A stretch of 64,000 nucleotides of DNA, from positions 55,784 through 119,783 of the IMG/VR virus record IMGVR_UViG_3300044846_005309. One strand, given 5' to 3'. A program made the position numbers and the translations under genes. A model generated the notes under the pieces. The model was not told the origin of the DNA. It ran no database searches and saw only the letters and a list, made by a program, of their open reading frames with translations. Shown here in pieces: positions 1-64,000 of this stretch. Origin of the DNA: a virus. The first letter of the stretch is position 1. The number at the start of each line of letters is the position of its first letter.

Positions 1-2
1 AT

Positions 3-815
3 AATGAAGTAGATGAATTATTTAATTTTATCAGGCCCACTACTGTAGTGCATTTAGCTGCAAAAGTGGGTGGTATATTAGATAATATTAAAAACCCTAT
101 AAGTTTTTACGAAAACAATATAGATATTAATACAAATGTAGTTAAATGCGCCTACAAGTATGGGTGTACACGTTTTGTCGGGGTGCTCAGTACTTGTATA
201 TACCCCGATAACTTAAATCCAGACTGCTACCCTTTAACAGAAGATAAAATACATGACGGACCTCCAACTATAACTAATTTTTCATATGGTTACGCTAAAC
301 GTTGTTTAGATGTACATCTTAAGTGTTATCAAAAACAACATAATTTGCAGTATAATAGTTTAATACCATGTAATCTTTATTCAGAGTACGATCATTTTGA
401 AGGGGATAAAGCTCATTTCGTGACTAGTCTTGTACGTAAAATAGCCTTAGCGAAAATCAATAAAAAAGATAGTATAGAACTGTACGGTACGGGTAAGCCT
501 TTAAGACAATTCATGCATGCTGAAGATTTTGCAAGAGCAATTATACAGTATACAAAAGGGGAATATTATGCGGATTTAAACATAGCAACACCTGAAGTTT
601 ATACTATTAAACAAATAGCTGAAATAGCTCTTGAAGCATGTGATGCAACTTCTTTAAAAATTAACTGGGATAGGTCTAAGCCTGACGGGCAACACAGAAA
701 AGATGTCACTGATAATAAGTTTAAACAATTTTTTCCACACTTTAAATATACTACTTTAAAGGATGGTATAAAGAGAACTTTTGATAATTATTATCATGGT
801 ATGGTTATTAAATGA
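3..815 (+). CDS. GDP-fucose/GDP-colitose synthase family epimerase-reductase, 5' truncated
   Basis: The frame is open to the left window edge, so the N-terminal NAD(P)-binding motif is missing; a GTG at 48 is only an internal codon. What remains shows the GDP-L-fucose synthase pattern: HLAAKVGGI, a Ser/Cys pair in VLSTCIYP, and the catalytic Tyr and Lys of SYGYAKR. These SDR enzymes epimerise and reduce a GDP-4-keto-6-deoxymannose. The next gene is a ColD-like 3-dehydratase, so this could equally be the ColC-type enzyme that finishes GDP-colitose. The choice between fucose and colitose cannot be made from the fragment. Confidence 0.85.
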   Translation, partial: NEVDELFNFIRPTTVVHLAAKVGGILDNIKNPISFYENNIDINTNVVKCAYKYGCTRFVGVLSTCIYPDNLNPDCYPLTEDKIHDGPPTITNFSYGYAKRCLDVHLKCYQKQHNLQYNSLIPCNLYSEYDHFEGDKAHFVTSLVRKIALAKINKKDSIELYGTGKPLRQFMHAEDFARAIIQYTKGEYYADLNIATPEVYTIKQIAEIALEACDATSLKINWDRSKPDGQHRKDVTDNKFKQFFPHFKYTTLKDGIKRTFDNYYHGMVIK

Positions 816-1974
816 ATCTAATTTTACTTGGAAGGACCGTCTTAAGATTTGCGCGTTCTTCTTAAACAAAAAGAAATTCTGGACAATGGCAGATGAGGTC
901 TCAAAATTTGAGACTAGAATGGCTGAGTATGTTGGCAGTAAATATGCTATTTTTGTATCGAGTGGCTCAACTGCGAACACTTTAATAGCTATGCACTTAA
1001 AAGATAGGTTAAGGGCAGAAGGAAAAAATATCGTTATTTTTCCTTCTACTACATGGATTACTTCAGTTTCCCCGTTTCTTAGAGAAGGCTTTACCCCGCA
1101 CTTTATAGATATTACTTTAAAAGACTTAAGTTTAGATTTAGAAAAACTCGAAGAATATTTAAAACTTAACTGCAATAAAGTTGCATGTGTATTTGTAACG
1201 AGCTTATTAGGTTTCAGTCCAAATATAGATAAACTTTATGATTTAAGTGTAAAATATGGAGTCAAAATAATGTTAGACAACTGCGAGTCTACTTTCACTC
1301 GTTATAAAGAACGTAATATTTCTTTTTATTTTACCTCTACTACTAGTACATATTTTGGTCATCAAATACAAAGTGTAGAGGGCGGTTTTGTGTTTACAAA
1401 CTGCAAAAAAGAAAGGGATTACTTTCTTATGGCCAGAAATCACGGAATGGTACGCAGTCTTTCTACGGAAGAAGATAAAATTCCTTTCCGCAATCTAGAT
1501 GTTGATAGTCGTTTTGATTTTAATTTATTAGGAAATAATTTTAGAAATACTAATATTAACGCATACATTGGTCAGTTAGACATTAAAAGAGCAACCAAAT
1601 ATACTAAAAAAAGAAAAGAATTGTATAGTTTTTATTTAGATAAAGTAAAAAATATTTCCCTTTTACAAACAATTGAAATGAGAACAGGATTATACGAAGA
1701 TGTACCTTTTTCTTTTCCTATAATTTTTACCGAAGGTGGAATAAAAAAAGATATTGAAACCCGGGTACTCGGTGCAGATATTGAAACTAGGCCTATTATT
1801 TCAGGCAATCTTTTAAGACAAACTTGTCTTAAAGAAATTGCAGATGCTAGGTCTTTTCCAGTAAGCGATTTTATACATAAAAATGGTTTTTATGTAGGGC
1901 TACATAATAGAGTTACTAAAAAACACGTTACTGAGCTTGTAGAAATTCTAAAAACCGGCCTGTCATATTTTTAA
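796..1974 (+). CDS. ColD-like PLP-dependent GDP-4-keto-6-deoxymannose 3-dehydratase (DegT/DnrJ family)
   Basis: A DegT/DnrJ/EryC1/StrS-fold protein of about 392 aa with SSGSTAN near residue 55, the PLP-binding Asp in DNCEST (D161) and the RNHGM loop. At the usual Schiff-base lysine the sequence reads YFGHQIQSVEGG, with His (H189). A His in place of Lys is the mark of the C-3 deoxygenating dehydratases ColD and RfbH rather than aminotransferases. Start 796 (ATG) is preferred to a TTG at 781 because homologues begin just before the conserved W-x-D/R segment; it overlaps the upstream gene by 20 nt. Together with the preceding epimerase/reductase it predicts GDP-colitose synthesis. Confidence 0.75.
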   Translation: MVWLLNESNFTWKDRLKICAFFLNKKKFWTMADEVSKFETRMAEYVGSKYAIFVSSGSTANTLIAMHLKDRLRAEGKNIVIFPSTTWITSVSPFLREGFTPHFIDITLKDLSLDLEKLEEYLKLNCNKVACVFVTSLLGFSPNIDKLYDLSVKYGVKIMLDNCESTFTRYKERNISFYFTSTTSTYFGHQIQSVEGGFVFTNCKKERDYFLMARNHGMVRSLSTEEDKIPFRNLDVDSRFDFNLLGNNFRNTNINAYIGQLDIKRATKYTKKRKELYSFYLDKVKNISLLQTIEMRTGLYEDVPFSFPIIFTEGGIKKDIETRVLGADIETRPIISGNLLRQTCLKEIADARSFPVSDFIHKNGFYVGLHNRVTKKHVTELVEILKTGLSYF

Positions 1975-2778
1975 CCAACTCTCTGGTATTACATCTTTGG
2001 GATCAATAACACCTTCATAGGCAGGTCCAAACCATTTTTTAGGCCCGACCACTATTTTTTTAGGGTTAATATTTAACCAAGCAGCCCACCAGCTAAATGA
2101 ACTGTTAGCTATTACGTTATGCGCGCACATACTCATTGCACACATATCTTCAAAAGGATTAGTAAGCGTAGAAAAAAATACTCTTGAATCTTGTGCAAAA
2201 GCTTGTTTGCACCATTCAATATCATCAGAGAAAATTAAATAATATTTAGTTTTAATTGACTTACAAGCTTTTATATAATACTCCTGCGGCATAAGTGGGT
2301 GATGTTCTTGTTTATGTACGTAATCCCCTCTACGTAAATGTAAGGAGGTCGTATTTTCAGGCTCTATATTTAACTGCTTAAACAATTGCACAGCTTGTTC
2401 CTTAATTTCAGGCTTGAATTGAAAATTGTCTATAATGTAATTTTTATTATGAATGAAATATTTTTCACTTTGAAAATAGCCAGCTAAATCAGTATTATCA
2501 GGCTGTTCTAGTACTTTACTATCATAATGAAACCAGCGCTCATTATAAACGTTTAATTTCATCTGGCCTAGTTCTTCTATAGTTATAGAAGGAGTTTTAA
2601 TAATAAAACCTTCTGCTATAGATCTGTTCATACAATTATAATTAATATCAAAGTATGAAGGCCTTAAAGGAATTTTTACTTCATACCCTTTACTTTTACC
2701 TAAAGACAATAAAACTGCATACTGAAACATAGAATTGCCTATGTTACCGTGCACCCCCAATTTAGAGTATGTTATCAT
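1963..2778 (-). CDS. GT11 family alpha-1,2-fucosyltransferase-like glycosyltransferase
   Basis: The N-terminus GVHGNIGNSMFQYA matches the GGLGNQMFQYA start of family GT11. HLRRGDY (residues 147-153) is the GDP-sugar binding HxRRxD motif, and the C-terminal SSFSWWAAWLN is a second family block. The enzyme should transfer fucose, or colitose since related transferases use GDP-colitose, from the nucleotide made by the two preceding genes. It is convergent with the dehydratase and overlaps its 3' end by 12 nt. The start at 2778 is chosen because it begins right before the conserved motif; an upstream TTG at 2808 would overlap the next gene. Confidence 0.85.
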   Translation of the reverse strand: MITYSKLGVHGNIGNSMFQYAVLLSLGKSKGYEVKIPLRPSYFDINYNCMNRSIAEGFIIKTPSITIEELGQMKLNVYNERWFHYDSKVLEQPDNTDLAGYFQSEKYFIHNKNYIIDNFQFKPEIKEQAVQLFKQLNIEPENTTSLHLRRGDYVHKQEHHPLMPQEYYIKACKSIKTKYYLIFSDDIEWCKQAFAQDSRVFFSTLTNPFEDMCAMSMCAHNVIANSSFSWWAAWLNINPKKIVVGPKKWFGPAYEGVIDPKDVIPESWLKI

Positions 2779-2789
2779 TTTAAAAAAAA

Positions 2790-3542
2790 TTATTCTATCC
2801 AATTCCAATTTTTAATTTCTTGTTTTAATTCTTCTTTAGTTAATTTTGAAACTCTGTTGTATTCATTTAAGTTAGAAGCAATATATGGATTGTGGTTATA
2901 AGAAGTATCTTTTCTTTCATGAGTTAAGTGCAATAAAGGATCTGAGACTCTACCAAACTTATAACCAAGTCGGCTGAATCTTGTATAAATTTCATTATCT
3001 TCATACCCCAGCCCTTTAAAGTTTTCGTTGGCGCCACCGCCCTCCCAAAAAACAGAAGCATTAAAAAAGACCGCTCCACCAACTGAATGCGGGTTAAATA
3101 AAGTGCAATGCTCTAAAGTAACATGTTCTGTACTTGCTGTACTTTTAATTTTTTCATGAAATTGTTTAGGTACATCGTAAAACCGACCATCATATGGATA
3201 AACAATATCAGCATCCTTATTCATAATAATTTTTGTAGCTTTTTTAAGCTGGTTAGGAGTAAACAAAACGTCTGCATCATAATGCGCGATTATAGAGGTT
3301 TTCGCGTATTTTGCAGCTAAATTTACACCCCGTTGCCTATTAAAAAATTCTTCTGTTTTACAAAAAACGTACCCGCAGTTGTATTTATTTGCTAATTTAG
3401 GGGATACGTCTTGCTCACAAAGCACAATATTTGTGTCAAAGTTGGTTTGCAAATATGGGATAGTAATATCTAAATTTTTAACTCTATCTTCACTATCTAC
3501 TTTAATTGCAATTAAAAATGTAACGTTTTTTAAGTCTACCAT
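2790..3542 (-). CDS. GT2 / galactosyltransferase-like glycosyltransferase
   Basis: A GT-A fold is suggested by the DxD-type metal motif in AHYDADVLF and by GGANENFKGLGYEDNEIYTR, which resembles the C-terminal region of galactosyltransferases (Glyco_transf_7C), followed by a conserved HLTHER. It lies directly upstream of the GT11 gene on the minus strand and probably shares its transcript. The ATG at 3542 is used; an earlier start would run into the divergent gp46-like gene at 3591. Acceptor and donor are unknown. Confidence 0.75.
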   Translation of the reverse strand: MVDLKNVTFLIAIKVDSEDRVKNLDITIPYLQTNFDTNIVLCEQDVSPKLANKYNCGYVFCKTEEFFNRQRGVNLAAKYAKTSIIAHYDADVLFTPNQLKKATKIIMNKDADIVYPYDGRFYDVPKQFHEKIKSTASTEHVTLEHCTLFNPHSVGGAVFFNASVFWEGGGANENFKGLGYEDNEIYTRFSRLGYKFGRVSDPLLHLTHERKDTSYNHNPYIASNLNEYNRVSKLTKEELKQEIKNWNWIE

Positions 3543-3590
3543 ATTTTTATTTACAGTAGATTTAAAATTATTACACTCTAATATTAGCAT

Positions 3591-5414
3591 ATGCGGTATA
3601 TTCATTTTAAGAGGCTTAAAGCTACTAATTTTCTTTCTATTGGTAAGAAGCCTGTTGAAGTTGTATTCCGTCCCGGTCTTAATATTATTACCGGCCGTAA
3701 TTTTGATAAAGCTGATCGAGCTAACGGAGTAGGCAAATCAACTATTGCAGATGCAATGCATTTTGCATTGTATGGAAGCACCATAAGAGAACTAAAGAAA
3801 GAAAACATAGTAAATGATCAAGCCCCGGATAGTCTTTGTGAAGTAGAACTCGAGTTTGTTTGCATACAAGGAGAAACTAGTAACACTTATAAGATAGTAA
3901 GAACGCTCAATCCAACCAAATGTTATCTCTTTATGAACGATCAAGAAATAACTCGTTCAGGGGTACCGCAAACTACTGAGTATATTGTTGATATAATTAA
4001 AACTTCTTCTGAAGTTTTCCAGAATAGTGTAGTAATGACTATTAACAACACTGTACCTTTTATGGCGCAGAAAAAAGTTGAAAAGCGCAAATTCATTGAA
4101 GGCATACTCGGGCTTGAAGTGTTCGGTAATATGCTGCTTTTTGCACGTCATGACTACAATGAAACCAAACGTAATCTAGAAGTAGAAACAACTAAATTTG
4201 AAGAGATAAATCGCTCTTTACAGGATAATATAAAACAAAAAGAACTTTACGACGCAAACAAAGAAAAGAGACTTGAAACGCTTAAAGTACGTCAAACTAA
4301 TAATAGTAATGAGCTTTTTCTGCTTAAAGAAAAATTAGATAAGTTTGAGCCGGTAGATAGTGAAGCTAAAGCAAAACTAGAAGAAGAGCTTAAAAATTTT
4401 ACTAATGCTAAAAAAATATTAGCCGGAAATTTGCTAGAAACGGAAAGACTTATTACCGAGGCTAACACCCATATTAAAATTAATACCGATCGTAATAAAA
4501 AAATAAAAAAAGTAAACAGTCTATGCCCCCATTGCGGAAAAGATTTGGCCGAAGCTGTCAATACTCAATACGAAAAAGATAAAAATGATTGTATAAGAGA
4601 AATTGAAAAGTACGAAGAAGTACTAAAAACTAATACCCCTAAACACAAGGATATTACTAGTAAAATTAGTAAATTAGAAGAAAATTTAATTAAACTGCAA
4701 AACAGGTTTAACGAGTTTGTTATACGCAAAAAAGAAATAGAAAATATAAATTCAAGAATTACCCAGTTAGACGCATGGCAACAGCAACTATCTATAGATA
4801 TAGACAATCTTAATAAGGATTCAAATAATTTTGAAAAGATTATTCTAGATATAACGTCCCGCATAAACGAAACCAAAACTGGTATAACCGCTTTGCAGAC
4901 ACGTATTGAAATAATTGAAAACGCTAAACTAATAGTTTCAGAAGAAGGAGTAAAATCCTATATAGTTAAGAAGATTATTGAAGTATTAAACACTAGATTA
5001 GGGTTCTACTTGAAAAAACTTGAAAGTAACAGTATTGTGCGTTTTAATGAGTTTTTTGAAGAAATTATTACTAACGAGCGAGGCAAAGAATGTAGCTATT
5101 TTAATTTTTCAGGAGCTGAGCGTAAGGCTATAGATCTAGCCATGCTTTTTACTTTTCAGGATATAAGAAGAGCACAGGCTCAAGTATGTCTTAATTTATC
5201 TATGTTTGACGAGCTTTTTGACTCGTCTTTGGATGAAAAAGGTATTGAGTTAGTACTTGATATTCTTAAAGAAAGAGTAGATAACTATAATGAAGCTATT
5301 TATATTATTTCTCACCGTAAAGAAAGTAAAAAGTACTGTATAGGCGGAGAAATAATCTTCTTAGTAAAGAAAAACGGCATTACCACACGAACAACTAACT
5401 ATGACTTATCCTAA
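3591..5414 (+). CDS. 46: gp46-like recombination endonuclease subunit (SbcC/Rad50 family)
   Basis: A 607-aa SMC-like ATPase. Walker A is NGVGKST (residues 46-51), followed by a long coiled coil interrupted by a CPHCG zinc hook (C312, C315). A signature motif FSGAERKA lies near 505 and Walker B MFDELFD near 537. In T4, gp46 pairs with the gp47 nuclease to resect DNA ends for recombination-dependent replication. No gp47 is visible nearby; the upstream neighbour is a divergent glycosyltransferase, so the nuclease subunit is probably outside the window. The 3' end overlaps the next gene by 14 nt. Confidence 0.93.
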   Translation: MRYIHFKRLKATNFLSIGKKPVEVVFRPGLNIITGRNFDKADRANGVGKSTIADAMHFALYGSTIRELKKENIVNDQAPDSLCEVELEFVCIQGETSNTYKIVRTLNPTKCYLFMNDQEITRSGVPQTTEYIVDIIKTSSEVFQNSVVMTINNTVPFMAQKKVEKRKFIEGILGLEVFGNMLLFARHDYNETKRNLEVETTKFEEINRSLQDNIKQKELYDANKEKRLETLKVRQTNNSNELFLLKEKLDKFEPVDSEAKAKLEEELKNFTNAKKILAGNLLETERLITEANTHIKINTDRNKKIKKVNSLCPHCGKDLAEAVNTQYEKDKNDCIREIEKYEEVLKTNTPKHKDITSKISKLEENLIKLQNRFNEFVIRKKEIENINSRITQLDAWQQQLSIDIDNLNKDSNNFEKIILDITSRINETKTGITALQTRIEIIENAKLIVSEEGVKSYIVKKIIEVLNTRLGFYLKKLESNSIVRFNEFFEEIITNERGKECSYFNFSGAERKAIDLAMLFTFQDIRRAQAQVCLNLSMFDELFDSSLDEKGIELVLDILKERVDNYNEAIYIISHRKESKKYCIGGEIIFLVKKNGITTRTTNYDLS

Positions 5415-6576
5415 TTTCGGCAATGTATTTGGAGCTCCGCAACTACCATTTGGCGTACCAGCTGTCGGTAACCCTATGGTCAACGCAGCACCTCAACAGG
5501 TTATGCAACACGGTGGGATGCCTAACGGCTTAGATCGAGCTATTAGTTTTGCTGCCGACCATCAAGGTTGCGGGTTCTGGAGAATGCATTGGCCGGAATT
5601 ACTAATTAACGGGCAGCAACTTGGAATTATTAACAATAATAATTTCATGATTTTGCAAGAGAACTTTTATGGTGGTATTAAGAGCGTACGTGTTCAAAGA
5701 CAGGTAACCCCTACTCAGCTGCAATTTGTAAAGTTTTTAAGAGAGCTTTCTAATAAAACTAACAAATTTAAAATTTATTACGAAATTGATGATGTTATTT
5801 TTCCAGAAGATATTCCTGTGTATAACAAGGCTCGAGAGGCATTTGTAGACCCAGTTATAGGGGCTACAGCTATAGAAATAATGAAACATTGCGATATGAT
5901 TACTACCCCGACTGCCTACATGTCTCAGTATTATCAAAAAAGAAGCGGGGTACCTGCAATAGTACTACCTAATTATATACCTAAGTTTTGGCTAGATAGA
6001 TTTTATACAAAATCTAAAATAGTTGAAAATTTTGATAGAAATAGAAAGCGGCCACGGGTAGGTTATGTCGGTAGCCCTACTCATTTCAATATTGCAAAAT
6101 TACCCGGGGTTCAAGATGACTTTAAAGGTATTGTAGAAGTTATTATTAAAACAGTAAAAAACTTTAAATGGGTGTTGATGGGGGGTCTCCCACAAGAACT
6201 TGAACACTATGTGCGTACCGGAGAAATTGAATACCAGCCCTGGGCTCGTATTTTTGATTACCCTTCAGTCTATGATAGTTTGAATCTTAATGTAGCTATT
6301 GCACCTATTCAAAATAATCCTTTTAATCTGGCAAAAGCTAATATTAAATACATTGAAGCAGGGGCGTTAGGTATCCCGTGTGTATGTCAAGATCTCGAGC
6401 CGTATAAAATTGCTCCTTTGCGTTTTAACACAGGGGATGAAATGATTGATAAAATTAAAAAATTGACTTCTGATAGAAAAACTTACCTCACCGAATCTGA
6501 TAATGCCCGCAAAGTTGCATGTAAATACTGGCTGGAAGATCATATTGATGAGTACGTAAAGCTATATTTTACTTGA
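5401..6576 (+). CDS. GT-B glycosyltransferase (GT4-like) with a proline/asparagine-rich N-terminus
   Basis: The first 45 residues are low-complexity (Pro, Asn, Gln, Gly). A GT4-like body follows, with RPRVGYVGSPTHFN at the start of the C-terminal Rossmann domain and the donor-site helix NLAKANIKYIEAGALGIPCV, including a conserved Glu. The coding sequence is embedded between gp46 and DNA polymerase and translationally coupled to gp46. A glycosyltransferase within the replication block could act on modified DNA or on surface glycans; the sequence does not say which. Confidence 0.75.
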   Translation: MTYPNFGNVFGAPQLPFGVPAVGNPMVNAAPQQVMQHGGMPNGLDRAISFAADHQGCGFWRMHWPELLINGQQLGIINNNNFMILQENFYGGIKSVRVQRQVTPTQLQFVKFLRELSNKTNKFKIYYEIDDVIFPEDIPVYNKAREAFVDPVIGATAIEIMKHCDMITTPTAYMSQYYQKRSGVPAIVLPNYIPKFWLDRFYTKSKIVENFDRNRKRPRVGYVGSPTHFNIAKLPGVQDDFKGIVEVIIKTVKNFKWVLMGGLPQELEHYVRTGEIEYQPWARIFDYPSVYDSLNLNVAIAPIQNNPFNLAKANIKYIEAGALGIPCVCQDLEPYKIAPLRFNTGDEMIDKIKKLTSDRKTYLTESDNARKVACKYWLEDHIDEYVKLYFT

Positions 6577-6586
6577 ACTTTATGTA

Positions 6587-6608
6587 AGGTCATACGACAA
6601 TATGACCT
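6587..6608 (+). promoter_or_regulatory. RNA hairpin directly 5' of the DNA polymerase start codon (candidate translational operator)
   Basis: A perfect 8-bp inverted repeat, AGGTCATA and TATGACCT, closes a 6-nt loop CGACAA and ends on the base before the ATG at 6609. The purine-rich AAGG that could serve as ribosome binding site lies in or beside the 5' arm. T4 gp43 represses its own mRNA by binding a hairpin at the same place, so an equivalent autoregulatory operator is a reasonable inference. Confidence 0.6.
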
Positions 6609-9173
6609 ATGTACCGTAACGTTTATTATAGCTCTCGAGACGGGTTGATCCATCTCTTTACTTGGAATGATAAAGGAGAGCGAGTTATCAAGAAGATGGC
6701 ATTTCAGCCGTATTTTTACGTTGAGACGAATTCTGATAACGTAGACGCTGTATCTATCTTTAATACTAAACTAAAGAAAAAGGTTTTTCGCAATAGTTTT
6801 GATCGTAATAAAGCTGCGCAAGATGGAGCTATCAAGCGGCTTTACCATAATATTCAAGTAGAGCAGCAATTTTTAATAGATCAATTTAGTGAACAATACG
6901 ATAAACCCGAATTTACTGCTAACCCTATTAAGGTGTGTTTTCTGGATATCGAAGTATTCAGCCCTGATGAATTTCCGGAAGCTAAAGATGCAAAGCACCC
7001 TATCAATCTAATTACCATCTATGATAATTTATCTAAAACGTTTTACACATGGGGAACTAAGCCGTATACCTCTAAGCGTCAAAATGTAGTATATACAGAA
7101 TGCTCGAGCGAAGCCGATCTTCTAGAAAAGTTTTTAGAGTTTTGGGAGAATGGGTATTACCCGGACATTCTATCAGGGTGGAATACGGACTTTTTCGATT
7201 TTCCGTATTTAATTAACCGTATTACTAACTTACTCGGGGAAGATGCCGCAAAGCGGTTATCCCCGCTTAAGAGTCTGTGGTGCCGGAAAGGTATTTTTGT
7301 AAAGGGTCAAGAACTAGACCGCTGGTATATTCATGGCCTTGCAGCTATGGACTATCTTGAAGTCTACAAAGGTTTCGCTCGCGGGTTGCTTGAGTCATAT
7401 GCTCTCAACTTTGTTGCGCAGCACGAGCTAGGAGAAGGTAAGTTGGCTATTAACGCAACTAATCTAGCTACTCTTTCAGAGTCTGATTGGAATAATTTTG
7501 TAGATTATAACATTCAAGACGTTGACCTACTTGTGCGTATGGAGAACAAGCTTCAATTCTTTAAGATTATACGTATGTTAGCGTATAAGGGATTAACTAA
7601 TTTCGAAAGCGCGCTTGGTAAAGTCTCTATTGTAACTGGCTGCGTCTCCCTAGAAGCCCGTAAACATGGTATGGTTATACCTACGTTTGTAGAAGGGCCC
7701 ACAAGAGAAGCTATTGAAGGAGGTTATGTAAGAGATCCTGAACGAGGTCTTAAGACTGCTGTAGTTAGCTACGATGCTAACTCACTATATCCTAATACTA
7801 TCATTACTCTTAATATCTCCCCCGAAACTAAGGTAGGTAAAATTGTTAGTAGAGATAATGAAAATACCAACATACTTTTAACGAGTGGTAAAGAGTATAA
7901 ATTACCTAATGCTAAGTTTGAACAATTTGTAGCTTTGGAAAAACTGGCTATTTCTAAGGCTAATGTGTTATACACTCAAAAGAAGAAAGGAGTTGTGCCT
8001 TCTCTTATTGACGGGCTATATGCAGAACGAGTTGCTAACAAAAATCAGTACGTAGAGTATAAGAAAAAACTCAGTAAGTTAATTCCAGATACTGATGATT
8101 ATAGAGCGTGTAAGACTTTTATGGAAAGAGCGGATACTATTCAATACGTTATCAAAATTTTGCTTAATTCTATTTATGGTGTTTTTGCTAATAAATTTTC
8201 TCCTATTTGCGATAGTGATCATGCTGGGAGTATTACTCTCACGGGGCAATCTGTGGTTAAACAAGCAAGTGTTATCCTGGATGAATATGCTAAAACAAGA
8301 CATAGTATTGGGACTTCTCTTACTATTTACGGGGATACTGACAGTACTCACATTACTATACAGCCTATACTCGATAAGTTAAAATTAAAAATATTTCAGA
8401 ATAATAAAGTTACGCCTGAAGGGTTAGATCTTATTGATAAAGATATGGGGACATATCTTAATGATGAGATTAAAAAGTGGTCTGCTTCAGAGTTCAAATC
8501 AGTCGATCCTCGTTATTTCTTTAAACGAGAATCAATTTGTGATGTAGGGGTGTACCTAGAAAAGAAGCGCTATATTATTCACGTACTCAATGATGAAGGG
8601 GCAGACGTAAATAAGTTTAAATACGTAGGTGTCGAGATTGCTCGTTCTACCACACCTAAAAAAGCTAAAGAACTTATTAAGAAAGTAATTGAAACGTCCC
8701 TAGTAATGCAGGACCAGATTAATGCTAATAACCTTTACAAGCAAACCTACGAAAGCTTTAAGAAATTACAAATTGATGATATAGCTATTAGAGGGGGGTT
8801 AAGTGATTTAGAAAAGTATGAGAGTAAATGTGAGTACCCTTTTAAAATTGCTAAAGGCACTCCTAATCACGTAAAAGGTGCAATTTACTTTAATCACCTA
8901 CTTAGAAAGATGGGTTTAGATACAAAATACGAAAAAATTACTTCAGGGGGTAAGGTTAAAAAGATTTACGTTGCTCCTAATCGTTACCAAATCGATACGC
9001 TTTGCTATACCGCAACCTACCCAGTAGAATTTACTGAGTTTCAGGTAGATTATATTGAAATGTTTGATACACTTATTAAACCGCCTATCTTAGCAGTTTA
9101 TGAGGCTATTGGTTGGCGACTGCCCGATGTTGTTAATGAATCTGAAACCGATCTTTTTTCTTTATTCTCATGA
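6609..9173 (+). CDS. 43: Family B DNA polymerase, T4 gp43-like
   Basis: An 854-aa replicative polymerase. The 3'-5' exonuclease motif I is FLDIEVF (D113, E115). Polymerase motif A is YDANSLYP (388-395) followed by NISPET as in T4 gp43, motif B is KILLNSIYGVFANKF near 517, and motif C is YGDTDS (574-579, with catalytic D576 and D578). T4 gp43 is 898 aa, so it is close to full length. It begins immediately after a hairpin and overlaps the downstream TGT-like gene by 4 nt. Confidence 0.97.
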   Translation: MYRNVYYSSRDGLIHLFTWNDKGERVIKKMAFQPYFYVETNSDNVDAVSIFNTKLKKKVFRNSFDRNKAAQDGAIKRLYHNIQVEQQFLIDQFSEQYDKPEFTANPIKVCFLDIEVFSPDEFPEAKDAKHPINLITIYDNLSKTFYTWGTKPYTSKRQNVVYTECSSEADLLEKFLEFWENGYYPDILSGWNTDFFDFPYLINRITNLLGEDAAKRLSPLKSLWCRKGIFVKGQELDRWYIHGLAAMDYLEVYKGFARGLLESYALNFVAQHELGEGKLAINATNLATLSESDWNNFVDYNIQDVDLLVRMENKLQFFKIIRMLAYKGLTNFESALGKVSIVTGCVSLEARKHGMVIPTFVEGPTREAIEGGYVRDPERGLKTAVVSYDANSLYPNTIITLNISPETKVGKIVSRDNENTNILLTSGKEYKLPNAKFEQFVALEKLAISKANVLYTQKKKGVVPSLIDGLYAERVANKNQYVEYKKKLSKLIPDTDDYRACKTFMERADTIQYVIKILLNSIYGVFANKFSPICDSDHAGSITLTGQSVVKQASVILDEYAKTRHSIGTSLTIYGDTDSTHITIQPILDKLKLKIFQNNKVTPEGLDLIDKDMGTYLNDEIKKWSASEFKSVDPRYFFKRESICDVGVYLEKKRYIIHVLNDEGADVNKFKYVGVEIARSTTPKKAKELIKKVIETSLVMQDQINANNLYKQTYESFKKLQIDDIAIRGGLSDLEKYESKCEYPFKIAKGTPNHVKGAIYFNHLLRKMGLDTKYEKITSGGKVKKIYVAPNRYQIDTLCYTATYPVEFTEFQVDYIEMFDTLIKPPILAVYEAIGWRLPDVVNESETDLFSLFS

Positions 9174-9979
9174 TTAAAATCTCACACGAATCCCCTCTTA
9201 GTATGCTTGAGATCTCTCGGACATACAACGATTATGACTATGCTCTGGTACATCTTTTCGAGACTAACCCTGAGTATTTTTCTTTTTTTAAAGAAAGTTT
9301 AAAGTTAAACCGAACTGTTCTTCTAGATAATTCTATTTTTGAACTCGGTGTTGCTTTCGAAACAAAAAAATATATTAATTGGATTAATAATTTGGAGCCT
9401 ACAGAGTATATTATACCCGACGTACTTGAAAATTGCGATAAAACCATTCAAGAAGCAAAATACTGGATGGGTGGTGCAATTTTTTCTTGTTATAGTGATT
9501 CTGTACCGATCGGAGTTATACAAGGTAAGACCTATGCAGAATTTGTTAAATGCTACACTGCTTTAGATTATTTAGGGGTAGAGAAACTAGCTATTTCCTT
9601 TGATTATAGTTACTATTTAACGGTTTTTCCGCATCCTAATAAATGGGTAAGTTATGCCATGGGAAGAGTGATGACTCTAAAAAGACTTTTGGACGATGGT
9701 GTCATTAATACCAAGAAGCCACACCACCTACTTGGCTGCGCACATCCTCGCGAATATAGTTTTTATAACGATCCCTCTTTTAATTGGATCAAGACTTTAG
9801 ATACTTCATCTCCTATTGTACACGGTATTAAGAAAGTAGGTTATGGAGATCTTTTTGCAAACTGGACAAAAGAAAAAACTAAACTCGTCGACCTACTAGA
9901 TTGTGTTCCCGATGAAGAGCAAGAACAATGGATAGCAGAAAATATAAGAGACTTTAGAAAGTTTGTCCATAATGGATAA
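9170..9979 (+). CDS. TGT-fold guanine transglycosylase-like protein, candidate DNA 7-deazaguanine transglycosylase (DpdA type)
   Basis: The motif order resembles tRNA-guanine transglycosylases: LLDNSIFELG with Asp53, IIPDVLENCDKT (D84), GVIQGKTYAEF (119-121), LAIS, HLLGCAHPREY and TLDTSSPIVHG with Asp211 at the nucleophile position. It is much shorter than bacterial Tgt (about 375 aa), as are several phage DpdA proteins. DpdA proteins exchange guanine in DNA for a 7-deazaguanine. Neighbouring QueF and a PurN-like formyltransferase strongly favour this role over tRNA queuosine. Coupled to the polymerase (4-nt overlap). Confidence 0.65.
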   Translation: MIKISHESPLSMLEISRTYNDYDYALVHLFETNPEYFSFFKESLKLNRTVLLDNSIFELGVAFETKKYINWINNLEPTEYIIPDVLENCDKTIQEAKYWMGGAIFSCYSDSVPIGVIQGKTYAEFVKCYTALDYLGVEKLAISFDYSYYLTVFPHPNKWVSYAMGRVMTLKRLLDDGVINTKKPHHLLGCAHPREYSFYNDPSFNWIKTLDTSSPIVHGIKKVGYGDLFANWTKEKTKLVDLLDCVPDEEQEQWIAENIRDFRKFVHNG

Positions 9980-10205
9980 GACGATTGAAACTTTAACTGA
10001 AATTGTACGAATTAATTATCCACATTTATTAGACGGAGATACAAAAATAATCGACTATTGCTTTTGGAACGCAACAAGCAATAAAGAATTACCCGTCAAA
10101 AAACTAGAAAATGTTAAATCCTATAAACTTACCCATGACAATTTTGATTTAGTGCTTGTAATTTTTTTCAGTGATAATACAATAGGTTTTAGATTAAAAA
10201 TATGA
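9972..10205 (+). CDS. Small hypothetical protein between transglycosylase and formyltransferase
   Basis: A 77-aa mixed-charge protein starting MDKTIETLTEIVRI, with no motif I recognise. ATG 9972 overlaps the upstream stop and the 3' end overlaps the next start by 4 nt, so it is translationally embedded in the candidate DNA-modification cassette. It may be an accessory component, but that rests on position alone. Confidence 0.65.
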   Translation: MDKTIETLTEIVRINYPHLLDGDTKIIDYCFWNATSNKELPVKKLENVKSYKLTHDNFDLVLVIFFSDNTIGFRLKI

Positions 10206-10795
10206 AAAAAGACTTTTACTGGAAAGCGCTTTTTTCTCAAAGCGGGTCTGAGATACTAGAGGTTTCAACTCGAGTTGGGCGCTTCCCGAATGCAATTATT
10301 ACTAACAAGCCTTTAGAAGATATGGATCGTATTAATCCTAGACTTCTAGAGTTAGCTTTTGATCGGTTTATTTTTATTTCTCAAAAGCCATCGATAGAGG
10401 AATACAAAGAATCTATTAGACGGGCTGATATGGTAACATTACACGGTTTTTTACGTATTTTACCTTCTCAAATTTGTGGCCGTTATAGGATTTTTAATGG
10501 TCACCCAGGCCTTATTACTAAGTTTCCTGCGCTTAAAGGTAAAGATCCTCAGAAAAAAGTTTGGGATAACTATGCAAATACACCATACAAGCTTCATGGA
10601 CATGTTATACATGAAGTTATACCTGAAGTAGATGCTGGTAAGGTTGTTTCTGAAAAACAGTTTTATAGCGAAAACATCTATACCGATTTTAATAATATCG
10701 ATTCTTATATTGCTAAGCTGCACAGTCTGGCAATTGAAAATTGGGTTGAGTTTATTAAAAAACGTATTATACTAAATAATTCTTATGCGAAATAA
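10202..10795 (+). CDS. PurN-like formyltransferase, candidate dPreQ1 formyltransferase (DpdN type)
   Basis: The formyl-transferase fold is shown by LHGFLRILPSQI, then IFNGHPGL and HGHVIHEVIPEVDAG. These give the Asn-His-Asp catalytic triad (N99, H101, D144) used with 10-formyl-THF. PurN itself would make formyl-GAR, but the gene sits between a DpdA-like transglycosylase and QueF. Phage formyltransferases called DpdN were predicted to convert dPreQ1 in DNA to the formylamino form (fdPreQ1), so that is the favoured role. PurN activity or sugar formylation remain alternatives. Confidence 0.75.
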   Translation: MKKDFYWKALFSQSGSEILEVSTRVGRFPNAIITNKPLEDMDRINPRLLELAFDRFIFISQKPSIEEYKESIRRADMVTLHGFLRILPSQICGRYRIFNGHPGLITKFPALKGKDPQKKVWDNYANTPYKLHGHVIHEVIPEVDAGKVVSEKQFYSENIYTDFNNIDSYIAKLHSLAIENWVEFIKKRIILNNSYAK

Positions 10796-11354
10796 TTACA
10801 AAGCATGTATTTGTGGTGCGCATTCTCAAGGTAAAACTACATTAGTTAATGCTCTTAAAAAAGAAACTTTTTTAACGAGTGAATGTCATTTTTCCTTTCG
10901 TACCAATCTTACAAGGGGTTTGAAAGACTTAAACATACCTATTAATGAGAACGGCACGTCTTTGACACAATACTTAGTCATGGCAAGGCATTTAGAATAT
11001 GCTACTGCTCCAGGTAATTGGATTTTAGATCGCGGAGCTTTAGATGGCATTGCTTATACGGGGTATTTTTACGAAAAAGAACAAGTAAAAAAGGAAGTAT
11101 ATGAAGCTGCTGTAGAAATATATAGAGATGTAATTAAGTTGTATGACAAGATTTTTTATATTGTACCTGAGTTAAATCTAGAAGATGATGGGGTACGTAG
11201 TACAAATAAAGAGTTTTTTGAAAGCGTGGTTAAGCAGTTTGAGTTCTACGTTAAGCATAACTCTATGCCTTCTGACAAATTTAAATTCGTTATGGGCTCT
11301 AAACAAGAGCGAGTAGAAACTGTAATTAATGAAATTAAAAAAGACTTTCAATGA
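10785..11354 (+). CDS. P-loop NTPase / kinase-like protein (AAA_28 type)
   Basis: Walker A GAHSQGKTT lies at residues 11-19, followed by an LDRGALDG segment that looks like the DR-containing substrate site of deoxynucleoside/NadR-type kinases. A late EDDGVRSTN stretch could be the LID. The 189-aa size suits a small-molecule kinase. It overlaps the formyltransferase by 11 nt and the QueF gene by 4 nt. The substrate is unknown; a nucleotide or deazaguanine-related kinase would fit the neighbourhood. Confidence 0.65.
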   Translation: MRNNYKACICGAHSQGKTTLVNALKKETFLTSECHFSFRTNLTRGLKDLNIPINENGTSLTQYLVMARHLEYATAPGNWILDRGALDGIAYTGYFYEKEQVKKEVYEAAVEIYRDVIKLYDKIFYIVPELNLEDDGVRSTNKEFFESVVKQFEFYVKHNSMPSDKFKFVMGSKQERVETVINEIKKDFQ

Positions 11355-12277
11355 ATACTAATAATATCGATAAAGTACTCGGTCAAAGAGTAGATTCTCC
11401 TACTACCTATACGCCCGATATTCTCGTACGAGAAGAGCGTCAACGTAACCGTACATATCTTAATATCCAGAATCAAAACCTGCCATTCGTGGGTTATGAT
11501 ATATGGAATGGTTATGAGTGTAGTGCAATGACTGAAAACGGATTGCCTGTCGCGTGCGTAGCTAAAGTTGTTTATACTGCAACTAATCCTTATATCGTCG
11601 AATCTAAGTCAATGAAGCTATATTGGAACGGTTTTAACATGCAGCCTATGGGTAAAACTGTAAAGGAAGTTCTTAAAAATATTAAGACTACTGCAGAAAA
11701 AGATCTTAGCGCTCTTCTAGAGACTGACGTAAAAGTCCAGTTGTTCTCTCAAGTACTCAACGATAATATTACTGAAGATTACGTATCATCTAGAGCTCGC
11801 TGGGAAATTAAATATACCAACGACTGTTGGGGTACTCTTGAAACTCTGCCCGGCGCGGATAAAATTAAGTTTGAGGTTTTTAACGAAGATTCTAACTTAC
11901 TTGAAGTTTACTCTGAGGAAAAAGAAGGGTTCGATTATTTTAGAAGCTCCTTACTTCGCTCTAATTGCAAGATTACTAAGCAGCCTGACTCAGGAGACAT
12001 TTATATCTATTATAAGGGTAATTACAAGATAACCCCTTACTCTCTTCTTAAGTGGATCGTTTCATTTCGGAATGAATGTCACTTTCACGAAGAAATTTGT
12101 GAAGCAGCGTATAAGCGTCTCTGGGATGTATTGCACCCTAAGGAACTTCTTGTAACTTGTTTCTATGCCCGGCGTGGTGGTTGGGATATTGTACCGACTC
12201 GTGCTAATAAAAAGAGTCTGCTTGATAAAGACCTTATTAACCCCAAGTCTCCTTATTTTAAGTTCCCTCGTCAATAA
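11351..12277 (+). CDS. queF: QueF, NADPH-dependent 7-cyano-7-deazaguanine (preQ0) reductase
   Basis: A bimodular QueF of the E. coli type (308 aa against about 282). NLPFVGYDIW and the NADPH/substrate motif ESKSMKLYWNGFN (E84) are in the N-terminal half. The active-site SNCKITKQPDSG (Cys206, Asp213) and SFRNECHFHE (H246, E247) are in the C-terminal half, ending ARRGGWDI. All catalytic residues are present, so it should reduce preQ0 to preQ1. In this context preQ1 is the likely substrate for insertion into phage DNA. Overlaps the kinase-like gene by 4 nt and closes the cassette. Confidence 0.93.
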   Translation: MNTNNIDKVLGQRVDSPTTYTPDILVREERQRNRTYLNIQNQNLPFVGYDIWNGYECSAMTENGLPVACVAKVVYTATNPYIVESKSMKLYWNGFNMQPMGKTVKEVLKNIKTTAEKDLSALLETDVKVQLFSQVLNDNITEDYVSSRARWEIKYTNDCWGTLETLPGADKIKFEVFNEDSNLLEVYSEEKEGFDYFRSSLLRSNCKITKQPDSGDIYIYYKGNYKITPYSLLKWIVSFRNECHFHEEICEAAYKRLWDVLHPKELLVTCFYARRGGWDIVPTRANKKSLLDKDLINPKSPYFKFPRQ

Positions 12278-12278
12278 C

Positions 12279-12306
12279 TTGATATTAACTAAAAACACTA
12301 TAATAT
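12279..12306 (+). promoter_or_regulatory. Sigma70-like promoter ahead of the uvsX operon
   Basis: TTGATA, a 16-nt spacer and TAATAT stand between the QueF stop and the ATG at 12313. The 16-nt spacing equals that of the promoters in the tRNA region. An overlapping TATAAT at 12299-12304 is an alternative -10. Confidence 0.45.
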
Positions 12307-12312
12307 AACTAT

Positions 12313-12660
12313 ATGGACAATAAAATCATTGTATTTCTTGATAATATTCAGCGTACTATCGTAGCCACGCTTGTATCTGATAATGGTACTAGTATTACCG
12401 TTACTAAGCCTGCTATTCTTAATGTGAGCCCTACCCCTGAAAAGAAGCTCCAGGTGCAGCTGTATCCAGTTATCTTTAGAGAGTTTCTGAAGGATAGAGA
12501 TGTTTTTCCTACCTGGACTTACAGCAAGACTGCGGTTACTACAACCGACAGCCTAGATCTCGAGCCTAACTTGATTCTTCAGTATAATGAGATGTTTAAG
12601 GTAGTTAAGAACGAGCCTGCTCCTACTATCAAGCTGTTCGACGCAGACGAGAACAACTAA
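12313..12660 (+). CDS. Hypothetical phage protein upstream of uvsX
   Basis: A 115-aa protein, beta-rich by eye, starting MDNKIIVFLDNIQRTIVATL and ending with an acidic tail (LFDADENN). I do not recognise the family. An Sm-like or small regulatory beta-barrel would fit its size and pattern but is unproven. It follows a probable promoter and is separated from uvsX by one base, so the two are likely cotranscribed and translationally coupled. Confidence 0.75.
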   Translation: MDNKIIVFLDNIQRTIVATLVSDNGTSITVTKPAILNVSPTPEKKLQVQLYPVIFREFLKDRDVFPTWTYSKTAVTTTDSLDLEPNLILQYNEMFKVVKNEPAPTIKLFDADENN

Positions 12661-12661
12661 T

Positions 12662-13798
12662 ATGGCTCGTAAAAGCAATAACGAAGAAACCAAGGTCTCC
12701 AGCCTCAAGGACATCTTTGAGGCTGTAGATGCTTTAAATGCTGATGCATCTTTACTTTCAGAAGAAAATTCTCTATCTATTGTTAATGATTGGATAGACA
12801 CCGGTTCATATGCTCTCAATGCTATATTTTCTGGCTCACTCTACGGCGGAGTACCTGTCGGTCGTATTACTGGGTTTTCTGGCCCTTCTGGGGCTGGAAA
12901 GACACTTATCATTAACAAAATCATCGCTAATGCTCAAAAGAAGGGCTATTTTGCGGCTATATGGGATACCGAAGCAGCTGTCGATCGTCAATCTGCTGAA
13001 GGTGTTGGTATTGACGCTAAAAGAGTCAAGTATTATCCTGTTGAAACCGTAGAAGATTGTCGCAACCAAATTGCGACTTTTCTAGATAAAATCATTGCTG
13101 CAAAAGATCCTAATCTCAAAGTTATTATTGCTATTGATAGTCTAGGTAATCTTGCCAGCGCTAAAGAGCTACGAGATGTAACTGAAGGTAAGGACGCAGC
13201 AGATATGGGCACAAAGGCAAAAGCGATGAAATCTATGATGCGCGCTCTTACCTTTAAAGCAGCTAAGGCACGCGTGCCTATTCTGTTTACTAATCATATC
13301 TACGATAATCCTACATCTATGTACCCTGAACTAGTTAAAAAACAGTCTGGTGGTTCAGGTCCAGTCTATCTTGCATCTCTTCTTGTACAGTTAGCCACAC
13401 GTAATGAAAAGATTGATAAGAACGAAGATCAGGAAGCTATCGGAGTTGCACATAATGTTAGTGGTGTAACGCTATCAGCAATGACAGTAAAGAACCGATT
13501 CGTGCCTCCCTTTCTCAAGGCTGAACTTTATAACAATTTCCGTACCGGCCTATCCCGTTATGCAGGATTGGCTGATATGGCGATTGCTATGGGAGTCGTG
13601 ACCGGAGATAAAACCTATACTCTAGGTACTGATAAGATCGGTTATAGAAAAAACTGGGAAAACGACACAGAGTTTTGGGACAAAAAAGCGCTACCTCTCC
13701 TTGAAAAAGCTTTCAAGGAGAAAGTTTGCTACGGTAACGCTGCTATTGACAGTACGGACGAAACGTTAGAAGCGGAACCAGAAGAAACAAATACCTAA
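12662..13798 (+). CDS. uvsX: UvsX, RecA-like recombinase
   Basis: A 378-aa RecA/UvsX protein. Walker A is GPSGAGKT (residues 74-81), IWDTEAAVDRQSA carries the catalytic-Glu region, Walker B is IIAIDSLGNL and an ILFTNHIYDNP block follows. Its C-terminus is acidic (ETLEAEPEETNT). UvsX catalyses strand exchange for T4-like recombination-dependent replication. A strong intrinsic terminator follows directly, ending this transcription unit. Confidence 0.95.
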   Translation: MARKSNNEETKVSSLKDIFEAVDALNADASLLSEENSLSIVNDWIDTGSYALNAIFSGSLYGGVPVGRITGFSGPSGAGKTLIINKIIANAQKKGYFAAIWDTEAAVDRQSAEGVGIDAKRVKYYPVETVEDCRNQIATFLDKIIAAKDPNLKVIIAIDSLGNLASAKELRDVTEGKDAADMGTKAKAMKSMMRALTFKAAKARVPILFTNHIYDNPTSMYPELVKKQSGGSGPVYLASLLVQLATRNEKIDKNEDQEAIGVAHNVSGVTLSAMTVKNRFVPPFLKAELYNNFRTGLSRYAGLADMAIAMGVVTGDKTYTLGTDKIGYRKNWENDTEFWDKKALPLLEKAFKEKVCYGNAAIDSTDETLEAEPEETNT

Positions 13799-13801
13799 AA
13801 T

Positions 13802-13829
13802 AAAAGCTAAGGGCAACCTTAGCTTTTTT
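13802..13829 (+). terminator. Intrinsic terminator after uvsX
   Basis: An 11-bp perfect stem (AAAAGCTAAGG / CCTTAGCTTTT) with a GCAA tetraloop is followed by a T run. It lies 4 nt past the uvsX stop. Confidence 0.9.
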
Positions 13830-13835
13830 AGTTTA

Positions 13836-13852
13836 TACACTATAATAATGCT
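13836..13852 (+). promoter_or_regulatory. Possible -10 element ahead of the helicase gene
   Basis: A TATAAT hexamer at 13841-13846 lies just past the uvsX terminator and 6 nt from the helicase ATG at 13853. The -35 is poor, so this may depend on a phage activator, and a start this close to the ATG would give a nearly leaderless mRNA. Confidence 0.3.
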
Positions 13853-15196
13853 ATGAAGAAAGAAACCCTTCGAGTTAATACTGATTTCTTTGAGAACATC
13901 GTGGCATGTCAGTGTTTAACTAATTCGTACTATGCATCTTTAGTTTTTGACCATCTTAACCCAGAAAATTTTAAAAACGCGGGTAACAAACTAGTAATTA
14001 CTATTATTAAAGATTTTTTCGGTAAACGTAGAACTTTACCTACTCTTACCGAAATTAAGACTTATCTATCAAAGCAGGAAGACCTTAAACTTTTTAAAGA
14101 AACGGTAACTACCTATAAGCAATACGACACTAATGTCAATATTGACGAGCTTATTGCTAATACTGAAATTTTCTTTAAAGAAAGAGCGGTTTATAATACA
14201 GTACTTAAAATAGTAGATGATGTTACTAATGAACGTTCAGACTATGGTAAATTCTTAAGCTGGTTTGAACGAGCCTGTAATATTACTCTAGTAAATGATA
14301 TTGGGCTAGATTTTTACGGAGATTACGAAAGAGTAATCAGAGAGCTGAGTGTACAAAACGAAGTAATACCAACAGGCTGGAACTTTATAGACAGTAAAAT
14401 CGGAGGAGGGCTAATGAAGAACGGACGCGCTCTTTATTTATTTCTTGGTCCTACCAACGTAGGTAAGAGTATATTTTTAGGTAATGTAGCTAGTAATATG
14501 GCTCAAAGAGGTCTTACTACCGTGCTTATTTCCCTTGAAATGCCTGAAATGATGTATGCAAAAAGAATTAGTAGCCACCTTTCAAAAATACCAATTAATA
14601 ATATACAAGAGCAGACTTCTTCACTAGAAACCTTCTTTAAAGAGAACGTAGAGACTCATAAACGTAAGCTTATTATTAAAGAGTTTCCGCCTAAAAGCGT
14701 TACAGTCGGAGGTATTAAAGCATATATAGAGTCTCTTGTAAAAGCAGGTATAAAGCCTGAGGTGTTAGTAATTGATTATTTGGGTCTTATCAAATCCAAT
14801 GACGGAGATAATTCATACTCGCAAGGTAAAGCTGCAGCAGAAGAGCTTAGAGCATTGTCATATTATTTTAATATGCCAGTAGTAAGCGCTATACAGACTA
14901 ACAGAGAAGGTATGGAGAATCCAAGCCTAGATACAGTGTCAGAGTCTTTAGGTGTAGCATTTACTGCAGATGTGGTGTGGTCTATTCATCAAGAAGAAGG
15001 AGATCAAGAACTGGGCATAATTAAAGTCGGAGGTATTAAGAACCGTTTAGGACCTAAACATGGGGCCACAGCAATGCGTATTGATTATACTACTCTTTCG
15101 CTTTCTGAAGAAAAAGATTATATAGGATTAACCAAGAACGGGGAAGATTCTAATGAAATATCTAATTTAGAAGCAAAACTGGAAAAACTTTCGTAA
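13853..15196 (+). CDS. 41: Replicative DnaB-family helicase, T4 gp41-like
   Basis: A 447-aa helicase. The N-terminal part is helical; the RecA-like domain has Walker A GPTNVGKS (about 200-207), the LISLEMPEMMYAKRI segment and Walker B VLVIDYLGLI. IQTNREG and a final GGIKNRLGP arginine-finger region complete the pattern. It unwinds DNA 5' to 3' at the fork. Begins right after the uvsX terminator. Confidence 0.94.
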   Translation: MKKETLRVNTDFFENIVACQCLTNSYYASLVFDHLNPENFKNAGNKLVITIIKDFFGKRRTLPTLTEIKTYLSKQEDLKLFKETVTTYKQYDTNVNIDELIANTEIFFKERAVYNTVLKIVDDVTNERSDYGKFLSWFERACNITLVNDIGLDFYGDYERVIRELSVQNEVIPTGWNFIDSKIGGGLMKNGRALYLFLGPTNVGKSIFLGNVASNMAQRGLTTVLISLEMPEMMYAKRISSHLSKIPINNIQEQTSSLETFFKENVETHKRKLIIKEFPPKSVTVGGIKAYIESLVKAGIKPEVLVIDYLGLIKSNDGDNSYSQGKAAAEELRALSYYFNMPVVSAIQTNREGMENPSLDTVSESLGVAFTADVVWSIHQEEGDQELGIIKVGGIKNRLGPKHGATAMRIDYTTLSLSEEKDYIGLTKNGEDSNEISNLEAKLEKLS

Positions 15197-15212
15197 CTAG
15201 CTAAATAGACAA

Positions 15213-16124
15213 GTGGATCCAAAGAAGATATTTGTTTTTACAGACTCCGACTTAGACGGAGCGGCCAGTCTTTTAACCTTACACTGGGCTCTAAAAGCCA
15301 ACCCTGGCGATATAAAATTCCATACAGTTACAGTTTCAAATTTTAGAAAAGAATTTTTACTTTGGGCAGCAGAGAACAGTATAGAGAACTACGATGCGGT
15401 ATATTTTTTGGATCTAGATACAAGTACAAGTTTTGACTTAATTGATAGCAAAAAGTCTATTATTATAGATCACCACGAAACACACGATACAAGCAAATAT
15501 AAAAATGCTACAACTAATGTTGTGGTTACGTCCTCTTGTGCGAAGTTACTCTATTTACATTTTAAAGACAAACTAACGTCTTTAAATAACGAGCAAAAAT
15601 ATTTAATAGCGTTAGCTAATGACTATGACAGTTATGCCTTTAAACTGCCTGAGTCATATAATCTTAACTGTGCCTTTTCAAACTCTCAAAAAACACTAGG
15701 TAAGAACAAGACCTACAAATTTTTAGAACGTTTTTATAATGGTTTTACCGGGTTTACCTCATTAGAAAACAATATTATAAAAGAATATGTAACCGGTAGA
15801 GATGCAGCTATATCTACTTTACAAATCTATTCAGGCAATGTACCTATAAGCAAGCAAAACTTACAGATTACCGGGACAATGGGTACCAAATATATAAACG
15901 ATATTTGCGACCATCTTCTTAAAACTTATAATTCAGATATCGTATTTTTTGTTAACACAAATAGTTCTCACGTTTCTTTTAGAAAAAAGAAAACTTGTAA
16001 TGTAAATTTAGCTAAACTAGCTGAGTTTTTATGTGGTGGTGGCGGCCACGAATACGCAGCTGGTGGAAAGATCACGGAAAAATTTATGAATTTTTCTAAA
16101 CAATTGTCCCTAATTACAGCTTAA
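15213..16124 (+). CDS. DHH-family phosphoesterase (RecJ/NrnA-like)
   Basis: The DHH motifs are clear: FTDSDLDGAAS (Asp11, 13, 15), FLDLD, IIDHHETHD and a C-terminal DHHA1-like GGGGHEYAAGG. With 303 aa it is nearer to the oligoribonuclease/pAp phosphatase type (NrnA) than to RecJ (577 aa). It could degrade nanoRNAs, 5' single-stranded DNA or a cyclic dinucleotide. The start is GTG at 15213, placing the first motif 10 residues in. Confidence 0.85.
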   Translation: MDPKKIFVFTDSDLDGAASLLTLHWALKANPGDIKFHTVTVSNFRKEFLLWAAENSIENYDAVYFLDLDTSTSFDLIDSKKSIIIDHHETHDTSKYKNATTNVVVTSSCAKLLYLHFKDKLTSLNNEQKYLIALANDYDSYAFKLPESYNLNCAFSNSQKTLGKNKTYKFLERFYNGFTGFTSLENNIIKEYVTGRDAAISTLQIYSGNVPISKQNLQITGTMGTKYINDICDHLLKTYNSDIVFFVNTNSSHVSFRKKKTCNVNLAKLAEFLCGGGGHEYAAGGKITEKFMNFSKQLSLITA

Positions 16125-16125
16125 C

Positions 16126-16422
16126 ATGTCTGGAGTAATTGGAGCATTAGAACAAGCTGTTGTAGATAATCCTTTAGATAGTCTAACTAAGGATGAAACA
16201 GAATATGAAATTTTAAAATTTTGTTCTTTTTGCTCTATATTGCATAACAAAAAATTAAACAACGTCACCGTGTTCACTCTTATTGTCAAGAACAATATCT
16301 ACAAAAAGATATTCATGAAACTAATACAAGTTGACAATGAAAAAGAAGCGTTTATTGTGTTTTTAAAGTATAATTCAAATTTATGCCGTAGCAAAGTTGT
16401 ACGAGAGGTATTAAAATCATGA
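16126..16422 (+). CDS. Hypothetical protein upstream of the gp32 locus
   Basis: A 98-aa protein with an acidic N-terminus and Lys-rich end, starting one base after the DHH gene. No family is recognised. In T4 the genes just upstream of gp32 are 59 (helicase loader) and 33 (late transcription coactivator); this or the next gene could be their counterpart, but only position supports this. Confidence 0.65.
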   Translation: MSGVIGALEQAVVDNPLDSLTKDETEYEILKFCSFCSILHNKKLNNVTVFTLIVKNNIYKKIFMKLIQVDNEKEAFIVFLKYNSNLCRSKVVREVLKS

Positions 16423-16428
16423 AGGCTA

Positions 16429-17070
16429 ATGAACGCACCTTACATTTACAATACCTACTTAAGCGTATCGCGAGGGCTTCAGAACAAGCCATGGCGTGCT
16501 CGTAAAGATTTTGACGGGTTTGATATTACAATCGACGGAGTAGCTTGTAAAAAATTAGAACTTTTTTTCAAGAAATTTCCGCAGATAGACGTAAAAGAGT
16601 TTTTTAATGCTCCTTATCTCATCTATAAAGACGAGCAGCATTTTCCTTTAAAATTTTACACAACCCAGAAAGCAATCGCGGTATATTCAGCAGTACAAAA
16701 GCAAAAATTAGAAGAATCCCCTGACACTCAAAATCAGATTGATAATATTAAGAAAAGCCTCAAACATATTGGGTTGACATGTTTAGAGCGTAAAATAGCC
16801 TTCGATAGATACTGCTTCGAGAAAAACGGATACACGTATACCCCGATTATTGATTACAGTAATAAACTAATTAACATTTACGTACTGATTAAGTTGCCTT
16901 CTTTCGATAGTATGATAAACTCTTTTAACCTTCAAGATAAGGAGCTTTACCTAAAAAACATACACAATAGCATTGGTAAGTTTAAACTGCGATTGAATAT
17001 GTCTACTAGAGCAAAGAACCTAATTGACGAAGGTTTCAAAATACTAACCAAAAATACTCAAAATTACTAA
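16429..17070 (+). CDS. Hypothetical protein directly upstream of gp32 (possible helicase-loader counterpart)
   Basis: A 213-aa basic protein starting MNAPYIYNTYLSVSRG with a distinctive NKPWRARKDFDGFD and FFNAPYLIYKDEQHFPLKFYTTQKA. Its length is close to that of T4 gp59 (217 aa) and its position next to gp32 is the same, but I see no convincing sequence match. It is 2 nt from the gp32 start. Confidence 0.75.
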   Translation: MNAPYIYNTYLSVSRGLQNKPWRARKDFDGFDITIDGVACKKLELFFKKFPQIDVKEFFNAPYLIYKDEQHFPLKFYTTQKAIAVYSAVQKQKLEESPDTQNQIDNIKKSLKHIGLTCLERKIAFDRYCFEKNGYTYTPIIDYSNKLINIYVLIKLPSFDSMINSFNLQDKELYLKNIHNSIGKFKLRLNMSTRAKNLIDEGFKILTKNTQNY

Positions 17071-17072
17071 TT

Positions 17073-18017
17073 ATGAAACCTACATTTAATACCAATATGT
17101 TCGAAAGCATTAAGAGCGCGCTCGAAAATGCTAAAAATAAGCAAGGAGACGGCGCTAGTTATAAGAATATTCTGCAAATTGCAGCACCTGCTACTTACGT
17201 GGTGCGTTTGCTTCCTAACGTTAAGAACCCTGCTGAGACGTTTTTGCATTATTATCATCACGGCTGGAATAGTATCTCCACTGGCAAGTACTTTAGTGTA
17301 ACTTCTCCGTCGACTTGGGGAGAGCGGTGCCCTGTAAGCGAGCTTTACTTTAAGATCCTTCGCGAGGGCAGTGATGAAGAGAAGAACCGTGCTAAGGAAC
17401 ATCTTAAGCGTAAGGAAAACTGGATGGTTAATGTTTATGTTGTAAGCGATCCCAAAAACCCTGATAATAATGGTACTGTTAAGGTTCTTCGTTATGGCCG
17501 CCAACTCAATAAGATTATTGAAGCGGCTATCAATGGAGATGATGCGGCGGAGTACGGCGCTAAGATTTTTGATCTTAGCGAGAATGGATGCAGTCTACGT
17601 ATTAAAGCTGAGCTTGTTTCGGACAAGCCAGGTGCCCCTAAGTACCCTACGTATACCGCGTCTAAGTTTCTTAGCCCTGCTGCTATCGATGGTATTGATG
17701 AAGACAAGATCAATGAGGTCTATAATAACATCTACGATCTACAGACCTTTTTGGATCACAAATCAGCTGATGAGTTGAAAGAGGTTATTAATGTACACTT
17801 CTACGGTCAGGAGGCTGCTGCAGCGGCACCAGCGCCTGAGGTTAAGGCTACAGAAGACGTAGAGGAAGATGTCCCTTATGAAGCTCCTAAGCCTGTTGTT
17901 AAGCCTGTAGCAGCTACTCCCAGTCCAGTTAAGGCTGCCCCTAAGACTGAAGTAAAGAGCACTAAGTCGAATGATGAAGCAGTAATGGCTATTCTCAACG
18001 GCTTGGAAGATCTTTAA
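17073..18017 (+). CDS. 32: gp32-like single-stranded DNA binding protein
   Basis: A 314-aa protein with the gp32 layout. The basic N-terminus is for cooperativity, the core holds VVRLLPNVKNP, HYYHHGW, SPSTWGERCPVSELY and VLRYGRQLNKII, and an Ala/Pro-rich linker ends in the acidic tail DEAVMAILNGLEDL. T4 gp32 binds zinc through CPSTYG and SCPVCQY; here the equivalents read SPSTWG and RCPVSEL, so two of three cysteines are replaced by Ser and zinc binding is probably lost. It coats ssDNA at forks and recombination intermediates. Confidence 0.9.
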   Translation: MKPTFNTNMFESIKSALENAKNKQGDGASYKNILQIAAPATYVVRLLPNVKNPAETFLHYYHHGWNSISTGKYFSVTSPSTWGERCPVSELYFKILREGSDEEKNRAKEHLKRKENWMVNVYVVSDPKNPDNNGTVKVLRYGRQLNKIIEAAINGDDAAEYGAKIFDLSENGCSLRIKAELVSDKPGAPKYPTYTASKFLSPAAIDGIDEDKINEVYNNIYDLQTFLDHKSADELKEVINVHFYGQEAAAAAPAPEVKATEDVEEDVPYEAPKPVVKPVAATPSPVKAAPKTEVKSTKSNDEAVMAILNGLEDL

Positions 18018-18020
18018 GAT

Positions 18021-18548
18021 ATGACTGAACAGCAAAGAAGAGAACAAATTATGAAAATGAGGCAGCAGGCGCAAGGGCCTGCTGCGCCCTCTCTTTCTGA
18101 TGCTGATGCTATGAAAATGGCAGGCAGCACCAACGGGCTCACGCAAGAGCAAATGATTGCTATTGCTATGTTTGGCAAAGTGGTGCAAAATGATGTAAAC
18201 ACAATTAAAAAAGCTGGATTGGGTGATATGAAAGTCAGTGATGTGGATATGTCTAAAGTCATGCCTTCAGGTATTGCTAAAGCTGCCGGTATGGTTATTC
18301 CTCAAATACCGGCAGCTATGCCTGTTAATCCGCCTGTAGTACCAGTAATGCCGCAAATGGCTTTACCTTTAGTGAGTCAGCCTGTTGCAGCTAATTCCGA
18401 CTCTCAATTAGAGTTTAATTTTGACAAAAAAGCTCGTTACGAAGATATTATTGAACATATTGAAAAACTAGAAAAAAAGCTTATTATGGTTAATGAAAAG
18501 CTTGATCTTCTTCTAGAAGATAAAAAAAAATTAGTAACGAACCCATAA
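18021..18548 (+). CDS. Hypothetical protein with a clamp-binding-like motif and C-terminal coiled coil
   Basis: A 175-aa protein: Met/Gln-rich start, Pro-rich middle (VNPPVVPVMPQ), then QLEFNF followed by a heptad-like helix (IIEHIEKLEKKLIMVNEKLDLLL). QLEFNF resembles the QLxLF-type peptides that bind sliding clamps, and the next gene is the probable clamp. A clamp-interacting accessory or coactivator role (T4 gp33-like) is an inference only. Confidence 0.7.
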   Translation: MTEQQRREQIMKMRQQAQGPAAPSLSDADAMKMAGSTNGLTQEQMIAIAMFGKVVQNDVNTIKKAGLGDMKVSDVDMSKVMPSGIAKAAGMVIPQIPAAMPVNPPVVPVMPQMALPLVSQPVAANSDSQLEFNFDKKARYEDIIEHIEKLEKKLIMVNEKLDLLLEDKKKLVTNP

Positions 18549-18549
18549 T

Positions 18550-19284
18550 ATGGAACTTAAACTGGTTAAGAAAGATTTTGCAGATAACTTCTTAAATGTT
18601 ATTAGCAAAACAGTCGACATTGCTTCTATTAAAGCAAATTCAAACGGTATTTATACGGTTTGTAATAAACCCGATACTAGTATTATCCTTCTTGGCAAAT
18701 ACAATACTCCCTTAGATCTTACTGAAGAGGTTACTCTTAATATAGGAGATATTAAAAAACTATTAAGAGTGGTAGATTGTATTGAAGACGAAAATGTTGT
18801 ATTTAAGATTAATAGTAATAATCTTACCTACAAATCCCCCAGTGTCCAGTTTAAGTACCACTTTTTAGATGATTCTATTGTACCTAAAGTTTCTCTTAAA
18901 AAAGAGAAAATAGAAAATCTAGAGCTTGATACTTTCTTTGATCTTGACTATAAAAAGTTTCAAGAGATTCTTAAGGCTAGTTCATTTACTACTGATACTA
19001 ATAAAATTTATATTTTCGGTCAACCTGATGGTTGCTATTGCGAACTAGGAGACAAAGAAAAAAGCAATACCGATAGCATTGTACTTAAGATTTGTGATAC
19101 AATAGAAGGACAGCCTTTGTCTCACGTAATACCGTTTAATCTTGATATTTTTAGAGTGATATCTGGTATACGCTTCGAGAGAGCGCGTATCGGTATTAAT
19201 CTTAAGTTTAAAGTGCTTTCTTTTTTTATTAAACCAACTAACGAGACAGAATTTAAATTTATTATTTCGGGTCTAGTTAAGTAA
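18550..19284 (+). CDS. Probable sliding clamp (gp45-like processivity factor)
   Basis: A 244-aa, beta-rich protein close in length to T4 gp45 (228 aa), starting MELKLVKKDFADNFLNVIS and containing GDIKKLLRVVDCIED, a central repeat-like half and a hydrophobic C-terminus (FIISGLVK). The pattern and position among gp32, gp41 and gp43 fit a trimeric clamp. Identification is moderate because clamps diverge strongly; the clamp loader genes are not in view. Confidence 0.6.
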   Translation: MELKLVKKDFADNFLNVISKTVDIASIKANSNGIYTVCNKPDTSIILLGKYNTPLDLTEEVTLNIGDIKKLLRVVDCIEDENVVFKINSNNLTYKSPSVQFKYHFLDDSIVPKVSLKKEKIENLELDTFFDLDYKKFQEILKASSFTTDTNKIYIFGQPDGCYCELGDKEKSNTDSIVLKICDTIEGQPLSHVIPFNLDIFRVISGIRFERARIGINLKFKVLSFFIKPTNETEFKFIISGLVK

Positions 19285-19622
19285 TGGCTAATAAAATTAC
19301 AACACAGAGTTATTTTATAAAACGACTTAAAGATAGCGGTTATGTCGTTTATAAAATATTTGACGAGTATAATGAAGCTGATCCCCGCTCGTGGACTGTT
19401 ATGATTGATCCAGGTAATGCATCTATTTTTTGTACTTGTTACGTGAACGATCAATCTATGTTTGGAGAGACTTATTTTGAAATCTACGATGGTGGTCAAT
19501 ATATACCTGAAAAGTTTAAGTTGAAGACAGATTCAATTGAGGTTATAATAAGCTATTTAGTTAAACATGGAATCAATAACAAATCAGACAACTACAACAG
19601 CAAGTCGAATTCAAACATATAA
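19284..19622 (+). CDS. Hypothetical protein following the clamp gene
   Basis: A 112-aa protein whose ATG overlaps the upstream stop (TAATG). It has a compact core (YFIKRLKDSGYVVYKIFDEYNEADPR, WTVMIDPGNASIFCTC) and an Asn/Ser-rich tail. I do not recognise it. The overlap implies translational coupling with the clamp. Confidence 0.7.
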   Translation: MANKITTQSYFIKRLKDSGYVVYKIFDEYNEADPRSWTVMIDPGNASIFCTCYVNDQSMFGETYFEIYDGGQYIPEKFKLKTDSIEVIISYLVKHGINNKSDNYNSKSNSNI

Positions 19623-19632
19623 TTTTACCAAT

Positions 19633-20295
19633 ATGAGCAAAAACGGTCTACAACACCCCCTTCTGCCTACTGCTAATAGTAGTATGCTTGTTAGTGATAG
19701 CGAGAAGAAGGAGATTATTGAAAAAGCGGCTATAGCTTATGAAGGCTTTCTTGATGCTCTACGCATAGACTGGCGCAACGATGTAAATAGTGCGGACACA
19801 CCTCGTCGTGTCGCTAAGTCTTATGTTTGCGATCTTATTAAGGGCTGCTATGAAGGACCCCCTAAGATCACTACATTTCCTTCTGATGGATATGACGGTA
19901 TTGTAAGTCAAATGAATATCCCGGTTACGTCTATGTGCTCTCATCACCATCTTGCTTTTACTGGTGTAGCGCATGTTGCTTATATCCCTGATAAAAACGG
20001 TCAAGTTATTGGACTTTCTAAATTAAATCGCATTGTTGAACATTATGCACGTAGGCCTCAAATACAAGAAGGACTGACAGTGCAGGTACATAATGCTATT
20101 AATGAACTCTGTAAGGGTAACCAAGGGGTTGCCGTTGTTCTTAAGTGTGCACATACTTGCGCATGCCATCGCGGTGTAAAACATCACGGTTGTTCTATGA
20201 TCACTTCGAAGCTTTCCGGTAGTTTTATGAACGAAGGGGCAGCTCGCAAAGAGTTTTACGATTTTATTGCTTCTGCAGAGCGTAGCAGTAAATAA
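19633..20295 (+). CDS. folE: GTP cyclohydrolase I (FolE)
   Basis: A 220-aa FolE with all motifs: the zinc site CSHHH (C102, H104/105) in TSMCSHHHLAFTGVAHVAYIP, GLSKLNRIVEHYARRPQIQE, and HTCACHRGVKHHGCSM (C176). It converts GTP to dihydroneopterin triphosphate, the first step of both folate and 7-deazaguanine (preQ0) synthesis. With QueF and the DpdA-like gene upstream, the deazaguanine route is the likely purpose. QueD, QueE and QueC are not in the window. The ATG at 19633 is preferred because a start at 19567 would overlap the previous gene. Confidence 0.95.
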   Translation: MSKNGLQHPLLPTANSSMLVSDSEKKEIIEKAAIAYEGFLDALRIDWRNDVNSADTPRRVAKSYVCDLIKGCYEGPPKITTFPSDGYDGIVSQMNIPVTSMCSHHHLAFTGVAHVAYIPDKNGQVIGLSKLNRIVEHYARRPQIQEGLTVQVHNAINELCKGNQGVAVVLKCAHTCACHRGVKHHGCSMITSKLSGSFMNEGAARKEFYDFIASAERSSK

Positions 20296-20300
20296 TATAA

Positions 20301-20759
20301 ATGGCTGATACAAATAAAGAAGCAGCTAAGCAAAAAAGCAAAAAACAGTCTAAGAAAAAGACTGTTACTACAAGTATAGCTCAAACTTCAGAGGTAGTAG
20401 GGGGGTCTTCTTTGTCGACACAAAGTTCCCCTCTTACTGCTACTGGGTTAACTGATAACGATCAAAGACGCTTGCAAGAAATGGTAATGCTTGCAAATAT
20501 AGAGTATAATAAAATTAAAAACAAAATAATAAAAGAAAAACGACGGGAAATTGAGTCACTAGACGGCCAAATTAAAGAATTCTTAGGGCCTTACATGCTT
20601 ATTGGCTATGACTTAAATAATAACCCGGTTGAAATTGTATCAGCTAATACTGCCGCAGAAAACGACGCGTTGCTTGAACGTTTTAGAAGGGTAATGTTTA
20701 AGATCAATCAAAATATTACCAATTCCAATGGCGATGACCCGTTTGGCAACAGTAATTAA
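20301..20759 (+). CDS. Hypothetical protein with lysine-rich N-terminus and coiled coil
   Basis: A 152-aa protein: about 25 Lys/Gln/Ser-rich residues, a Ser/Thr linker, then a helical charged region (ANIEYNKIKNKIIKEKRREIESLDGQI) and an acidic tail. No domain recognised. It starts 5 nt after folE and overlaps the next gene. Confidence 0.7.
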   Translation: MADTNKEAAKQKSKKQSKKKTVTTSIAQTSEVVGGSSLSTQSSPLTATGLTDNDQRRLQEMVMLANIEYNKIKNKIIKEKRREIESLDGQIKEFLGPYMLIGYDLNNNPVEIVSANTAAENDALLERFRRVMFKINQNITNSNGDDPFGNSN

Positions 20760-21090
20760 GCACTTAAAGCTCTTTTTCCTTCCAAAACACCGGTTTATAT
20801 ATGTAGTTTTGGAAGGAAGGCTTAAGGGAGAGTGGTTAGTTAAAGTAAAACAAGAAAAAGACTCGATTATTTTCTTCTCTTTACCCGATAAACATATAAG
20901 AACTGTAAAAAAAGCAGATTTTGACTGGGGTATTGCAAATAAAATACTAGAACCAGTTGACGTTTTGCCCAAAAGCGTGTACAATGTTTGTATAGCTGAG
21001 TATAACCATAAAAAAACCAATGTCGACCTCAACAATTCTACTAATCGATGGGAACAACACCTTGCACAGGACGCATTGGGTAGCAAATAA
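20728..21090 (+). CDS. Hypothetical protein overlapping its neighbours
   Basis: A 120-aa basic protein (FFLPKHRFIYVVLEGRLKGEWLVKVKQEKD) whose ends overlap the preceding gene by 32 nt and the RNase H gene by 71 nt. A coherent hydrophobic/charged pattern suggests that it is real despite the unusually long overlap. Function unknown. Confidence 0.55.
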   Translation: MAMTRLATVIKHLKLFFLPKHRFIYVVLEGRLKGEWLVKVKQEKDSIIFFSLPDKHIRTVKKADFDWGIANKILEPVDVLPKSVYNVCIAEYNHKKTNVDLNNSTNRWEQHLAQDALGSK

Positions 21091-21940
21091 CAATGGACGC
21101 CAGTTAATTAATTCAAAAGGGGAAAATGTTGGTTGTCTTTTCACTTTTTTAAAGACTATTAAGTCTTACGCAGAGCAGTTTAATACAAGTGATATCTACA
21201 TAGCCTGGGATCGTAAGCTAACTAACGAGGTTAACTTCAGAAAAGAACTTACCGACGGTAGCTATAAGGGAAACCGTGATCACGAACGTAATAAAAACGT
21301 ATATGACAGCATGAACCCTGTTATTGAAGCTACCGCTGCTTTAGGAATTAAAAATATATTCCCTGGTAAGCTAGAAGCTGATGATGTAATTGGATGGCTT
21401 GCTAGTAATTTAACCGGTAAGAAGGTAATAGTAAGCGTGGATAAAGATTTTATCCAACTTATCTCTGAAAACGTAAGCTATTACAACCCTATTAAGAAAT
21501 TCTTAATAGACGTCAATAATTTTTCAGAACACTACGATATGTCCCCTAAAGAATTTCTTTATTATAAAGCTATTATAGGGGATATTTCAGATAATATTAC
21601 TGGTATTGAAGGTTTTGGTAAGGTTAAAGGTGTAAAACTTGCAAAAGCATTCGAAGCTAACGACGAAGACACTATAGCACCGTATAAAGAACAGGTTTAT
21701 AACAATCTTAAACTTATAGACTTGACTTATGGGGTTAAATCTTTTCCGGAAGAGGTAAAGCTCTATAATGAGCAGCTTGTTACACTTAAGAACACTCACC
21801 CTGAATTCGTTAAATTTAAAGAAATTTGCGAAAACTATGAGTTTGCATCTATAATTGATAAAATGCCGAGTTGGCAACGAGTTTTTAATCAAAAAAACAC
21901 TGCGGATGTTTTGACCGAGTATTTTAAAGTGTTCTCGTAA
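21020..21940 (+). CDS. rnh: RNase H / 5'-3' exonuclease of the FEN-1 family (T4 Rnh-like)
   Basis: A 306-aa flap-nuclease fold: LLIDGNNTLHR at the N-terminus, AWDRKLTNEVNFRKEL and GSYKGNRD, GKLEADDVIGWLA, VSVDKDFIQLI and the H3TH-like GDISDNITGIEGFGKVKG. T4 Rnh has 305 aa and removes RNA primers from lagging-strand fragments with gp32. All metal-binding Asp clusters are present. Confidence 0.92.
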   Translation: MSTSTILLIDGNNTLHRTHWVANNNGRQLINSKGENVGCLFTFLKTIKSYAEQFNTSDIYIAWDRKLTNEVNFRKELTDGSYKGNRDHERNKNVYDSMNPVIEATAALGIKNIFPGKLEADDVIGWLASNLTGKKVIVSVDKDFIQLISENVSYYNPIKKFLIDVNNFSEHYDMSPKEFLYYKAIIGDISDNITGIEGFGKVKGVKLAKAFEANDEDTIAPYKEQVYNNLKLIDLTYGVKSFPEEVKLYNEQLVTLKNTHPEFVKFKEICENYEFASIIDKMPSWQRVFNQKNTADVLTEYFKVFS

Positions 21941-21944
21941 GTAT
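21938..21944 (+). promoter_or_regulatory. TAAGTAT late-promoter-like motif
   Basis: TAAGTAT lies 5 nt before the ATG at 21950 and shares its TAA with the RNase H stop. It is one copy of a motif found ahead of many genes in the window. Confidence 0.35.
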
Positions 21945-21949
21945 AGTAT

Positions 21950-22141
21950 ATGTATACTACAGTAGCTCCGCGGCCAGAAACATGCAATACGTGCGGTCAA
22001 CCATCAGTTCATCCGAAAGTTATGAAAATAACACGTGGTACGCAGATAGTAACTGAAGCGCATTGGATTTGTTCTAGATGTTCTAATAGATTTAAGATTG
22101 GAACCCTAAGTATAGAAGAGCGTGAAAAGAAGAAAAACTAA
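21950..22141 (+). CDS. Small zinc-ribbon protein
   Basis: A 63-aa protein with two CxxC pairs, CNTCG and CSRCS, separated by about 25 residues, the spacing of a zinc ribbon. The tail is Glu/Lys-rich. Small zinc ribbons in phages often act in transcription or nuclease complexes, but no role can be assigned here. Confidence 0.75.
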   Translation: MYTTVAPRPETCNTCGQPSVHPKVMKITRGTQIVTEAHWICSRCSNRFKIGTLSIEEREKKKN

Positions 22142-22520
22142 AAAACTCTTAGACGAAGCTTCGTATTACACTGGAGCCTACAGTGGCCAGCAATCTCCTG
22201 AAACAGTTTCAGCGTATGAGTTTGCAAAAGATAGTGTTCCTACGCTGAATAAACTAGGAACTCTAAAAGACCAAAAACCTGGCATACCCACTCCACAAGA
22301 ATTACCGTTTCCAATGCAAGATTCGGTAAGAGAGCTTGCAGATTTATATTTAAAAGCTCAAGATCTACGTAACAAAGCAAGAAATGCCGAAGCTCTTCCA
22401 CTTTTTAAGAACAAAAAAGAAGAACTTGATGTGTTCCGTCGTCAGCTTAACGGTATAATGGTAACTTGCAAGAAATTAGCAGCGCAGTTAGACAACTTTA
22501 CTCTTGCACCTAAGCAATAA
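22122..22520 (+). CDS. Hypothetical protein
   Basis: A 132-aa protein starting with GTG (MKRRKTKKLLDEAS), overlapping the zinc-ribbon gene by 20 nt. It has a basic start, a Pro-rich middle and a helical C-terminus (LADLYLKAQDLRNKARNAEALP). No family recognised. Confidence 0.65.
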   Translation: MKRRKTKKLLDEASYYTGAYSGQQSPETVSAYEFAKDSVPTLNKLGTLKDQKPGIPTPQELPFPMQDSVRELADLYLKAQDLRNKARNAEALPLFKNKKEELDVFRRQLNGIMVTCKKLAAQLDNFTLAPKQ

Positions 22521-22541
22521 GTCTCTTTAATACGCGTCATC

Positions 22542-22967
22542 ATGAATGACTCGTTAAAAGTATTCCTTATATCATCAGTAAAAACAGCATTAATTTCCGG
22601 GGTTATTGCAGGAATTGCGTTTTTACTCAGTGGAAATATTATTGTTTGGTTTGTGGTAGGTATGGCTTCGCAGTATGTACTGTTCTACTTGCTTAATAGC
22701 TATCTAGAATATAAAGTTGTACGGGACTCTCGGGTGTTTCAGCTAAAAGAAGCTGAAATTATGGCGCAAAATACCGTCACAGTAGAATGCGCGTCGTGTA
22801 AGAAAGAAAGCGAAGTATTAGTTAAGTTTGGACAATCAAATTATTACACCTGCGGTCATTGTGATACAAAAAATTCTATATTTTTATTTGCAGAAACTGC
22901 AGTAACAACCGAACCTAAATACGACTCTACTCCTGCTATCAATACTTCTTCTACAAATGGACTCTAA
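22542..22967 (+). CDS. Membrane protein with cytoplasmic zinc ribbon
   Basis: 141 aa with two predicted transmembrane segments (about residues 12-30 and 32-52) followed by a CASC...CGHC zinc-ribbon pair near residues 82-108 and a Ser/Thr-rich tail. An inner-membrane anchored zinc ribbon is an uncommon combination; the function is unknown. Confidence 0.75.
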   Translation: MNDSLKVFLISSVKTALISGVIAGIAFLLSGNIIVWFVVGMASQYVLFYLLNSYLEYKVVRDSRVFQLKEAEIMAQNTVTVECASCKKESEVLVKFGQSNYYTCGHCDTKNSIFLFAETAVTTEPKYDSTPAINTSSTNGL

Positions 22968-23250
22968 TACTAATACAAAAAATATTTCGATGTATGAATT
23001 TGCCCGCTGGGCTGCACTGCTTGAAGCGGTCGATATTATCGCGGAAAAATGTGAAGACCGCGGAATCGATTTTGATAGCCCAGAAGGAATAAAATACATT
23101 AAACCTCTCGATATACAGGATTATGTTAATAACAGAACCGACACTTTGATAATGAAAATTAAAACTGCTCGTAACATTGAAAAGAATCTTATGAGTATCA
23201 AACAACTACAAATTGAGAAACAACTAAAAACCTTAGAAATAACTGAATAA
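22957..23250 (+). CDS. Hypothetical protein
   Basis: 97 aa, largely helical, with YEFARWAALLEAVDIIAEKCEDRGIDF and a Lys-rich C-terminus. It overlaps the membrane-protein gene by 11 nt. Nothing diagnostic is seen. Confidence 0.65.
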   Translation: MDSNTNTKNISMYEFARWAALLEAVDIIAEKCEDRGIDFDSPEGIKYIKPLDIQDYVNNRTDTLIMKIKTARNIEKNLMSIKQLQIEKQLKTLEITE

Positions 23251-23252
23251 TT

Positions 23253-23450
23253 ATGGCATACTCAGCTAGACAGACTCCTGCAAACGGTATACAAGTGTTT
23301 GATGCCTTAACAGGCACACCGCATTTTTATATTTCTACTATAAATCGCAAAGTCCATTCGTTTTTCATAAATGGTAACACACTTACAATTTCATTCGAAA
23401 ACAACGTAACCGAAATCTGGGACCTCACTAAACGCTATAAAATTCGATGA
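23253..23450 (+). CDS. Hypothetical small protein
   Basis: 65 aa, beta-rich (GIQVFDALTGTPHFYISTINRK), 2 nt after the previous gene and overlapping the next by 4 nt. The repeated short strands resemble one blade of a propeller-like fold, but it is too short to assign. Confidence 0.6.
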   Translation: MAYSARQTPANGIQVFDALTGTPHFYISTINRKVHSFFINGNTLTISFENNVTEIWDLTKRYKIR

Positions 23451-23695
23451 TTAATTCTGGCTATTACATAGTAGATAAATCTATTAAGTATATGAACGCT
23501 AGAAACCCTCTAGAAGAAGGGCTTTTCTATGACGGAGACAAGAACTGGTCTCGTAACCCCAATCACGCTAAGGTTTACGGTACAGCTGAATTGGCAATAG
23601 AAAAAGCACGGGATTTACAGAAGGAGGGGCCCGTTAAAGTGCTATATATCGAAATTAACGGTACTAACGTAGGAGTAGGAGAGATCCAATTCTAG
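23447..23695 (+). CDS. Hypothetical small protein
   Basis: 82 aa with NPLEEGLFYDGDKNWSRNPNHAKVYGTAELAIEKA, a pattern often seen in small phage proteins of unknown role. Coupled to the previous gene by a 4-nt overlap. Confidence 0.65.
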   Translation: MINSGYYIVDKSIKYMNARNPLEEGLFYDGDKNWSRNPNHAKVYGTAELAIEKARDLQKEGPVKVLYIEINGTNVGVGEIQF

Positions 23696-23700
23696 TTTCA

Positions 23701-23707
23701 TAAGTAT
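23701..23707 (+). promoter_or_regulatory. TAAGTAT late-promoter-like motif
   Basis: TAAGTAT lies 4 nt before the ATG at 23712, in the 16-nt gap between two genes. Confidence 0.35.
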
Positions 23708-23711
23708 CTGC

Positions 23712-24074
23712 ATGAAGATAGTTGTACCTTTAGTACAGTTCCAACAGCAACTCAGGATATTTCATTGGCAAACCGAGAGTTACGCTCAACATAAAGCTTT
23801 AGGTAAAGCATATGAAGCCCTTGATGCCTTAATAGATGGTTTTGTTGAGACGTTTATGGGCAAATACGGGCGCTTGAAATCGACCGAAGGCAACTATACT
23901 ATTACTCTTAACAATCTAGAAGGTAATGATATTAATAAAACTATTGATGAATTTATCACTTATCTAGAAACGTACGAGAGCGAACTTGAAGAAAGTGATA
24001 CTGATCTTTTCAACATTAGAGATGAAATGAAAGGTCAATGTAACACGTTAAAGTATCTATTGACATTAAAATAA
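23712..24074 (+). CDS. Small helical protein of the DUF5856/Dps-like type
   Basis: 120 aa with FHWQTESYAQHKALGKAYEALDALIDGFVETFMGKYG. The FHWQT...H...D..VE pattern recalls the ferritin-like Dps fold and the DUF5856 family common in phages. Metal-binding or DNA-protection activity has not been shown for this family. A single TAAGTAT motif precedes it. Confidence 0.6.
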   Translation: MKIVVPLVQFQQQLRIFHWQTESYAQHKALGKAYEALDALIDGFVETFMGKYGRLKSTEGNYTITLNNLEGNDINKTIDEFITYLETYESELEESDTDLFNIRDEMKGQCNTLKYLLTLK

Positions 24075-24076
24075 TA

Positions 24077-24125
24077 ATTTAAGCTTGCTTTTGAGCCAAA
24101 ATAGCTCAAAATGAATAGCTTAAAT
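24077..24125 (+). promoter_or_regulatory. Two-part mRNA hairpin covering the HNH endonuclease start codon
   Basis: The inner stem TTTTGAGC/GCTCAAAA (8 bp, 7-nt loop) and outer stem ATTTAAGC/GCTTAAAT (8 bp) are separated by a small internal loop. The last two pairs use the A and T of the ATG at 24124. No clear ribosome binding site is visible. T4 homing endonuclease genes are kept silent early by hairpins over their translation start, so repression by structure is likely. Confidence 0.6.
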
Positions 24126-24705
24126 GAAAGTTGTACAGCCAGACGCTAAAACTAGTCTTCTTCTCAACCGTAACTACCAAGCTTTTGCTTTTTGTTCGGC
24201 TAGAGCGGCGATCCGTCATTTTATGACTGGTAAAGTAAAAGGGCTAGATGCAGAAAACAATACTCACGAATTTGATACCTGGTCCACTCCTTATGTTCAA
24301 CTTCATGCAGATCAGCCCGCTCTACGTAGTGCAAGTCAAACATGGGCTATACCTACTGTTTTAGTTTGTACCAATCATTTCGGTTTTCACCCTCGCAAAG
24401 GAGACAACGTTTCGCTAAAAAATCTTTTTAATATCTATAAAGGTACTTGCCAGTTTTGTTTAAAGCCGATACCATTCAGTCATGCTACTAAGGACCACCT
24501 TTATCCAAAATCTAAAGGCGGTACTAATCACGATTTTAATATGGTTCTAGCATGCCGTAAATGTAATAGCGAGAAAGATAACATCTTTCCTTACTATGAT
24601 ATTAACGGTAACGAGGTAAAACCACGTAAGTTAATGCATTCCGGTGTGTTCATTCCAGATATCCAAGATGTTAGAGAAGAATGGAAACCTTTCCTTTATA
24701 TGTAA
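24124..24705 (+). CDS. HNH endonuclease
   Basis: A 193-aa protein with a zinc-ribbon-type HNH domain: CQFCLKPI, ATKDHLYPKSKGGTNHDFNMVLACRKCNSEKDN (DH, N, H). These enzymes nick or cut DNA and are commonly free-standing homing endonucleases in T4-like phages. It lies at the junction between the replication block and the tRNA region, a typical insertion site. The start codon is inside a strong hairpin. Confidence 0.9.
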   Translation: MKVVQPDAKTSLLLNRNYQAFAFCSARAAIRHFMTGKVKGLDAENNTHEFDTWSTPYVQLHADQPALRSASQTWAIPTVLVCTNHFGFHPRKGDNVSLKNLFNIYKGTCQFCLKPIPFSHATKDHLYPKSKGGTNHDFNMVLACRKCNSEKDNIFPYYDINGNEVKPRKLMHSGVFIPDIQDVREEWKPFLYM

Positions 24706-24713
24706 AAAAGTGC

Positions 24714-24741
24714 TTGACTTTAAGAGAAAAAGTACCATTAT
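24714..24741 (+). promoter_or_regulatory. Promoter for the RNA region
   Basis: TTGACT, a 16-nt spacer ending GTAC, and CATTAT, just after the HNH stop codon. It is the first of four closely similar promoters between 24.7 and 33.8 kb. Confidence 0.75.
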
Positions 24742-25128
24742 ATGTAAATATTAAATAACAAATGATCAAATCCATAACCAGTTCAACAATTAATCCAGCA
24801 CAATGCGATACATTCGCCTGGGTTCATTATGAACTGGGCAGGGTTTAAAGCAAATTTTCTAACGAAAAACTTTAAACCCTAGGCCTTAAAAACCTAGGGT
24901 TTTTTAATGCGAGCTGCCGCTAACCAAGCAGCCAAGACGTCTTATAAGAGGCATCCAAACCGGCGAATAAAAAGCCGATAGGGGTGAGATCAATAAGTTC
25001 TTTATTAGATGAAATAGAGCGGCCCCGGACGCTCTTTAAAACAATTCGCCGGGCCTTTTTCCTGCCTGCACTGAAGTCTGGGTCCATATCCAGGAAGCAG
25101 CAATGCTCTAGGTGCAGCGTGGGACTAT
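24742..25128 (+). ncRNA. Structured leader/noncoding RNA with competing terminator and antiterminator stems
   Basis: No gene is seen in this stretch between the promoter and the first tRNA. It holds stems CCAGTTCA/TGAACTGG (24778-24837) and AGGGTTTAAAG/CTTTAAACCCT (24840-24880, 11 bp); the latter excludes the terminator AAACCCTAGG/CCTAGGGTTT plus T run (24874-24906). A second set, CCGGCGAAT/ATTCGCCGG (24960/25044), excludes a GGCC(C)CGG/CCGGGCC-T5 hairpin (25021-25060). CTGCAC/GTGCAG closes a last domain before 25128. This is the arrangement of an attenuator or riboswitch followed by a structured RNA; I cannot match it to a known family. Confidence 0.55.
24874..24906 (+). terminator. Intrinsic terminator/attenuator in the RNA-region leader
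   Basis: A 10-bp stem AAACCCTAGG/CCTAGGGTTT with a 9-nt loop is followed by T6. Its 5' arm is also the 3' arm of an 11-bp upstream helix, so the two are mutually exclusive. Confidence 0.75.
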
Positions 25129-25131
25129 TTT

Positions 25132-25206
25132 GCCTCTATAGCACAGTGGTAGTGCAACAGTTTTGTAAACTGTAGGTCGTTGGTTCGAATCCGACTGGAG
25201 GCTCCA
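25132..25206 (+). tRNA. tRNA-Thr (TGT)
   Basis: Full cloverleaf: acceptor GCCTCTA/TGGAGGC, anticodon stem ACAGT/ACTGT with loop TTTGTAA, T-loop TTCGAAT, encoded CCA. Confidence 0.95.
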
Positions 25207-25221
25207 TTTTCAACGACTCGT

Positions 25222-25587
25222 TTATACAGCATTGTATGCTGTGTTGTAATCTCGATTTTTATTTTGAAGCAATCTATATAAAACTTTGTCGTTCCCCGTT
25301 TGTTTTACTTCAGCATCATTTATATACTTATTTACAGTGTTGTAATCTTTATTAAGCCAAGCAATAGTACCTAAATAGTATTTTACTATACCTTGAGAAT
25401 CGTCGGTTTTAGCTTGGGTAGCTGCTTTATTCATCATAGATATAGCTTCTTGCGTTTTACCTTGAATAGCTAATTCTTGAGCAGCATGCCAAGTGTCTAG
25501 TGAAGGAATATTTAGCGGGTTAGTGTTACCCGTATAATTTTCGATTAACGATGAAAGATACAAATTTACCCTTTTATCAAATTTCAT
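25222..25587 (-). CDS. Hypothetical helical (TPR-like) protein, antisense within the tRNA array
   Basis: 121 aa starting MKFDKRVNLYLSSLIENY. Helix pairs such as DTWHAAQELAIQGKTQEAISMMNKAA and GIVKYYLGTIAWLNKDYNTVNKYI look like two to three degenerate tetratricopeptide units. It is the only minus-strand gene inside the tRNA array. The ATG at 25587 is used instead of a TTG at 25593, and a TAAATAT motif precedes it. A protein-interaction role is inferred from the fold only. Confidence 0.65.
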   Translation of the reverse strand: MKFDKRVNLYLSSLIENYTGNTNPLNIPSLDTWHAAQELAIQGKTQEAISMMNKAATQAKTDDSQGIVKYYLGTIAWLNKDYNTVNKYINDAEVKQTGNDKVLYRLLQNKNRDYNTAYNAV

Positions 25588-25601
25588 ATACAATATTTAT
25601 T

Positions 25602-25693
25602 GGAAGCGTGGGTGAGTGGATAAAAATCGCTTGTCTTGAAAACAAGAATCGGTGATGAGCCGGTCGTAGGTTCGAATCCTACCGCTTCCGCCA
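25602..25693 (+). tRNA. tRNA-Ser (TGA)
   Basis: Acceptor GGAAGCG/CGCTTCC, anticodon stem CTTGT/ACAAG with loop CTTGAAA, long type II variable arm, T-loop TTCGAAT, G73, encoded CCA. Confidence 0.95.
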
Positions 25694-25698
25694 ATTTT

Positions 25699-25897
25699 GC
25701 GCGAGGGGTAACCAATAGTCGGTTCTTCAATGGGCCAGTACCCTGAGTGGGCTGAGAAATACCAAGCACAAACAGGAAACCCGTGCCGGACTAGTACGGA
25801 AGTAGGAAGAGATGCATCTCGCTCCCTACAAGTCGGGGTTGGACGAAATTGCTTGGGGCTCTAAGAAGGTAAGGTTGACAGCCTCCCTCGCGCGCCA
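25699..25897 (+). ncRNA. 199-nt structured RNA with tRNA-like ends and a TPP-riboswitch-like core
   Basis: A perfect 9-bp outer helix GCGCGAGGG/CCCTCGCGC is followed by G and CCA, as in the neighbouring tRNAs. Inside lie GGCTGAGAAATACC (25750-25763), identical to the conserved J3-2 region of thiamine-pyrophosphate riboswitches, and CCGGACTAGTACGGAAGTAGG, which resembles the P4/P5 side. The remainder does not match a normal TPP aptamer or a tRNA: there is no D-arm or T-arm. The identity is uncertain; a processed structured RNA is the safest description. Confidence 0.5.
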
Positions 25898-25902
25898 TTT
25901 TT

Positions 25903-25987
25903 GGGAGTATGGCACAGCGGCAACTGCAGGAGACTGTAAATCTCCCGCCTTCGGGCTTCATTGGTTCGAGTCCAATTGCTCCCACCA
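25903..25987 (+). tRNA. tRNA-Tyr (GTA)
   Basis: Acceptor GGGAGTA/TGCTCCC, anticodon stem GGAGA/TCTCC with loop CTGTAAA, type II variable arm with a CCTTCGGG-type hairpin, A73, encoded CCA. Confidence 0.95.
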
Positions 25988-25993
25988 CTTTAA

Positions 25994-26075
25994 GCGGACG
26001 TGTCGTAATGGTAGCCGAGATGGTCTTAGAAGCCATTGCTTATGCGTGTGGGTTCGAGTCCCTCCGTCCGCACCA
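25994..26075 (+). tRNA. tRNA-Leu (TAG)
   Basis: Acceptor GCGGACG/CGTCCGC, anticodon stem ATGGT/GCCAT with loop CTTAGAA, type II variable arm, T-loop TTCGAGT, A73, encoded CCA. Confidence 0.92.
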
Positions 26076-26083
26076 CTTTAAAA

Positions 26084-26090
26084 TAAATAT
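26084..26090 (+). promoter_or_regulatory. TAAATAT late-promoter-like motif
   Basis: TAAATAT lies 4 nt before the lipoprotein ATG at 26095, between tRNA-Leu and that gene. Confidence 0.35.
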
Positions 26091-26094
26091 TATT

Positions 26095-26376
26095 ATGAAA
26101 ACACTAGCATTGCTTATTATTAGTTTGACTATGACCGGCTGCTACGCATCCCCGGTTATTCGTGGCCCTCGAGTAATTGTTGTTGATCCGCATCCTCGGG
26201 TAATTATTGTTGAACCAGCTCCTCGAGTAATTGTAACGAGAGAATACCCTCGTTATCCTAGTGTTTCGTGGCATATTGATGTAAATTTTGGACGGGGTCA
26301 CGGTCATGGCCATGTTTACGGCCCTATTCGTGGTCATTCGAATCCTGGCATTTGGCGTCACTATCGCCATTGGTAA
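26095..26376 (+). CDS. Small secreted lipoprotein with PRVI repeats
   Basis: A 93-aa protein with a type II signal peptide (MKTLALLIISLTMTGC; lipobox LTMTGC with Cys16). Three PRVIVV/PRVIIV/PRVIVT repeats and a His/Gly-rich C-terminus (GRGHGHGHVYG) follow. It should be lipidated and anchored in the host outer or inner membrane. Its place among tRNAs and its own promoter-like motif mark it as a cargo gene, perhaps for exclusion or envelope modification; this is inference. Confidence 0.8.
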   Translation: MKTLALLIISLTMTGCYASPVIRGPRVIVVDPHPRVIIVEPAPRVIVTREYPRYPSVSWHIDVNFGRGHGHGHVYGPIRGHSNPGIWRHYRHW

Positions 26377-26379
26377 TTT

Positions 26380-26467
26380 GGAAGGATGGCTGAGCGGCCT
26401 ATAGCAGAAGTTTACTAAACTTCCGAAGAGCAATCTTCCGGGGGTTCGAATCCCTCTCCTTCCGCCA
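26380..26467 (+). tRNA. tRNA-Ser (ACT)
   Basis: Acceptor GGAAGGA/TCCTTCC, anticodon stem GAAGT/ACTTC with loop TTACTAA, type II variable arm, T-loop TTCGAAT, G73, encoded CCA. The anticodon ACT instead of GCT is unusual in bacteria. Confidence 0.9.
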
Positions 26468-26469
26468 TC

Positions 26470-26546
26470 GCGCCAGTGTCGTTGAAAGGCTAAACTACTG
26501 TTTGCAAAACAGTTACATGCAGGTTCGATTCCTGTCTGGCGCTCCA
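26470..26546 (+). tRNA. tRNA-Cys (GCA)
   Basis: Acceptor GCGCCAG/CTGGCGC, anticodon stem ACTGT/ACAGT with loop TTGCAAA, T-loop TTCGATT, U73 as usual for Cys, encoded CCA. Confidence 0.93.
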
Positions 26547-26551
26547 TTTAT

Positions 26552-26628
26552 GGCGATTGTAGCTCAATGGTCAGAGTATTCGATTGTGATTCGAAGGGTT
26601 GCGAGTTCGAGTCTCGTCAGTCGCCCCA
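26552..26628 (+). tRNA. tRNA-His (GTG)
   Basis: The extra G-1 pairs with C73, followed by acceptor GCGATTG/CAGTCGC, anticodon stem TTCGA/TCGAA with loop TTGTGAT, T-loop TTCGAGT, encoded CCA. Confidence 0.94.
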
Positions 26629-26666
26629 AATATTTGATTTAGAACGTATCTAAACTAAATTTTAAT

Positions 26667-27341
26667 ATGAGTTTAGTTTTTGAAAAAATACTACCTTTAG
26701 TTAATAAAATTACCGAAAAATTTAATTTGGTATCATATGAAATTACAGAAGAAGGTATTAAGGATTACGACTGGTATAATAAAATTTTTTATTCTTTTAA
26801 CAAATTTAGAAGAGCTCATATAGAAGTTCTAGATCGTAGAGAACAAAACAATATGTGGATAATGCATACCACCGTTTTTCCGCATTTAGATGATGATGCG
26901 CCTATATTTGGTTTCGATATAATTTGTACAGGTAATAAGGTGTCTGGAGTGTTTCATGATCTATCTATTACAACTAACCCTAACCATCCATTACAGGTAA
27001 ACTTTAAAAAACTAGTTAGTAATTTAACTTGGAAAAGAGAAAGAGAATTACCCGAATGGGGCAAAGCAATTTTTTCGGAAGATATGATCGCCGCAGGTGG
27101 AAGTAATACTGAACAAGAACTACAGCAAATAGTGGATGTCTGTTTAGAAAGCTTAGATGTTTATTTGAGAAACATAGGAGCTACAAATTTTCCAAGTCCA
27201 ATTTCATCCAAAGAAATGCAGAATAGATATTGCAAGTATCAAAAGATGAATCCATACCCAGTTAAGATGTTAACTAATTTTGGATTGACAGAAGAGCAGG
27301 CTCGTCAGTTTGTTGAAAAACATCTCTTTCCTGAAGTTTAA
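26667..27341 (+). CDS. Ferredoxin-dependent bilin reductase (PcyA/PcyX-like)
   Basis: A 224-aa FDBR. Conserved blocks: RRAHIEVLD (Glu53), WIMHTTVFPHLDDDAPIFGFDII (His67, Asp84), HDLS, RELPEWGKAIFS and a C-terminal RYCKYQKMNPYPVKMLTNFGLTEEQARQFVEKHLF. Glu53, His67 and Asp84 match the catalytic E76, H88 and D105 of PcyA. FDBRs reduce biliverdin to phycobilins using ferredoxin. The class is PcyA-like, but phage PcyX enzymes of this clade make phycoerythrobilin, so the product is open. A heme oxygenase at 33.3 kb would supply biliverdin. Confidence 0.88.
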   Translation: MSLVFEKILPLVNKITEKFNLVSYEITEEGIKDYDWYNKIFYSFNKFRRAHIEVLDRREQNNMWIMHTTVFPHLDDDAPIFGFDIICTGNKVSGVFHDLSITTNPNHPLQVNFKKLVSNLTWKRERELPEWGKAIFSEDMIAAGGSNTEQELQQIVDVCLESLDVYLRNIGATNFPSPISSKEMQNRYCKYQKMNPYPVKMLTNFGLTEEQARQFVEKHLFPEV

Positions 27342-27353
27342 TCCTTTTTTCTG

Positions 27354-27360
27354 TAAATAT
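27354..27360 (+). promoter_or_regulatory. TAAATAT late-promoter-like motif
   Basis: TAAATAT lies 4 nt before the ATG at 27365. Confidence 0.35.
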
Positions 27361-27364
27361 TGCT

Positions 27365-27970
27365 ATGAAATATATAGCAATATTTTTTGCATTATTACTA
27401 ACTAGTTTTGCACAAAATTTAAAAGTATCTACTAAGACTACAAACTACACTCTAACCACTAATGACACTAACACTCTTATTGCATTTATGAGTGTTAATG
27501 CCCCCTTAGTGAGAATGACTGTACCTTCAGAAACGTCTTCAAGAAATACCTTTCCTACCGGGGCTAGAATATACGGTACATCTTTAACAAACTCGATAGT
27601 TCACATAACCGGTTCATCAGGCGTGACAATTATAAGTCCTGAAAACTCATTTCGTAGTAAAAACTATGGTTCAAGATGGGAGCTTATAAAATTATCAAAG
27701 AATATGTGGTTACTTGAAGGAGATTTATATTCCTTAGAAATGAATGCTTTTATTGGAGATGATGTAGTAATAAAAGCAGTTGTTGATGCCGATGCTACAG
27801 GTCCTTTCATTTATAAGTGGTATAAAAATGGAGTACTAATACCGGATGCTACTTTTGCTAGTTTAAAACTTAATAATATAGACCTTTCAACTTCTGGAAA
27901 GTATTATGCCATAGTAAGTAATAGAGCAGGTTCTTACACGGGAGAAACGACTACTTTAATAGTTAGATAA
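27365..27970 (+). CDS. Secreted protein with C-terminal Ig-like domain
   Basis: A 201-aa protein with an N-terminal signal peptide (MKYIAIFFALLLTSFAQ), a beta-rich region and, from about residue 120, an Ig-like domain (VVDADATGPFIYKWYKNGVLIPDATFASLKLNNIDLSTSGKYYAIVSN). The W...G.Y.....N pattern is typical of immunoglobulin-like domains on surface or virion proteins. It may be exported to the host surface or decorate the virion. The next gene has a related domain. Confidence 0.75.
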   Translation: MKYIAIFFALLLTSFAQNLKVSTKTTNYTLTTNDTNTLIAFMSVNAPLVRMTVPSETSSRNTFPTGARIYGTSLTNSIVHITGSSGVTIISPENSFRSKNYGSRWELIKLSKNMWLLEGDLYSLEMNAFIGDDVVIKAVVDADATGPFIYKWYKNGVLIPDATFASLKLNNIDLSTSGKYYAIVSNRAGSYTGETTTLIVR

Positions 27971-27975
27971 CTGCA

Positions 27976-27982
27976 TAAGTAT
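27976..27982 (+). promoter_or_regulatory. TAAGTAT late-promoter-like motif
   Basis: TAAGTAT lies 6 nt before the ATG at 27989. Confidence 0.35.
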
Positions 27983-27988
27983 ATTAGT

Positions 27989-28345
27989 ATGAAAAAACTA
28001 ATATCTGCTATATTCGCAAGTATTGTATTGACCTCTGCAGTAGTAGCGCAAGTCGCGCCCGTACCTAACCCAGATGTCTCAGAGACAGTACTAACAAATA
28101 CAAAAGTTACTTTGACAGCCACTGCTGATGGTACAGCCCCAATTACATATGCTTGGTTCAAGGGTACTACCCAAGTAGCAACAGGCTCTACTCTAGTTTT
28201 TAATAGTATTCAAACTGCCGATGCAGGGGTATACAAGGCTGTAGCTACTAACCCAGGCGGTTCAACTGATAGTAATCTCGCAACGCTTGTTGTTATTACC
28301 CCAGTTGCTCCTTTCAATGTAAAGATTACTATTACTAAGGGTTAA
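27989..28345 (+). CDS. Secreted single Ig-like domain protein
   Basis: 118 aa: a signal peptide (MKKLISAIFASIVLTSAVVAQ) then one Ig-like domain (TLTATADGTAPITYAWFKG, LVFNSIQTADAGVYKAVATNPGGS). The domain is closely related in pattern to that of the preceding gene, suggesting duplication. An exported Ig-like protein could mediate carbohydrate adhesion or block surface receptors; the role is unknown. Confidence 0.78.
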   Translation: MKKLISAIFASIVLTSAVVAQVAPVPNPDVSETVLTNTKVTLTATADGTAPITYAWFKGTTQVATGSTLVFNSIQTADAGVYKAVATNPGGSTDSNLATLVVITPVAPFNVKITITKG

Positions 28346-28352
28346 TTTTTTT

Positions 28353-28427
28353 ACGGACGTGGTATAGTGGTCGTGCAGCAGCCTCCAAACCTGCCCTAAG
28401 AGAGTTCGATTCTCTCCGTCCGTGCCA
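28353..28427 (+). tRNA. tRNA-Trp (CCA)
   Basis: Acceptor ACGGACG/CGTCCGT, anticodon loop CTCCAAA on a stem with one C-C mismatch, T-arm GAGAG TTCGATT CTCTC, G73, encoded CCA. Confidence 0.9.
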
Positions 28428-28431
28428 CTTT

Positions 28432-28752
28432 ATGAGATTTATAGCTATATTTCTCTTTGCTTCAATAGCTTACTGTTCTGATACAATTACGTTTTCGTCG
28501 TATCAGGCCCCTAAGCTATACAATTATAGTTATTCCTATAGTAAGGATAGAGACGATGATAGACACTATAGTAAGGATAGAGACGATGATAGACACTATA
28601 GTTGGGATAGAAAATATAGCTATAAAGATGATAAGTATGAATATGGTCATCCTTCTATTCCTGAGCCTTCTACTTGGACTTTACTTGCTGGCGTGTGCGC
28701 CTTGTCGGCAGCATTTATTAAACGGCGTAAAACGCTTACTAGTAAACCCTAA
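28432..28752 (+). CDS. PEP-CTERM-type secreted protein with tandem charged repeats
   Basis: A 106-aa protein: signal peptide, then a Tyr/Asp/Arg-rich middle with two exact copies of YSKDRDDDRH (30-bp DNA repeat), then the full PEP-CTERM signal PEPSTWTLLAGVCALSAAF followed by IKRRK. PEP-CTERM tails (PEP motif, hydrophobic helix, basic end) are processed by exosortase in bacteria making extracellular polymer. A phage copy implies use of host exosortase sorting. Starts 4 nt after tRNA-Trp. Confidence 0.82.
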   Translation: MRFIAIFLFASIAYCSDTITFSSYQAPKLYNYSYSYSKDRDDDRHYSKDRDDDRHYSWDRKYSYKDDKYEYGHPSIPEPSTWTLLAGVCALSAAFIKRRKTLTSKP

Positions 28753-28981
28753 ATGTTTACTCGCGATAGCAATAACTATACTAGTTACTATAGTAGCGGT
28801 TTTTACAGTTAGCGGTAAGAAAGAGATTGGGGTATTTAACAGAGAAATCAAATGCCCTAATGCCGTTAAGAATGAATATGGTATCTTTTTAGCAAGTGGA
28901 GACTGCAAATGTTCAGAATGCTCGCCTAAAACAACTCCACCCACTCCTTTGAATGCGCCAGTTGTAAGCGATTCAAAATAA
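28643..28981 (+). CDS. Hypothetical membrane protein overlapping the PEP-CTERM gene
   Basis: 112 aa if started at ATG 28643, overlapping the previous gene by 110 nt in another frame. It has two hydrophobic segments (about residues 2-18 and 42-60) and a C-terminal region with KCPNAVKNEYGIF and CKCSEC. About two thirds of it lies beyond the PEP-CTERM stop and the frame stays open to the next tRNA, so it is probably real. The start is uncertain. Confidence 0.5.
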   Translation: MVILLFLSLLLGLYLLACAPCRQHLLNGVKRLLVNPKCLLAIAITILVTIVAVFTVSGKKEIGVFNREIKCPNAVKNEYGIFLASGDCKCSECSPKTTPPTPLNAPVVSDSK

Positions 28982-28984
28982 TCT

Positions 28985-29062
28985 GGGGTGGTAGCTCAAT
29001 TGGTTAGTAGCGACAGCCTGTCACGCTGTAGGCTGCGGGTTCGAGTCCCGTCCATCCCGCCA
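28985..29062 (+). tRNA. tRNA-Asp (GTC)
   Basis: Acceptor GGGGTGG/CCATCCC, anticodon stem ACAGC/GCTGT with loop CTGTCAC, T-loop TTCGAGT, G73, encoded CCA. Confidence 0.95.
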
Positions 29063-29068
29063 TTTTTT

Positions 29069-29143
29069 TGCCCAGTAGCTCAGTGGCAGAGCATGCGACT
29101 GTTAATCGCGTGGTCGTTGGTTCGATCCCAACTTGGGCAGCCA
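29069..29143 (+). tRNA. tRNA-Asn (GTT)
   Basis: Acceptor TGCCCAG/TTGGGCA, anticodon stem GCGA/TCGC with loop CTGTTAA, T-loop TTCGATC, G73, encoded CCA. Confidence 0.93.
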
Positions 29144-29161
29144 TTTTAGTGGAAAATAGTG

Positions 29162-29168
29162 TAAGTAT
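29162..29168 (+). promoter_or_regulatory. TAAGTAT motif upstream of tRNA-Pro
   Basis: TAAGTAT and a further TATTATA stretch stand in the 41-nt gap before tRNA-Pro, suggesting a separate transcript start. Confidence 0.35.
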
Positions 29169-29184
29169 GAGTATATTATAGTCT

Positions 29185-29261
29185 CGGCCGTTAGCACAGC
29201 CTGGTAGTGCGTTCGCCTTGGGCGCGAAAGGTCGCAAGTTCGAGTCTTGCACGGCCGACCA
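29185..29261 (+). tRNA. tRNA-Pro (TGG)
   Basis: Acceptor CGGCCGT/ACGGCCG, anticodon stem TTCGC/GCGAA with loop CTTGGGC, T-arm GCAAG TTCGAGT CTTGC, A73, encoded CCA. Confidence 0.95.
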
Positions 29262-29267
29262 TTTTAT

Positions 29268-29341
29268 TGACTCGTGGTGTAACGGTAGCACAAGAGACTT
29301 TGACTCTCTTTGTTGGGGTTCGAATCCCTACGAGTCAGCCA
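29268..29341 (+). tRNA. tRNA-Gln (TTG)
   Basis: Acceptor TGACTCG/CGAGTCA, anticodon stem AGAGA/TCTCT with loop CTTTGAC, T-loop TTCGAAT, G73, encoded CCA. Confidence 0.94.
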
Positions 29342-29375
29342 TTTGAAAAATAAGTCTTTTTTGGTAAATGTTAGT

Positions 29376-29936
29376 ATGGAGCATTTTCATTATAAAATAC
29401 CCGGCTGGTTTACATTTCCTAAATTGTATTCCACTATGGTTGATAGATCTTTTTCAGGCTCTCATTTTGTAGAGGTTGGTACTTGGCAAGGCTCATCTGC
29501 TGCTTACATGGCTGTAGAAATTATTAACTCCGGTAAAAACATTAAATTTGATTGTATTGACATATGGGGTCGTTATTCAATTGACGGGCTTAATACTAAA
29601 ACCCCTGAGCTTTTACCGGATAATACCGTAGAACAACTTTTCTTAAAAAATATAGAACCAGTTAAACATATAATCAATCCAATAAAAACTCCATCTACTG
29701 AAGGGGCTAAGCTTTATAAAAATGAGTCTTTGGATTTTGTTTTTATTGATGCTAACCATGTTTATGAAGCTGTAAAAGACGATCTACATGCATGGTATAA
29801 TAAAGTTAAACCGGGCGGGTTTATTGCTGGTCATGACTATTATAATGATGCAGGTGTAAAGCGAGCTGTTGATGAATTTTTTAAAGATAAAAATTTGTAC
29901 TTAGGAGAAGGCTGCTGGTTATATTTTAAACAATGA
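29376..29936 (+). CDS. SAM-dependent methyltransferase (Methyltransf_24 type)
   Basis: 186 aa with motif I FVEVGTWQGSSAAYMA, FDCIDIWG, and LDFVFIDANHVYEAVKDDLHAWYNKVKPGGFIAGHDY, the class I fold with a metal-associated FIDANH. This type often acts on sugars or small acceptors in glycan clusters. The ATG at 29376 is chosen because earlier codons of the frame lie in the tRNA-Gln gene. Overlaps the FkbM gene by 4 nt. Confidence 0.82.
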   Translation: MEHFHYKIPGWFTFPKLYSTMVDRSFSGSHFVEVGTWQGSSAAYMAVEIINSGKNIKFDCIDIWGRYSIDGLNTKTPELLPDNTVEQLFLKNIEPVKHIINPIKTPSTEGAKLYKNESLDFVFIDANHVYEAVKDDLHAWYNKVKPGGFIAGHDYYNDAGVKRAVDEFFKDKNLYLGEGCWLYFKQ

Positions 29937-30592
29937 AATACGAGCATTTAAAACAGCAAGACGATTTTGTTTACACTGAAATTTTTGATTGGAATGTTTA
30001 TCAAGCGCTGCCTGATGAAATATATAATCAGAATATTTTAGATATAGGGGGTCATTATGGAATGTTTAGTTTATTCTGCAATGAATATAATCCTAAACAA
30101 ATTATCACAGTTGAAGCCAGCCCTATTAATTTTATTAAATTACTTAACAACACAAAAAATATACGTAATTTAAAAGCGATTAATGCTGCTGTTACAGTTA
30201 AAACTGGAGATTTTATTACTATTAGTAATGATGGATGCCAATCTCAAATTAATAAAGGCAACACTAACGTTAGTACGGTCTCATTAGTTGACGTAGTAAA
30301 CTGGTTTCCTGATAATGAAGATATAGTGCTAAAGATGGATATCGAAGGAGCAGAGTATCCTTTATTTTTTAATAGTCCTTCGTTTATTTTCAGACGTTTC
30401 AATAAAATTTATATTGAATTACATGAAGAAAGTATTGCGGGCCCGGGTAATTCTATTAAAAGACTCGACTCGTTTATACAAAAAGAGTTAAAATTTAAAT
30501 CTGTTTGGGAAGGGCGATTTTTTACTAATACAGATACCGGTAAACAGTCTAATAATGATATAGCTGTATTTAAATACGAACGAGCTTTATAA
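29933..30592 (+). CDS. FkbM family methyltransferase
   Basis: 219 aa: NILDIGGHYGMFSLF (SAM-binding motif I), IITVEASPINF and VLKMDIEGAEYPLFF with the diagnostic MDIEGAE, then IYIELHEE. FkbM enzymes O-methylate sugars and polyketides; among glycosyltransferases a sugar methylase is likely. Coupled to the preceding methyltransferase. Confidence 0.88.
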   Translation: MKYEHLKQQDDFVYTEIFDWNVYQALPDEIYNQNILDIGGHYGMFSLFCNEYNPKQIITVEASPINFIKLLNNTKNIRNLKAINAAVTVKTGDFITISNDGCQSQINKGNTNVSTVSLVDVVNWFPDNEDIVLKMDIEGAEYPLFFNSPSFIFRRFNKIYIELHEESIAGPGNSIKRLDSFIQKELKFKSVWEGRFFTNTDTGKQSNNDIAVFKYERAL

Positions 30593-30595
30593 ATT

Positions 30596-31210
30596 ATGAA
30601 TCCTTTGCTGTCTATTTTAGTTTGTACTATTAATAAACGAGCTTCTTTATTTGAGCGGTTAGATAAAAAAATTAGAAACCAGCTAACAATAGAAACCGAG
30701 TATTTAGTTAATTTAGATGACGGTAAATTGTCAATAGGAAATAAAAGAGAAGAATTAAAATTACAATCGACTGGTAAATATATAGTATATATAGATGATG
30801 ATGATCATATAAGCAAAAATTATGTAAAAAATATACTTTCTGTTATTAAAGGTCATGAGCCAGATGCAATAGGCATAAAATGCATATACACTGTAAATTT
30901 TAAACAAAAATCTTATTTTGTATCGACTAATAATACATCTGAATTAACTACTAAAGGTGTACATTGTAGACCTATAGGGCATTTAAACCCGGTAAAACGA
31001 GAAATAGCTATAAAAGCACCATTTCCAGATCTTTATTATGGAGAAGATAGAAAATATTCTAATGAAATAAAACCTCATATAAAAACAGAAGTTTTAGCGA
31101 AAAACACTCTTTATTGGTATGACTATAGGCCGAATAGTTCAGAGTCTATAAAAAAAGATATTGAAGTAAAAAGTTTAGGGCTAAAGTTAATTGAAAACAA
31201 TATTATATAG
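30596..31210 (+). CDS. GT2-like glycosyltransferase
   Basis: 204 aa beginning LLSILVCTINKRASLFERL, with GNKREELKLQSTGKYIVYIDDDDHIS, i.e. the GT-A nucleotide site and a DDDDH metal motif. It lies 3 nt after FkbM in a three-gene glycan unit bounded by tRNA-Gln and tRNA-Gly. Donor and acceptor are unknown. Confidence 0.82.
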   Translation: MNPLLSILVCTINKRASLFERLDKKIRNQLTIETEYLVNLDDGKLSIGNKREELKLQSTGKYIVYIDDDDHISKNYVKNILSVIKGHEPDAIGIKCIYTVNFKQKSYFVSTNNTSELTTKGVHCRPIGHLNPVKREIAIKAPFPDLYYGEDRKYSNEIKPHIKTEVLAKNTLYWYDYRPNSSESIKKDIEVKSLGLKLIENNII

Positions 31211-31215
31211 TTTAC

Positions 31216-31290
31216 GCGTGAGTAGCTCAATGGTAGAGCACCTCGTTGCCAACGAGGATGTTGCAGGTTCGAGTCCTGTCTCACGCACCA
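31216..31290 (+). tRNA. tRNA-Gly (GCC)
   Basis: Acceptor GCGTGAG/CTCACGC, anticodon stem CCTCG/CGAGG with loop TTGCCAA, T-arm GCAGG TTCGAGT CCTGT, A73, encoded CCA. Confidence 0.95.
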
Positions 31291-31300
31291 TTTTAAAAAT

Positions 31301-31996
31301 ATGCTTTATACAGTAATAATACCTACATACAATAAAATTGATAATTTAAAATATTGTATAGAGAGTATACAACAATATACCTCTTTAAATGATATTGAAA
31401 TTATTGTAATTTCTAACGGGTGTAAAGACGGCACAGTAGAGTACATGCAAAAACTAGAAGGGCCATTTAAAATTGTACATTGGCCTGAGCCGTTAGGGTA
31501 TATTAATAGTGTTAATATAGGGATAAGTCTTAGTAAGGGAAATTATATAGTTTTATTAAATAATGACACCATTCTAAATGGTAAAGGCTGGTTATCATAT
31601 TTAATAGATCCTTTTAATCAAATTTCAACCGCAGGCATTACTGGGCCATATAAAGGATATTGGAATAAGTACCCGTGGTTAATGTTTTTTTGTGTAGCAA
31701 TAAAAAGAGATGTATTTAAAAAAATCGGTTTGTTAGATATTAATTTTCACCCAGGCTACGGAGAAGATGTAGATTTTTGTATACGAGCTGGAAAAGCCGG
31801 GTTCACTATCCATCAAGTACCTGAACAGCGGCTAACACAAGATAAAAATATTAGTACATTAAAACATGGTAAATTTCCTATTTACCATGCAAGTAATACG
31901 ACTTTTAAAGACGATCCTTACTACAGTGATTATTTAACTAACTCTAAAGAACTACTCACTAAAAAGTACGGGTTAAGATGCTCCGAAGTTAGCTAA
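31301..31996 (+). CDS. GT2 glycosyltransferase (paralogue of the gene at 62.5 kb)
   Basis: 231 aa: TVIIPTYNKIDNLKYCIESI, EIIVISNGCKDGTVEYM, IVLLNNDTIL (DxD-like NDT) and HPGYGEDVDFCIRAGKAGF. It is collinear with the protein at 62541-63233 (shared VISNGC, PLGYxxxVN, LLNNDT, GEDxDFCIRA, HQVPE), so the two are paralogues placed 31 kb apart. Confidence 0.88.
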   Translation: MLYTVIIPTYNKIDNLKYCIESIQQYTSLNDIEIIVISNGCKDGTVEYMQKLEGPFKIVHWPEPLGYINSVNIGISLSKGNYIVLLNNDTILNGKGWLSYLIDPFNQISTAGITGPYKGYWNKYPWLMFFCVAIKRDVFKKIGLLDINFHPGYGEDVDFCIRAGKAGFTIHQVPEQRLTQDKNISTLKHGKFPIYHASNTTFKDDPYYSDYLTNSKELLTKKYGLRCSEVS

Positions 31997-32031
31997 TTTA
32001 CCTATTAAAGCACTATTATTTAAAATAAAGC

Positions 32032-32059
32032 TTGAGGTTTAAGATTAAAGTACTACTAT
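32032..32059 (+). promoter_or_regulatory. Promoter upstream of the second tRNA block
   Basis: TTGAGG, a 16-nt spacer ending GTAC and TACTAT, followed by TTGTTCTTTT downstream as in two related promoters. Confidence 0.6.
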
Positions 32060-32093
32060 ATGTCTTGTTCTTTTGATACTTAAACAATTTTTT

Positions 32094-32187
32094 GGTCCCA
32101 TAGTGTAACTGGAAGCACCGACAGCCTTATAAACTGTGCGCACCTGATTAGTGCCGAGCGGGGGTTCGATTCCCTCTGGGACTACCA
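32094..32187 (+). tRNA. Type II tRNA with anticodon TAT (atypical; Leu-like body)
   Basis: 94 nt: acceptor GGTCCCA/TGGGACT (G1-U72 wobble), 3-bp D-stem GTG/CAC, loop CTTATAA (or a 9-nt CCTTATAAA) on an ACAG/CTGT stem, a long variable arm and T-loop TTCGATT, A73, encoded CCA. By position the anticodon is UAU (AUA, Ile), yet the long variable arm belongs to Leu/Ser/Tyr tRNAs. It may be a tRNA-Leu(UAA) derivative with an altered third anticodon base. Confidence 0.75.
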
Positions 32188-32191
32188 TTTT

Positions 32192-32267
32192 GCGGTAGTA
32201 GCTCAATTGGTAGAGCGCCATCCTTCCAAGCTGGATGTTGCAGGTTCGAGCCCTGTCTACCGCACCA
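32192..32267 (+). tRNA. tRNA-Gly (TCC)
   Basis: Acceptor GCGGTAG/CTACCGC, anticodon loop CTTCCAA on CCATC/GCTGG (one mismatch), T-loop TTCGAGC, A73, encoded CCA. Confidence 0.9.
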
Positions 32268-32268
32268 T

Positions 32269-32343
32269 GCTCCCGTCGTTCAACGGATAGGACAACCGCC
32301 TTCTAAGCAGTTTATGGGGGTTCGATTCCCTCCGGGAGTGCCA
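32269..32343 (+). tRNA. tRNA-Arg (TCT)
   Basis: Acceptor GCTCCCG/CGGGAGT, anticodon loop CTTCTAA on ACCGC/GCAGT (one mismatch), T-loop TTCGATT, G73, encoded CCA. Confidence 0.92.
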
Positions 32344-32351
32344 TTTTTATC

Positions 32352-32379
32352 TTGACTTTTGGTACAAAAGTACCATTAT
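32352..32379 (+). promoter_or_regulatory. Promoter with palindromic spacer upstream of tRNA-Ala, tRNA-Lys and tmRNA
   Basis: TTGACT, a 16-nt spacer and CATTAT. The palindrome TGGTAC-AAAA-GTACCA (32360-32375) fills the spacer and could bind a repressor. TTGTTCTTTT follows. Confidence 0.75.
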
Positions 32380-32400
32380 ATATTTTGTTCTTTTATTGAC

Positions 32401-32476
32401 GGGCCTGTAGCACAATTGGCGGTGCGCCTCCTTTGCAAGGAGAGGGTTAGGGGTTCAAATCCCCTCTGGTCCACCA
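32401..32476 (+). tRNA. tRNA-Ala (TGC)
   Basis: The acceptor carries the Ala identity pair G3-U70 (GGGCCTG/CTGGTCC, one mismatch). Anticodon loop TTTGCAA, T-loop TTCAAAT, A73, encoded CCA. Confidence 0.93.
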
Positions 32477-32479
32477 TTT

Positions 32480-32553
32480 TCGTACGAAAAAGCCACCAGT
32501 CTAATTAACTGTCCTACCAGCCGTGGCAATTCTCTATGGTAGGGAAGAGACCA
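32480..32553 (+). ncRNA. Small structured RNA or degenerate tRNA between tRNA-Ala and tRNA-Lys
   Basis: TTTTCGTACGAAAA is a perfect palindrome, followed by overlapping stems GCCAC/GTGGC, CCTACCA/TGGTAGG and GTCT/AGAC and an apparent CCA end. No anticodon or T-arm is recognisable. It may be a tRNA relic or a small hairpin RNA. Confidence 0.4.
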
Positions 32554-32558
32554 TTTTC

Positions 32559-32634
32559 GCCTCTATAGCTCAACGGTTAGAGCTGCTGCCTTTTAAGCAG
32601 TAGGTTCAGAGTTCAAATCTCTGTGGAGGCACCA
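32559..32634 (+). tRNA. tRNA-Lys (TTT)
   Basis: Acceptor GCCTCTA/TGGAGGC, anticodon stem GCTGC/GCAGT with loop CTTTTAA, T-arm CAGAG TTCAAAT CTCTG, A73, encoded CCA. The acceptor stem is identical to that of tRNA-Thr at 25132. Confidence 0.94.
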
Positions 32635-32655
32635 ATTTTCGTTCTTTAATATTTT

Positions 32656-33059
32656 GGGCGTGTTCTGGATTCTACTTAATAGTGGACTTATTAGAAGCAA
32701 GCAAGGTTGTTAGACCTTATAAAACTAGCAAAAAACATAAATGGCATTGTAAATAGCCTTAAGGGTGCTTTTGCTGCTCCGGTTGCTGCTCTCGCAGCAT
32801 TCTTCAGCACAGAAGAACTCCAATTCGCAGCCTAAGAATTGCGATCGTTATAGTATAGATTCTCGCTATATATTATAACGTTGACTAGCGAGGATGTTGT
32901 TTGAGGTACTTGGAATAAATAAAACAACATTAAAGCTGTTCCTAAAGTACTATACATTGCGTATTAACAGTGTTAAGTACTTATATATTAATACTAAGCT
33001 TGTAGAAACTAGTCGGAAAAGTATTAGGCACGCGGGTTCGACTCCCGCCACGTCCACCA
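32656..33059 (+). ncRNA. ssrA: tmRNA (ssrA), one-piece, with an unusually long tag
   Basis: The 404-nt molecule has the tRNA-like ends: 5' GGGCGTGTTCTGGATTCTAC and 3' GCGGGTTCGACTCCCGC with CACGTCC, A73 and CCA. The 7-bp acceptor GGGCGTG/CACGTCC closes it. The resume codon is GCA at 32728 (context CTAGCAAA, as in other tmRNAs). The reading frame runs 35 codons to TAA at 32833-32835, starting AKNINGIV and ending QFAA. tmRNA with SmpB rescues stalled ribosomes and tags products for proteolysis. A phage copy could maintain rescue late in infection. Confidence 0.93.
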
Positions 33060-33069
33060 ATTTGTATAT

Positions 33070-33147
33070 AGGGTCATAGCTTAATTGGTTCAAAGCATCC
33101 GATTGATAATCGGAAGAGTCCTGGTTCAATTCCTGGTGGCCCTACCA
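33070..33147 (+). tRNA. tRNA-Ile (GAT)
   Basis: Acceptor AGGGTCA/TGGCCCT, anticodon stem TCCGA/TCGGA with loop TTGATAA, T-loop TTCAATT, A73, encoded CCA. Confidence 0.94.
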
Positions 33148-33148
33148 T

Positions 33149-33224
33149 AGGAGGGTGGATCGATAGGTAAGACAGGAGTTTCATAAGCTCTTTCATATGG
33201 GTTCAAATCCCATCCCTCCTACCA
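33149..33224 (+). tRNA. tRNA-Met (CAT), elongator or Ile2
   Basis: Acceptor AGGAGGG/CCCTCCT, anticodon stem GGAGT/GCTCT with loop TTCATAA, T-arm ATGGG TTCAAAT CCCAT, A73, encoded CCA. Whether C34 is lysidinylated to read AUA (Ile) cannot be told from the gene. Confidence 0.9.
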
Positions 33225-33263
33225 ATTTAATTGCATTTTATTTAGTAACTATTAAGTTTAATT

Positions 33264-33791
33264 ATGAGTCTCAAAGAATTAACTAAAGCAAAGCATGAGA
33301 CAGCTGAAAAGCTGCCTTTTATAAATAAAATTTTTCAGAAAAAAGTTACCCCAGAAGAGTACCTTAAATATCTTTATCAGATGCAGCCGGTTTACGAAGC
33401 TTTAGAAAATAAAGCTAAAGCTTTAGGTATTCTTAATGATCTTAAGGGTTTAGAGCGCGCATCTCGAATACAAGAAGATATTAACGAGCTACAAGAAACT
33501 ACCTCTCTTAAGTACTATATGCATTTTCCTGTGACAGATGAATATTTAAATTATTTAAAACAAATGTCAGACCCTAAAAAAGTCCTGGCTCATTTATATG
33601 TTAGACATATGGGAGATCTTTATGGTGGTCAAATGCTTAGACTGTGTGTACCTGGTTCAGCCAAGTGGTACTGGTTTGATAACGCCCCAGAACTTATCTC
33701 TAAGTTGAGAGGCTTAATTACAGTAGATCTTGCAGATGAAGCTAATGTAGCCTTTGATTATTCAATTAAAATAATTGAACAATTGTCTTGA
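33264..33791 (+). CDS. Heme oxygenase
   Basis: A 175-aa all-helical heme oxygenase. The proximal heme ligand is His11 in KAKHETAEKLPF, and the distal helix is LYVRHMGDLYGGQML (residues 111-125). It opens heme to biliverdin, CO and iron with electrons from ferredoxin. It is somewhat shorter than cyanobacterial HO1 (about 240 aa), as are phage enzymes. With the bilin reductase at 26667 it forms a heme-to-bilin pathway. The stop codon overlaps the -35 of a downstream promoter. Confidence 0.92.
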   Translation: MSLKELTKAKHETAEKLPFINKIFQKKVTPEEYLKYLYQMQPVYEALENKAKALGILNDLKGLERASRIQEDINELQETTSLKYYMHFPVTDEYLNYLKQMSDPKKVLAHLYVRHMGDLYGGQMLRLCVPGSAKWYWFDNAPELISKLRGLITVDLADEANVAFDYSIKIIEQLS

Positions 33792-33815
33792 CTTTAAAGG
33801 GCCGGGTACCATAAT
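33788..33815 (+). promoter_or_regulatory. Promoter upstream of tRNA-Val
   Basis: TTGACT overlaps the heme oxygenase stop codon; the 16-nt spacer ends GTAC and CATAAT follows, then TTTGTTCTTTT. Same design as the promoters at 24714 and 32352. Confidence 0.75.
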
Positions 33816-33837
33816 AGTCTTTGTTCTTTTAAATAAC

Positions 33838-33914
33838 GCTCGCTTAGCTCAGTTGGTTAGAGCAGGATCTTTACATGGTCAAGGTCGTGGGTTCAAGTCC
33901 TACAGCGAGCACCA
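33838..33914 (+). tRNA. tRNA-Val (TAC)
   Basis: Acceptor GCTCGCT/AGCGAGC, anticodon loop TTTACAT on a GGATC/GGTCA stem (one mismatch), T-arm GTGGG TTCAAGT CCTAC, A73, encoded CCA. Confidence 0.93.
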
Positions 33915-33920
33915 TTTTCG

Positions 33921-34160
33921 AAACTCGACTAGGCGAGTATAAATAGAATTTAAGCCTAGTGCGGCTGCTGATACCGTCGACGCTACCAGCAGCATATCGT
34001 CTCGCGTCAGTGACAGTGCACAGTCATAAAGTGTTCCTAGTATAGCCGCTTTCATGGATATATTATACATGCTGATCATAGAAAGAGTGACAAAAACATA
34101 TATGTATTTGCGAAGTATATGTACAAATCACCGCCTATAGCAATAGGGCTAGCGAGACAC
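33921..34160 (+). ncRNA. Structured noncoding RNA with a likely pseudoknot
   Basis: No gene lies between tRNA-Val and the next tRNA. A hairpin ACTCG-(ACTAGG)-CGAGT has loop bases that pair with GCCTAGT at 33954-33960, an H-type pseudoknot. Next come GCTGCTG/CAGCAGC (33964/33987), a long helix GTCTCGC/GCGAGAC (33999/34152), ACATATA/TATATGT (34096/34116) and CCTAT-AGCA-ATAGG. The compact set of perfect helices argues for a functional RNA, but I cannot name the family. Confidence 0.55.
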
Positions 34161-34169
34161 CCCTTTTCT

Positions 34170-34245
34170 TGCAGAGTGGAGCAGTAGTAGCTCGACTGGC
34201 TCATAACCAGTAGGTCGACGTGTGCAATTCCGTCCTCTGCATCCA
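34170..34245 (+). tRNA. Initiator-like tRNA-fMet (CAT), degenerate T-arm
   Basis: GTGGAGCAG...TAGCTCG, GGCTCATAACC and AGGTCG match bacterial initiator tRNA almost base for base. The 5' base pairs normally with A72 (T1-A72) instead of the initiator mismatch, the T-loop reads TGTGCAATTC instead of TTCAA and the T-stem is weak. U73, encoded CCA. It may be a decaying or repurposed initiator. Confidence 0.7.
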
Positions 34246-34251
34246 ATTTAT

Positions 34252-34326
34252 GCCGCTATCTTCTAACGGTTAGGAAGGCGCCCTTTCACGGCGATAATCG
34301 GGGTTCGATTCCCCGTAGCGGTACCA
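34252..34326 (+). tRNA. tRNA-Glu (TTC)
   Basis: Acceptor GCCGCTA/TAGCGGT, anticodon arm CGCC-CTTTCAC-GGCG, T-arm CGGGG TTCGATT CCCCG, A73, encoded CCA. Last tRNA of the array. Confidence 0.93.
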
Positions 34327-34346
34327 ATTTCTAATAAACTTATTGA

Positions 34347-35162
34347 TCAAACCGGGTTAACTGGAAGTTCTGGGTTATCATATGATAACGGTTTCCATTC
34401 AGGGTAAACAAATATGTCCCCATGCCATGCAAAAGTATTGCGCCGGTCATTATAATATACGTTTGTAGCGTTACTTAATACTCCTACCCACCAACAATAC
34501 GTACCTTCACTTAGTACTAAATTGTTAAAATTTTTTCCAAAATTAAGGGTTTCAACAGGAACGTCTGACGTATAAAGTTTAAGCTTATATTTTTCTAAAA
34601 GAAATTGTACGTCAGGGTGTTGCAGGCTATCTGAAGTAATGTACCCGCCGTGACAACCACTTTGATAAAGCCTCTCTATAGCATCTACGTAGTACTGCAA
34701 AGGTAAACGCTGCCTTCTTTTAGCTACGTCCCCTAGACGAAAAATAACAAATATTTCATTATCGGGTCTTGGGATATAAGTTAAATTAAACATATCTTTT
34801 ATTTGATTTTTATACGGTAAAACAAAATCTTTTAATTGAAAATAATCTTGAAAATGATATTGAGCGTCCGTTACATAGGCTCTATTCAACAATTCAACAA
34901 AATTTAAATCATGTATAGGGATATAAGGTAATTCAAATTTACGCGTAGTTTCTAGAGGGCTAGATTTTACAGATGACCATGCTTCGTTGAACCCGGTAGT
35001 TATTGGCTGCGGCTTATCCGGACTTAAAGGAAAGTGAGGCAACAAAGGATCTACGTTAAAATATAAATTATGTTTTTTAGCAAATACGTAAGCAGCGGTA
35101 TACATTAACAAACAATTGCCTAAACGATTTCCCCATCCATATTCTATCGTTACCATATCCAT
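34347..35162 (-). CDS. GT11-like (fucosyltransferase-type) glycosyltransferase, divergent
   Basis: 271 aa starting with EYGWGNRLGNCLLMYTAAYVFAKK, a GGxGNxxxxYA-like GT11 opening. VIFRLGDVAKRR replaces the HxRRxD motif, and EGTYCWWVGVLS resembles the SSFSWW block. It is related in layout to the GT11 gene at 1963 but more distant. ATG at 35162 or 35156 are both possible. Transcribed opposite to the outer-membrane protein gene. Confidence 0.6.
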   Translation of the reverse strand: MDMVTIEYGWGNRLGNCLLMYTAAYVFAKKHNLYFNVDPLLPHFPLSPDKPQPITTGFNEAWSSVKSSPLETTRKFELPYIPIHDLNFVELLNRAYVTDAQYHFQDYFQLKDFVLPYKNQIKDMFNLTYIPRPDNEIFVIFRLGDVAKRRQRLPLQYYVDAIERLYQSGCHGGYITSDSLQHPDVQFLLEKYKLKLYTSDVPVETLNFGKNFNNLVLSEGTYCWWVGVLSNATNVYYNDRRNTFAWHGDIFVYPEWKPLSYDNPELPVNPV

Positions 35163-35212
35163 ATTGATACTGGTAAGTTGATAATTCCATAAAGTATTAT
35201 AAATTTAATTGT

Positions 35213-35935
35213 ATGAAGAAACTAATCGCATTCATTACCTTGGCTGTATTTGCCAGTGTAGGTTTTGCTGCTCCTGCGCCTAGCGTAGTTAGCGGCGGAA
35301 TCGACCTCGGCTTTAAATCCAAGCTCATTGAACAGGGTAAAGTAACCGGCACCAATTATATTGTTGCTGGTGCAAACGTTGAAGTAGCAAGCTTTGGGCT
35401 TGGCGTTACAACTTATAACGCTTATGAGGGTTCAACCGCAACTGGTATCAGTTCCGGACTCTTTAAGCGTGTAGATGTAGCAGCAACCTATAAGTTTACT
35501 TCTACTCTTGCTGACTTGCACCTTGGTGCTACCTATAGAAATGCTAGTAAGAACGCTAGTCTTGCTAATGTGCGCGACAACGTACTTCCGTCTGTCAAGC
35601 TCAGTGGTAAAGTGTTCGGGACATTTCCTTGGGACGTAACACTGCTCAATGACACTAAGAATCGTAGCAACAACTACGAAGGCAATATCAAGCTACCGCT
35701 TGGTACTAAGGCCTTTAAGGTTGTACCTGCTGTTGGAGTAGGTTTTAACGATCCGGGCACTGCCACTATTGCAGCGCTTAGAAGCGTTAAGAAGTACTAC
35801 AATGGTGGTCTCGGTGTAGCGTATGTTATTGCCGGTGGTACCTTTAGCGTGAATGGATATGTCCAGCGCGTTAATCTTACCGATAATTACGGACAGGTAA
35901 CTGGCTACGACGCAGGCTATAGCTTTAGATTCTAA
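35213..35935 (+). CDS. Outer-membrane beta-barrel protein
   Basis: 240 aa with a signal peptide (MKKLIAFITLAVFASVGFAA), alternating amphipathic strands and a C-terminal Phe (AGYSFRF), the usual BamA recognition end. It recalls the TorF/gcw_chp family of putative porins. GC and codon choice look more regular than in neighbours. Phage-encoded barrels can replace or mask the host receptor (superinfection exclusion); this is an inference. A strong terminator follows. Confidence 0.8.
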   Translation: MKKLIAFITLAVFASVGFAAPAPSVVSGGIDLGFKSKLIEQGKVTGTNYIVAGANVEVASFGLGVTTYNAYEGSTATGISSGLFKRVDVAATYKFTSTLADLHLGATYRNASKNASLANVRDNVLPSVKLSGKVFGTFPWDVTLLNDTKNRSNNYEGNIKLPLGTKAFKVVPAVGVGFNDPGTATIAALRSVKKYYNGGLGVAYVIAGGTFSVNGYVQRVNLTDNYGQVTGYDAGYSFRF

Positions 35936-35959
35936 AAGCTATTTTAGTGTAGTAATTGA

Positions 35960-35986
35960 CCCCTCGCGAAAGTGAGGGGTTTTTTA
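35960..35986 (+). terminator. Intrinsic terminator after the outer-membrane protein gene
   Basis: CCCCTCGC-GAAA-GTGAGGGG (8 bp, GNRA tetraloop) followed by seven Ts. Confidence 0.92.
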
Positions 35987-36184
35987 TTCTTCGATATGAA
36001 ACTGTAAAGCTCTATTAAGTTTTTGAGCAAACTTCTTTTTATCTATTCCCGCTTTTTCCTGTTTTCTGATCTCTTCTTTTAAAGCTTTTATAAAAGTTTC
36101 TGAAAGATTAAAATTTCTAGGATAGAACAGGCGTTGTTCTTTTTTTAACATACCATATTGCTCCATTAACTCTTGAAATTTCAT
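35984..36184 (-). CDS. Small basic helical protein
   Basis: 66 aa starting MKFQELMEQYGMLKKEQRLFYPRNFNLSETF, Lys/Glu-rich and helical. Its stop lies in the T tract of the terminator. A TAAGTAT motif (complement of 36199-36205) lies 15 nt upstream of the start. Possible DNA-binding protein; no HTH is obvious. Confidence 0.6.
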   Translation of the reverse strand: MKFQELMEQYGMLKKEQRLFYPRNFNLSETFIKALKEEIRKQEKAGIDKKKFAQKLNRALQFHIEE

Positions 36185-36210
36185 AAACGTATTATACAAT
36201 ACTTATCGTT

Positions 36211-37167
36211 ATGGTAGGCAATTACAACGAACATACTCACGCATTAAATTATAGGGACGTGTATCTAGTTCCTAATTTCAGTGAATTAAAGTCTCGAACT
36301 GAAGCTGATACATCTGTAAAGATAAGAGACTTTAAATTTACTCTACCCGTCATGCCTTCTAATATGAAGGCAGTGGTGGATTTTGAAACATATCACTTGT
36401 ATGCCGATCTAGGTCTGGCGCCGATCATGCATCGTTTTGATATGCCTAACGTTGAAGTTCTTCGTCGTATTATTACGCCTTGGAGAGCTATTAGCGTGGG
36501 AGTTAAAGAAAGAGATAAGAAAGAACTAGAAGAATGTAAACATATTACAGAAGCTCCTGCTTGTATCTGTATTGATATTGCCCACGGACATTGCAAAGAA
36601 ATGCTTAATATGATTACGTTTGTACGAGACCTGTTCCCGGATGTTATAATTATAGCGGGTAATGTCACGACCCCTTTAGCTTGTAATGATCTTGCAGTCT
36701 GGGGTGCAGATATGGTTAAGGTTGGTATCGGGCCCGGTCAAGTATGCTCAACTAAGAATAAGACCGGGTTTCATGTACCAATGTTTACAGCAGTTAAGGA
36801 ATGCGCTGCTATGTCCCCGGTACCCGTTATTGCCGATGGTGGATTTAGAGAGAACGGAGATATTGCAAAAGCATTAGTTGCCGGCGCAACTTTCTGTATG
36901 ATCGGTGGAATGTTTGCGGGCTGCTCGGATTCTCCTGCTACAATTGTGAACGGTAAAAAAGAGTATTACGGCAGTGCTTCTGAAAGAAACAAGGGATCCG
37001 TTAGGAACATCGAGGGATTCACTACGCATCTAACACCTACAGACACTATTACTAGTAAAGTTCGAGAAATCCGAGAAGACTTGCAATCCGCTATCAGTTA
37101 TGCTGGTGGTAAAGATCTTTCTGCACTTGATCTTTCGAAAGTACAGTATAGAATAGTAAACAATTAA
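36211..37167 (+). CDS. GMP reductase / IMP dehydrogenase family protein
   Basis: 318 aa, TIM barrel without CBS domains: MPSNMKAVV, SVGV, CIDIAHGH, IIAGNVTT, the catalytic loop VKVGIGPGQVCSTKNKTGFHVP with Cys179, then IADGGFRENGDIAKAL and FAGCSDSP. The loop GPGxVCxTxxKTG and the shortness fit GMP reductase (GuaC, 347 aa), which turns GMP into IMP. In a phage that may replace guanine in DNA, a purine-balancing enzyme would make sense. Activity as an IMPDH cannot be excluded. Confidence 0.85.
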   Translation: MVGNYNEHTHALNYRDVYLVPNFSELKSRTEADTSVKIRDFKFTLPVMPSNMKAVVDFETYHLYADLGLAPIMHRFDMPNVEVLRRIITPWRAISVGVKERDKKELEECKHITEAPACICIDIAHGHCKEMLNMITFVRDLFPDVIIIAGNVTTPLACNDLAVWGADMVKVGIGPGQVCSTKNKTGFHVPMFTAVKECAAMSPVPVIADGGFRENGDIAKALVAGATFCMIGGMFAGCSDSPATIVNGKKEYYGSASERNKGSVRNIEGFTTHLTPTDTITSKVREIREDLQSAISYAGGKDLSALDLSKVQYRIVNN

Positions 37168-37168
37168 T

Positions 37169-37657
37169 ATGTCAAAAGAAGAATACGTTCAACTCGAAGC
37201 GGTCCGTGAGGCCCTCGAAAAAGTAGTCAAAGATGAGAACGCTATCGAAAAAGTTCTCGATCTTTTGAGTGATGCTGCAGTACAGGTAGATGAAGCTAAA
37301 CAAGCTGAAGAGCCTGAGGCTTCTGATACTAATGAAACCGAAGAATCCGACGAGCCTAAGATTAAGAAGCAATACGGTATTCTTGTTTCTGACAAGGATG
37401 GCGTTATTAATAAAGACCTAGTAGGGTGGGTTTTCCAGATGCCTGAAAACGAAGATACTAGAGATGTAGTAGAGCTTATTAAGAAAGCTGCATATAATTA
37501 TAATGCTTCGAAGAAAGGCCGTAAATACCCAGTAAGCACTATCGGTCAGTCAATCGAGGGAGTGGGTAATAAGTTTTTTAAGCCTTACAATGTAAGCCTT
37601 AAGACTAAGGAACCGGTGCTTGTAATTACTACGGATAACGTTTTGCCGCGTAGTTAA
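37169..37657 (+). CDS. Hypothetical phage protein with acidic linker
   Basis: 162 aa: a helical N-terminus, an acidic stretch (AEEPEASDTNETEESDEP) and a basic C-terminal domain (KKQYGILVSDKDGVINKDLVGWVFQMPENE, NYNASKKGRKYPVSTIGQ). Starts one base after the GMP reductase gene. No function assigned. Confidence 0.7.
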   Translation: MSKEEYVQLEAVREALEKVVKDENAIEKVLDLLSDAAVQVDEAKQAEEPEASDTNETEESDEPKIKKQYGILVSDKDGVINKDLVGWVFQMPENEDTRDVVELIKKAAYNYNASKKGRKYPVSTIGQSIEGVGNKFFKPYNVSLKTKEPVLVITTDNVLPRS

Positions 37658-37679
37658 AACTCTGTTAGAGTTTAAAATA

Positions 37680-37709
37680 GAAAACTGAGCTCAAGCTCAG
37701 TTTTCTTTT
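37680..37709. terminator. Bidirectional terminator between convergent blocks
   Basis: GAAAACTGAGC-TCAA-GCTCAGTTTTC, an 11-bp stem with T/A tracts on both sides, where plus- and minus-strand blocks meet. It overlaps the last codons of the minus-strand gene. A smaller AAACTC/GAGTTT hairpin precedes it. Confidence 0.85.
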
Positions 37710-39379
37710 CGTAATTCTGCTTTATAATGAGCAAATCTATGGTGATTTATAGGAGATGCTAAAAGTACCGCGCTTTTAATTTTACCTTTTTTAGCCTCTT
37801 GATACATATGAGACATCCAAGTTTGCTCAAAAGGATGATCCCACTTAGTATCGAGAAACATTTTGGTATTACCCTGTCTTGTTACTAGTTGAGGCCAGTT
37901 ACAATAGTATATCTCTCCGTCGGCATAGCTGAGCCCTTCAAGCGTATGTATATTGTTAAATTTAGTCAAAGGCGCATTAGGATCTAAACCAGACTCTGGT
38001 AATTTTGGTTTTTCGGGCCAAAATTGCTCTCTAATTTTTTGCGGAACATTATACCATGTCCATTGAGTTTTGTTGTCGCCGAAAAACTCGGTAAAGCTAA
38101 GTTTTAAAAAGTCATATTTTTGCTTTGCGACAATTTTGTGTATTTTATCGTAAAGATTAGGACAATACCTTGTAAAGCCGGATGCGCACAATTCTTTATT
38201 TTCCTCCTTTAAGAGCATATCATCTTCTAGAAATATATAAAAATCATGATTAGACTGATCAAAATGTTCTGCTATAAATTGACGGCCACCGCAAATACCT
38301 AAATTGTCCTTTTTAATATGTGTAAAATTATACTTTTTACAGAGTTCAGCATACTTAGGAGTAGTCTCAAGGTCAGTACTATTATCCAATAAATAGTTGA
38401 CTGTGTCAGTTATAAACCTAGGCTGCTTTAAATATGATTGTACTAATGTATCAAACTGATCAGGAGAATTAAAAGTAATCACATATAAAGCAGTAGTAGT
38501 ATTGGTAAGATCTAAAGGAATGTTTGTAGCTTTAGGGGTTTCAAGAAATACTTTATCATTTTTTAATTGCTCTGCAAAATACCCTATTAACCCATTGTCT
38601 TCAATCATAAACCTACGATATAATTCAGGTTCAAGATGAGACATAATAGTAAAAATACTCTCTTCAGTACCCATGTAACCTTCTTGAAGAGAATTAGCTA
38701 ACAAATGATAATACATATTGTTAGCTTTTTTTATAGCATCAATATGACCACCAAATAAACCGCCTCTACACACATAAGAAACATAATCCACTTGAGCATA
38801 TTTGTTCATTCCGTTTCTATCAAAGCCATGTATTTCGGTGTTACCTACATACGGAAATGAAAGAAAGAAAAAATCTTTTAAAAATGGAGTAATTTTGTTT
38901 AAAATTTTATCATGTGTAAAATAACCCGGATGCACTGTGTTTGTAATACCTCCATCAAGCCAAATAAAATATTCTGAATTGAAAGGATTAAAACAAGTCT
39001 GATCATGCAGCATAAACATCTTAGACATAACCATAGGGTTATAATATTCTAAGGTAGCCTGTGTACTATTACGCAGCCATTCGGCCTGAGACAGCCACTT
39101 TTCGCTTTTTCTTATATTTTGTATCTTATCGTAAAAATCAAACTTAGTTTTAAACTCTTCTACTTCTTTTATATAGACACGGGTATTTTCTGGTTTGCGA
39201 TTTTGCCAAACAATATTTTCATACTGTTTTTCGATATAAATTGACATATTAACATCGATCTGTAATAACTTTATAAAATTGTCAATATAATGCTGAAAGG
39301 GTCTTTTAAATCCTTCCCCAGCATCATGCCTCTTAAGATCCCAAATACCTGTTACAACTGTTAAATTATTCTTGGTCAT
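37697..39379 (-). CDS. Two-domain glycosyltransferase (HtrL/YibB-like plus GT-A domain)
   Basis: 560 aa. The N-terminal ~280 residues resemble WlaTC/HtrL proteins (VVTGIWDLKRHDAG, SKMFML, YFIWLDGGITNTVHPGYF, GGLFGG). The C-terminal part looks like a GT-A domain (ALYVITFNSPDQFDTLVQSYLKQ, NLGICGGRQFIAEHF, FLEDDMLL). This fusion suggests consecutive sugar transfers. It is the last of four overlapping glycosyltransferase genes downstream of the baseplate genes; the start overlaps the next HtrL-like gene by 14 nt. Confidence 0.72.
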   Translation of the reverse strand: MTKNNLTVVTGIWDLKRHDAGEGFKRPFQHYIDNFIKLLQIDVNMSIYIEKQYENIVWQNRKPENTRVYIKEVEEFKTKFDFYDKIQNIRKSEKWLSQAEWLRNSTQATLEYYNPMVMSKMFMLHDQTCFNPFNSEYFIWLDGGITNTVHPGYFTHDKILNKITPFLKDFFFLSFPYVGNTEIHGFDRNGMNKYAQVDYVSYVCRGGLFGGHIDAIKKANNMYYHLLANSLQEGYMGTEESIFTIMSHLEPELYRRFMIEDNGLIGYFAEQLKNDKVFLETPKATNIPLDLTNTTTALYVITFNSPDQFDTLVQSYLKQPRFITDTVNYLLDNSTDLETTPKYAELCKKYNFTHIKKDNLGICGGRQFIAEHFDQSNHDFYIFLEDDMLLKEENKELCASGFTRYCPNLYDKIHKIVAKQKYDFLKLSFTEFFGDNKTQWTWYNVPQKIREQFWPEKPKLPESGLDPNAPLTKFNNIHTLEGLSYADGEIYYCNWPQLVTRQGNTKMFLDTKWDHPFEQTWMSHMYQEAKKGKIKSAVLLASPINHHRFAHYKAELRKEN

Positions 39380-40259
39380 GTATATGTTTTAAAATTTTGT
39401 AAAAACTATTAGCATCTTCAGTTAAATAACTAGTTATCTCCCCTGGAGAATAAAACCACCACATATCGAATTTATGTAAATCGTACTTTTCAGGAAATAC
39501 TGAATATAAACAATTAAATAAGTGCTCTTCAAAACAATGTATTTTATTGTCTATAGTTCCTTTTAGTAATTTTTCGTATAGAAAAAAGTTTTCTAAAACA
39601 TCTTCCTTATAACCGCCAAATAATCCCGCTACAAGATGGTCTACAATATGAGATTTTTTATTAAATATTTTTTCAGTCAAACTTGCAAGTGCAGAATTGT
39701 CTCCTTGTGCGAGTAAAGAGCAGTAAAACAATTTACCCTTTTGTACCATTTTAGGCAAATTACGGCCTAGTTTAGGATTAAAAATATTGTTGCTATTAAG
39801 TGGGTAATAACGTTCTTTTGGATGGGTTCTTAAAAGTTCTACCCCGCCTACCTTTTCAGGTATTATACCATGATGAGTAAGCCCTGCGTCTATCCACATA
39901 TATATGTCGTCGTTAGTTAAATTTTTTTCTATAGCGTCTTTTAACCAATACATTTTATTGAAACATAAAATTTCATTACGATCGTTAGGTATAGTTTTAT
40001 AAAATGTTTTTTTCCAATTTATGTACTGTTCAAAATGTATGAATTGTTCTAATTCGTACTCGAACACAAATAAATTTTTAAAATACGGGGTTAAGAGCGT
40101 TCTATAATTTTCAACATTTTCTTTTTTACAATATAAAATTAAACTATGCCCTAAATTACCTATATTAATAAGAGAGGGTAAGAAAAACTCTATATCGCGA
40201 CCGCGGCCGCCTATTACAGTTTCACAGTTATTACTATAAATTGCAGTTACAAAAATCAT
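39366..40259 (-). CDS. HtrL/YibB (WlaTC)-like glycosyltransferase
   Basis: 297 aa: FVTAIYSNNCETVIGGRGRDIEFFLPSL, EILCFNKMYWLKDAI, DIYMWIDAGLTHHG (WIDAG motif) and VAGLFGGYKEDV. The same family as the N-terminal half of the preceding protein, so a duplication is likely. Overlaps the GT25 gene by 4 nt. Confidence 0.72.
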   Translation of the reverse strand: MIFVTAIYSNNCETVIGGRGRDIEFFLPSLINIGNLGHSLILYCKKENVENYRTLLTPYFKNLFVFEYELEQFIHFEQYINWKKTFYKTIPNDRNEILCFNKMYWLKDAIEKNLTNDDIYMWIDAGLTHHGIIPEKVGGVELLRTHPKERYYPLNSNNIFNPKLGRNLPKMVQKGKLFYCSLLAQGDNSALASLTEKIFNKKSHIVDHLVAGLFGGYKEDVLENFFLYEKLLKGTIDNKIHCFEEHLFNCLYSVFPEKYDLHKFDMWWFYSPGEITSYLTEDANSFYKILKHIHDQE

Positions 40260-40963
40260 TTTCTTAAGTTTTTACAATGTTCAAAATCCAATAAAGAAGT
40301 TGGCAGTTTATGCGGAGAATATAAATTCCAATTATATGTTATTACATAATGATTATTATCATTTGTAAAGTTTATATCTGAGTATATAGGTCTTTGTGTT
40401 ATGAGCGGGGTAATAGGAGAATATGCTTTACCAAGAGGATAAATAAATTCATCTAAAAATACGTCGATAGGTACTTGGGCGTGATTGGGGTCAGGATCTT
40501 CGTAATAGTCTATAATCTTTTTCGCTACAAAACGGTTATAAATTAACCCCACTGTACCGTATATACCTCTGTGTATATCTAAGTTTTTTAAAGGTAATTC
40601 ACTTAAATTTATTAATTTATCTTCTACTTTACTTACAGGTCTATGAAAAGCAGGTCCTAGATTAATAATATTACAAGACATGTCATTTAATTGTTTATTT
40701 AAAGCCGGTAAAAATTCTTTAACATACGGCATAAAAAATAAATCATCCTCAAAAGTTACAATATATTCATCACTACTTTCCAATAGTTTTCTAGCTATTT
40801 CTTTATGAGATAATAAACAACCAGTATAACTATTTGTATCTATTGCTTCAAACACTCTATACTTCCAATTCATATAGGACATTTCTGCAACAGCACACTT
40901 TAGACGTTCAGGGCGTCTTTTTAAATTTATGACATAAGTAGGATAACTTTCTATATTTTTCAT
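40256..40963 (-). CDS. GT25 (LPS-type) glycosyltransferase
   Basis: 235 aa starting YPTYVINLKRRPERL, with GCLLSHKEIARKLLES and VTFEDDLFF, the classical family 25 blocks (NLxxRxxR, GCxxSH, EDD). These enzymes add galactose or glucose to lipooligosaccharide. Overlaps the upstream GT60-like gene by 4 nt. Confidence 0.87.
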   Translation of the reverse strand: MKNIESYPTYVINLKRRPERLKCAVAEMSYMNWKYRVFEAIDTNSYTGCLLSHKEIARKLLESSDEYIVTFEDDLFFMPYVKEFLPALNKQLNDMSCNIINLGPAFHRPVSKVEDKLINLSELPLKNLDIHRGIYGTVGLIYNRFVAKKIIDYYEDPDPNHAQVPIDVFLDEFIYPLGKAYSPITPLITQRPIYSDINFTNDNNHYVITYNWNLYSPHKLPTSLLDFEHCKNLRK

Positions 40964-42192
40964 ATATTGCCTGTAATAGGTTCAGCCCAACCTTTGCTTA
41001 TACTATGAGGCCACACTATCCAGCTAGATGGTTTAACATCGGTATTAAACTCTCTCCATATTTTACAATATTTGTCTGGATCGTTAAACATACGAGCAAT
41101 TTCCTCTTTATCAGCGTCTCTTCTATATAAATCTTTACCTTCTCCATCCTTAAACGCAACACACCAAAAATCATAATCCTTCTCAGGTACTTGTTCATAC
41201 CTCAGATCTATACAATGTTTAAATATTCTACATATAGAGGCTTCCCAATCAATTACAGGAGGGTTAGGCGGGTAATTTCTATCTAAAGTGTATTGTTGCA
41301 CACCTCTAAGTTTAAAGCTTATTCCAGCGTAGCGTTCATAGTCATGCAAAGTTCTTTCTGTGCCAAAACCATATGGGCCAAAATCTATATCTCTCTTTTC
41401 CCCGTCCATTTCGAAAAGCTTACGGTTACGCAAATGGCATAGATTATTACTTTCTATCCAGGTACTATGATCATCCCAGTGTTTAGTTCTTCCCTTACGA
41501 GTATATTCATGCCAAGCAATAATCTTGTGCGGATGAAAAAGATCATAACCCCACGTGTAAGCTCTTACAGCAATACTAATTTCTTCTCCGTGAAAATAGT
41601 AATTAGGGTCATGAGGCACCTCTTTACAGAACTGTCCTAAAGTAAAACAAAAATGCGCCGAATAAAAACGAGACGGAACAGGCTCAGTTCTTTGCATGTA
41701 ATCATCTATAGAAGCTGGTAAAAAGAAAATGGCGCCTTCAGGTATAAAACGATCAAAATCCATTTTCCAAGGTATCATATGCCTTCCGGCAGGATCGTTT
41801 TCAGGGTCAAAACTTGATATATAACCTGTTAATAAAGGCTTTTTATGTCCTTTTGCCTGTAACTGCTTAAGCATTCCTATTACCGATTCATCCCAATCCT
41901 TAACAAAACGATGATGGGAATCTAGTTGTAAAGTATACGTTTCTCCCTTATATTGTTGCTGTATTAAATTACGTATCCAACACGCTCCTTTAGCTTCTTT
42001 ATAAGGAACATCTAAAATTTGTATATTAGCGAAGTTTTTTAATTCGTCAATATTTTCGTCTTTACTGTGCTGCCACCCTATACAAAAATGCAATCTTTCC
42101 GGATGCTTTGCGTTAGTAATACAGCTTAGAACTGTAGGAACTAGTTGCGGATCTCTATAAGCAGCTATCTGTATAAAAATGGTTTCTTCCAT
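40960..42192 (-). CDS. GlcNAc-transferase-like glycosyltransferase (GT60 type)
   Basis: 410 aa: IFIQIAAYRDPQLVPTVLSCI, GACWIRNLIQQQYKGETYTLQLDSHHRFVKDWD (DSH metal motif), SRFYSAHFCFTLGQF, YYFHGEEISIAVRAYTWGYD and IAWHEYTRKGRTKHW. It matches the GlcNAc/Skp1-type family, which modifies hydroxyproline in eukaryotes and is common in large phages, where proteins or surface glycans may be the acceptor. It follows the spike gene by 42 nt. Confidence 0.82.
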   Translation of the reverse strand: MEETIFIQIAAYRDPQLVPTVLSCITNAKHPERLHFCIGWQHSKDENIDELKNFANIQILDVPYKEAKGACWIRNLIQQQYKGETYTLQLDSHHRFVKDWDESVIGMLKQLQAKGHKKPLLTGYISSFDPENDPAGRHMIPWKMDFDRFIPEGAIFFLPASIDDYMQRTEPVPSRFYSAHFCFTLGQFCKEVPHDPNYYFHGEEISIAVRAYTWGYDLFHPHKIIAWHEYTRKGRTKHWDDHSTWIESNNLCHLRNRKLFEMDGEKRDIDFGPYGFGTERTLHDYERYAGISFKLRGVQQYTLDRNYPPNPPVIDWEASICRIFKHCIDLRYEQVPEKDYDFWCVAFKDGEGKDLYRRDADKEEIARMFNDPDKYCKIWREFNTDVKPSSWIVWPHSISKGWAEPITGNI

Positions 42193-42233
42193 ACGAAGAA
42201 ACTTATAAATGTTAGAGCACTACTCAACTAACT

Positions 42234-44267
42234 TTAACCCGGAACTCCATTAATAGGGCCGTTAGGATTACTATTCAAATTGCCGCCTGCACTGTTATAA
42301 TGTGTAGCCGGGGCGGTTGCAGTAGCAGCAGAAGTTTCTGCGTTAACAGCACCTGCAGCAGCAGTGCGAACAGCGGCAGCATTAGCAACTAAAGTAAGAG
42401 GAAGATTTTTAAAGTAGTGAGTGTGTGGTTGATTAATAGTAAGTACCCCGCCAGAAATCGTACCGCCAGTTATTGTCACTACATTTCCGCTAGAAATAAC
42501 ACCGCCACCTGGTTTAGTTATAATGCCATTACTAATAATAGCATTACTAATAGTGTAGCCTGTATCTTGTATAGTGGTAGATTCTGTAACTTGAAACTCG
42601 TATGGCGCGGTAACATGTTGTAAATAGACTTCCCCGTTAGTATAACTACCGCCCCCTATCACCACATTTTTAGATATACCTAAATTATCATCAATAACAA
42701 CTTGAGCTTTATTACGAGTACGTATAGCTATAATATCCGCTATTACTGAAAGATTAGTGCCTCCGTCAAGATTGAAATCTTCTTTGGAAGCAATATTAAC
42801 TTGTGTACCAGCTATAGCCATAATAGTACCACCTAAATTTATAGGCCCGGTAGTTTTAGTGTCTATACCTCCTGATCCAACCACTAAAGAATATCTATTA
42901 CCAATAGTCTGAGTAAAATTACCTCCTGGCGGGTCGTCGACGTATGTATATTCAATTAAATCTATATCAGCTTCAGTTAATATAGTACCTGAATTATTTA
43001 CGTTTCGAAATTGATTAACTTTTTTAGGGGTATCGTTGATTCTATAACTAGCTACATCATTAAAAATTAATCCTGTATTACTAAATTGATGTTTAGTAAC
43101 TGTTTGTATAAAATTACCGCCGTAGCCGAGTTCTCTTTCTGCTTCAGCTAATGCTTGTACATTAGACTCAATAACCGACTGTAAAGAAGACTTATCTGAG
43201 GTATTTTCAGGCTGAGCTAAGATGTCTGCAATATTTTTATAAACCTCATGCCATTTTTTGAGGGCATTAAAATTTAAACTACCTATTTTTAAAAGATAGT
43301 CTCCTTTTACTATATTATCATAATCTCTACCTATATAATGATTGCTGTGGCCATTAATAGTTTCAAATTTATCCTTTAACGTAAGTTGTTGTAGGTTTTT
43401 TGGGCTAAATAAAGAATTATAAGCATTATTAAATTCTATAAACCCCCCAGCGAAATGGGTAATCTTAAACCGTTCTCTATCCATGGTATTAATAATTTCT
43501 ATAGCAGCACCACGTTGATTAATAACCATTTTATTACGGTAAGTTTGAGTGCTAATATCTTCTCCGCGTATATTAGGACTCATATTTTCAAACGCTCCAG
43601 GGTAATCTTGAGCGCTACCGTCTTCCGTCATGAATATACTTTTAAAATCATCTTCTCCAGAAGCGGATCCGACATAAACCGGATACGTTGCAATACCGTC
43701 TCTAAAAAATACCCAAACATGCGCGCCTACGTTAGGAACAGCAAAGACTCCTTTAGCAGCATTAGAATAGGTTGAAGGCCTGTAACTGCTACCATATGGA
43801 TTGAGTTTAGAGGTTTTATTACTTTGCGTGTCAGTAAAAGCATCCGTCACTCTAAAGTTATATTTTTCAAAAACTGCCCCGGGCTTTTCACCAAAACTTT
43901 CAGCATTAAGTTCATATTCCGTTGCGGTAGTAGAATTATTAGTACCGGTTAAACTAGACGCAAAAGTTGCATCTGAAACTGTAGCTGTTTCATAAAATGC
44001 ATTATACGTACCTGATGCAGACCCACCAGCAATTGGACTGCAATACTCAGCCCACGGAAGCTCGTCTCTCAGTTCGTCTATAATAAGACTTAAATCGGAA
44101 TTAATATTAAGCCCGGGAAATTTAAAATGACGATCTTGTTTTAATTGATTCCATTTATTATATACGTTAATACTAACATGAGGCACCCATACCTTAATAC
44201 GCCCTCTATATTCAGGGTCGTTATTTTGTACGCAAATACCCAAATAAATATTATTATAAGATTTCAT
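42234..44267 (-). CDS. Baseplate central spike protein (gp5-like OB-fold, no lysozyme domain)
   Basis: 677 aa. The N-terminus YLGICVQNNDPEYRGRIKVWVPHV is a gp5-type OB-fold. The middle includes VFAVPNVGAHVWVFFRDGIATYPVYVG. The C-terminal half has repetitive strands (TIMAIAGTQVNIASKEDFNLDGGTNLSVIADIIAIRTRNKAQVVI) suited to a triple-stranded beta-helix, then HTHYF. I see no lysozyme motif between them, unlike T4 gp5. The stop is 1 nt from the upstream gene's ATG overlap. Confidence 0.8.
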   Translation of the reverse strand: MKSYNNIYLGICVQNNDPEYRGRIKVWVPHVSINVYNKWNQLKQDRHFKFPGLNINSDLSLIIDELRDELPWAEYCSPIAGGSASGTYNAFYETATVSDATFASSLTGTNNSTTATEYELNAESFGEKPGAVFEKYNFRVTDAFTDTQSNKTSKLNPYGSSYRPSTYSNAAKGVFAVPNVGAHVWVFFRDGIATYPVYVGSASGEDDFKSIFMTEDGSAQDYPGAFENMSPNIRGEDISTQTYRNKMVINQRGAAIEIINTMDRERFKITHFAGGFIEFNNAYNSLFSPKNLQQLTLKDKFETINGHSNHYIGRDYDNIVKGDYLLKIGSLNFNALKKWHEVYKNIADILAQPENTSDKSSLQSVIESNVQALAEAERELGYGGNFIQTVTKHQFSNTGLIFNDVASYRINDTPKKVNQFRNVNNSGTILTEADIDLIEYTYVDDPPGGNFTQTIGNRYSLVVGSGGIDTKTTGPINLGGTIMAIAGTQVNIASKEDFNLDGGTNLSVIADIIAIRTRNKAQVVIDDNLGISKNVVIGGGSYTNGEVYLQHVTAPYEFQVTESTTIQDTGYTISNAIISNGIITKPGGGVISSGNVVTITGGTISGGVLTINQPHTHYFKNLPLTLVANAAAVRTAAAGAVNAETSAATATAPATHYNSAGGNLNSNPNGPINGVPG

Positions 44268-45088
44268 TAATACTGTATTATTTCTCTTTCCGCGATAAGA
44301 GTGTTAGTGGTTAACTGTTTATAGCTTTGTACGTTAGAATTTGTAAAATTTACATTTATATCTATATCTTCACAAGTTGCACTAACACTCCATGCATATG
44401 GGGTTAATAAATTACCTATAATATTAGTATTAAAAGGTAAGAAGTTAGCTAATTGCGGATAAAGACTATTTATAGATTCTAAAATAGAGTCGCTTGAATT
44501 TACTCTTCTTTCGTAGTCTGTATTAGCCATTATTAAATTACCGTTTACCCCTGAACCAGGAGCTACGTCAGTACCTGTCCCAGGGCCTATTCTTTCTATA
44601 TTATTAACAAAAAGCGTATTAGCTGCTGTGTAAAATTTAATAATACTACTTGATAGTCCATGTACAAGTAAACTATCGATAATAGAACTATATATTTTTG
44701 TATTAGTATTTTCGTTAGTGTTATATGCAGTTAAGTAATATAACGTGCCCACACTTTCTGAAAACAAACGATAATAAAGACTGTCTTCAGTAATTAATCT
44801 ATATACAGTAGGAGAAGAATAATACATTGCTTCATCCCACCAAAACTTACCCCAGAGTACAGGCAGCTCATCTATAGTAGTAGTTATAGAAAATGTTTGG
44901 TTATTTTGAGATATACCTTCAAGTTCTTTAAAAAAATCTACTTTGGATCCAATCGGGTTAGAAGAAAATTGTGTTAAATAATATGCTTTGGTTATATACT
45001 GTTCGGTTTCAAAACCAGGAAAAGTATAGCCATACCAAAATATACTGGTATTATATACATCAAAGGTTCTTACTACAGTAGTAGCCAT
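44267..45088 (-). CDS. Hypothetical baseplate protein
   Basis: 273 aa, rich in Ser, Asn and Tyr, between the spike gene and a hub-like gene and sharing one base with the spike start. Probably a virion component, from operon context only. No family recognised. Confidence 0.65.
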   Translation of the reverse strand: MATTVVRTFDVYNTSIFWYGYTFPGFETEQYITKAYYLTQFSSNPIGSKVDFFKELEGISQNNQTFSITTTIDELPVLWGKFWWDEAMYYSSPTVYRLITEDSLYYRLFSESVGTLYYLTAYNTNENTNTKIYSSIIDSLLVHGLSSSIIKFYTAANTLFVNNIERIGPGTGTDVAPGSGVNGNLIMANTDYERRVNSSDSILESINSLYPQLANFLPFNTNIIGNLLTPYAWSVSATCEDIDINVNFTNSNVQSYKQLTTNTLIAEREIIQY

Positions 45089-45102
45089 CTTATATTATTT
45101 AC

Positions 45103-46629
45103 CTACGCTACCTCATCATCAATCTTAAGATTGCGACTTGCATAAGGTTTAACTGCGGTTATTGTATTGGTGTATCCGGTTTGGGTAAATTCGTGTACAA
45201 CACGCGTAACAAACCATTGGCCTAAAAATTTTTCATCAAAGTCATTATCAATATTGCCTGTAGGTCTGTCTAACCCTATAAAACGATTAACCTGTCTTAA
45301 CGTACTTCCTGGTACATTAAAAGTAAGGCATTCATTTAAGAAGAGCCCGCTTTCAAGCATTACGTTGCGTCCTTCTGGATAGCGTTCTATTTTTGTTTCC
45401 CCGTAAGAATAAGCCGTGTTTATAGTTATTCCTTCAGTTTTATTCTTATTAAGAGCCAACAAAGCATACGGATTTAATGCGTATTTAAATTTGCTAATGT
45501 AATTTTGTTGGAAATAATTTTTGACGTTTTCTATAGTATTTTCTTTTAAATCCATTACGAATTCTTTACGACCTATATGGTTAGAACAAACCGCTGTATT
45601 AACTAACATTGTATTACTGTCTATAGCGGACATGTTAACAAATTGATAATTATTAACTGTGCTTAGCTGTCCCATAGTTACGTTGCGGCGTCCTGTCGGA
45701 TCTGGCGGGGTATAAGGCACAGAAGGTATAATGACACTGTTTGCTTCTGATGAACTAATATAAAATTGTTCAAGTTGATACTCTCCTGCTAAGCGAGAGT
45801 TGTTTACCGCTTTGTTTAAAAGAGAGGTTATAGAAAGTAAATTCCAAGTTTTATCGTATCTATCTCTAAAAAGTATTCCTACATCACCGGAATTTTCACC
45901 TTCTTTTGTGTCACATACATGTCTTTTAACTAAAAAATCTAAATTTGTAGAAACTACACTTTCAACTGTTGGGGTATAAAATATTTTACTAGCACCTATG
46001 TCCCATTCTTCAGAAAATTTTTGAGTACTAAGTTTATTATTAAGAGCGTATTTTATAAGGCTCTGTATAGCAAGACCTGTAGGAACTCTACGCTTTAAAT
46101 CTGGTAGTTGAGAAGAACGTCCGTTATATTCTGGATAGAGTTCATATAAAACTTCATTAGTGCTCCAATTTGCATTTATTTCAGTACAAAACTGATAATC
46201 TGTTTCCCAAAAATATAGTTTTAAATTTTTCTCGCGAGGCTCGTTACCGGGTATATCTTCTGTATCATACACAGTAAAAATATACCTCATATTCCAGAAC
46301 GATGGTTCAAAGACATCTTGTTCTATAAAATTAGTCTCAACAACAGGTTTAATGTTAACAAATAAAAGGTCTCTACCGTCGTTACGAAACTTATAATTAA
46401 GTTCTGGTGGAGTAAATTCATTAGGTCTTTTTTCTAAAACATTGTATCCGTTTTGTAGTACTATGCTGCCTTGTTTGTACCATTCATGAGTACTTTCTTC
46501 TATAATTAAAGACAATATTGAACTCGCATTGATAGGAAACGCAATACCTTGTGTATTATAAAGTGTTATGCTTACTTCATAATCTTGATTATTAAGTCTT
46601 AATCTATTCTTTACAGTATTATTTTCCAT
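45103..46629 (-). CDS. Baseplate hub protein (gp27-like)
   Basis: 508 aa. An N-terminal beta-rich domain (NNQDYEVSITLYNTQGIAFPI) and a C-terminal FLGQWFVTRVVHEFTQTGYTNTITAVKPYASRN, the type of ending seen in gp27/gpD hub proteins. T4 gp27 carries the gp5 spike, and here the spike gene is two genes downstream. Similarity is by pattern, so moderately sure. Confidence 0.65.
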   Translation of the reverse strand: MENNTVKNRLRLNNQDYEVSITLYNTQGIAFPINASSILSLIIEESTHEWYKQGSIVLQNGYNVLEKRPNEFTPPELNYKFRNDGRDLLFVNIKPVVETNFIEQDVFEPSFWNMRYIFTVYDTEDIPGNEPREKNLKLYFWETDYQFCTEINANWSTNEVLYELYPEYNGRSSQLPDLKRRVPTGLAIQSLIKYALNNKLSTQKFSEEWDIGASKIFYTPTVESVVSTNLDFLVKRHVCDTKEGENSGDVGILFRDRYDKTWNLLSITSLLNKAVNNSRLAGEYQLEQFYISSSEANSVIIPSVPYTPPDPTGRRNVTMGQLSTVNNYQFVNMSAIDSNTMLVNTAVCSNHIGRKEFVMDLKENTIENVKNYFQQNYISKFKYALNPYALLALNKNKTEGITINTAYSYGETKIERYPEGRNVMLESGLFLNECLTFNVPGSTLRQVNRFIGLDRPTGNIDNDFDEKFLGQWFVTRVVHEFTQTGYTNTITAVKPYASRNLKIDDEVA

Positions 46630-46991
46630 TATTGCTGTAAGCTTTGTAAAACCGAACGAACATATTCAGGTTTTAATATTTTTAATTTTGTACCAGCTGT
46701 AGGATAGTTTACTGGATTAATAATATGATTTACAGAACAAATTACCCACCAAAGATAAATTGTACCATAGACTTTGTATGATATAAAAGTATAAGGTAAA
46801 TTATCGTTAGGTACTACGTATGTGCTATATACAGTTTCATTTATATCTTCAGGAAAATTAACTTTTCTTAAAATATTATAAAAGTACTGCCCGGCTTTAT
46901 TTTGATATACATTAAAAATATTCTCATACCTAAACTGATCTAAGGTAGGTAGATTATTTATATCGTTTTGTTTTTGAGGATCGTCTGTCAT
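46629..46991 (-). CDS. gp53-like baseplate wedge protein
   Basis: 120 aa: RYENIFNVYQNKAGQYFYNILRKVNFPED, YVVPNDNLPYTFISYKVYGTIYLWWVICSVN, then LKILKPEYVRSVLQS. The Y.W...L.N pattern and terminal LysM-like strand resemble gp53 and related LysM tail proteins that link wedge and hub. It overlaps the hub gene by one base. Confidence 0.55.
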   Translation of the reverse strand: MTDDPQKQNDINNLPTLDQFRYENIFNVYQNKAGQYFYNILRKVNFPEDINETVYSTYVVPNDNLPYTFISYKVYGTIYLWWVICSVNHIINPVNYPTAGTKLKILKPEYVRSVLQSLQQ

Positions 46992-46992
46992 A

Positions 46993-48216
46993 CTATATTC
47001 CCCCTACAGTTACTTTATAAGTTGGATCTTCAACAAATTGGAAAATATTACGAGCATTTTTTAAGAGTCCTTGCAAAGTAAATTGCACTCTATAAGCTTC
47101 AGGAATCATTTTTATATAAGGACTTACTGCTCCGTTTTCACTAACTTCTCCGGTATCTATATTAATTAAACGAGTAGTACCGACATTAGTAATACTAAAA
47201 GACTGAACATAGCATATAGGCAATTGCTTATAACCAGTTACAGTTGCACTATATAAACACGGCGGGTCTAGCAAATTAATACCTTTTCTATTTGCTAAGT
47301 TTTGATATGTAAGCAAATAACAAAATTCCCAATTGCGTCTAATATCTTTTACATCATGCGTGTTTAATAAATAAAAAGCTACTTCTATTTTATCAGAATC
47401 AGTACCTGTAAACGATTGAGGTACTTCTCTGATTACAAGACCGCCACCTAAAGATAAGGCTGCTGTTGTTGCTCCAGTGTAAAAGTCTTTTAACCCTGAA
47501 ACAGCGTTACCACCATCTCCTCCTTTGCTCGGGGCAGCAGTAGGGCTACCTTTACCTTTCATTCCTTTAAACATTTCTGCTAAACCACCACCTGCTTTTA
47601 TAATACTGTCTTTAAGGGCAGTAGACTCTCCCCACGAGTTATTAGGAGAAGCCATATTAGACGCGTTTAAGTAAGGCAAATTATAAGTCCAACCGGTTGG
47701 ATCTAAAGCGTAAAGGCCGGTATATGGTTTGAGACCGCTTTGTTCATCCGCACCGGAAACTAAATCTTGTTGAGCCGCTCTATTTAAAGCTTCTTCATTT
47801 GCTTTTGCGGCTGTTTCATTTGCTTCCTGTCCTAAACCCCCAAAAAGTGTTTTTAGAGAAGCTAATACTGCTTCTCCGGACTGTTGTATAGCTGTACCTG
47901 TTCTTTGTATATTAGGTACAAATTCTTGTTTTATTACGTTTAAATTATCTGCCTCGCCCCTTAACATATATAGAAAACCTGATACTTCGCTTGAAAGTGC
48001 AAGTTTATATTCTGTTAGCTGCAACATTGGCACTATCTCTCTCGCGACAGGCTGCGAAAGAGTCCAGCGATATGCTCTATGCACATCTACTAATCCAGGT
48101 ATACCTCTACTAAAGTGCGTACTATCCTCATTTTGAGGGACACTAATGTTTGGCACTAGTTTAGGGGCACCTAGTTTTTGGAATTCTTTTTTATAAAGAT
48201 TTGCTTCGTATGCCAT
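46993..48216 (-). CDS. Baseplate/tail-tube-cap protein
   Basis: 407 aa. Begins LYKKEFQKLGAPKLVPNIS. A flexible Gly/Ala-rich middle (GGLAEMFKGMKGKGSPTAAPSKGGDGG) separates it from a structured end including MIPEAYRVQFTLQGLLKNARNIF. The size and position before the tape measure suit T4 gp48/gp54-type proteins that start the tube, but this is based mainly on context. Confidence 0.55.
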   Translation of the reverse strand: MAYEANLYKKEFQKLGAPKLVPNISVPQNEDSTHFSRGIPGLVDVHRAYRWTLSQPVAREIVPMLQLTEYKLALSSEVSGFLYMLRGEADNLNVIKQEFVPNIQRTGTAIQQSGEAVLASLKTLFGGLGQEANETAAKANEEALNRAAQQDLVSGADEQSGLKPYTGLYALDPTGWTYNLPYLNASNMASPNNSWGESTALKDSIIKAGGGLAEMFKGMKGKGSPTAAPSKGGDGGNAVSGLKDFYTGATTAALSLGGGLVIREVPQSFTGTDSDKIEVAFYLLNTHDVKDIRRNWEFCYLLTYQNLANRKGINLLDPPCLYSATVTGYKQLPICYVQSFSITNVGTTRLINIDTGEVSENGAVSPYIKMIPEAYRVQFTLQGLLKNARNIFQFVEDPTYKVTVGGI

Positions 48217-51209
48217 TAAATTAGTCCTCTAGAATAAATTAATTTATGTCTATACTTATTACGCTCTATATACGGTATATCTCTTTCAGAGCTATTTTGA
48301 AATATATTAGTAGTAGTTGAGCCGCCAGTAATTGTATTCACACCAGCAACAGTGGAATTATCAATAACTTGAGATTGATTGTTATTATTTTTCAAAGTTT
48401 CTATTAAAATTTCAATTTTTTCTACTAGTTCTGAGCCGGGCATACCAGGTAGCTTTGAGAGCGGAGATTCAAGTGGCAGCTTAGATTTAGTATCAGGCTT
48501 TAAAGGTATTACCGCTTCAGTGCCGTGTAAGGTCATATCATAACCTTCTTCTGGACCTGAATACACCCCACCGAAACGAGCTTTTGTAGATGGGATAGAA
48601 GTTTCTACTTCTTCGTAAATGTTAAAAGGATTGTTTTTATACTGTAATTTTTCTGTTGTTTCTTTGGTAAAAGCTATAGCTTGACGCTGAGCGCTTTTAT
48701 CTTTTCCCATAATTCTATCCCCTGCAGTTACGTAATTATTCCAAAGAGTTTGTTTCATGTCTTCACTTAACTCTTTACGAGCTTTTATTTGTTTTTCGAA
48801 CCATTTTAAATTGTTATTTAATTCAGCCCAAAGTTTTGGCTCAAAGCGGTCTTTGTTATCTTCTTGAAGATAATCTTCTTTTAACTGGGTTAATATTTTT
48901 ACCACATCTTTTGACGGCTGTTTTTGTTTAGAATTTTTTGGCTGTATTGTTTGTTTTGCTGTACTGATTTGATCTGGGGTTAAGTCTCCTACTTTTTTAC
49001 CGCTTTCAGTATTGCCAGTTTCGTTAGAATTTGAATTTAAAGGTACAATGGCTTCAGTACCGTGCATTTCTACAAGGTACCCGTCTTTTGAACCAGAAAA
49101 TACACCGCCTGTCTTGCCTTTAGGTATTTTATTTTGCACCGGGTCAGTGTTCATAAACCCAGGCATGTCTGCAGTAGGTTCATTAGCCTTAACCGGTATC
49201 TCATTACCTGGCAGTTCTTTTGATGAGTAACGACGAGCCCATTCATCATTTTGTTTTTGAGCAGAGATATAACCTAACGGAGAATTAATTTTTGGTTTAA
49301 TTTTCCATGTTTTTACATCGTTGCGTTTATATTGCTTTGCCCACGCTCGCATAGCTACATCATTAGAAGAGCTTTTAATTTGGGAAAAAACAGACGTTGA
49401 TTTTGCTGCTGTTGAATCTTCTGCTTCAGGCTCAATACCTGCAGGTTGTAGCCAATCTGGTTCTGTCTTAGCAGCAGACGGAAGTGCCTGTTCTGGGGAA
49501 GAAGCTGTTGAAGACTGAGCTGGGCCTGGAGCATTAACAGACGGCCTTGCAACGGCTGCAGCCGCTGCTCGAGTTTGAGGTGCACTTACAGCTGGAGCGA
49601 CTGGCGGTCTTGATGCTGCGGCCGCCGCTGCTCGAGTTTGAGGTGCACTTACAGCTGGAGCGACTGGCGGTCTTGATGCTGCGGCCGCCGCCGCTCGAGT
49701 TTGTGGTTGAGCTGCAGCTGGTGCTGGAGCGGTTGGTGCTACAGGAGTTGCAGGTGTTGCATCTGATTGACCTCCGCTTTCACTATCTAACCCTAAAAAT
49801 TTTGAAACTTTATCTATGATAAAATCTGGAACGAAAGGCAATTTTTTAAGAAAATTTAAAGTACCTTTCATTAAGTCTTTAAACTTGTCAGAGAGATATT
49901 TGGTTAAGCGGGATAGTAAACTACCTCCAGAGCTTTTAGGTACATCTATAGCTTTTGCGGGGTCTTCTTTACCGCCTTCTTCCCCGCCAAACATGTCTAT
50001 AACTAAACCTACACCACTTGCAAGTAATGATACTACTGTGCCTGCGCCCGGGAAGAAACCAGCAACTCCAGCAACTGTATCTAATAGCCCTTTAAATATA
50101 TTACCTGATTTAAAATTTGTAAATGCGCTAGCAAAAGAAAACAAACTACCTATTACCGGTAAGAATTTTAATTTAGATAAAACTTTAGGCGCAAACTTTA
50201 CTACTGCTTGAGTTAAAATTGATAATATACTTCCTTCTTTAGTTGCTTCTCCTTTTTTAGAGTCTTCAGTTTGCCCGGTTAAATCTCTTGCTGCGTTAAG
50301 AAAACCTAAACCAATAGATATAGCGGTACCAATTCCAGGCACTAAAGTTGCAACTCCTGATGCTAAATCTATTACCCCGCCTATAAAATCTCCTTCCTTT
50401 ATACGGCTGATTGCCGAACCAAAATCAATAATAGTACCTATTATCGGTAATCTTCTAGCTATAGGTTTTATGAATTTTATTAGAGATGGAAATAATTTAG
50501 CAGCTTCTAAAGCTAATTTTTTACCGAATATCATTGTACCGAGTTTACCAAACTCTTTCATAAGACCCTTAAAGGGTCCATCATTAAACCAACTACCTAC
50601 CGCTAAAGCTAAAGCAGCAGCTAAGCCACTTGCTAAGGGTAGTAGTTTTTTACCAAAAACACTTGAAAACAAACTACTTGCATCACTATCTCCACCACCG
50701 CCTTTTTGGGTAATTTCGTTTTTACCTTTCGCGCTTATACTAAGAGTTTCGAAAATCTTCTTTAAGTCATTTAAGACCTCTGGTTCTATTCTTTTAATTA
50801 TTACAGGCTGAGGTTTTATTTCTTTTAAAGCTTCTGCAGCTTCTTCCCCTGTAGTATCTTCTCGATCAGGTTCGTTTTTACTTTTTGCACTAGCACCAAG
50901 AGTAATAAGAGCTTTTCTTAATTCTTCATCGGTAATAATATTAGTACTATCCTTTTTAGATGTAGCTGTAGTTTTTTGCTGTTTTTTGACAAACTTTTCT
51001 ATTTTATCATGTATTTTAGATAAAAAGTCTGTTTGTAACTTATTCTCTTCTATTAAACTTTTTATCGTAGCTGTAAAATTAGCCGGTATTTGTATTTTAA
51101 CAGGTTTATCTGTTTTCTCTTTCGCTTCTTGTACAATATCAGCTAGATCCGATTTCTTAGCGGTTTTTTTCGGTTTAGGGGTATTTTCAGGAACTGCATC
51201 CTCAGCCAT
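48216..51209 (-). CDS. Tail tape measure protein
   Basis: 997 aa. A charged, coiled-coil N-terminus is followed by hydrophobic helical repeats (two GxxxxLASGVATLVPGIGTAIS / LLDTVAGVAGFFPGAGTVVS units, residues 260-420). Then comes a Pro/Ala linker with three near-identical QTRAAAAAASRPPVAPAV units (60-nt DNA repeat, 49550-49710). Two GGV(F/Y)SG...EGY...LHGTEA(I/V)PL cassettes near residues 700 and 910 are typical of phage tape measures. It sets tail length and may form the ejection channel. Confidence 0.82.
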   Translation of the reverse strand: MAEDAVPENTPKPKKTAKKSDLADIVQEAKEKTDKPVKIQIPANFTATIKSLIEENKLQTDFLSKIHDKIEKFVKKQQKTTATSKKDSTNIITDEELRKALITLGASAKSKNEPDREDTTGEEAAEALKEIKPQPVIIKRIEPEVLNDLKKIFETLSISAKGKNEITQKGGGGDSDASSLFSSVFGKKLLPLASGLAAALALAVGSWFNDGPFKGLMKEFGKLGTMIFGKKLALEAAKLFPSLIKFIKPIARRLPIIGTIIDFGSAISRIKEGDFIGGVIDLASGVATLVPGIGTAISIGLGFLNAARDLTGQTEDSKKGEATKEGSILSILTQAVVKFAPKVLSKLKFLPVIGSLFSFASAFTNFKSGNIFKGLLDTVAGVAGFFPGAGTVVSLLASGVGLVIDMFGGEEGGKEDPAKAIDVPKSSGGSLLSRLTKYLSDKFKDLMKGTLNFLKKLPFVPDFIIDKVSKFLGLDSESGGQSDATPATPVAPTAPAPAAAQPQTRAAAAAASRPPVAPAVSAPQTRAAAAAASRPPVAPAVSAPQTRAAAAAVARPSVNAPGPAQSSTASSPEQALPSAAKTEPDWLQPAGIEPEAEDSTAAKSTSVFSQIKSSSNDVAMRAWAKQYKRNDVKTWKIKPKINSPLGYISAQKQNDEWARRYSSKELPGNEIPVKANEPTADMPGFMNTDPVQNKIPKGKTGGVFSGSKDGYLVEMHGTEAIVPLNSNSNETGNTESGKKVGDLTPDQISTAKQTIQPKNSKQKQPSKDVVKILTQLKEDYLQEDNKDRFEPKLWAELNNNLKWFEKQIKARKELSEDMKQTLWNNYVTAGDRIMGKDKSAQRQAIAFTKETTEKLQYKNNPFNIYEEVETSIPSTKARFGGVYSGPEEGYDMTLHGTEAVIPLKPDTKSKLPLESPLSKLPGMPGSELVEKIEILIETLKNNNNQSQVIDNSTVAGVNTITGGSTTTNIFQNSSERDIPYIERNKYRHKLIYSRGLI
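49550..49710. repeat. Tandem 60-nt repeats in the tape measure linker
   Basis: Two consecutive 60-nt copies are nearly identical, and a third partial copy follows; each has a CTCGAG and a GCGGCCGC-like core. They encode QTRAAAAAASRPPVAPAVSAP. Locally GC-rich against an AT-rich background. Copy number probably varies between isolates. Confidence 0.85.
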
Positions 51210-51214
51210 ATTAA

Positions 51215-51221
51215 ATACTTA
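51215..51221 (-). promoter_or_regulatory. TAAGTAT late-promoter-like motif for the tape measure gene
   Basis: The reverse strand reads CCTAAGTATTTAATATG, 6 nt before the start codon at 51209. Confidence 0.45.
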
Positions 51222-51244
51222 GGTATGCAACGTAGCTTCAGGTA

Positions 51245-52030
51245 TTAACTTATCGAAAACATACTTGCATCTATAGTAATATCTACAGCTCTGACGGTAC
51301 CGTCTTTATCAATCCCTTCGAACCGCGTAACCTTGCGTTGCTGCTCAGCAACATCTTCAAGATAGGTTATTATACCACGTACAACAGAAGCAGGTAGTTT
51401 TTCTAGAACTTGATACTTTTTACCAAATGTAAGATTTTTATAGTTTATATCCTGAGGTTTGCCGTCTATAACAATACTTATTTCTTTAATAAATTTAGAA
51501 ACTTCCCCCATGAAAGCTTCTCCTAAAGATTCATTAATAGTAGTATCCTCTGTTCTTTTTTCCCTTAGTTCTCTTTCAAGTTGATATTGTTCGAATAGAG
51601 TAGGAGCTCCGACTTTAATAATAAAACTATCTAGCGTAAAAACGGTGCTTTCGGGTATATTTATTTGTAATGCTCTTTCTTTAAAAGTAGCCAAATTAAT
51701 TTTATACTCTACCCCGTCTAGTTCTGTGCTATATTCTGTTCCATAACCGTTAATACGGTACTGCAGTAAAATTGATAAACTATCGATAGTCGTAAGCTGA
51801 TTAAGAATTTCTTTCTCGGTACAATTTTCAGTAATAATACTATATGCTGCCGCTACAAAACGAGATTGAAAAATAGGATTATCTACCGCGGCTTTCAGTA
51901 TAAGCTTTTGCTGGCCTGTAGTTATACTTTTAAACTTTACTTCTCTTTTTAAACTAGGTACATATAAAGAAATAGTATTTTCTTTATTAATTGCATCTAA
52001 AACTGAAAATACGCTATTAATATCATTCAT
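51245..52030 (-). CDS. T4 gp26-like baseplate hub protein
   Basis: 261 aa: ISLYVPSLKREVKFKSITTGQQKLILKAA near the start, then FTLDSFIIKVGAPTLFEQYQLERELREK and a C-terminal IDGKPQDINYKNLTFGKKYQVLEKLP. The layout (strand pair, T..Q/E..L.KA, then helices) is that of the T4_baseplate family (gp26). The upstream gene shows the same architecture. Confidence 0.65.
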   Translation of the reverse strand: MNDINSVFSVLDAINKENTISLYVPSLKREVKFKSITTGQQKLILKAAVDNPIFQSRFVAAAYSIITENCTEKEILNQLTTIDSLSILLQYRINGYGTEYSTELDGVEYKINLATFKERALQINIPESTVFTLDSFIIKVGAPTLFEQYQLERELREKRTEDTTINESLGEAFMGEVSKFIKEISIVIDGKPQDINYKNLTFGKKYQVLEKLPASVVRGIITYLEDVAEQQRKVTRFEGIDKDGTVRAVDITIDASMFSIS

Positions 52031-52063
52031 AAAAACATTTAGATTTCAACCCCTGTTTGTCAA

Positions 52064-52984
52064 CTATCCGTTTAAATTAAACTGAGATTCGGTAAAGCTA
52101 CCTATAGTGCTTTTAGCAGGCATTTCACTATTAGATTGTTGGTTTTCTTGCAAGTATAAAGACCAGTATAAGTACAACTCCGCTGGTGCTAATTTATCTA
52201 AATAATCTCCTTGAAAGTTTAATTTTGAAATTAAATTGTAGTTAAGTTTATAAAAATTATTCAAATCATCAGTAAAGAGTAATTTATTAATATGCAAAAG
52301 AGTACGAATATCTGTTGAGAGTGGTATGTCGACTGCCGGGATCTTACTGAACGGAGATTCTATATAAAGCAATTTATTTCGAGTTAAAGTTAGTTCAGTA
52401 TCGTAAAGGTTTTTAATAATTTTATTGTTAATATCAGCTGGTAAATTTTCAATTAATTTGCAACGTTCTTCGAAATTAATCTCGTTAAATTTTAAAATCT
52501 TACCCTCAACATTTATTTGATCCACGCTTGATGCTAACTGGTATATATACAAATTTTCAATATTCTCAGTTAGAAAATACTTTTCGTCTCTTGCTTTTAC
52601 TATAGAATGGTTAACCTCTATATTCTTATAGGTTGTAGTGTTAGTATATTGTATTTCGCTAAGCTTATCAAAAATAGTATCGAGTTTAATTGTATACTGA
52701 AATTCTTTACTAGTTTCCTTACAAACGGCATTAACCTTTAAGTCCGGATTAATGCTTACTGCCCGGGCATTTACTAATAATATAAGCTTATCAATAATAT
52801 TAAGTCCTTCCTGAAGTATCCCAGGTACTATTTGTTCAACTACGTAGTTTGAATGTTGTATAAAAGAAGAACTGTCATTGTTATAAAGGGATTTAATTAA
52901 ATCTTTATAGTCTTTTGAGTTTATTTCTTTTGCCCAGACTAATTTATTAAATCCAGGTAATTTAACACTATAAGTAAATCCCAT
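52064..52984 (-). CDS. Second gp26/gp51-like baseplate hub protein
   Basis: 306 aa beginning YSVKLPGFNKLVWAKEINSKDYKDLIKSLYNND, which parallels the neighbour's opening. LKFNEINFEERCKLIENLPADINNKI also mirrors its late block. Probably a diverged duplicate. Preceded by TAAATAA, a likely late promoter variant. Confidence 0.55.
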   Translation of the reverse strand: MGFTYSVKLPGFNKLVWAKEINSKDYKDLIKSLYNNDSSSFIQHSNYVVEQIVPGILQEGLNIIDKLILLVNARAVSINPDLKVNAVCKETSKEFQYTIKLDTIFDKLSEIQYTNTTTYKNIEVNHSIVKARDEKYFLTENIENLYIYQLASSVDQINVEGKILKFNEINFEERCKLIENLPADINNKIIKNLYDTELTLTRNKLLYIESPFSKIPAVDIPLSTDIRTLLHINKLLFTDDLNNFYKLNYNLISKLNFQGDYLDKLAPAELYLYWSLYLQENQQSNSEMPAKSTIGSFTESQFNLNG

Positions 52985-53040
52985 TTAATTTATTTATTAC
53001 CAAATAAAAAAACCTCTACTATCCGATAGACTGTCTTATA

Positions 53041-53742
53041 TTAAAGCGACTTAATTGTATAGTAATTATACGCCCATTCAGTAGCTACGGTTTTAGTATC
53101 AGCCCGTCCCCATGTAAGGGTTTCTGCGTCAAAAGAAGTAGGGGCGCAATCAAAAAAAGTATATACTTTACGCAAAATTTCTCTTTTGTTAGCGCGACTG
53201 TTATACATCGCAACAGTTATATTAGTTTTAATATTATAATTTGAATTTTGATTACGGGCAAATAACCCATAATGGGAAACAGCAACAACCCATGGTCTTA
53301 AAACTGTATCAATAAAAGAGTCAGTTGTTTCTAAAAAAGTTACACGAAGCGGTCCTTTACTCGCACGAGCTGTACTTACTACCCCAGACATTATACCGCC
53401 TGCTAGGTCTCCAAACTCTTCCGCAAGCCCCACTCTTTTAGAGCCAAGAGATTCATTAGGTAAAGTAATTCCATTAGCAAAAAAACATTTCTTATTGTAG
53501 GTTTGTCCTTCTAATTGCCCTGTTAGTTTTGCACCTGTGTTAGTTATTGTCCATTTATTAGGCTCAAATTGAGAAATTTGTTCATCGGTAAATGCCTTTA
53601 AACCGTTAGGAAATGAATCAATTGAGATTATAAAATTTGAATTTACCGGTATGCTAGTACTTGGATCAGACAAAAATTGCTGAAATAGGGACAAATCAGA
53701 CTCAGGAGAATCTGGATTGGCTTTAGGTCCGAGTATTTGCAT
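53041..53742 (-). CDS. Tail tube-fold protein
   Basis: 233 aa. It shares late blocks with the tube proteins downstream (GPLRVTFLETTDSFIDTVLRPW, KTNITVAMYNSRANKREILRKVYTFFDCAPTSFDAE, then WAYNYY). T4 has several tube-like proteins (gp19, gp48, gp54). Could be a tube initiator or terminator. Confidence 0.6.
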   Translation of the reverse strand: MQILGPKANPDSPESDLSLFQQFLSDPSTSIPVNSNFIISIDSFPNGLKAFTDEQISQFEPNKWTITNTGAKLTGQLEGQTYNKKCFFANGITLPNESLGSKRVGLAEEFGDLAGGIMSGVVSTARASKGPLRVTFLETTDSFIDTVLRPWVVAVSHYGLFARNQNSNYNIKTNITVAMYNSRANKREILRKVYTFFDCAPTSFDAETLTWGRADTKTVATEWAYNYYTIKSL

Positions 53743-53773
53743 ATATTTGTATTAATCTTTTTAAAACTAGTTT

Positions 53774-54544
53774 TTAAGGCCCACGGCCACGTAAATTTGC
53801 TAATTCGTTTAACGATTCGCTAAGTTGCTCTACAGCATTTAAAATTGGCTGAGTTCTAGCTATTTCTCGCTCTATACGTTGTCTAGCTCTACCCTGCAAA
53901 TCATCTAGTACTTTATCTCCTGTACTCTCCTCAGGAAGCCCTTCTACCCCTTGGGTTAATTCTCGAGTGCTTGTTAGTCCACGTGCTACGCCTACACCAT
54001 TACCTACTTTTTCTGAAACCCAATATTGATAAGCTATATTGGCTGTTACGTCTTGTACTGCCCCGGATCCTGTCATATTAAAGTTTATAGGTCCGACGTT
54101 TGTCACGAAACAACCTAATAAATTATAAGTTATTATTGGGTTTAATTTGTCGTCGAGTAAAGCTAGAGTAATTTTATATTTTTGTAAATCTCGAGGCCTT
54201 AAAAACCCTGCAGATGTTTCTTGATCGAAAGTGTCCTCCATGGACTTTTCAAAAAGTTTTCTAAGATTATAATCTTGCGAACAATAAAAAGTCGCGGTCC
54301 AATTACTAGAACTATCGAACATTACATCTCCGGGTATATTAAAATTTAACCCCATAAAAGCAGCATTTTGCACGGCAATACTCTTACCGGGCAACGTTGC
54401 AGTTTTAAGAAATACTAAATCCTTTTCTTCAATTTGATCTATACCGTTTACAATAAAACTTATTATTCTCAATTGATAATCTCTTGCAAAATTACGGGTA
54501 CTGGCTTGCTGGTAAAAGTCTTGTATTGTCTGATTAATTGCCAT
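53774..54544 (-). CDS. Tail tube protein (gp19-like) 1
   Basis: 256 aa: IQDFYQQASTRNFARDYQLRI opening, LPGKSIAVQNAAFMGLNFNIPG, WTATFYCSQDYNLRKLFEK and YNLLGCFVTNVGPINF, the gp19-type pattern also found in the next two genes. It has an extra C-terminal extension of about 70 residues (RELTQGVEGLPEESTGD..., coiled-coil end) that the shorter copies lack. Confidence 0.78.
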   Translation of the reverse strand: MAINQTIQDFYQQASTRNFARDYQLRIISFIVNGIDQIEEKDLVFLKTATLPGKSIAVQNAAFMGLNFNIPGDVMFDSSSNWTATFYCSQDYNLRKLFEKSMEDTFDQETSAGFLRPRDLQKYKITLALLDDKLNPIITYNLLGCFVTNVGPINFNMTGSGAVQDVTANIAYQYWVSEKVGNGVGVARGLTSTRELTQGVEGLPEESTGDKVLDDLQGRARQRIEREIARTQPILNAVEQLSESLNELANLRGRGP

Positions 54545-54566
54545 GTTCTATAATACTTATTAACGA

Positions 54567-55100
54567 TTATATTGTATTGTCTGAAATAACGTATTGAAAG
54601 GCTAGATTGACAGAGCAGGTTGCTAATTCGCCCCCGTTTCCGACTGAAAAACCCATAGAGCCAATTCCAACAGGGTAACATCCAACTAATTTGTAATTTC
54701 TTATTTCTTTTAAATAACTATCAAGCAATACAAATTCTATATCTGATAGAGAAGTAGTATTAATATGTTTATGCTCGTCAAATGTTTGACGACTCCAAGA
54801 TTCTAATATATCTCTTAAAACAAATTGAGAATCACAATAAAACGTTACTGACCAGCTAGTACTCTCAGGGTAACTAGAAGTCATAGGTACGTTAAAATCA
54901 AATGCCTTAAAACTTACTGAAGAGTAAGAAATATTACGGGAAGGTATAGTACCGCCTTGAGCGTATATTAATAAGTCACTATTATTTTCATTAAATACCC
55001 CGGTAATGTTTTTTATACGAAAAGTATTAGTACGAGCAAAACTACGTGTTACTGCCGTCTGGTAAAAATCTTTTATTCCGTATCCTTGGGGTGGGGCCAT
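54567..55100 (-). CDS. Tail tube protein (gp19-like) 2
   Basis: 177 aa: IKDFYQTAVTRSFARTNTFRI, IPSRNISYSSVSFKAFDFNVPM, WSVTFYCDSQFVLRDILE and YKLVGCYPVGIGSMGFSVGNGG, AFQYV. T4 gp19 is 163 aa. TAAGTAT precedes the ATG. Confidence 0.8.
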   Translation of the reverse strand: MAPPQGYGIKDFYQTAVTRSFARTNTFRIKNITGVFNENNSDLLIYAQGGTIPSRNISYSSVSFKAFDFNVPMTSSYPESTSWSVTFYCDSQFVLRDILESWSRQTFDEHKHINTTSLSDIEFVLLDSYLKEIRNYKLVGCYPVGIGSMGFSVGNGGELATCSVNLAFQYVISDNTI

Positions 55101-55127
55101 TTAATATACTTAATACTTGAACAATAA

Positions 55128-55154
55128 AAAAGCCTCACTTTCGCGAGGCTTTTG
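55128..55154 (-). terminator. Intrinsic terminator upstream of the second tube gene
   Basis: An inverted repeat AAAAGCCTC/GAGGCTTTT flanks a short loop (ACTTTCGC), with T/A tracts on both sides, in the gap between two tube genes. It would end transcripts from the sheath and first tube genes. Confidence 0.75.
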
Positions 55155-55186
55155 TTGCAAACTATAATTTAAAGCACTACAGACTA

Positions 55187-55759
55187 TTAAAGCTGTATTC
55201 CAATATTAACCTGAAGAGACGACTGTGTTACGAAGTTAACGTGTCTCCAGTAATGGTAAGCTAACGTTGCAGAGAAGGTAGTAGGAGCCCCTGCACCGGT
55301 GGCGTCATAACCTTCAATAGCACCTAAGCCTACAATATAAACACCAAATAGTCTATAAACGTTGACTACATTTTGTTTATCATCAAGCTGCTCTAGTTGA
55401 ATAACTTTATCAGTACCACGTGTGTAAAGATCGCCTGTACTGGTTGCGTCATCAAACACTCCGTTAATTTGCCAATTTTCTAATTTACTGCGAATAATGC
55501 CTCTTAAGTCATTACGGAACGTGACGCTCCAACTTTCAGACCCCGGGTACGTAACAGTACCAGGGGTGTTGAAGTTTAGACCCATATAAGGCACGGCTTG
55601 ATTGGTGATCTGACGGTTCGGAAGCTGTTTTGTAGTTATATATACAAAATCATTTTCGTTGAACGTGTCTTCTCCTATAGAGGTAACACGCATCATAAAG
55701 TCACGTGAAAAACCTCTGGTCTGTGCTACTCTGTAGAAATCTTGAATTGTTTGTGACAT
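55187..55759 (-). CDS. Tail tube protein (gp19-like) 3, likely major tube
   Basis: 190 aa: SQTIQDFYRVAQTRGFSRDFMMRV, LPNRQITNQAVPYMGLNFNTPG, WSVTFRNDLRGIIRSKLE, VYRLFGVYIVGLGAIEGYDATGAGAPTTFSATLAYHYW. It directly follows the sheath gene as gp19 follows gp18 in T4. It has its own promoter motif (TAAGTAT, complement of 55769-55775) and is followed by a terminator, which suggests high expression. Confidence 0.85.
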   Translation of the reverse strand: MSQTIQDFYRVAQTRGFSRDFMMRVTSIGEDTFNENDFVYITTKQLPNRQITNQAVPYMGLNFNTPGTVTYPGSESWSVTFRNDLRGIIRSKLENWQINGVFDDATSTGDLYTRGTDKVIQLEQLDDKQNVVNVYRLFGVYIVGLGAIEGYDATGAGAPTTFSATLAYHYWRHVNFVTQSSLQVNIGIQL

Positions 55760-55768
55760 ATTGTTTAA

Positions 55769-55775
55769 ATACTTA
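55769..55775 (-). promoter_or_regulatory. TAAGTAT late-promoter-like motif for a tube gene
   Basis: The reverse strand reads CCTAAGTATTTAAAC, 10 nt before the ATG at 55759, in the gap after the sheath gene. The same CCTAAGTATTTA core precedes the tape measure gene. Confidence 0.5.
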
Positions 55776-55780
55776 GGTTA

Positions 55781-58165
55781 TTAAGCTTGTAAAAGCTCGT
55801 TAAAGTCTTGAGAAGTTTTGGTTGCATAGAAATTTACTAAGATAAACTCAGCAGTACGTACTGGTTTAATATAAATGTCGACCACCATTGTGTTATCGTC
55901 AATTACATTAGCAGTATTGTTTGTTTCATTGCATACAATGAGATAATCGTAAAGACCTTGTGTATTTTTAGCTGTTTCAAAGAGAGGGGACAGAGTATTT
56001 ACCGTGCGACTACGTGTGAATGTAGTGTTAGGTTCGAATACAAAGTATCTCATTGTGCGTAGGGTAGCCTTTTCCAGATAAAGGAATAGACGGCGTACGT
56101 TAATGCGATCAAATGCACTCGGAGCTTTTAGTAAGGTCTTTTGACCGAATACTGTATAGCCTTCGTTAGGGAAGAACACTACAGGATTTAGAGAGATCTT
56201 ATAAAGCAAGTCACGCTGTTTCTGCTGCGGGTTAACACCTAGATCAGTTAAGCCGTTAATAACGCCACGAGTTAGACCAGCTGGTGCAACCCATGGGTAT
56301 GATAGAGCGTCACTAGCTGTCATCATTGCTGCAGCATAACCAGAGAACGGTACCCATACATTCTTTGAAGTAAAGATATCGTTAATCTTGGCCCAGTTTG
56401 CATAAGCTGTAGCATAGCTTGTATTGTATGCTGTATAGCTATTGCGTAATGGCCAATATATGTTTTGGGAGAAGTTCTTTGACTTATCGTCAAGGGTCTT
56501 ATAATTTTCCCCGGTAACGAAAATCTGACGTAGTGGGTCAGAAATGAATAAGCAATCCTTACGACGGTTTCTTGTAAAGCTTTCAAACTGAGCGGTAATA
56601 GTATTCCAGTTATCAAGTAATACACTTGTTGTTACTGGGTTACCGTTCGAAGCTGTAAGAGCGTTAACGTAACTTTGTAGGGTAGCACTTACAACTGTAT
56701 CGTCGAAGTCTGCTGTGCCCGCTGCAACTGTTGTTGCAGCAATTGTTGAAAGACCGCCGTCGACTACTAGATCAATGTCAACTACATCAGTATTTTCAGC
56801 TAGATTAAGAACGTAATCAAGCTTTGTGCTTACAGTACCAATAACTTTATTTTGATTGGTTGGTAGAGTTTCTGCATAGGTACCAACTGCATATAGGTTA
56901 TTAGCTGGTTTAAAGGAGCCTACGGTGAGATAAGCAGAAGCTTGAGTATAGAATGTGTAGTCCGGATCTGCGCTAGTAGAATTAGTAATAGTAGAGATTG
57001 TTGTATCCTTAAAGACTCTTACTCTCTTTGTTGAATTACCATTTGCATCCAGCCATACAGTCTTATCAGAAATGTTTGGATTTACTAATACTTGCAGATT
57101 GTTTGAATTGTCATTTGTAGCGGTCTGCAAGAAGAATGAAATTGGCTGACCACCTTGTTGATCCTGTACAGTGCGTTGACTATAAAGAGATCCGGTATAA
57201 CCTTCCTGTAGAACATACTGTAAAGTAGTAGTAGTTGGTGAGAAAGGAGAAGGACGTACACGGAAAAGTGATAAGATTAATGTATCACTATAACCTGATG
57301 CTGCGATATTGAATGTAGGAAGATCTTCAACGTCTTTGGATAAGCTGTTAATATTTGAAGTATATGTAGCGCTTAACGAGAAACCAATACGGTTATCAGG
57401 TATAAAAGTATAATTTTGATTAGAAGCTAAAGCATTGTCTGAGAAGTAGTTTGAGCCTACTGACCAAATATGGCCTGCATCATCATAGTCGGTAGCAGGG
57501 TTATTACTGTAACTATCTCCAATATTGAGGTAGTAACCTTCAAACTTTTCGTTAATAGTGGTCTTGGCTTTGTTAAGTACGATTAAACCTGCAGCACTTA
57601 AGGAGTTTAATGCTCCGTTACCGGAAACAATAAAACTACTTAAACCAACGTTACCGGTAGTTGCCTTCCAGGTAAAATTACCCTGGGCAATACTTTGATA
57701 TTGGGTTTCGGTAAGCTTTACCAGGGCAGGCTCTCCGAAATAGTAACCTTGAGCAGAGCTTAATGGAACAGTACCCGCTACTGCACCGGAAGCAGGGTAG
57801 GTCGAAATTTCACTAGCAGCAGGAACTGCAACTACTGGATAAGCAAGAGCGCTGTATTCGCTAGCTGTACCTTCGCCACCTGCGGCGCCGTAAGGCAAGC
57901 GGGCGACTTTTACAGTAGGATTGCCACCGTTAGTAAGAAGCTGTCTTACTGTGTAATAAAAATAGCGTTCAGCCGCATTGGTTGGTGTGCCGTAGATTTG
58001 TTCGAAATCTGTAAGAGAGGTGAGCTCAACAATCTCATAAGTAGGGCCCTGAGGGGCAAAACCTGTGATAAGCACATTTGTGCCGGCTGGTGTAATTGCT
58101 CTTGTAGAAAGATCGATTTCACGAACTTCTACACCTGGGGAATTAATAGTGCGTACGTTTGCCAT
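55781..58165 (-). CDS. 18: Tail sheath protein (gp18-like)
   Basis: 794 aa: the N-terminus TINSPGVEVREIDLSTRAITPAGTNVLITGFAPQGP is the sheath signature, followed by a large insertion-rich middle. The conserved C-terminal core is VRRLFLYLEKATLRTMRYFVFEPNTTFTRSRTVNTLSPLFETAKNTQGLYDYLIVCNETNNTANVIDDNTMVVDIYIKPV in pieces. T4 gp18 is 659 aa, so about 130 residues of extra domain are exposed. It contracts during injection. Confidence 0.95.
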   Translation of the reverse strand: MANVRTINSPGVEVREIDLSTRAITPAGTNVLITGFAPQGPTYEIVELTSLTDFEQIYGTPTNAAERYFYYTVRQLLTNGGNPTVKVARLPYGAAGGEGTASEYSALAYPVVAVPAASEISTYPASGAVAGTVPLSSAQGYYFGEPALVKLTETQYQSIAQGNFTWKATTGNVGLSSFIVSGNGALNSLSAAGLIVLNKAKTTINEKFEGYYLNIGDSYSNNPATDYDDAGHIWSVGSNYFSDNALASNQNYTFIPDNRIGFSLSATYTSNINSLSKDVEDLPTFNIAASGYSDTLILSLFRVRPSPFSPTTTTLQYVLQEGYTGSLYSQRTVQDQQGGQPISFFLQTATNDNSNNLQVLVNPNISDKTVWLDANGNSTKRVRVFKDTTISTITNSTSADPDYTFYTQASAYLTVGSFKPANNLYAVGTYAETLPTNQNKVIGTVSTKLDYVLNLAENTDVVDIDLVVDGGLSTIAATTVAAGTADFDDTVVSATLQSYVNALTASNGNPVTTSVLLDNWNTITAQFESFTRNRRKDCLFISDPLRQIFVTGENYKTLDDKSKNFSQNIYWPLRNSYTAYNTSYATAYANWAKINDIFTSKNVWVPFSGYAAAMMTASDALSYPWVAPAGLTRGVINGLTDLGVNPQQKQRDLLYKISLNPVVFFPNEGYTVFGQKTLLKAPSAFDRINVRRLFLYLEKATLRTMRYFVFEPNTTFTRSRTVNTLSPLFETAKNTQGLYDYLIVCNETNNTANVIDDNTMVVDIYIKPVRTAEFILVNFYATKTSQDFNELLQA

Positions 58166-58215
58166 AGTAGGTAATACTATTATTTACTATTTTTAGACTT
58201 GATTTTTGCTTTTTT

Positions 58216-58794
58216 TTATAACAATTTGACATCTAGCTGCCCAAAAACAAACGTAAAAGAAGATTCAATTTGTTCCCCGTCTCTATAGCTATAGCCGATT
58301 TCCCCTAAACCTGTGATAAACGCCCCGGAGTAATCAAATTGTATTTTTTTATTATTATACTCGTCCAATCCGTATACTGTTATATTGGTTTTATAGCTTG
58401 TAGTGGTGTTGCCATCTGGATCTGGAATATTGCTAAAATTATATGAACTGTTTTTACTATCATTAATTAAATTAAGCCATTTCCACAAAACCCACCAATT
58501 ACTATAATAGTTGTCTATAGTAAAATTAACAGTTACCGCACCATAGGCCGGTCTTGCATAACTAGTAAATTTAGCGCCTTGTCCGCCGTACGGTGTATCT
58601 ACTTCTGGTATAGCAATTGTAGGTACAACACTTCCGTAGACTGAATACTGTAGACTATCTAGATTTAGATAGTCAGTATTTCTATCTCCAGGACTAACTT
58701 TATTAATCTCTTTAAGTACGTTCGGTAAATTTAAGACAAGCAGAAACTTGTCTTTTCTATTTTTATTAAGAATCGATTGCTGAATAGCGCTCAT
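58216..58794 (-). CDS. Tail tube-fold protein upstream of the sheath gene
   Basis: 192 aa: FLLVLNLPNVLKEINKVSPGD, SVVPTIAIPEVDTPYGGQGAKFTSYARPAYGAVTVNFTIDNYYSNWWVLWKWLNL, FDYSGAFITGLGEIGYSYRDGEQIESSFTFVFGQLDVKLL. The order of blocks follows the tube fold. It may be a tail terminator or tube-related protein. Overlaps the glycine-rich gene by 4 nt. Confidence 0.62.
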   Translation of the reverse strand: MSAIQQSILNKNRKDKFLLVLNLPNVLKEINKVSPGDRNTDYLNLDSLQYSVYGSVVPTIAIPEVDTPYGGQGAKFTSYARPAYGAVTVNFTIDNYYSNWWVLWKWLNLINDSKNSSYNFSNIPDPDGNTTTSYKTNITVYGLDEYNNKKIQFDYSGAFITGLGEIGYSYRDGEQIESSFTFVFGQLDVKLL

Positions 58795-60731
58795 TCATTA
58801 ATTTTATTGGCTCTTTCAATAGGGGTATTTCTTGAAGAAGATTTAAAATTATTTATAGCTCTATTAAAAGCACTATAAAATTCATTTACCGGAGTTACGT
58901 TTTTCATTGGCCCCTTCGTTCTCGGTGTTTTTGCAGGTACAATTTGACCACCCGGGGAAGGTACTAAAGCAGTAGATGGTTCAATAGCAAGTTGCTGTTC
59001 CGGCTCTGCTTGTGGCGCTTGTTTTGGTTGTTCCCCGCTAGCATGCTGCACAATTGCTTGAGCTTGAGCTTCTGCTTGATTAATTATTTGTACAACCTGT
59101 TCTGGGCTTTTTGAAGAAGCAGCTTCTAGCGCTTCTTTAAGACGTGCTTCAAGTTCTTTTATTTCTCTATTAAGAGCTGCTCTTTCTCTTGCCAATGCTT
59201 TTTGGCTAGGGTCATTTCCTTTCACTTTTTGCGCACCGCCACCCCCACCCCCGCCACCGCCGCCCCCTCCGCCTCCTCCTCCACCACCACCGCCTCCTCC
59301 ACCGCCTCCGCCTTCAGGTATAGGGTTAGAAGGTGCAGTAACCGTTTGAGCTGCTGCATTTGCAGTAGCTACAGCTCGATTAAGAACTTGTACAATTTGT
59401 CGAGTGTTATTATTTTGAGCAGCTCTACGTGCTTGTTCAAGCATTGTTCTTAAAGATTGTACTCGTTGGCGGAGTTCTGTTAATTGTTGCTGCGTTATAA
59501 TCGCGCGTTTTCTGCCATAACCACCTCCGCCGCCTCCACCACCTCCGCCTCCACCTCCGCCCCCGCCTCCACCGTGTACACTTATATTTATACCACCCGG
59601 GCCATAACCACCCGGGCCATAACCACCCGGGCCTGGTCCAGGGCCTGGCGTCGGGCTGGGTGGGTTGCCGGAATAACCGCCAGATAAACTACCTGTGCCG
59701 GTTCCACCACCACCACCCCCACCACCAAATCTATTAAGAGCTGCCTTAATTAAAGGCACAACTGCAGTACCTGCGGGCCCAAATGCGATAGCTCCGATAG
59801 CAGCCCAAGGACCGTATTTACCTACCCATTTACTTAAACGGCCAAGAGCTCCGGCTCCTATAGTCTTTACCCCGCTCCAGGTATCTTTTGCTACTTTTTC
59901 TAGACCTCTTCCGAGACTTTTTGCGCCACGACCAAGACTTCTAGCTGCGCTGCTAGCAGCATTTTTTATACCTTGCCAGACACCCTCTTCGTGAGTATTT
60001 TCATCAAATAAATAGAGGTCTTGATATGCTTCAAGTAAAACTTTCGGGGAGTATATTTCATTAACATGCTCTGTAATAATATTTGTGTCTCCATTAGAAT
60101 CAACAAATTCTTGTAGTTTTCTTATAGAGACTATATCCCCAGTTTCATAAAAATGTTTTACACATTCATTAATAATAATTTCTTCTATAGTAGTTTCACC
60201 AACAGGGGTAGAAGAAGAATATTTTTTTATGATTTGATTAATTGCATTTGTATCATTAGTACTAGCTGCTTGCTGTAATTCAGCTAAAGCTTTAGGATTT
60301 GTTTTAGCAATTTGCTGTACAAGAGTGTCAATTACTGAAGGTAATTCGTTTTGCGGAATTTGCTGGGCAGCTTGCTGTATAGTTTCAGTGCCTTGTTGAG
60401 CTGGCTGCTGACCAGCCTGCTGAGCAGGGGCTGCTTGCTGAGCTTGAGCTGGAGCTGCTTGTTGAGGTGCTTGCTGTGCTGGTTGCTGGGCAGGGGCTGC
60501 TTGTTGGGCTGGTTGTTGAGCTTGAGCCGGAGCTGCTTGCTGGGCAGGCTGCTGAGCCGGAACTGCTTGTTGAGCTGGTTGGGCAGCAGGAGCAGGAGCA
60601 CCTGAAGCAACTGGTGCTTCAGTCAGATAACTTTCAACTAAAGAACTAATATAACTATAATTTTGCTCCGCCATCCAGTTTTGGAATCTAGCAAGCTCAT
60701 ATTTCTCTTGAAGAGGGCCCAAGTTTTTCAT
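58791..60731 (-). CDS. Low-complexity virion-associated protein with Ala/Gln repeats and polyglycine tracts
   Basis: 646 aa. After a helical start (PLQEKYELARFQNWMAEQN) come about 100 residues of PAQQ/AQQPAQQAAPA repeats, a helical domain (SVIDTLVQQIAKTNPKALAEL) and a membrane-active-looking stretch (WAAIGAIAFGPAGTAVVPLIKAALNRF). A Gly/Pro-rich region and two long Gly runs (the second about 25 residues) separated by helices lead to AREKAALNREIKELEARL-type coiled coils. No family recognised. Position between the nucleotidyltransferase and sheath genes suggests a structural or ejected protein. Confidence 0.7.
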   Translation of the reverse strand: MKNLGPLQEKYELARFQNWMAEQNYSYISSLVESYLTEAPVASGAPAPAAQPAQQAVPAQQPAQQAAPAQAQQPAQQAAPAQQPAQQAPQQAAPAQAQQAAPAQQAGQQPAQQGTETIQQAAQQIPQNELPSVIDTLVQQIAKTNPKALAELQQAASTNDTNAINQIIKKYSSSTPVGETTIEEIIINECVKHFYETGDIVSIRKLQEFVDSNGDTNIITEHVNEIYSPKVLLEAYQDLYLFDENTHEEGVWQGIKNAASSAARSLGRGAKSLGRGLEKVAKDTWSGVKTIGAGALGRLSKWVGKYGPWAAIGAIAFGPAGTAVVPLIKAALNRFGGGGGGGGTGTGSLSGGYSGNPPSPTPGPGPGPGGYGPGGYGPGGINISVHGGGGGGGGGGGGGGGGGGYGRKRAIITQQQLTELRQRVQSLRTMLEQARRAAQNNNTRQIVQVLNRAVATANAAAQTVTAPSNPIPEGGGGGGGGGGGGGGGGGGGGGGGGGGAQKVKGNDPSQKALARERAALNREIKELEARLKEALEAASSKSPEQVVQIINQAEAQAQAIVQHASGEQPKQAPQAEPEQQLAIEPSTALVPSPGGQIVPAKTPRTKGPMKNVTPVNEFYSAFNRAINNFKSSSRNTPIERANKINE

Positions 60732-60734
60732 GTG

Positions 60735-61784
60735 TTAATATTTACGTAAATAGTAGCTATTTGTTTGAGAATTAAATCCAATCTCTATGTTGCTTGTACT
60801 TAATTTGCGTGGCAGTTTGGATCTATCTAAGTTGTAACGGTTAATTATTTCTTCTGCCTTTGCATTAGATATAGGTGTTATAGAATTATGTTGTTCTTTC
60901 TTTCTATGAATAACATCAATATCATCTCCGAGTTTATGCATTTGCGCGACGACCCCTATACTCTTTCTATTTGGATCTGTTAAGCGCCTATCCCAGGATC
61001 CCATTTTTCTATGATGCGGTCCGCGTTTTGTCGACATTTTTAAAAAATTCTTAAACGTGTCAACCATTTCTTTCTGAACACTATCTAGAGAAAGCTCTTG
61101 GTCTTTTTTAGCAAGAACCCCTTTTACTAACCTTTCCACGTCTCCGGATCTTCTAAGCTCTTTAAAAGCTAGATTCTCAGGGGAAAATTCTCCGCCTTTC
61201 TCTAAGCCTACCTTACGAAAGTTTAAAAATTTTTCTTTAGCTTTTTCAGCACACTCTACATCGCAATCCGGGGTGAGAGCAAAATTAATCATGTCAAGCA
61301 TTGCCTGTTTTTTCTTATTAACCTGTTCAACATCTATATTTGCTTTCTCTTTTGTTGGCTTAGGTTCGGTTATCCATTCATTATTCTTTAACGAATATAC
61401 CCCTGTAGAATGATGTGGCTCGGACATATCCTGCACATATAATTCAACATCATACCCTTTAATTGTTATATCTCTAGTTGTATTCCAAACTGTTTTTTTA
61501 GCATTGAAATAGTCTTTCAATAATTCTTTATCGGCATTATATGTATCGTAATCTGTAATAATATGTAGATCGAAATCACTATATTTGGTATAATTGTAAT
61601 TAGCTAGCGATCCAGTTAAAGTAATATCCTCTATATCAACATCTACATCTATAAATTCTAAGAAAGCTTCTGCTATCTCTAAAAGTTTATCTTTAATTTC
61701 TGGCTTAAGAGTTTTGTTTATCCATATTTGTGGATTAAGTTCAGTATGAAACTCATAGGTTAAGTCTTTTGCAGACGGCAGCAT
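60735..61784 (-). CDS. Nucleotidyltransferase-fold protein
   Basis: 349 aa from ATG 61784 (MLPSAKDLTYEF). A polymerase-beta-type motif TLTGSLANYNYTKYSDFDLHII, with the GS...SDxD pattern, is followed by a third carboxylate in YDVELYVQD. Such proteins are widespread in large phages; whether they modify tRNA, proteins or small nucleotides is not known. The C-terminus is basic (KRGPHHRKMGSWDRRL). The start is chosen next to the palindromic TAAATATTTA promoter motif. Confidence 0.75.
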   Translation of the reverse strand: MLPSAKDLTYEFHTELNPQIWINKTLKPEIKDKLLEIAEAFLEFIDVDVDIEDITLTGSLANYNYTKYSDFDLHIITDYDTYNADKELLKDYFNAKKTVWNTTRDITIKGYDVELYVQDMSEPHHSTGVYSLKNNEWITEPKPTKEKANIDVEQVNKKKQAMLDMINFALTPDCDVECAEKAKEKFLNFRKVGLEKGGEFSPENLAFKELRRSGDVERLVKGVLAKKDQELSLDSVQKEMVDTFKNFLKMSTKRGPHHRKMGSWDRRLTDPNRKSIGVVAQMHKLGDDIDVIHRKKEQHNSITPISNAKAEEIINRYNLDRSKLPRKLSTSNIEIGFNSQTNSYYLRKY

Positions 61785-61790
61785 AGTAAG

Positions 61791-61800
61791 TAAATATTTA
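61791..61800. promoter_or_regulatory. Palindromic TAAATATTTA, candidate bidirectional late promoter
   Basis: The motif is self-complementary and sits in a 20-nt gap between divergent start codons (61784 minus, 61805 plus), about 5 nt from each ATG. One element could serve both genes. Confidence 0.45.
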
Positions 61801-61804
61801 CTGA

Positions 61805-62554
61805 ATGAGCCGATTTTTAAAGTTATTAGAAGAAGCAAAGATAGCTAATAACCCAGCTATCTATACTAAAAAACTAGATACTCTAATTAACTACTTAAAG
61901 GATAAAGAAAAAGTATTACTACTTACAACCAGTAACCGTTGGGAAGGCGACAAGGAGCAACCTAAGAGTACACAACTAGCAGAGTTTGTTAAAAAAGAAG
62001 TCGGTAACAATGCAGAATTAATTGACGTAAGCAAACTTACAATATATTGCTGTGAGGGTAATGTGAGTAAAATGGACGGTAATAATTGTGGAGTTAAAGA
62101 CGCAGCTTTAAAAGACAAAGAAAAAAACCCTACCGGGGATCACCGTTGCTGGGCATCTATAAACAATAAAGATGATGAATTATGGAAAGTATCTAAACCT
62201 TTATTTGAAGCTGATGCTGTAATATTTTTTGTGAGTGTGCGCTGGGGACAAGCTAATAGTGTTTATCAAAAATTAATTGAACGTCTAAACTGGATAGAGA
62301 ATAGACATACAACTTTAGAAGAAGATAATATAATAGAAGGTAAAGACGCTGGTATTGTAGTTATAGGTCAAAACTGGAACGGTACAGCTGTCTTAGATAC
62401 CCAGAAAAAAGTATTAGACTTTTACGGCTTTAACGTGCCTGATGAGTTAAGCTTTAACTGGCAATATACCGACGATACTTTAGATGAAACTCAAGAGAGC
62501 TATAAAAAAGCTCCAGAAGCGTTTGAAAAGTCTTTCGACATTAAACTGAAGTAA
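61805..62554 (+). CDS. Flavodoxin-like NAD(P)H-dependent FMN reductase family protein
   Basis: 249 aa. VLLLTTSNRWEGDKEQPKSTQLAEFVKKEVG starts a flavodoxin fold with an FMN phosphate loop. A Cys-rich segment (YCCEGN, NCGVKD, HRCW) and ADAVIFFVSVRWGQANSVYQKLIERLNW match iron-sulfur flavoprotein/FMN_red proteins, then GIVVIGQNWNG. It could shuttle electrons; a link to the bilin enzymes, which need ferredoxin, is only speculative. Convergent with the next gene and overlapping it by 14 nt. Confidence 0.75.
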   Translation: MSRFLKLLEEAKIANNPAIYTKKLDTLINYLKDKEKVLLLTTSNRWEGDKEQPKSTQLAEFVKKEVGNNAELIDVSKLTIYCCEGNVSKMDGNNCGVKDAALKDKEKNPTGDHRCWASINNKDDELWKVSKPLFEADAVIFFVSVRWGQANSVYQKLIERLNWIENRHTTLEEDNIIEGKDAGIVVIGQNWNGTAVLDTQKKVLDFYGFNVPDELSFNWQYTDDTLDETQESYKKAPEAFEKSFDIKLK

Positions 62555-63233
62555 CTGGCCCGTAACGCTCTTCTATAATTTTCATATTGCGGGCATACGT
62601 AACTTGCTGGTTAGGATTAGCATTAACCGTTGACCCGCCTTCGTGAAAGATGGGGAACGGTCCCGCAACTTTATTAGTACCTACAACTCCGTCTAGTCTT
62701 ACTTCAGGCACTTGGTGTATACTGTACCCTGCATTGTACGCTCGAATGCAAAAATCAATATCTTCTCCACAGCCAGGGGTAAAAGTCTCATCAAGTAAAC
62801 CGACTTTGTTTATTACTTCTCTTTTAATAGCCGCGCAAAAGAAAAGCACCCAGGGCTTATGGCCTTGATAGCGTTTAATAAGCCCAGTAACTCCTGCTTT
62901 AGGGTGATTATTAAAAGGTTCAAGAAGTTGATCTAGCCAAGACTTATCAAATAAGACAGTATCGTTGTTAAGCAATATAACATAATCTCCAGTAGCAGCT
63001 GACATACCCATATTAACCGCTTTAGGGTACCCTAAAGGTTTAGGCCACTGAACCATATGAAAATGTTTATTTTTATACTCTGCTTCAAAAAGTACTTTTG
63101 TATAATCTGTACAGCCATTTGATACTATAATCACTTCCCCATCTGTCAAATCAGTATTATCTTTAACACTTTTAAGACATTTATTAAGAAGGTCCCAACG
63201 ATTGAGTGTTGGTATTACTATAGAAAATTTCAT
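62541..63233 (-). CDS. GT2 glycosyltransferase (paralogue of 31301)
   Basis: 230 aa: SIVIPTLNRWDLLNKCLKSV, VIIVSNGCTDYTKVLFE, VILLNNDTVL and TPGCGEDIDFCIRAYNAGYSIHQVPE. The GED-DFCIRA region is characteristic of rhamnosyl-type GT2 enzymes. It shares most blocks with the protein at 31301-31996, so the pair arose by duplication. Overlaps the upstream gene by 4 nt. Confidence 0.88.
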   Translation of the reverse strand: MKFSIVIPTLNRWDLLNKCLKSVKDNTDLTDGEVIIVSNGCTDYTKVLFEAEYKNKHFHMVQWPKPLGYPKAVNMGMSAATGDYVILLNNDTVLFDKSWLDQLLEPFNNHPKAGVTGLIKRYQGHKPWVLFFCAAIKREVINKVGLLDETFTPGCGEDIDFCIRAYNAGYSIHQVPEVRLDGVVGTNKVAGPFPIFHEGGSTVNANPNQQVTYARNMKIIEERYGPVTSV

Positions 63234-63808
63234 AGCTTGTAAGAGATACTATGAAAAAAGCTTCCTAATTTATTACAGGTAGCATACCAGACCCTACGGG
63301 AAAACCACCGATAGGGTTTAGTATGAAAAACATATTTGTTATACCAAACGTTATTTTGTCTTTCAATTTCTCCTGCCCAGTTTTTCTCTCTTTGTTTACG
63401 TTCTGTATTATCTTCTTTAGTAAACTCAAACAGTTCGATTCTGACAAGATTTCCTTCGTTAAATATTGCTTTAAATTCTACCCAGCAGTCATACTTGTCC
63501 TGCACGTCTATAATAGAATCATAAAAATATATTTCCCCGTGATACCCAATAGCTTGTAAATAAGGGTCTTTTGTTTCTAGACGTCCCATTCTATCAATCC
63601 ATTTTTTAGCTTTTGGATCTCCTTCTATCCATGTTTCAGTCTTATAGAGTTGTCTAAACAACTTACCGTCTTGTATAAAATAAGACCCCATTACATTATC
63701 TAAATCTTTGGTTTGAAAAATCCATGTGTTTTTATCAAGACCAAGAGCGATCATTTCTTCCGAATAAGGAAGATTGCCAGATACACTGATATTATCGAAC
63801 ATTCCCAT
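63230..63808 (-). CDS. Hypothetical phage protein (MGMFDNI family)
   Basis: 192 aa beginning MGMFDNISVSGNLPYSEEM, an opening seen in many phage proteins of unknown function. It contains GYHGEIYFYDSI and a basic C-terminus (KPYRWFSRRVWYATC). Likely late. Translationally coupled to the GT2 gene. Confidence 0.65.
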   Translation of the reverse strand: MGMFDNISVSGNLPYSEEMIALGLDKNTWIFQTKDLDNVMGSYFIQDGKLFRQLYKTETWIEGDPKAKKWIDRMGRLETKDPYLQAIGYHGEIYFYDSIIDVQDKYDCWVEFKAIFNEGNLVRIELFEFTKEDNTERKQREKNWAGEIERQNNVWYNKYVFHTKPYRWFSRRVWYATCNKLGSFFHSISYKL

Positions 63809-63854
63809 ATAAATATTTTAGTGTAATTTTTTAGAAAATCAATAAGTAATAACA

Positions 63855-64000
63855 ATGCATTCCAAGCAAAATAAAAAATTATTAGAAATGTATACATTGC
63901 TCAAAGAAGACAATGATACTGTTTCTGGGCTTGGAGGGGATTTTGTTGTCGAGGATAAAGCAGCTCTTGATTGGAAACAAGTAGGACTATACGAGCCGGA
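63855..64000 (+). CDS. Unknown protein, 3' truncated by the window
   Basis: An ATG at 63855 opens 48 codons to the window end (MHSKQNKKLLEMYTLLKEDN, then SGLGGDFVVEDKAALDW). A TAAGTAA element lies 5 nt upstream and the gene is divergent from the previous one. Too little is present to assign a function. Confidence 0.6.
   Translation, partial: MHSKQNKKLLEMYTLLKEDNDTVSGLGGDFVVEDKAALDWKQVGLYEP

Follow-up and report, generated by a model that had tools for sequence, protein, structure and literature searches.

A heme oxygenase gene and a bilin reductase gene lie apart in the variable, tRNA-rich region of a freshwater T4-like phage

We report that a freshwater T4-like phage carries an intact heme oxygenase (HO) gene and an intact gene for a ferredoxin-dependent bilin reductase (FDBR). 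HO-FDBR pairs are already known from other non-cyanobacterial phages, to which the present pair is an addition; the unusual part is its shuffled layout, in which the two genes occupy separate places within a variable cargo region rich in tRNAs. We propose, with a probability of roughly 0.6 for the explanation as a whole, that the genes give the phage its own heme-to-phycobilin route with phycocyanobilin (PCB) as the product, and that both are exchangeable cargo of a hypervariable island in this phage lineage.

Identity of the bilin reductase

The FDBR gene, of the PcyA/PcyX type, is located at positions 26667-27341 on the plus strand of the window, by which we mean the whole stretch of 64,000 nucleotides analysed here. 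It is an intact open reading frame of 224 amino acids that matches the Pfam family Fe_bilin_red (PF05996) with an E-value of 1e-19 and 71.6 bits (cut-off 31). By sequence, its top match in the PDB is PcyX (5owg, E 3e-37); its AlphaFold model (pLDDT 93.9) resembles both PcyA and PcyX structures in Foldseek, with PcyA as the top match (E 1.7e-12). Membership in the FDBR family is confirmed by profile and predicted fold, and the protein is predicted to reduce biliverdin in a ferredoxin-dependent manner. Residues E76, H88 and D105 of PcyA align with E53, H67 and D84 of the window protein, which thus has the complete Glu/His/Asp set of PcyA. Together with the Pfam, PDB and structural matches, this bears out an earlier sequence-only reading, which had named the enzyme and these three residues. 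H67 and D84 are invariant across the phage relatives, and all invariant family residues are kept. Position 53 corresponds to the catalytic Asp55 of PcyX and is a Glu in the window protein, and the loop between positions 53 and 67 has the length seen in PcyX.

A phylogeny had been suggested as a check on this assignment, and a tree of 65 FDBR sequences, calculated with column 53 excluded, groups the reductase within the family on the phage/PcyX side, inside a clade with PcyX 5owg and the enzyme of phage Mosig (support 96/93). A joint clade with cyanobacterial and cyanophage PcyA was rejected (AU p 0.022); a clade with the Asp-type PcyX sequences alone was not (AU p 0.22), and the branch leading to the window FDBR is long. 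A search for cellular relatives gave only three MAG contigs, and the tree was therefore built without alphaproteobacterial PcyA and pre-PcyA sequences. The description of the enzyme as PcyA-like therefore holds for the Glu/His/Asp set, but not for the side of the tree on which it falls. Among the phage enzymes, position 53 is occupied by Asp (the PcyX type), by Glu in the window protein and 28 other distinct sequences, by Ser (L029, L064) or by Cys (L011).

The window FDBR shares its set of active site residues and its fold with PcyA of cyanobacteria and cyanophages, whereas PcyA has a shorter loop between the Glu and the His and forms a separate clade. With PcyX (5owg; Pelagibacter phage Mosig EXVC030M) it has in common the side of the tree, the loop length and the HO partner; however, PcyX and the Mosig enzyme have an Asp at position 53, and the Mosig genes overlap. 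The cyanophage enzyme PebS is likewise phage-borne and has the FDBR fold, but carries Asn at the position of His67 and Asp at position 53.

PcyX/PcyA from phages without psbA has been characterised biochemically (PMC11480375). The closest comparison is the freshwater phage CB_2, which, like the window phage, probably infects a non-phototroph and encodes an HO and an FDBR without the PcyX Asp (vHemO and vPcyA/X). HemO of CB_2 is active, and its PcyA/X, lacking the equivalent of Asp55, is a true PcyA, the PCB of which assembles a functional phytochrome (PMC11480375). As the PcyA Glu is present and the PcyX Asp missing in the window FDBR, and as the CB_2 enzyme without this Asp makes PCB, we predict that the window pair would convert heme to PCB. 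This prediction rests on one residue and on CB_2 as known from its published description, and the other products known for pre-PcyA enzymes count against it. Alternatively, the reductase could be a functional PcyX that converts biliverdin to phycoerythrobilin and tolerates Glu53, in line with its loop length, its best sequence match in the PDB and a grouping with the Asp-type PcyX enzymes that the AU test did not reject. Given the absent PcyX-specific Asp and the PCB made by the published phage enzyme that also lacks it (PMC11480375), we consider this unlikely.

Identity of the heme oxygenase

The HO gene (positions 33264-33791, plus strand) is an intact open reading frame of 175 amino acids and encodes a short HO of the HO-1/HmuO type. 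The protein matches the Pfam family Heme_oxygenase (PF01126, E 1.9e-19), and similarity to known heme oxygenases is also seen in PDB matches. Its AlphaFold model (pLDDT 95.6) resembles HmuO and HO-1 in Foldseek. The features of the type, namely a proximal His, a distal GDLxGGQ helix and an all-helical fold, are all found in the protein: H11 and the residues G121 and G122 of its GDLYGGQ motif are invariant in 26 aligned HOs, in agreement with the earlier assignment of H11 as the proximal His. The closest HO is encoded by the sister phage L212 and is 54.6% identical in the matching region. A comparison of the two genes (NG86) gave a dN of 0.38 and a dS of 1.27, and a ratio this far below 1 points to purifying selection on the HO. 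In the HO tree, the window protein forms a long branch with an unsettled placement, and the tree neither confirms nor excludes that it travelled together with the FDBR.

Gene layout and the variable island

The FDBR gene comes first and the HO gene second, both on the plus strand, with 5,922 bases between them. The sequence-only reading had placed tRNAs, glycosyltransferases and secreted-protein genes between the two, and the annotation of the gap agrees: besides 13 tRNAs and one tmRNA, it contains ORFs with Ig domains, a PEP-CTERM ORF, and genes for two methyltransferases and two glycosyltransferases of the GT2 type. All features named here lie on the plus strand. Upstream of the FDBR gene is a block of tRNAs for Thr, Ser, Tyr, Leu, Ser, Cys and His (25132-26628; ARAGORN, Rfam). 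Downstream of it follow two secreted-type ORFs with Ig-like domains (27365-28345; Pfam Ig_2), a short ORF of the secreted type that carries a PEP-CTERM sorting signal (28432-28752; NCBIfam TIGR02595, 19.8 bits, cut-off 16) and a glycan/methyltransferase block (29310-31996; Pfam, ARAGORN), which comprises TylF/Methyltransf_24, FkbM, the two GT2-type genes and a tRNA-Gly. A second tRNA block (Ile, Gly, Arg, Cys, Lys, Ile and Met; 32094-33224; ARAGORN, Rfam) includes the tmRNA (32656-33059; Rfam RF00023, 103.5 bits, and ARAGORN).

The HO gene itself lies in a slot (33229-33808) between tRNA-Ile/Met and tRNA-Val. When the island was compared by blastn with the sister phage L126, the flanks of the slot aligned (33062-33228 and 33809-33918) and its interior did not, and unrelated ORFs occupy the slot in L126. 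More generally, the contents between the anchors at about 23 and 35 kb are hypervariable among sister phages, with conserved island boundaries. A further sister phage of 122.7 kb has neither gene, and L212 has an HO and no match to the FDBR within the 63.5 kb of its record. From these three comparisons we conclude that HO and FDBR act as separate cargo in the lineage of the window phage. That both are exchangeable island cargo would also explain their separation and their reversed order relative to the usual overlapping HO-FDBR arrangement.

The position of the HO gene is known from only one assembled contig, and one might thus ask whether the separation is an assembly error or the genes are non-functional remnants. 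We give this very little credence, as the FDBR region recurs at 99.96% identity in a second contig (L002/L095), the flanks of the HO gene align to L126 on both sides, both reading frames are intact with all invariant residues, and the HO is under purifying selection.

HO-FDBR pairs in related phages

To collect relatives, viral contigs were scanned with the HO, the FDBR and the phage polymerase as queries. About 70 records hold both genes. In nearly all of them the HO gene is directly upstream of the FDBR gene, and the two overlap or touch; gaps of 0.2-1.5 kb set apart L005 (a truncated contig end), L041, L042 and L052. The window phage does not have this two-gene cassette, and its reversed order with a gap of 5.9 kb is found in none of the about 70 relatives. 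In CB_2, which was not recognised among the collected loci, hemO and pcyA/X are neighbours and alaS is close by, whereas no ALA synthase (TIGR01821), and hence no three-gene hemO-pcyA/X-alaS cassette, was found in the possibly incomplete window record. No psbA was detected in any of 32 related HO-FDBR records, indicating that the bearers of such pairs are mostly not cyanophages. The statement that these pairs occur in marine cyanophages and in phages with PcyX is thus correct as far as it goes, but the pairs are not mainly a cyanophage trait and occur widely among phages of freshwater and the sea that lack psbA.

The HO of L212, with a glycosyltransferase-like ORF directly downstream and two adjoining tryptophan-halogenase-like flavoproteins, points to heme or iron turnover, and a second HO without an FDBR was seen in the fetched stretch of L070. 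Selection might accordingly act on heme demolition, with the HO removing heme and freeing iron and CO, and the FDBR either disposing of biliverdin or being dispensable; the search of the record for a bilin-binding partner was negative, which fits this idea. We regard it as possible, at somewhat less than even odds. The FDBR has kept every invariant family residue, the overlapping genes of nearly all relatives speak for a joint product, and the L212 HO is near a contig end beyond which an FDBR could lie. Heme demolition is a rival on purpose and not on chemistry, and is compatible with the PCB route that we favour.

The window is the right-hand portion of a virus record of 119,783 bases with the markers of a T4-like myophage: a tail sheath, a gp43-type DNA polymerase, UvsX, a DnaB-like helicase and a gp32-like SSB. 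Viral contigs contain many relatives of the DNA polymerase at 75-100% identity, and positions 1-25000 of the window gave no DNA-level matches to isolated phages. As no terminase was detected, the record probably does not cover the whole genome and may lack partner genes. The earlier observation that photosynthesis genes are absent from the window extends to the whole record, in which searches for psbA and phycobiliproteins were negative; the full-record search that had been proposed as a check also revealed no phytochrome (PHY) and no 2Fe-2S ferredoxin (Fer2).

The feeding of a host phycobilisome had been suggested as one use of the bilin, and HO and PcyA do occur in cyanophages. However, the record has neither psbA nor a phycobiliprotein gene, psbA is also missing from the 32 relatives, the FDBR lies outside the cyanobacterial PcyA clade, and PEP-CTERM and Ig-domain secreted proteins hint at another kind of Gram-negative host; a cyanobacterial host with phycobilisomes supplied by the phage is thus highly improbable. 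A cyanophage origin was also rejected. The PEP-CTERM and Ig-domain proteins prompted the idea of a Verrucomicrobia-like host.

Proposed pathway and purpose

We propose that the HO opens host heme to yield biliverdin IXalpha, Fe2+ and CO, and that the FDBR would then draw four electrons from host ferredoxin to form most likely PCB by PcyA-type chemistry. The order of these steps, including the four-electron reduction with host ferredoxin, follows from the enzyme families (PMC11480375). Why phages of this kind make bilins has been posed as an open question (PMC11480375). The host is probably a non-phototroph, and the benefit is therefore more likely to be heme turnover and iron release, or the supply of a bilin chromophore for a host photoreceptor, than light harvesting, which we consider an unlikely purpose; heme degradation with iron release and the supply of a host phytochrome had both been named in the sequence-only reading. 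The maintained active site of the FDBR and the published phytochrome assembly point to chromophore supply. Phages that make bilins and probably infect non-phototrophs are a little-understood group, which the window phage extends by one diverged member; it also indicates that the pair can be split and each gene moved independently. In addition, the series of Asp, Glu, Ser and Cys at one active-site position opens the switch in product between PcyA and PcyX to a direct test.

Screening the neighbours of HO-FDBR pairs also revealed genes for HSP20 and ClpS upstream of the HO gene at a nearly fixed distance (about 800 and 310 bases) in approximately 20 distinct loci. The reductases of these cassettes include the Asp, Glu, Ser and Cys types. 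The window record has an HSP20 gene only at a distant site (L038, 18051-18473), and neither ClpS nor a tryptophan halogenase was found in it. The main text of PMC11480375 mentions neither ClpS nor HSP20. Papers on glutamyl-tRNA reductase discuss the ClpS of plants, so a link between ClpS and heme synthesis is conceivable. One might speculate that HO-FDBR in phages of non-phototrophs is a tetrapyrrole-control module and not a pigment pathway: the HO, which could act alone as in the sister phage L212, would dismantle heme, the bilin would be a sink or signal, and the N-degron adaptor ClpS and HSP20 in many relatives would direct proteolysis in the host, possibly towards glutamyl-tRNA reductase or other enzymes of heme synthesis, with the window phage carrying a stripped and dispersed version. 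We hold this to be rather doubtful. The phage ClpS proteins keep an NDDxTPMEFV-like motif, and the HSP20-ClpS cassette, a by-product of this analysis, deserves more attention.

The window phage and its sister phages (L212-L218 and L126) share a hypervariable cargo island (window 23000-36000) with conserved anchors on either side, in which the exchangeable genes are punctuated by tRNA genes. The island cargo of these phages includes 2OG-Fe(II) oxygenases, Trp halogenase-like flavoproteins and methyltransferases, among others. The nearest heme oxygenase (HO) to that of the window, among those seen, is encoded by sister phage L212 (54.6%; L212:1234-1776, minus strand), where it overlaps a Trp_halogenase-like flavoprotein gene; no match to the ferredoxin-dependent bilin reductase (FDBR) was found in L212.

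The window phage also encodes a tmRNA (window 32656-33059), which is kept in sisters L212, L214-L216 and L218. Its predicted tag is long, with approximately 28-30 residues, and is predicted to end in LQFAA in the window, whereas the sister phages have ALAA-like residues at this end. A match to the Pistol ribozyme (Rfam RF02679; window 33923-33974) is flanked by tRNA genes and kept in sister phage L126 (L126:1638-1697). An ORF with a signal-like N-terminus and a PEP-CTERM sorting signal (window 28432-28752), which is adjoined by Ig-domain secreted ORFs, is a possible hint at the host type.

Among the related loci, HSP20-ClpS-HO-FDBR is a recurrent gene cassette (about 20 distinct loci), which was not found in the window phage. 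HSP20 and ClpS lie upstream of HO in L011, L041, L042, L049, L051, L053-L057, L062 and L064, and further in L071-L078 and L080-L082, at a near-constant spacing of approximately 800 bases (HSP20) and 310 bases (ClpS) ahead of HO. L041 and L042, both with HSP20-ClpS-HO and an FDBR 1-1.5 kb beyond, are filed as Neomarinimicrobiota and Rickettsiales MAGs and are possibly phage contigs binned into MAGs. At the active-site column 53, some phage bilin reductases carry neither Glu nor Asp, namely Ser in L029 and L064 and Cys in L011.
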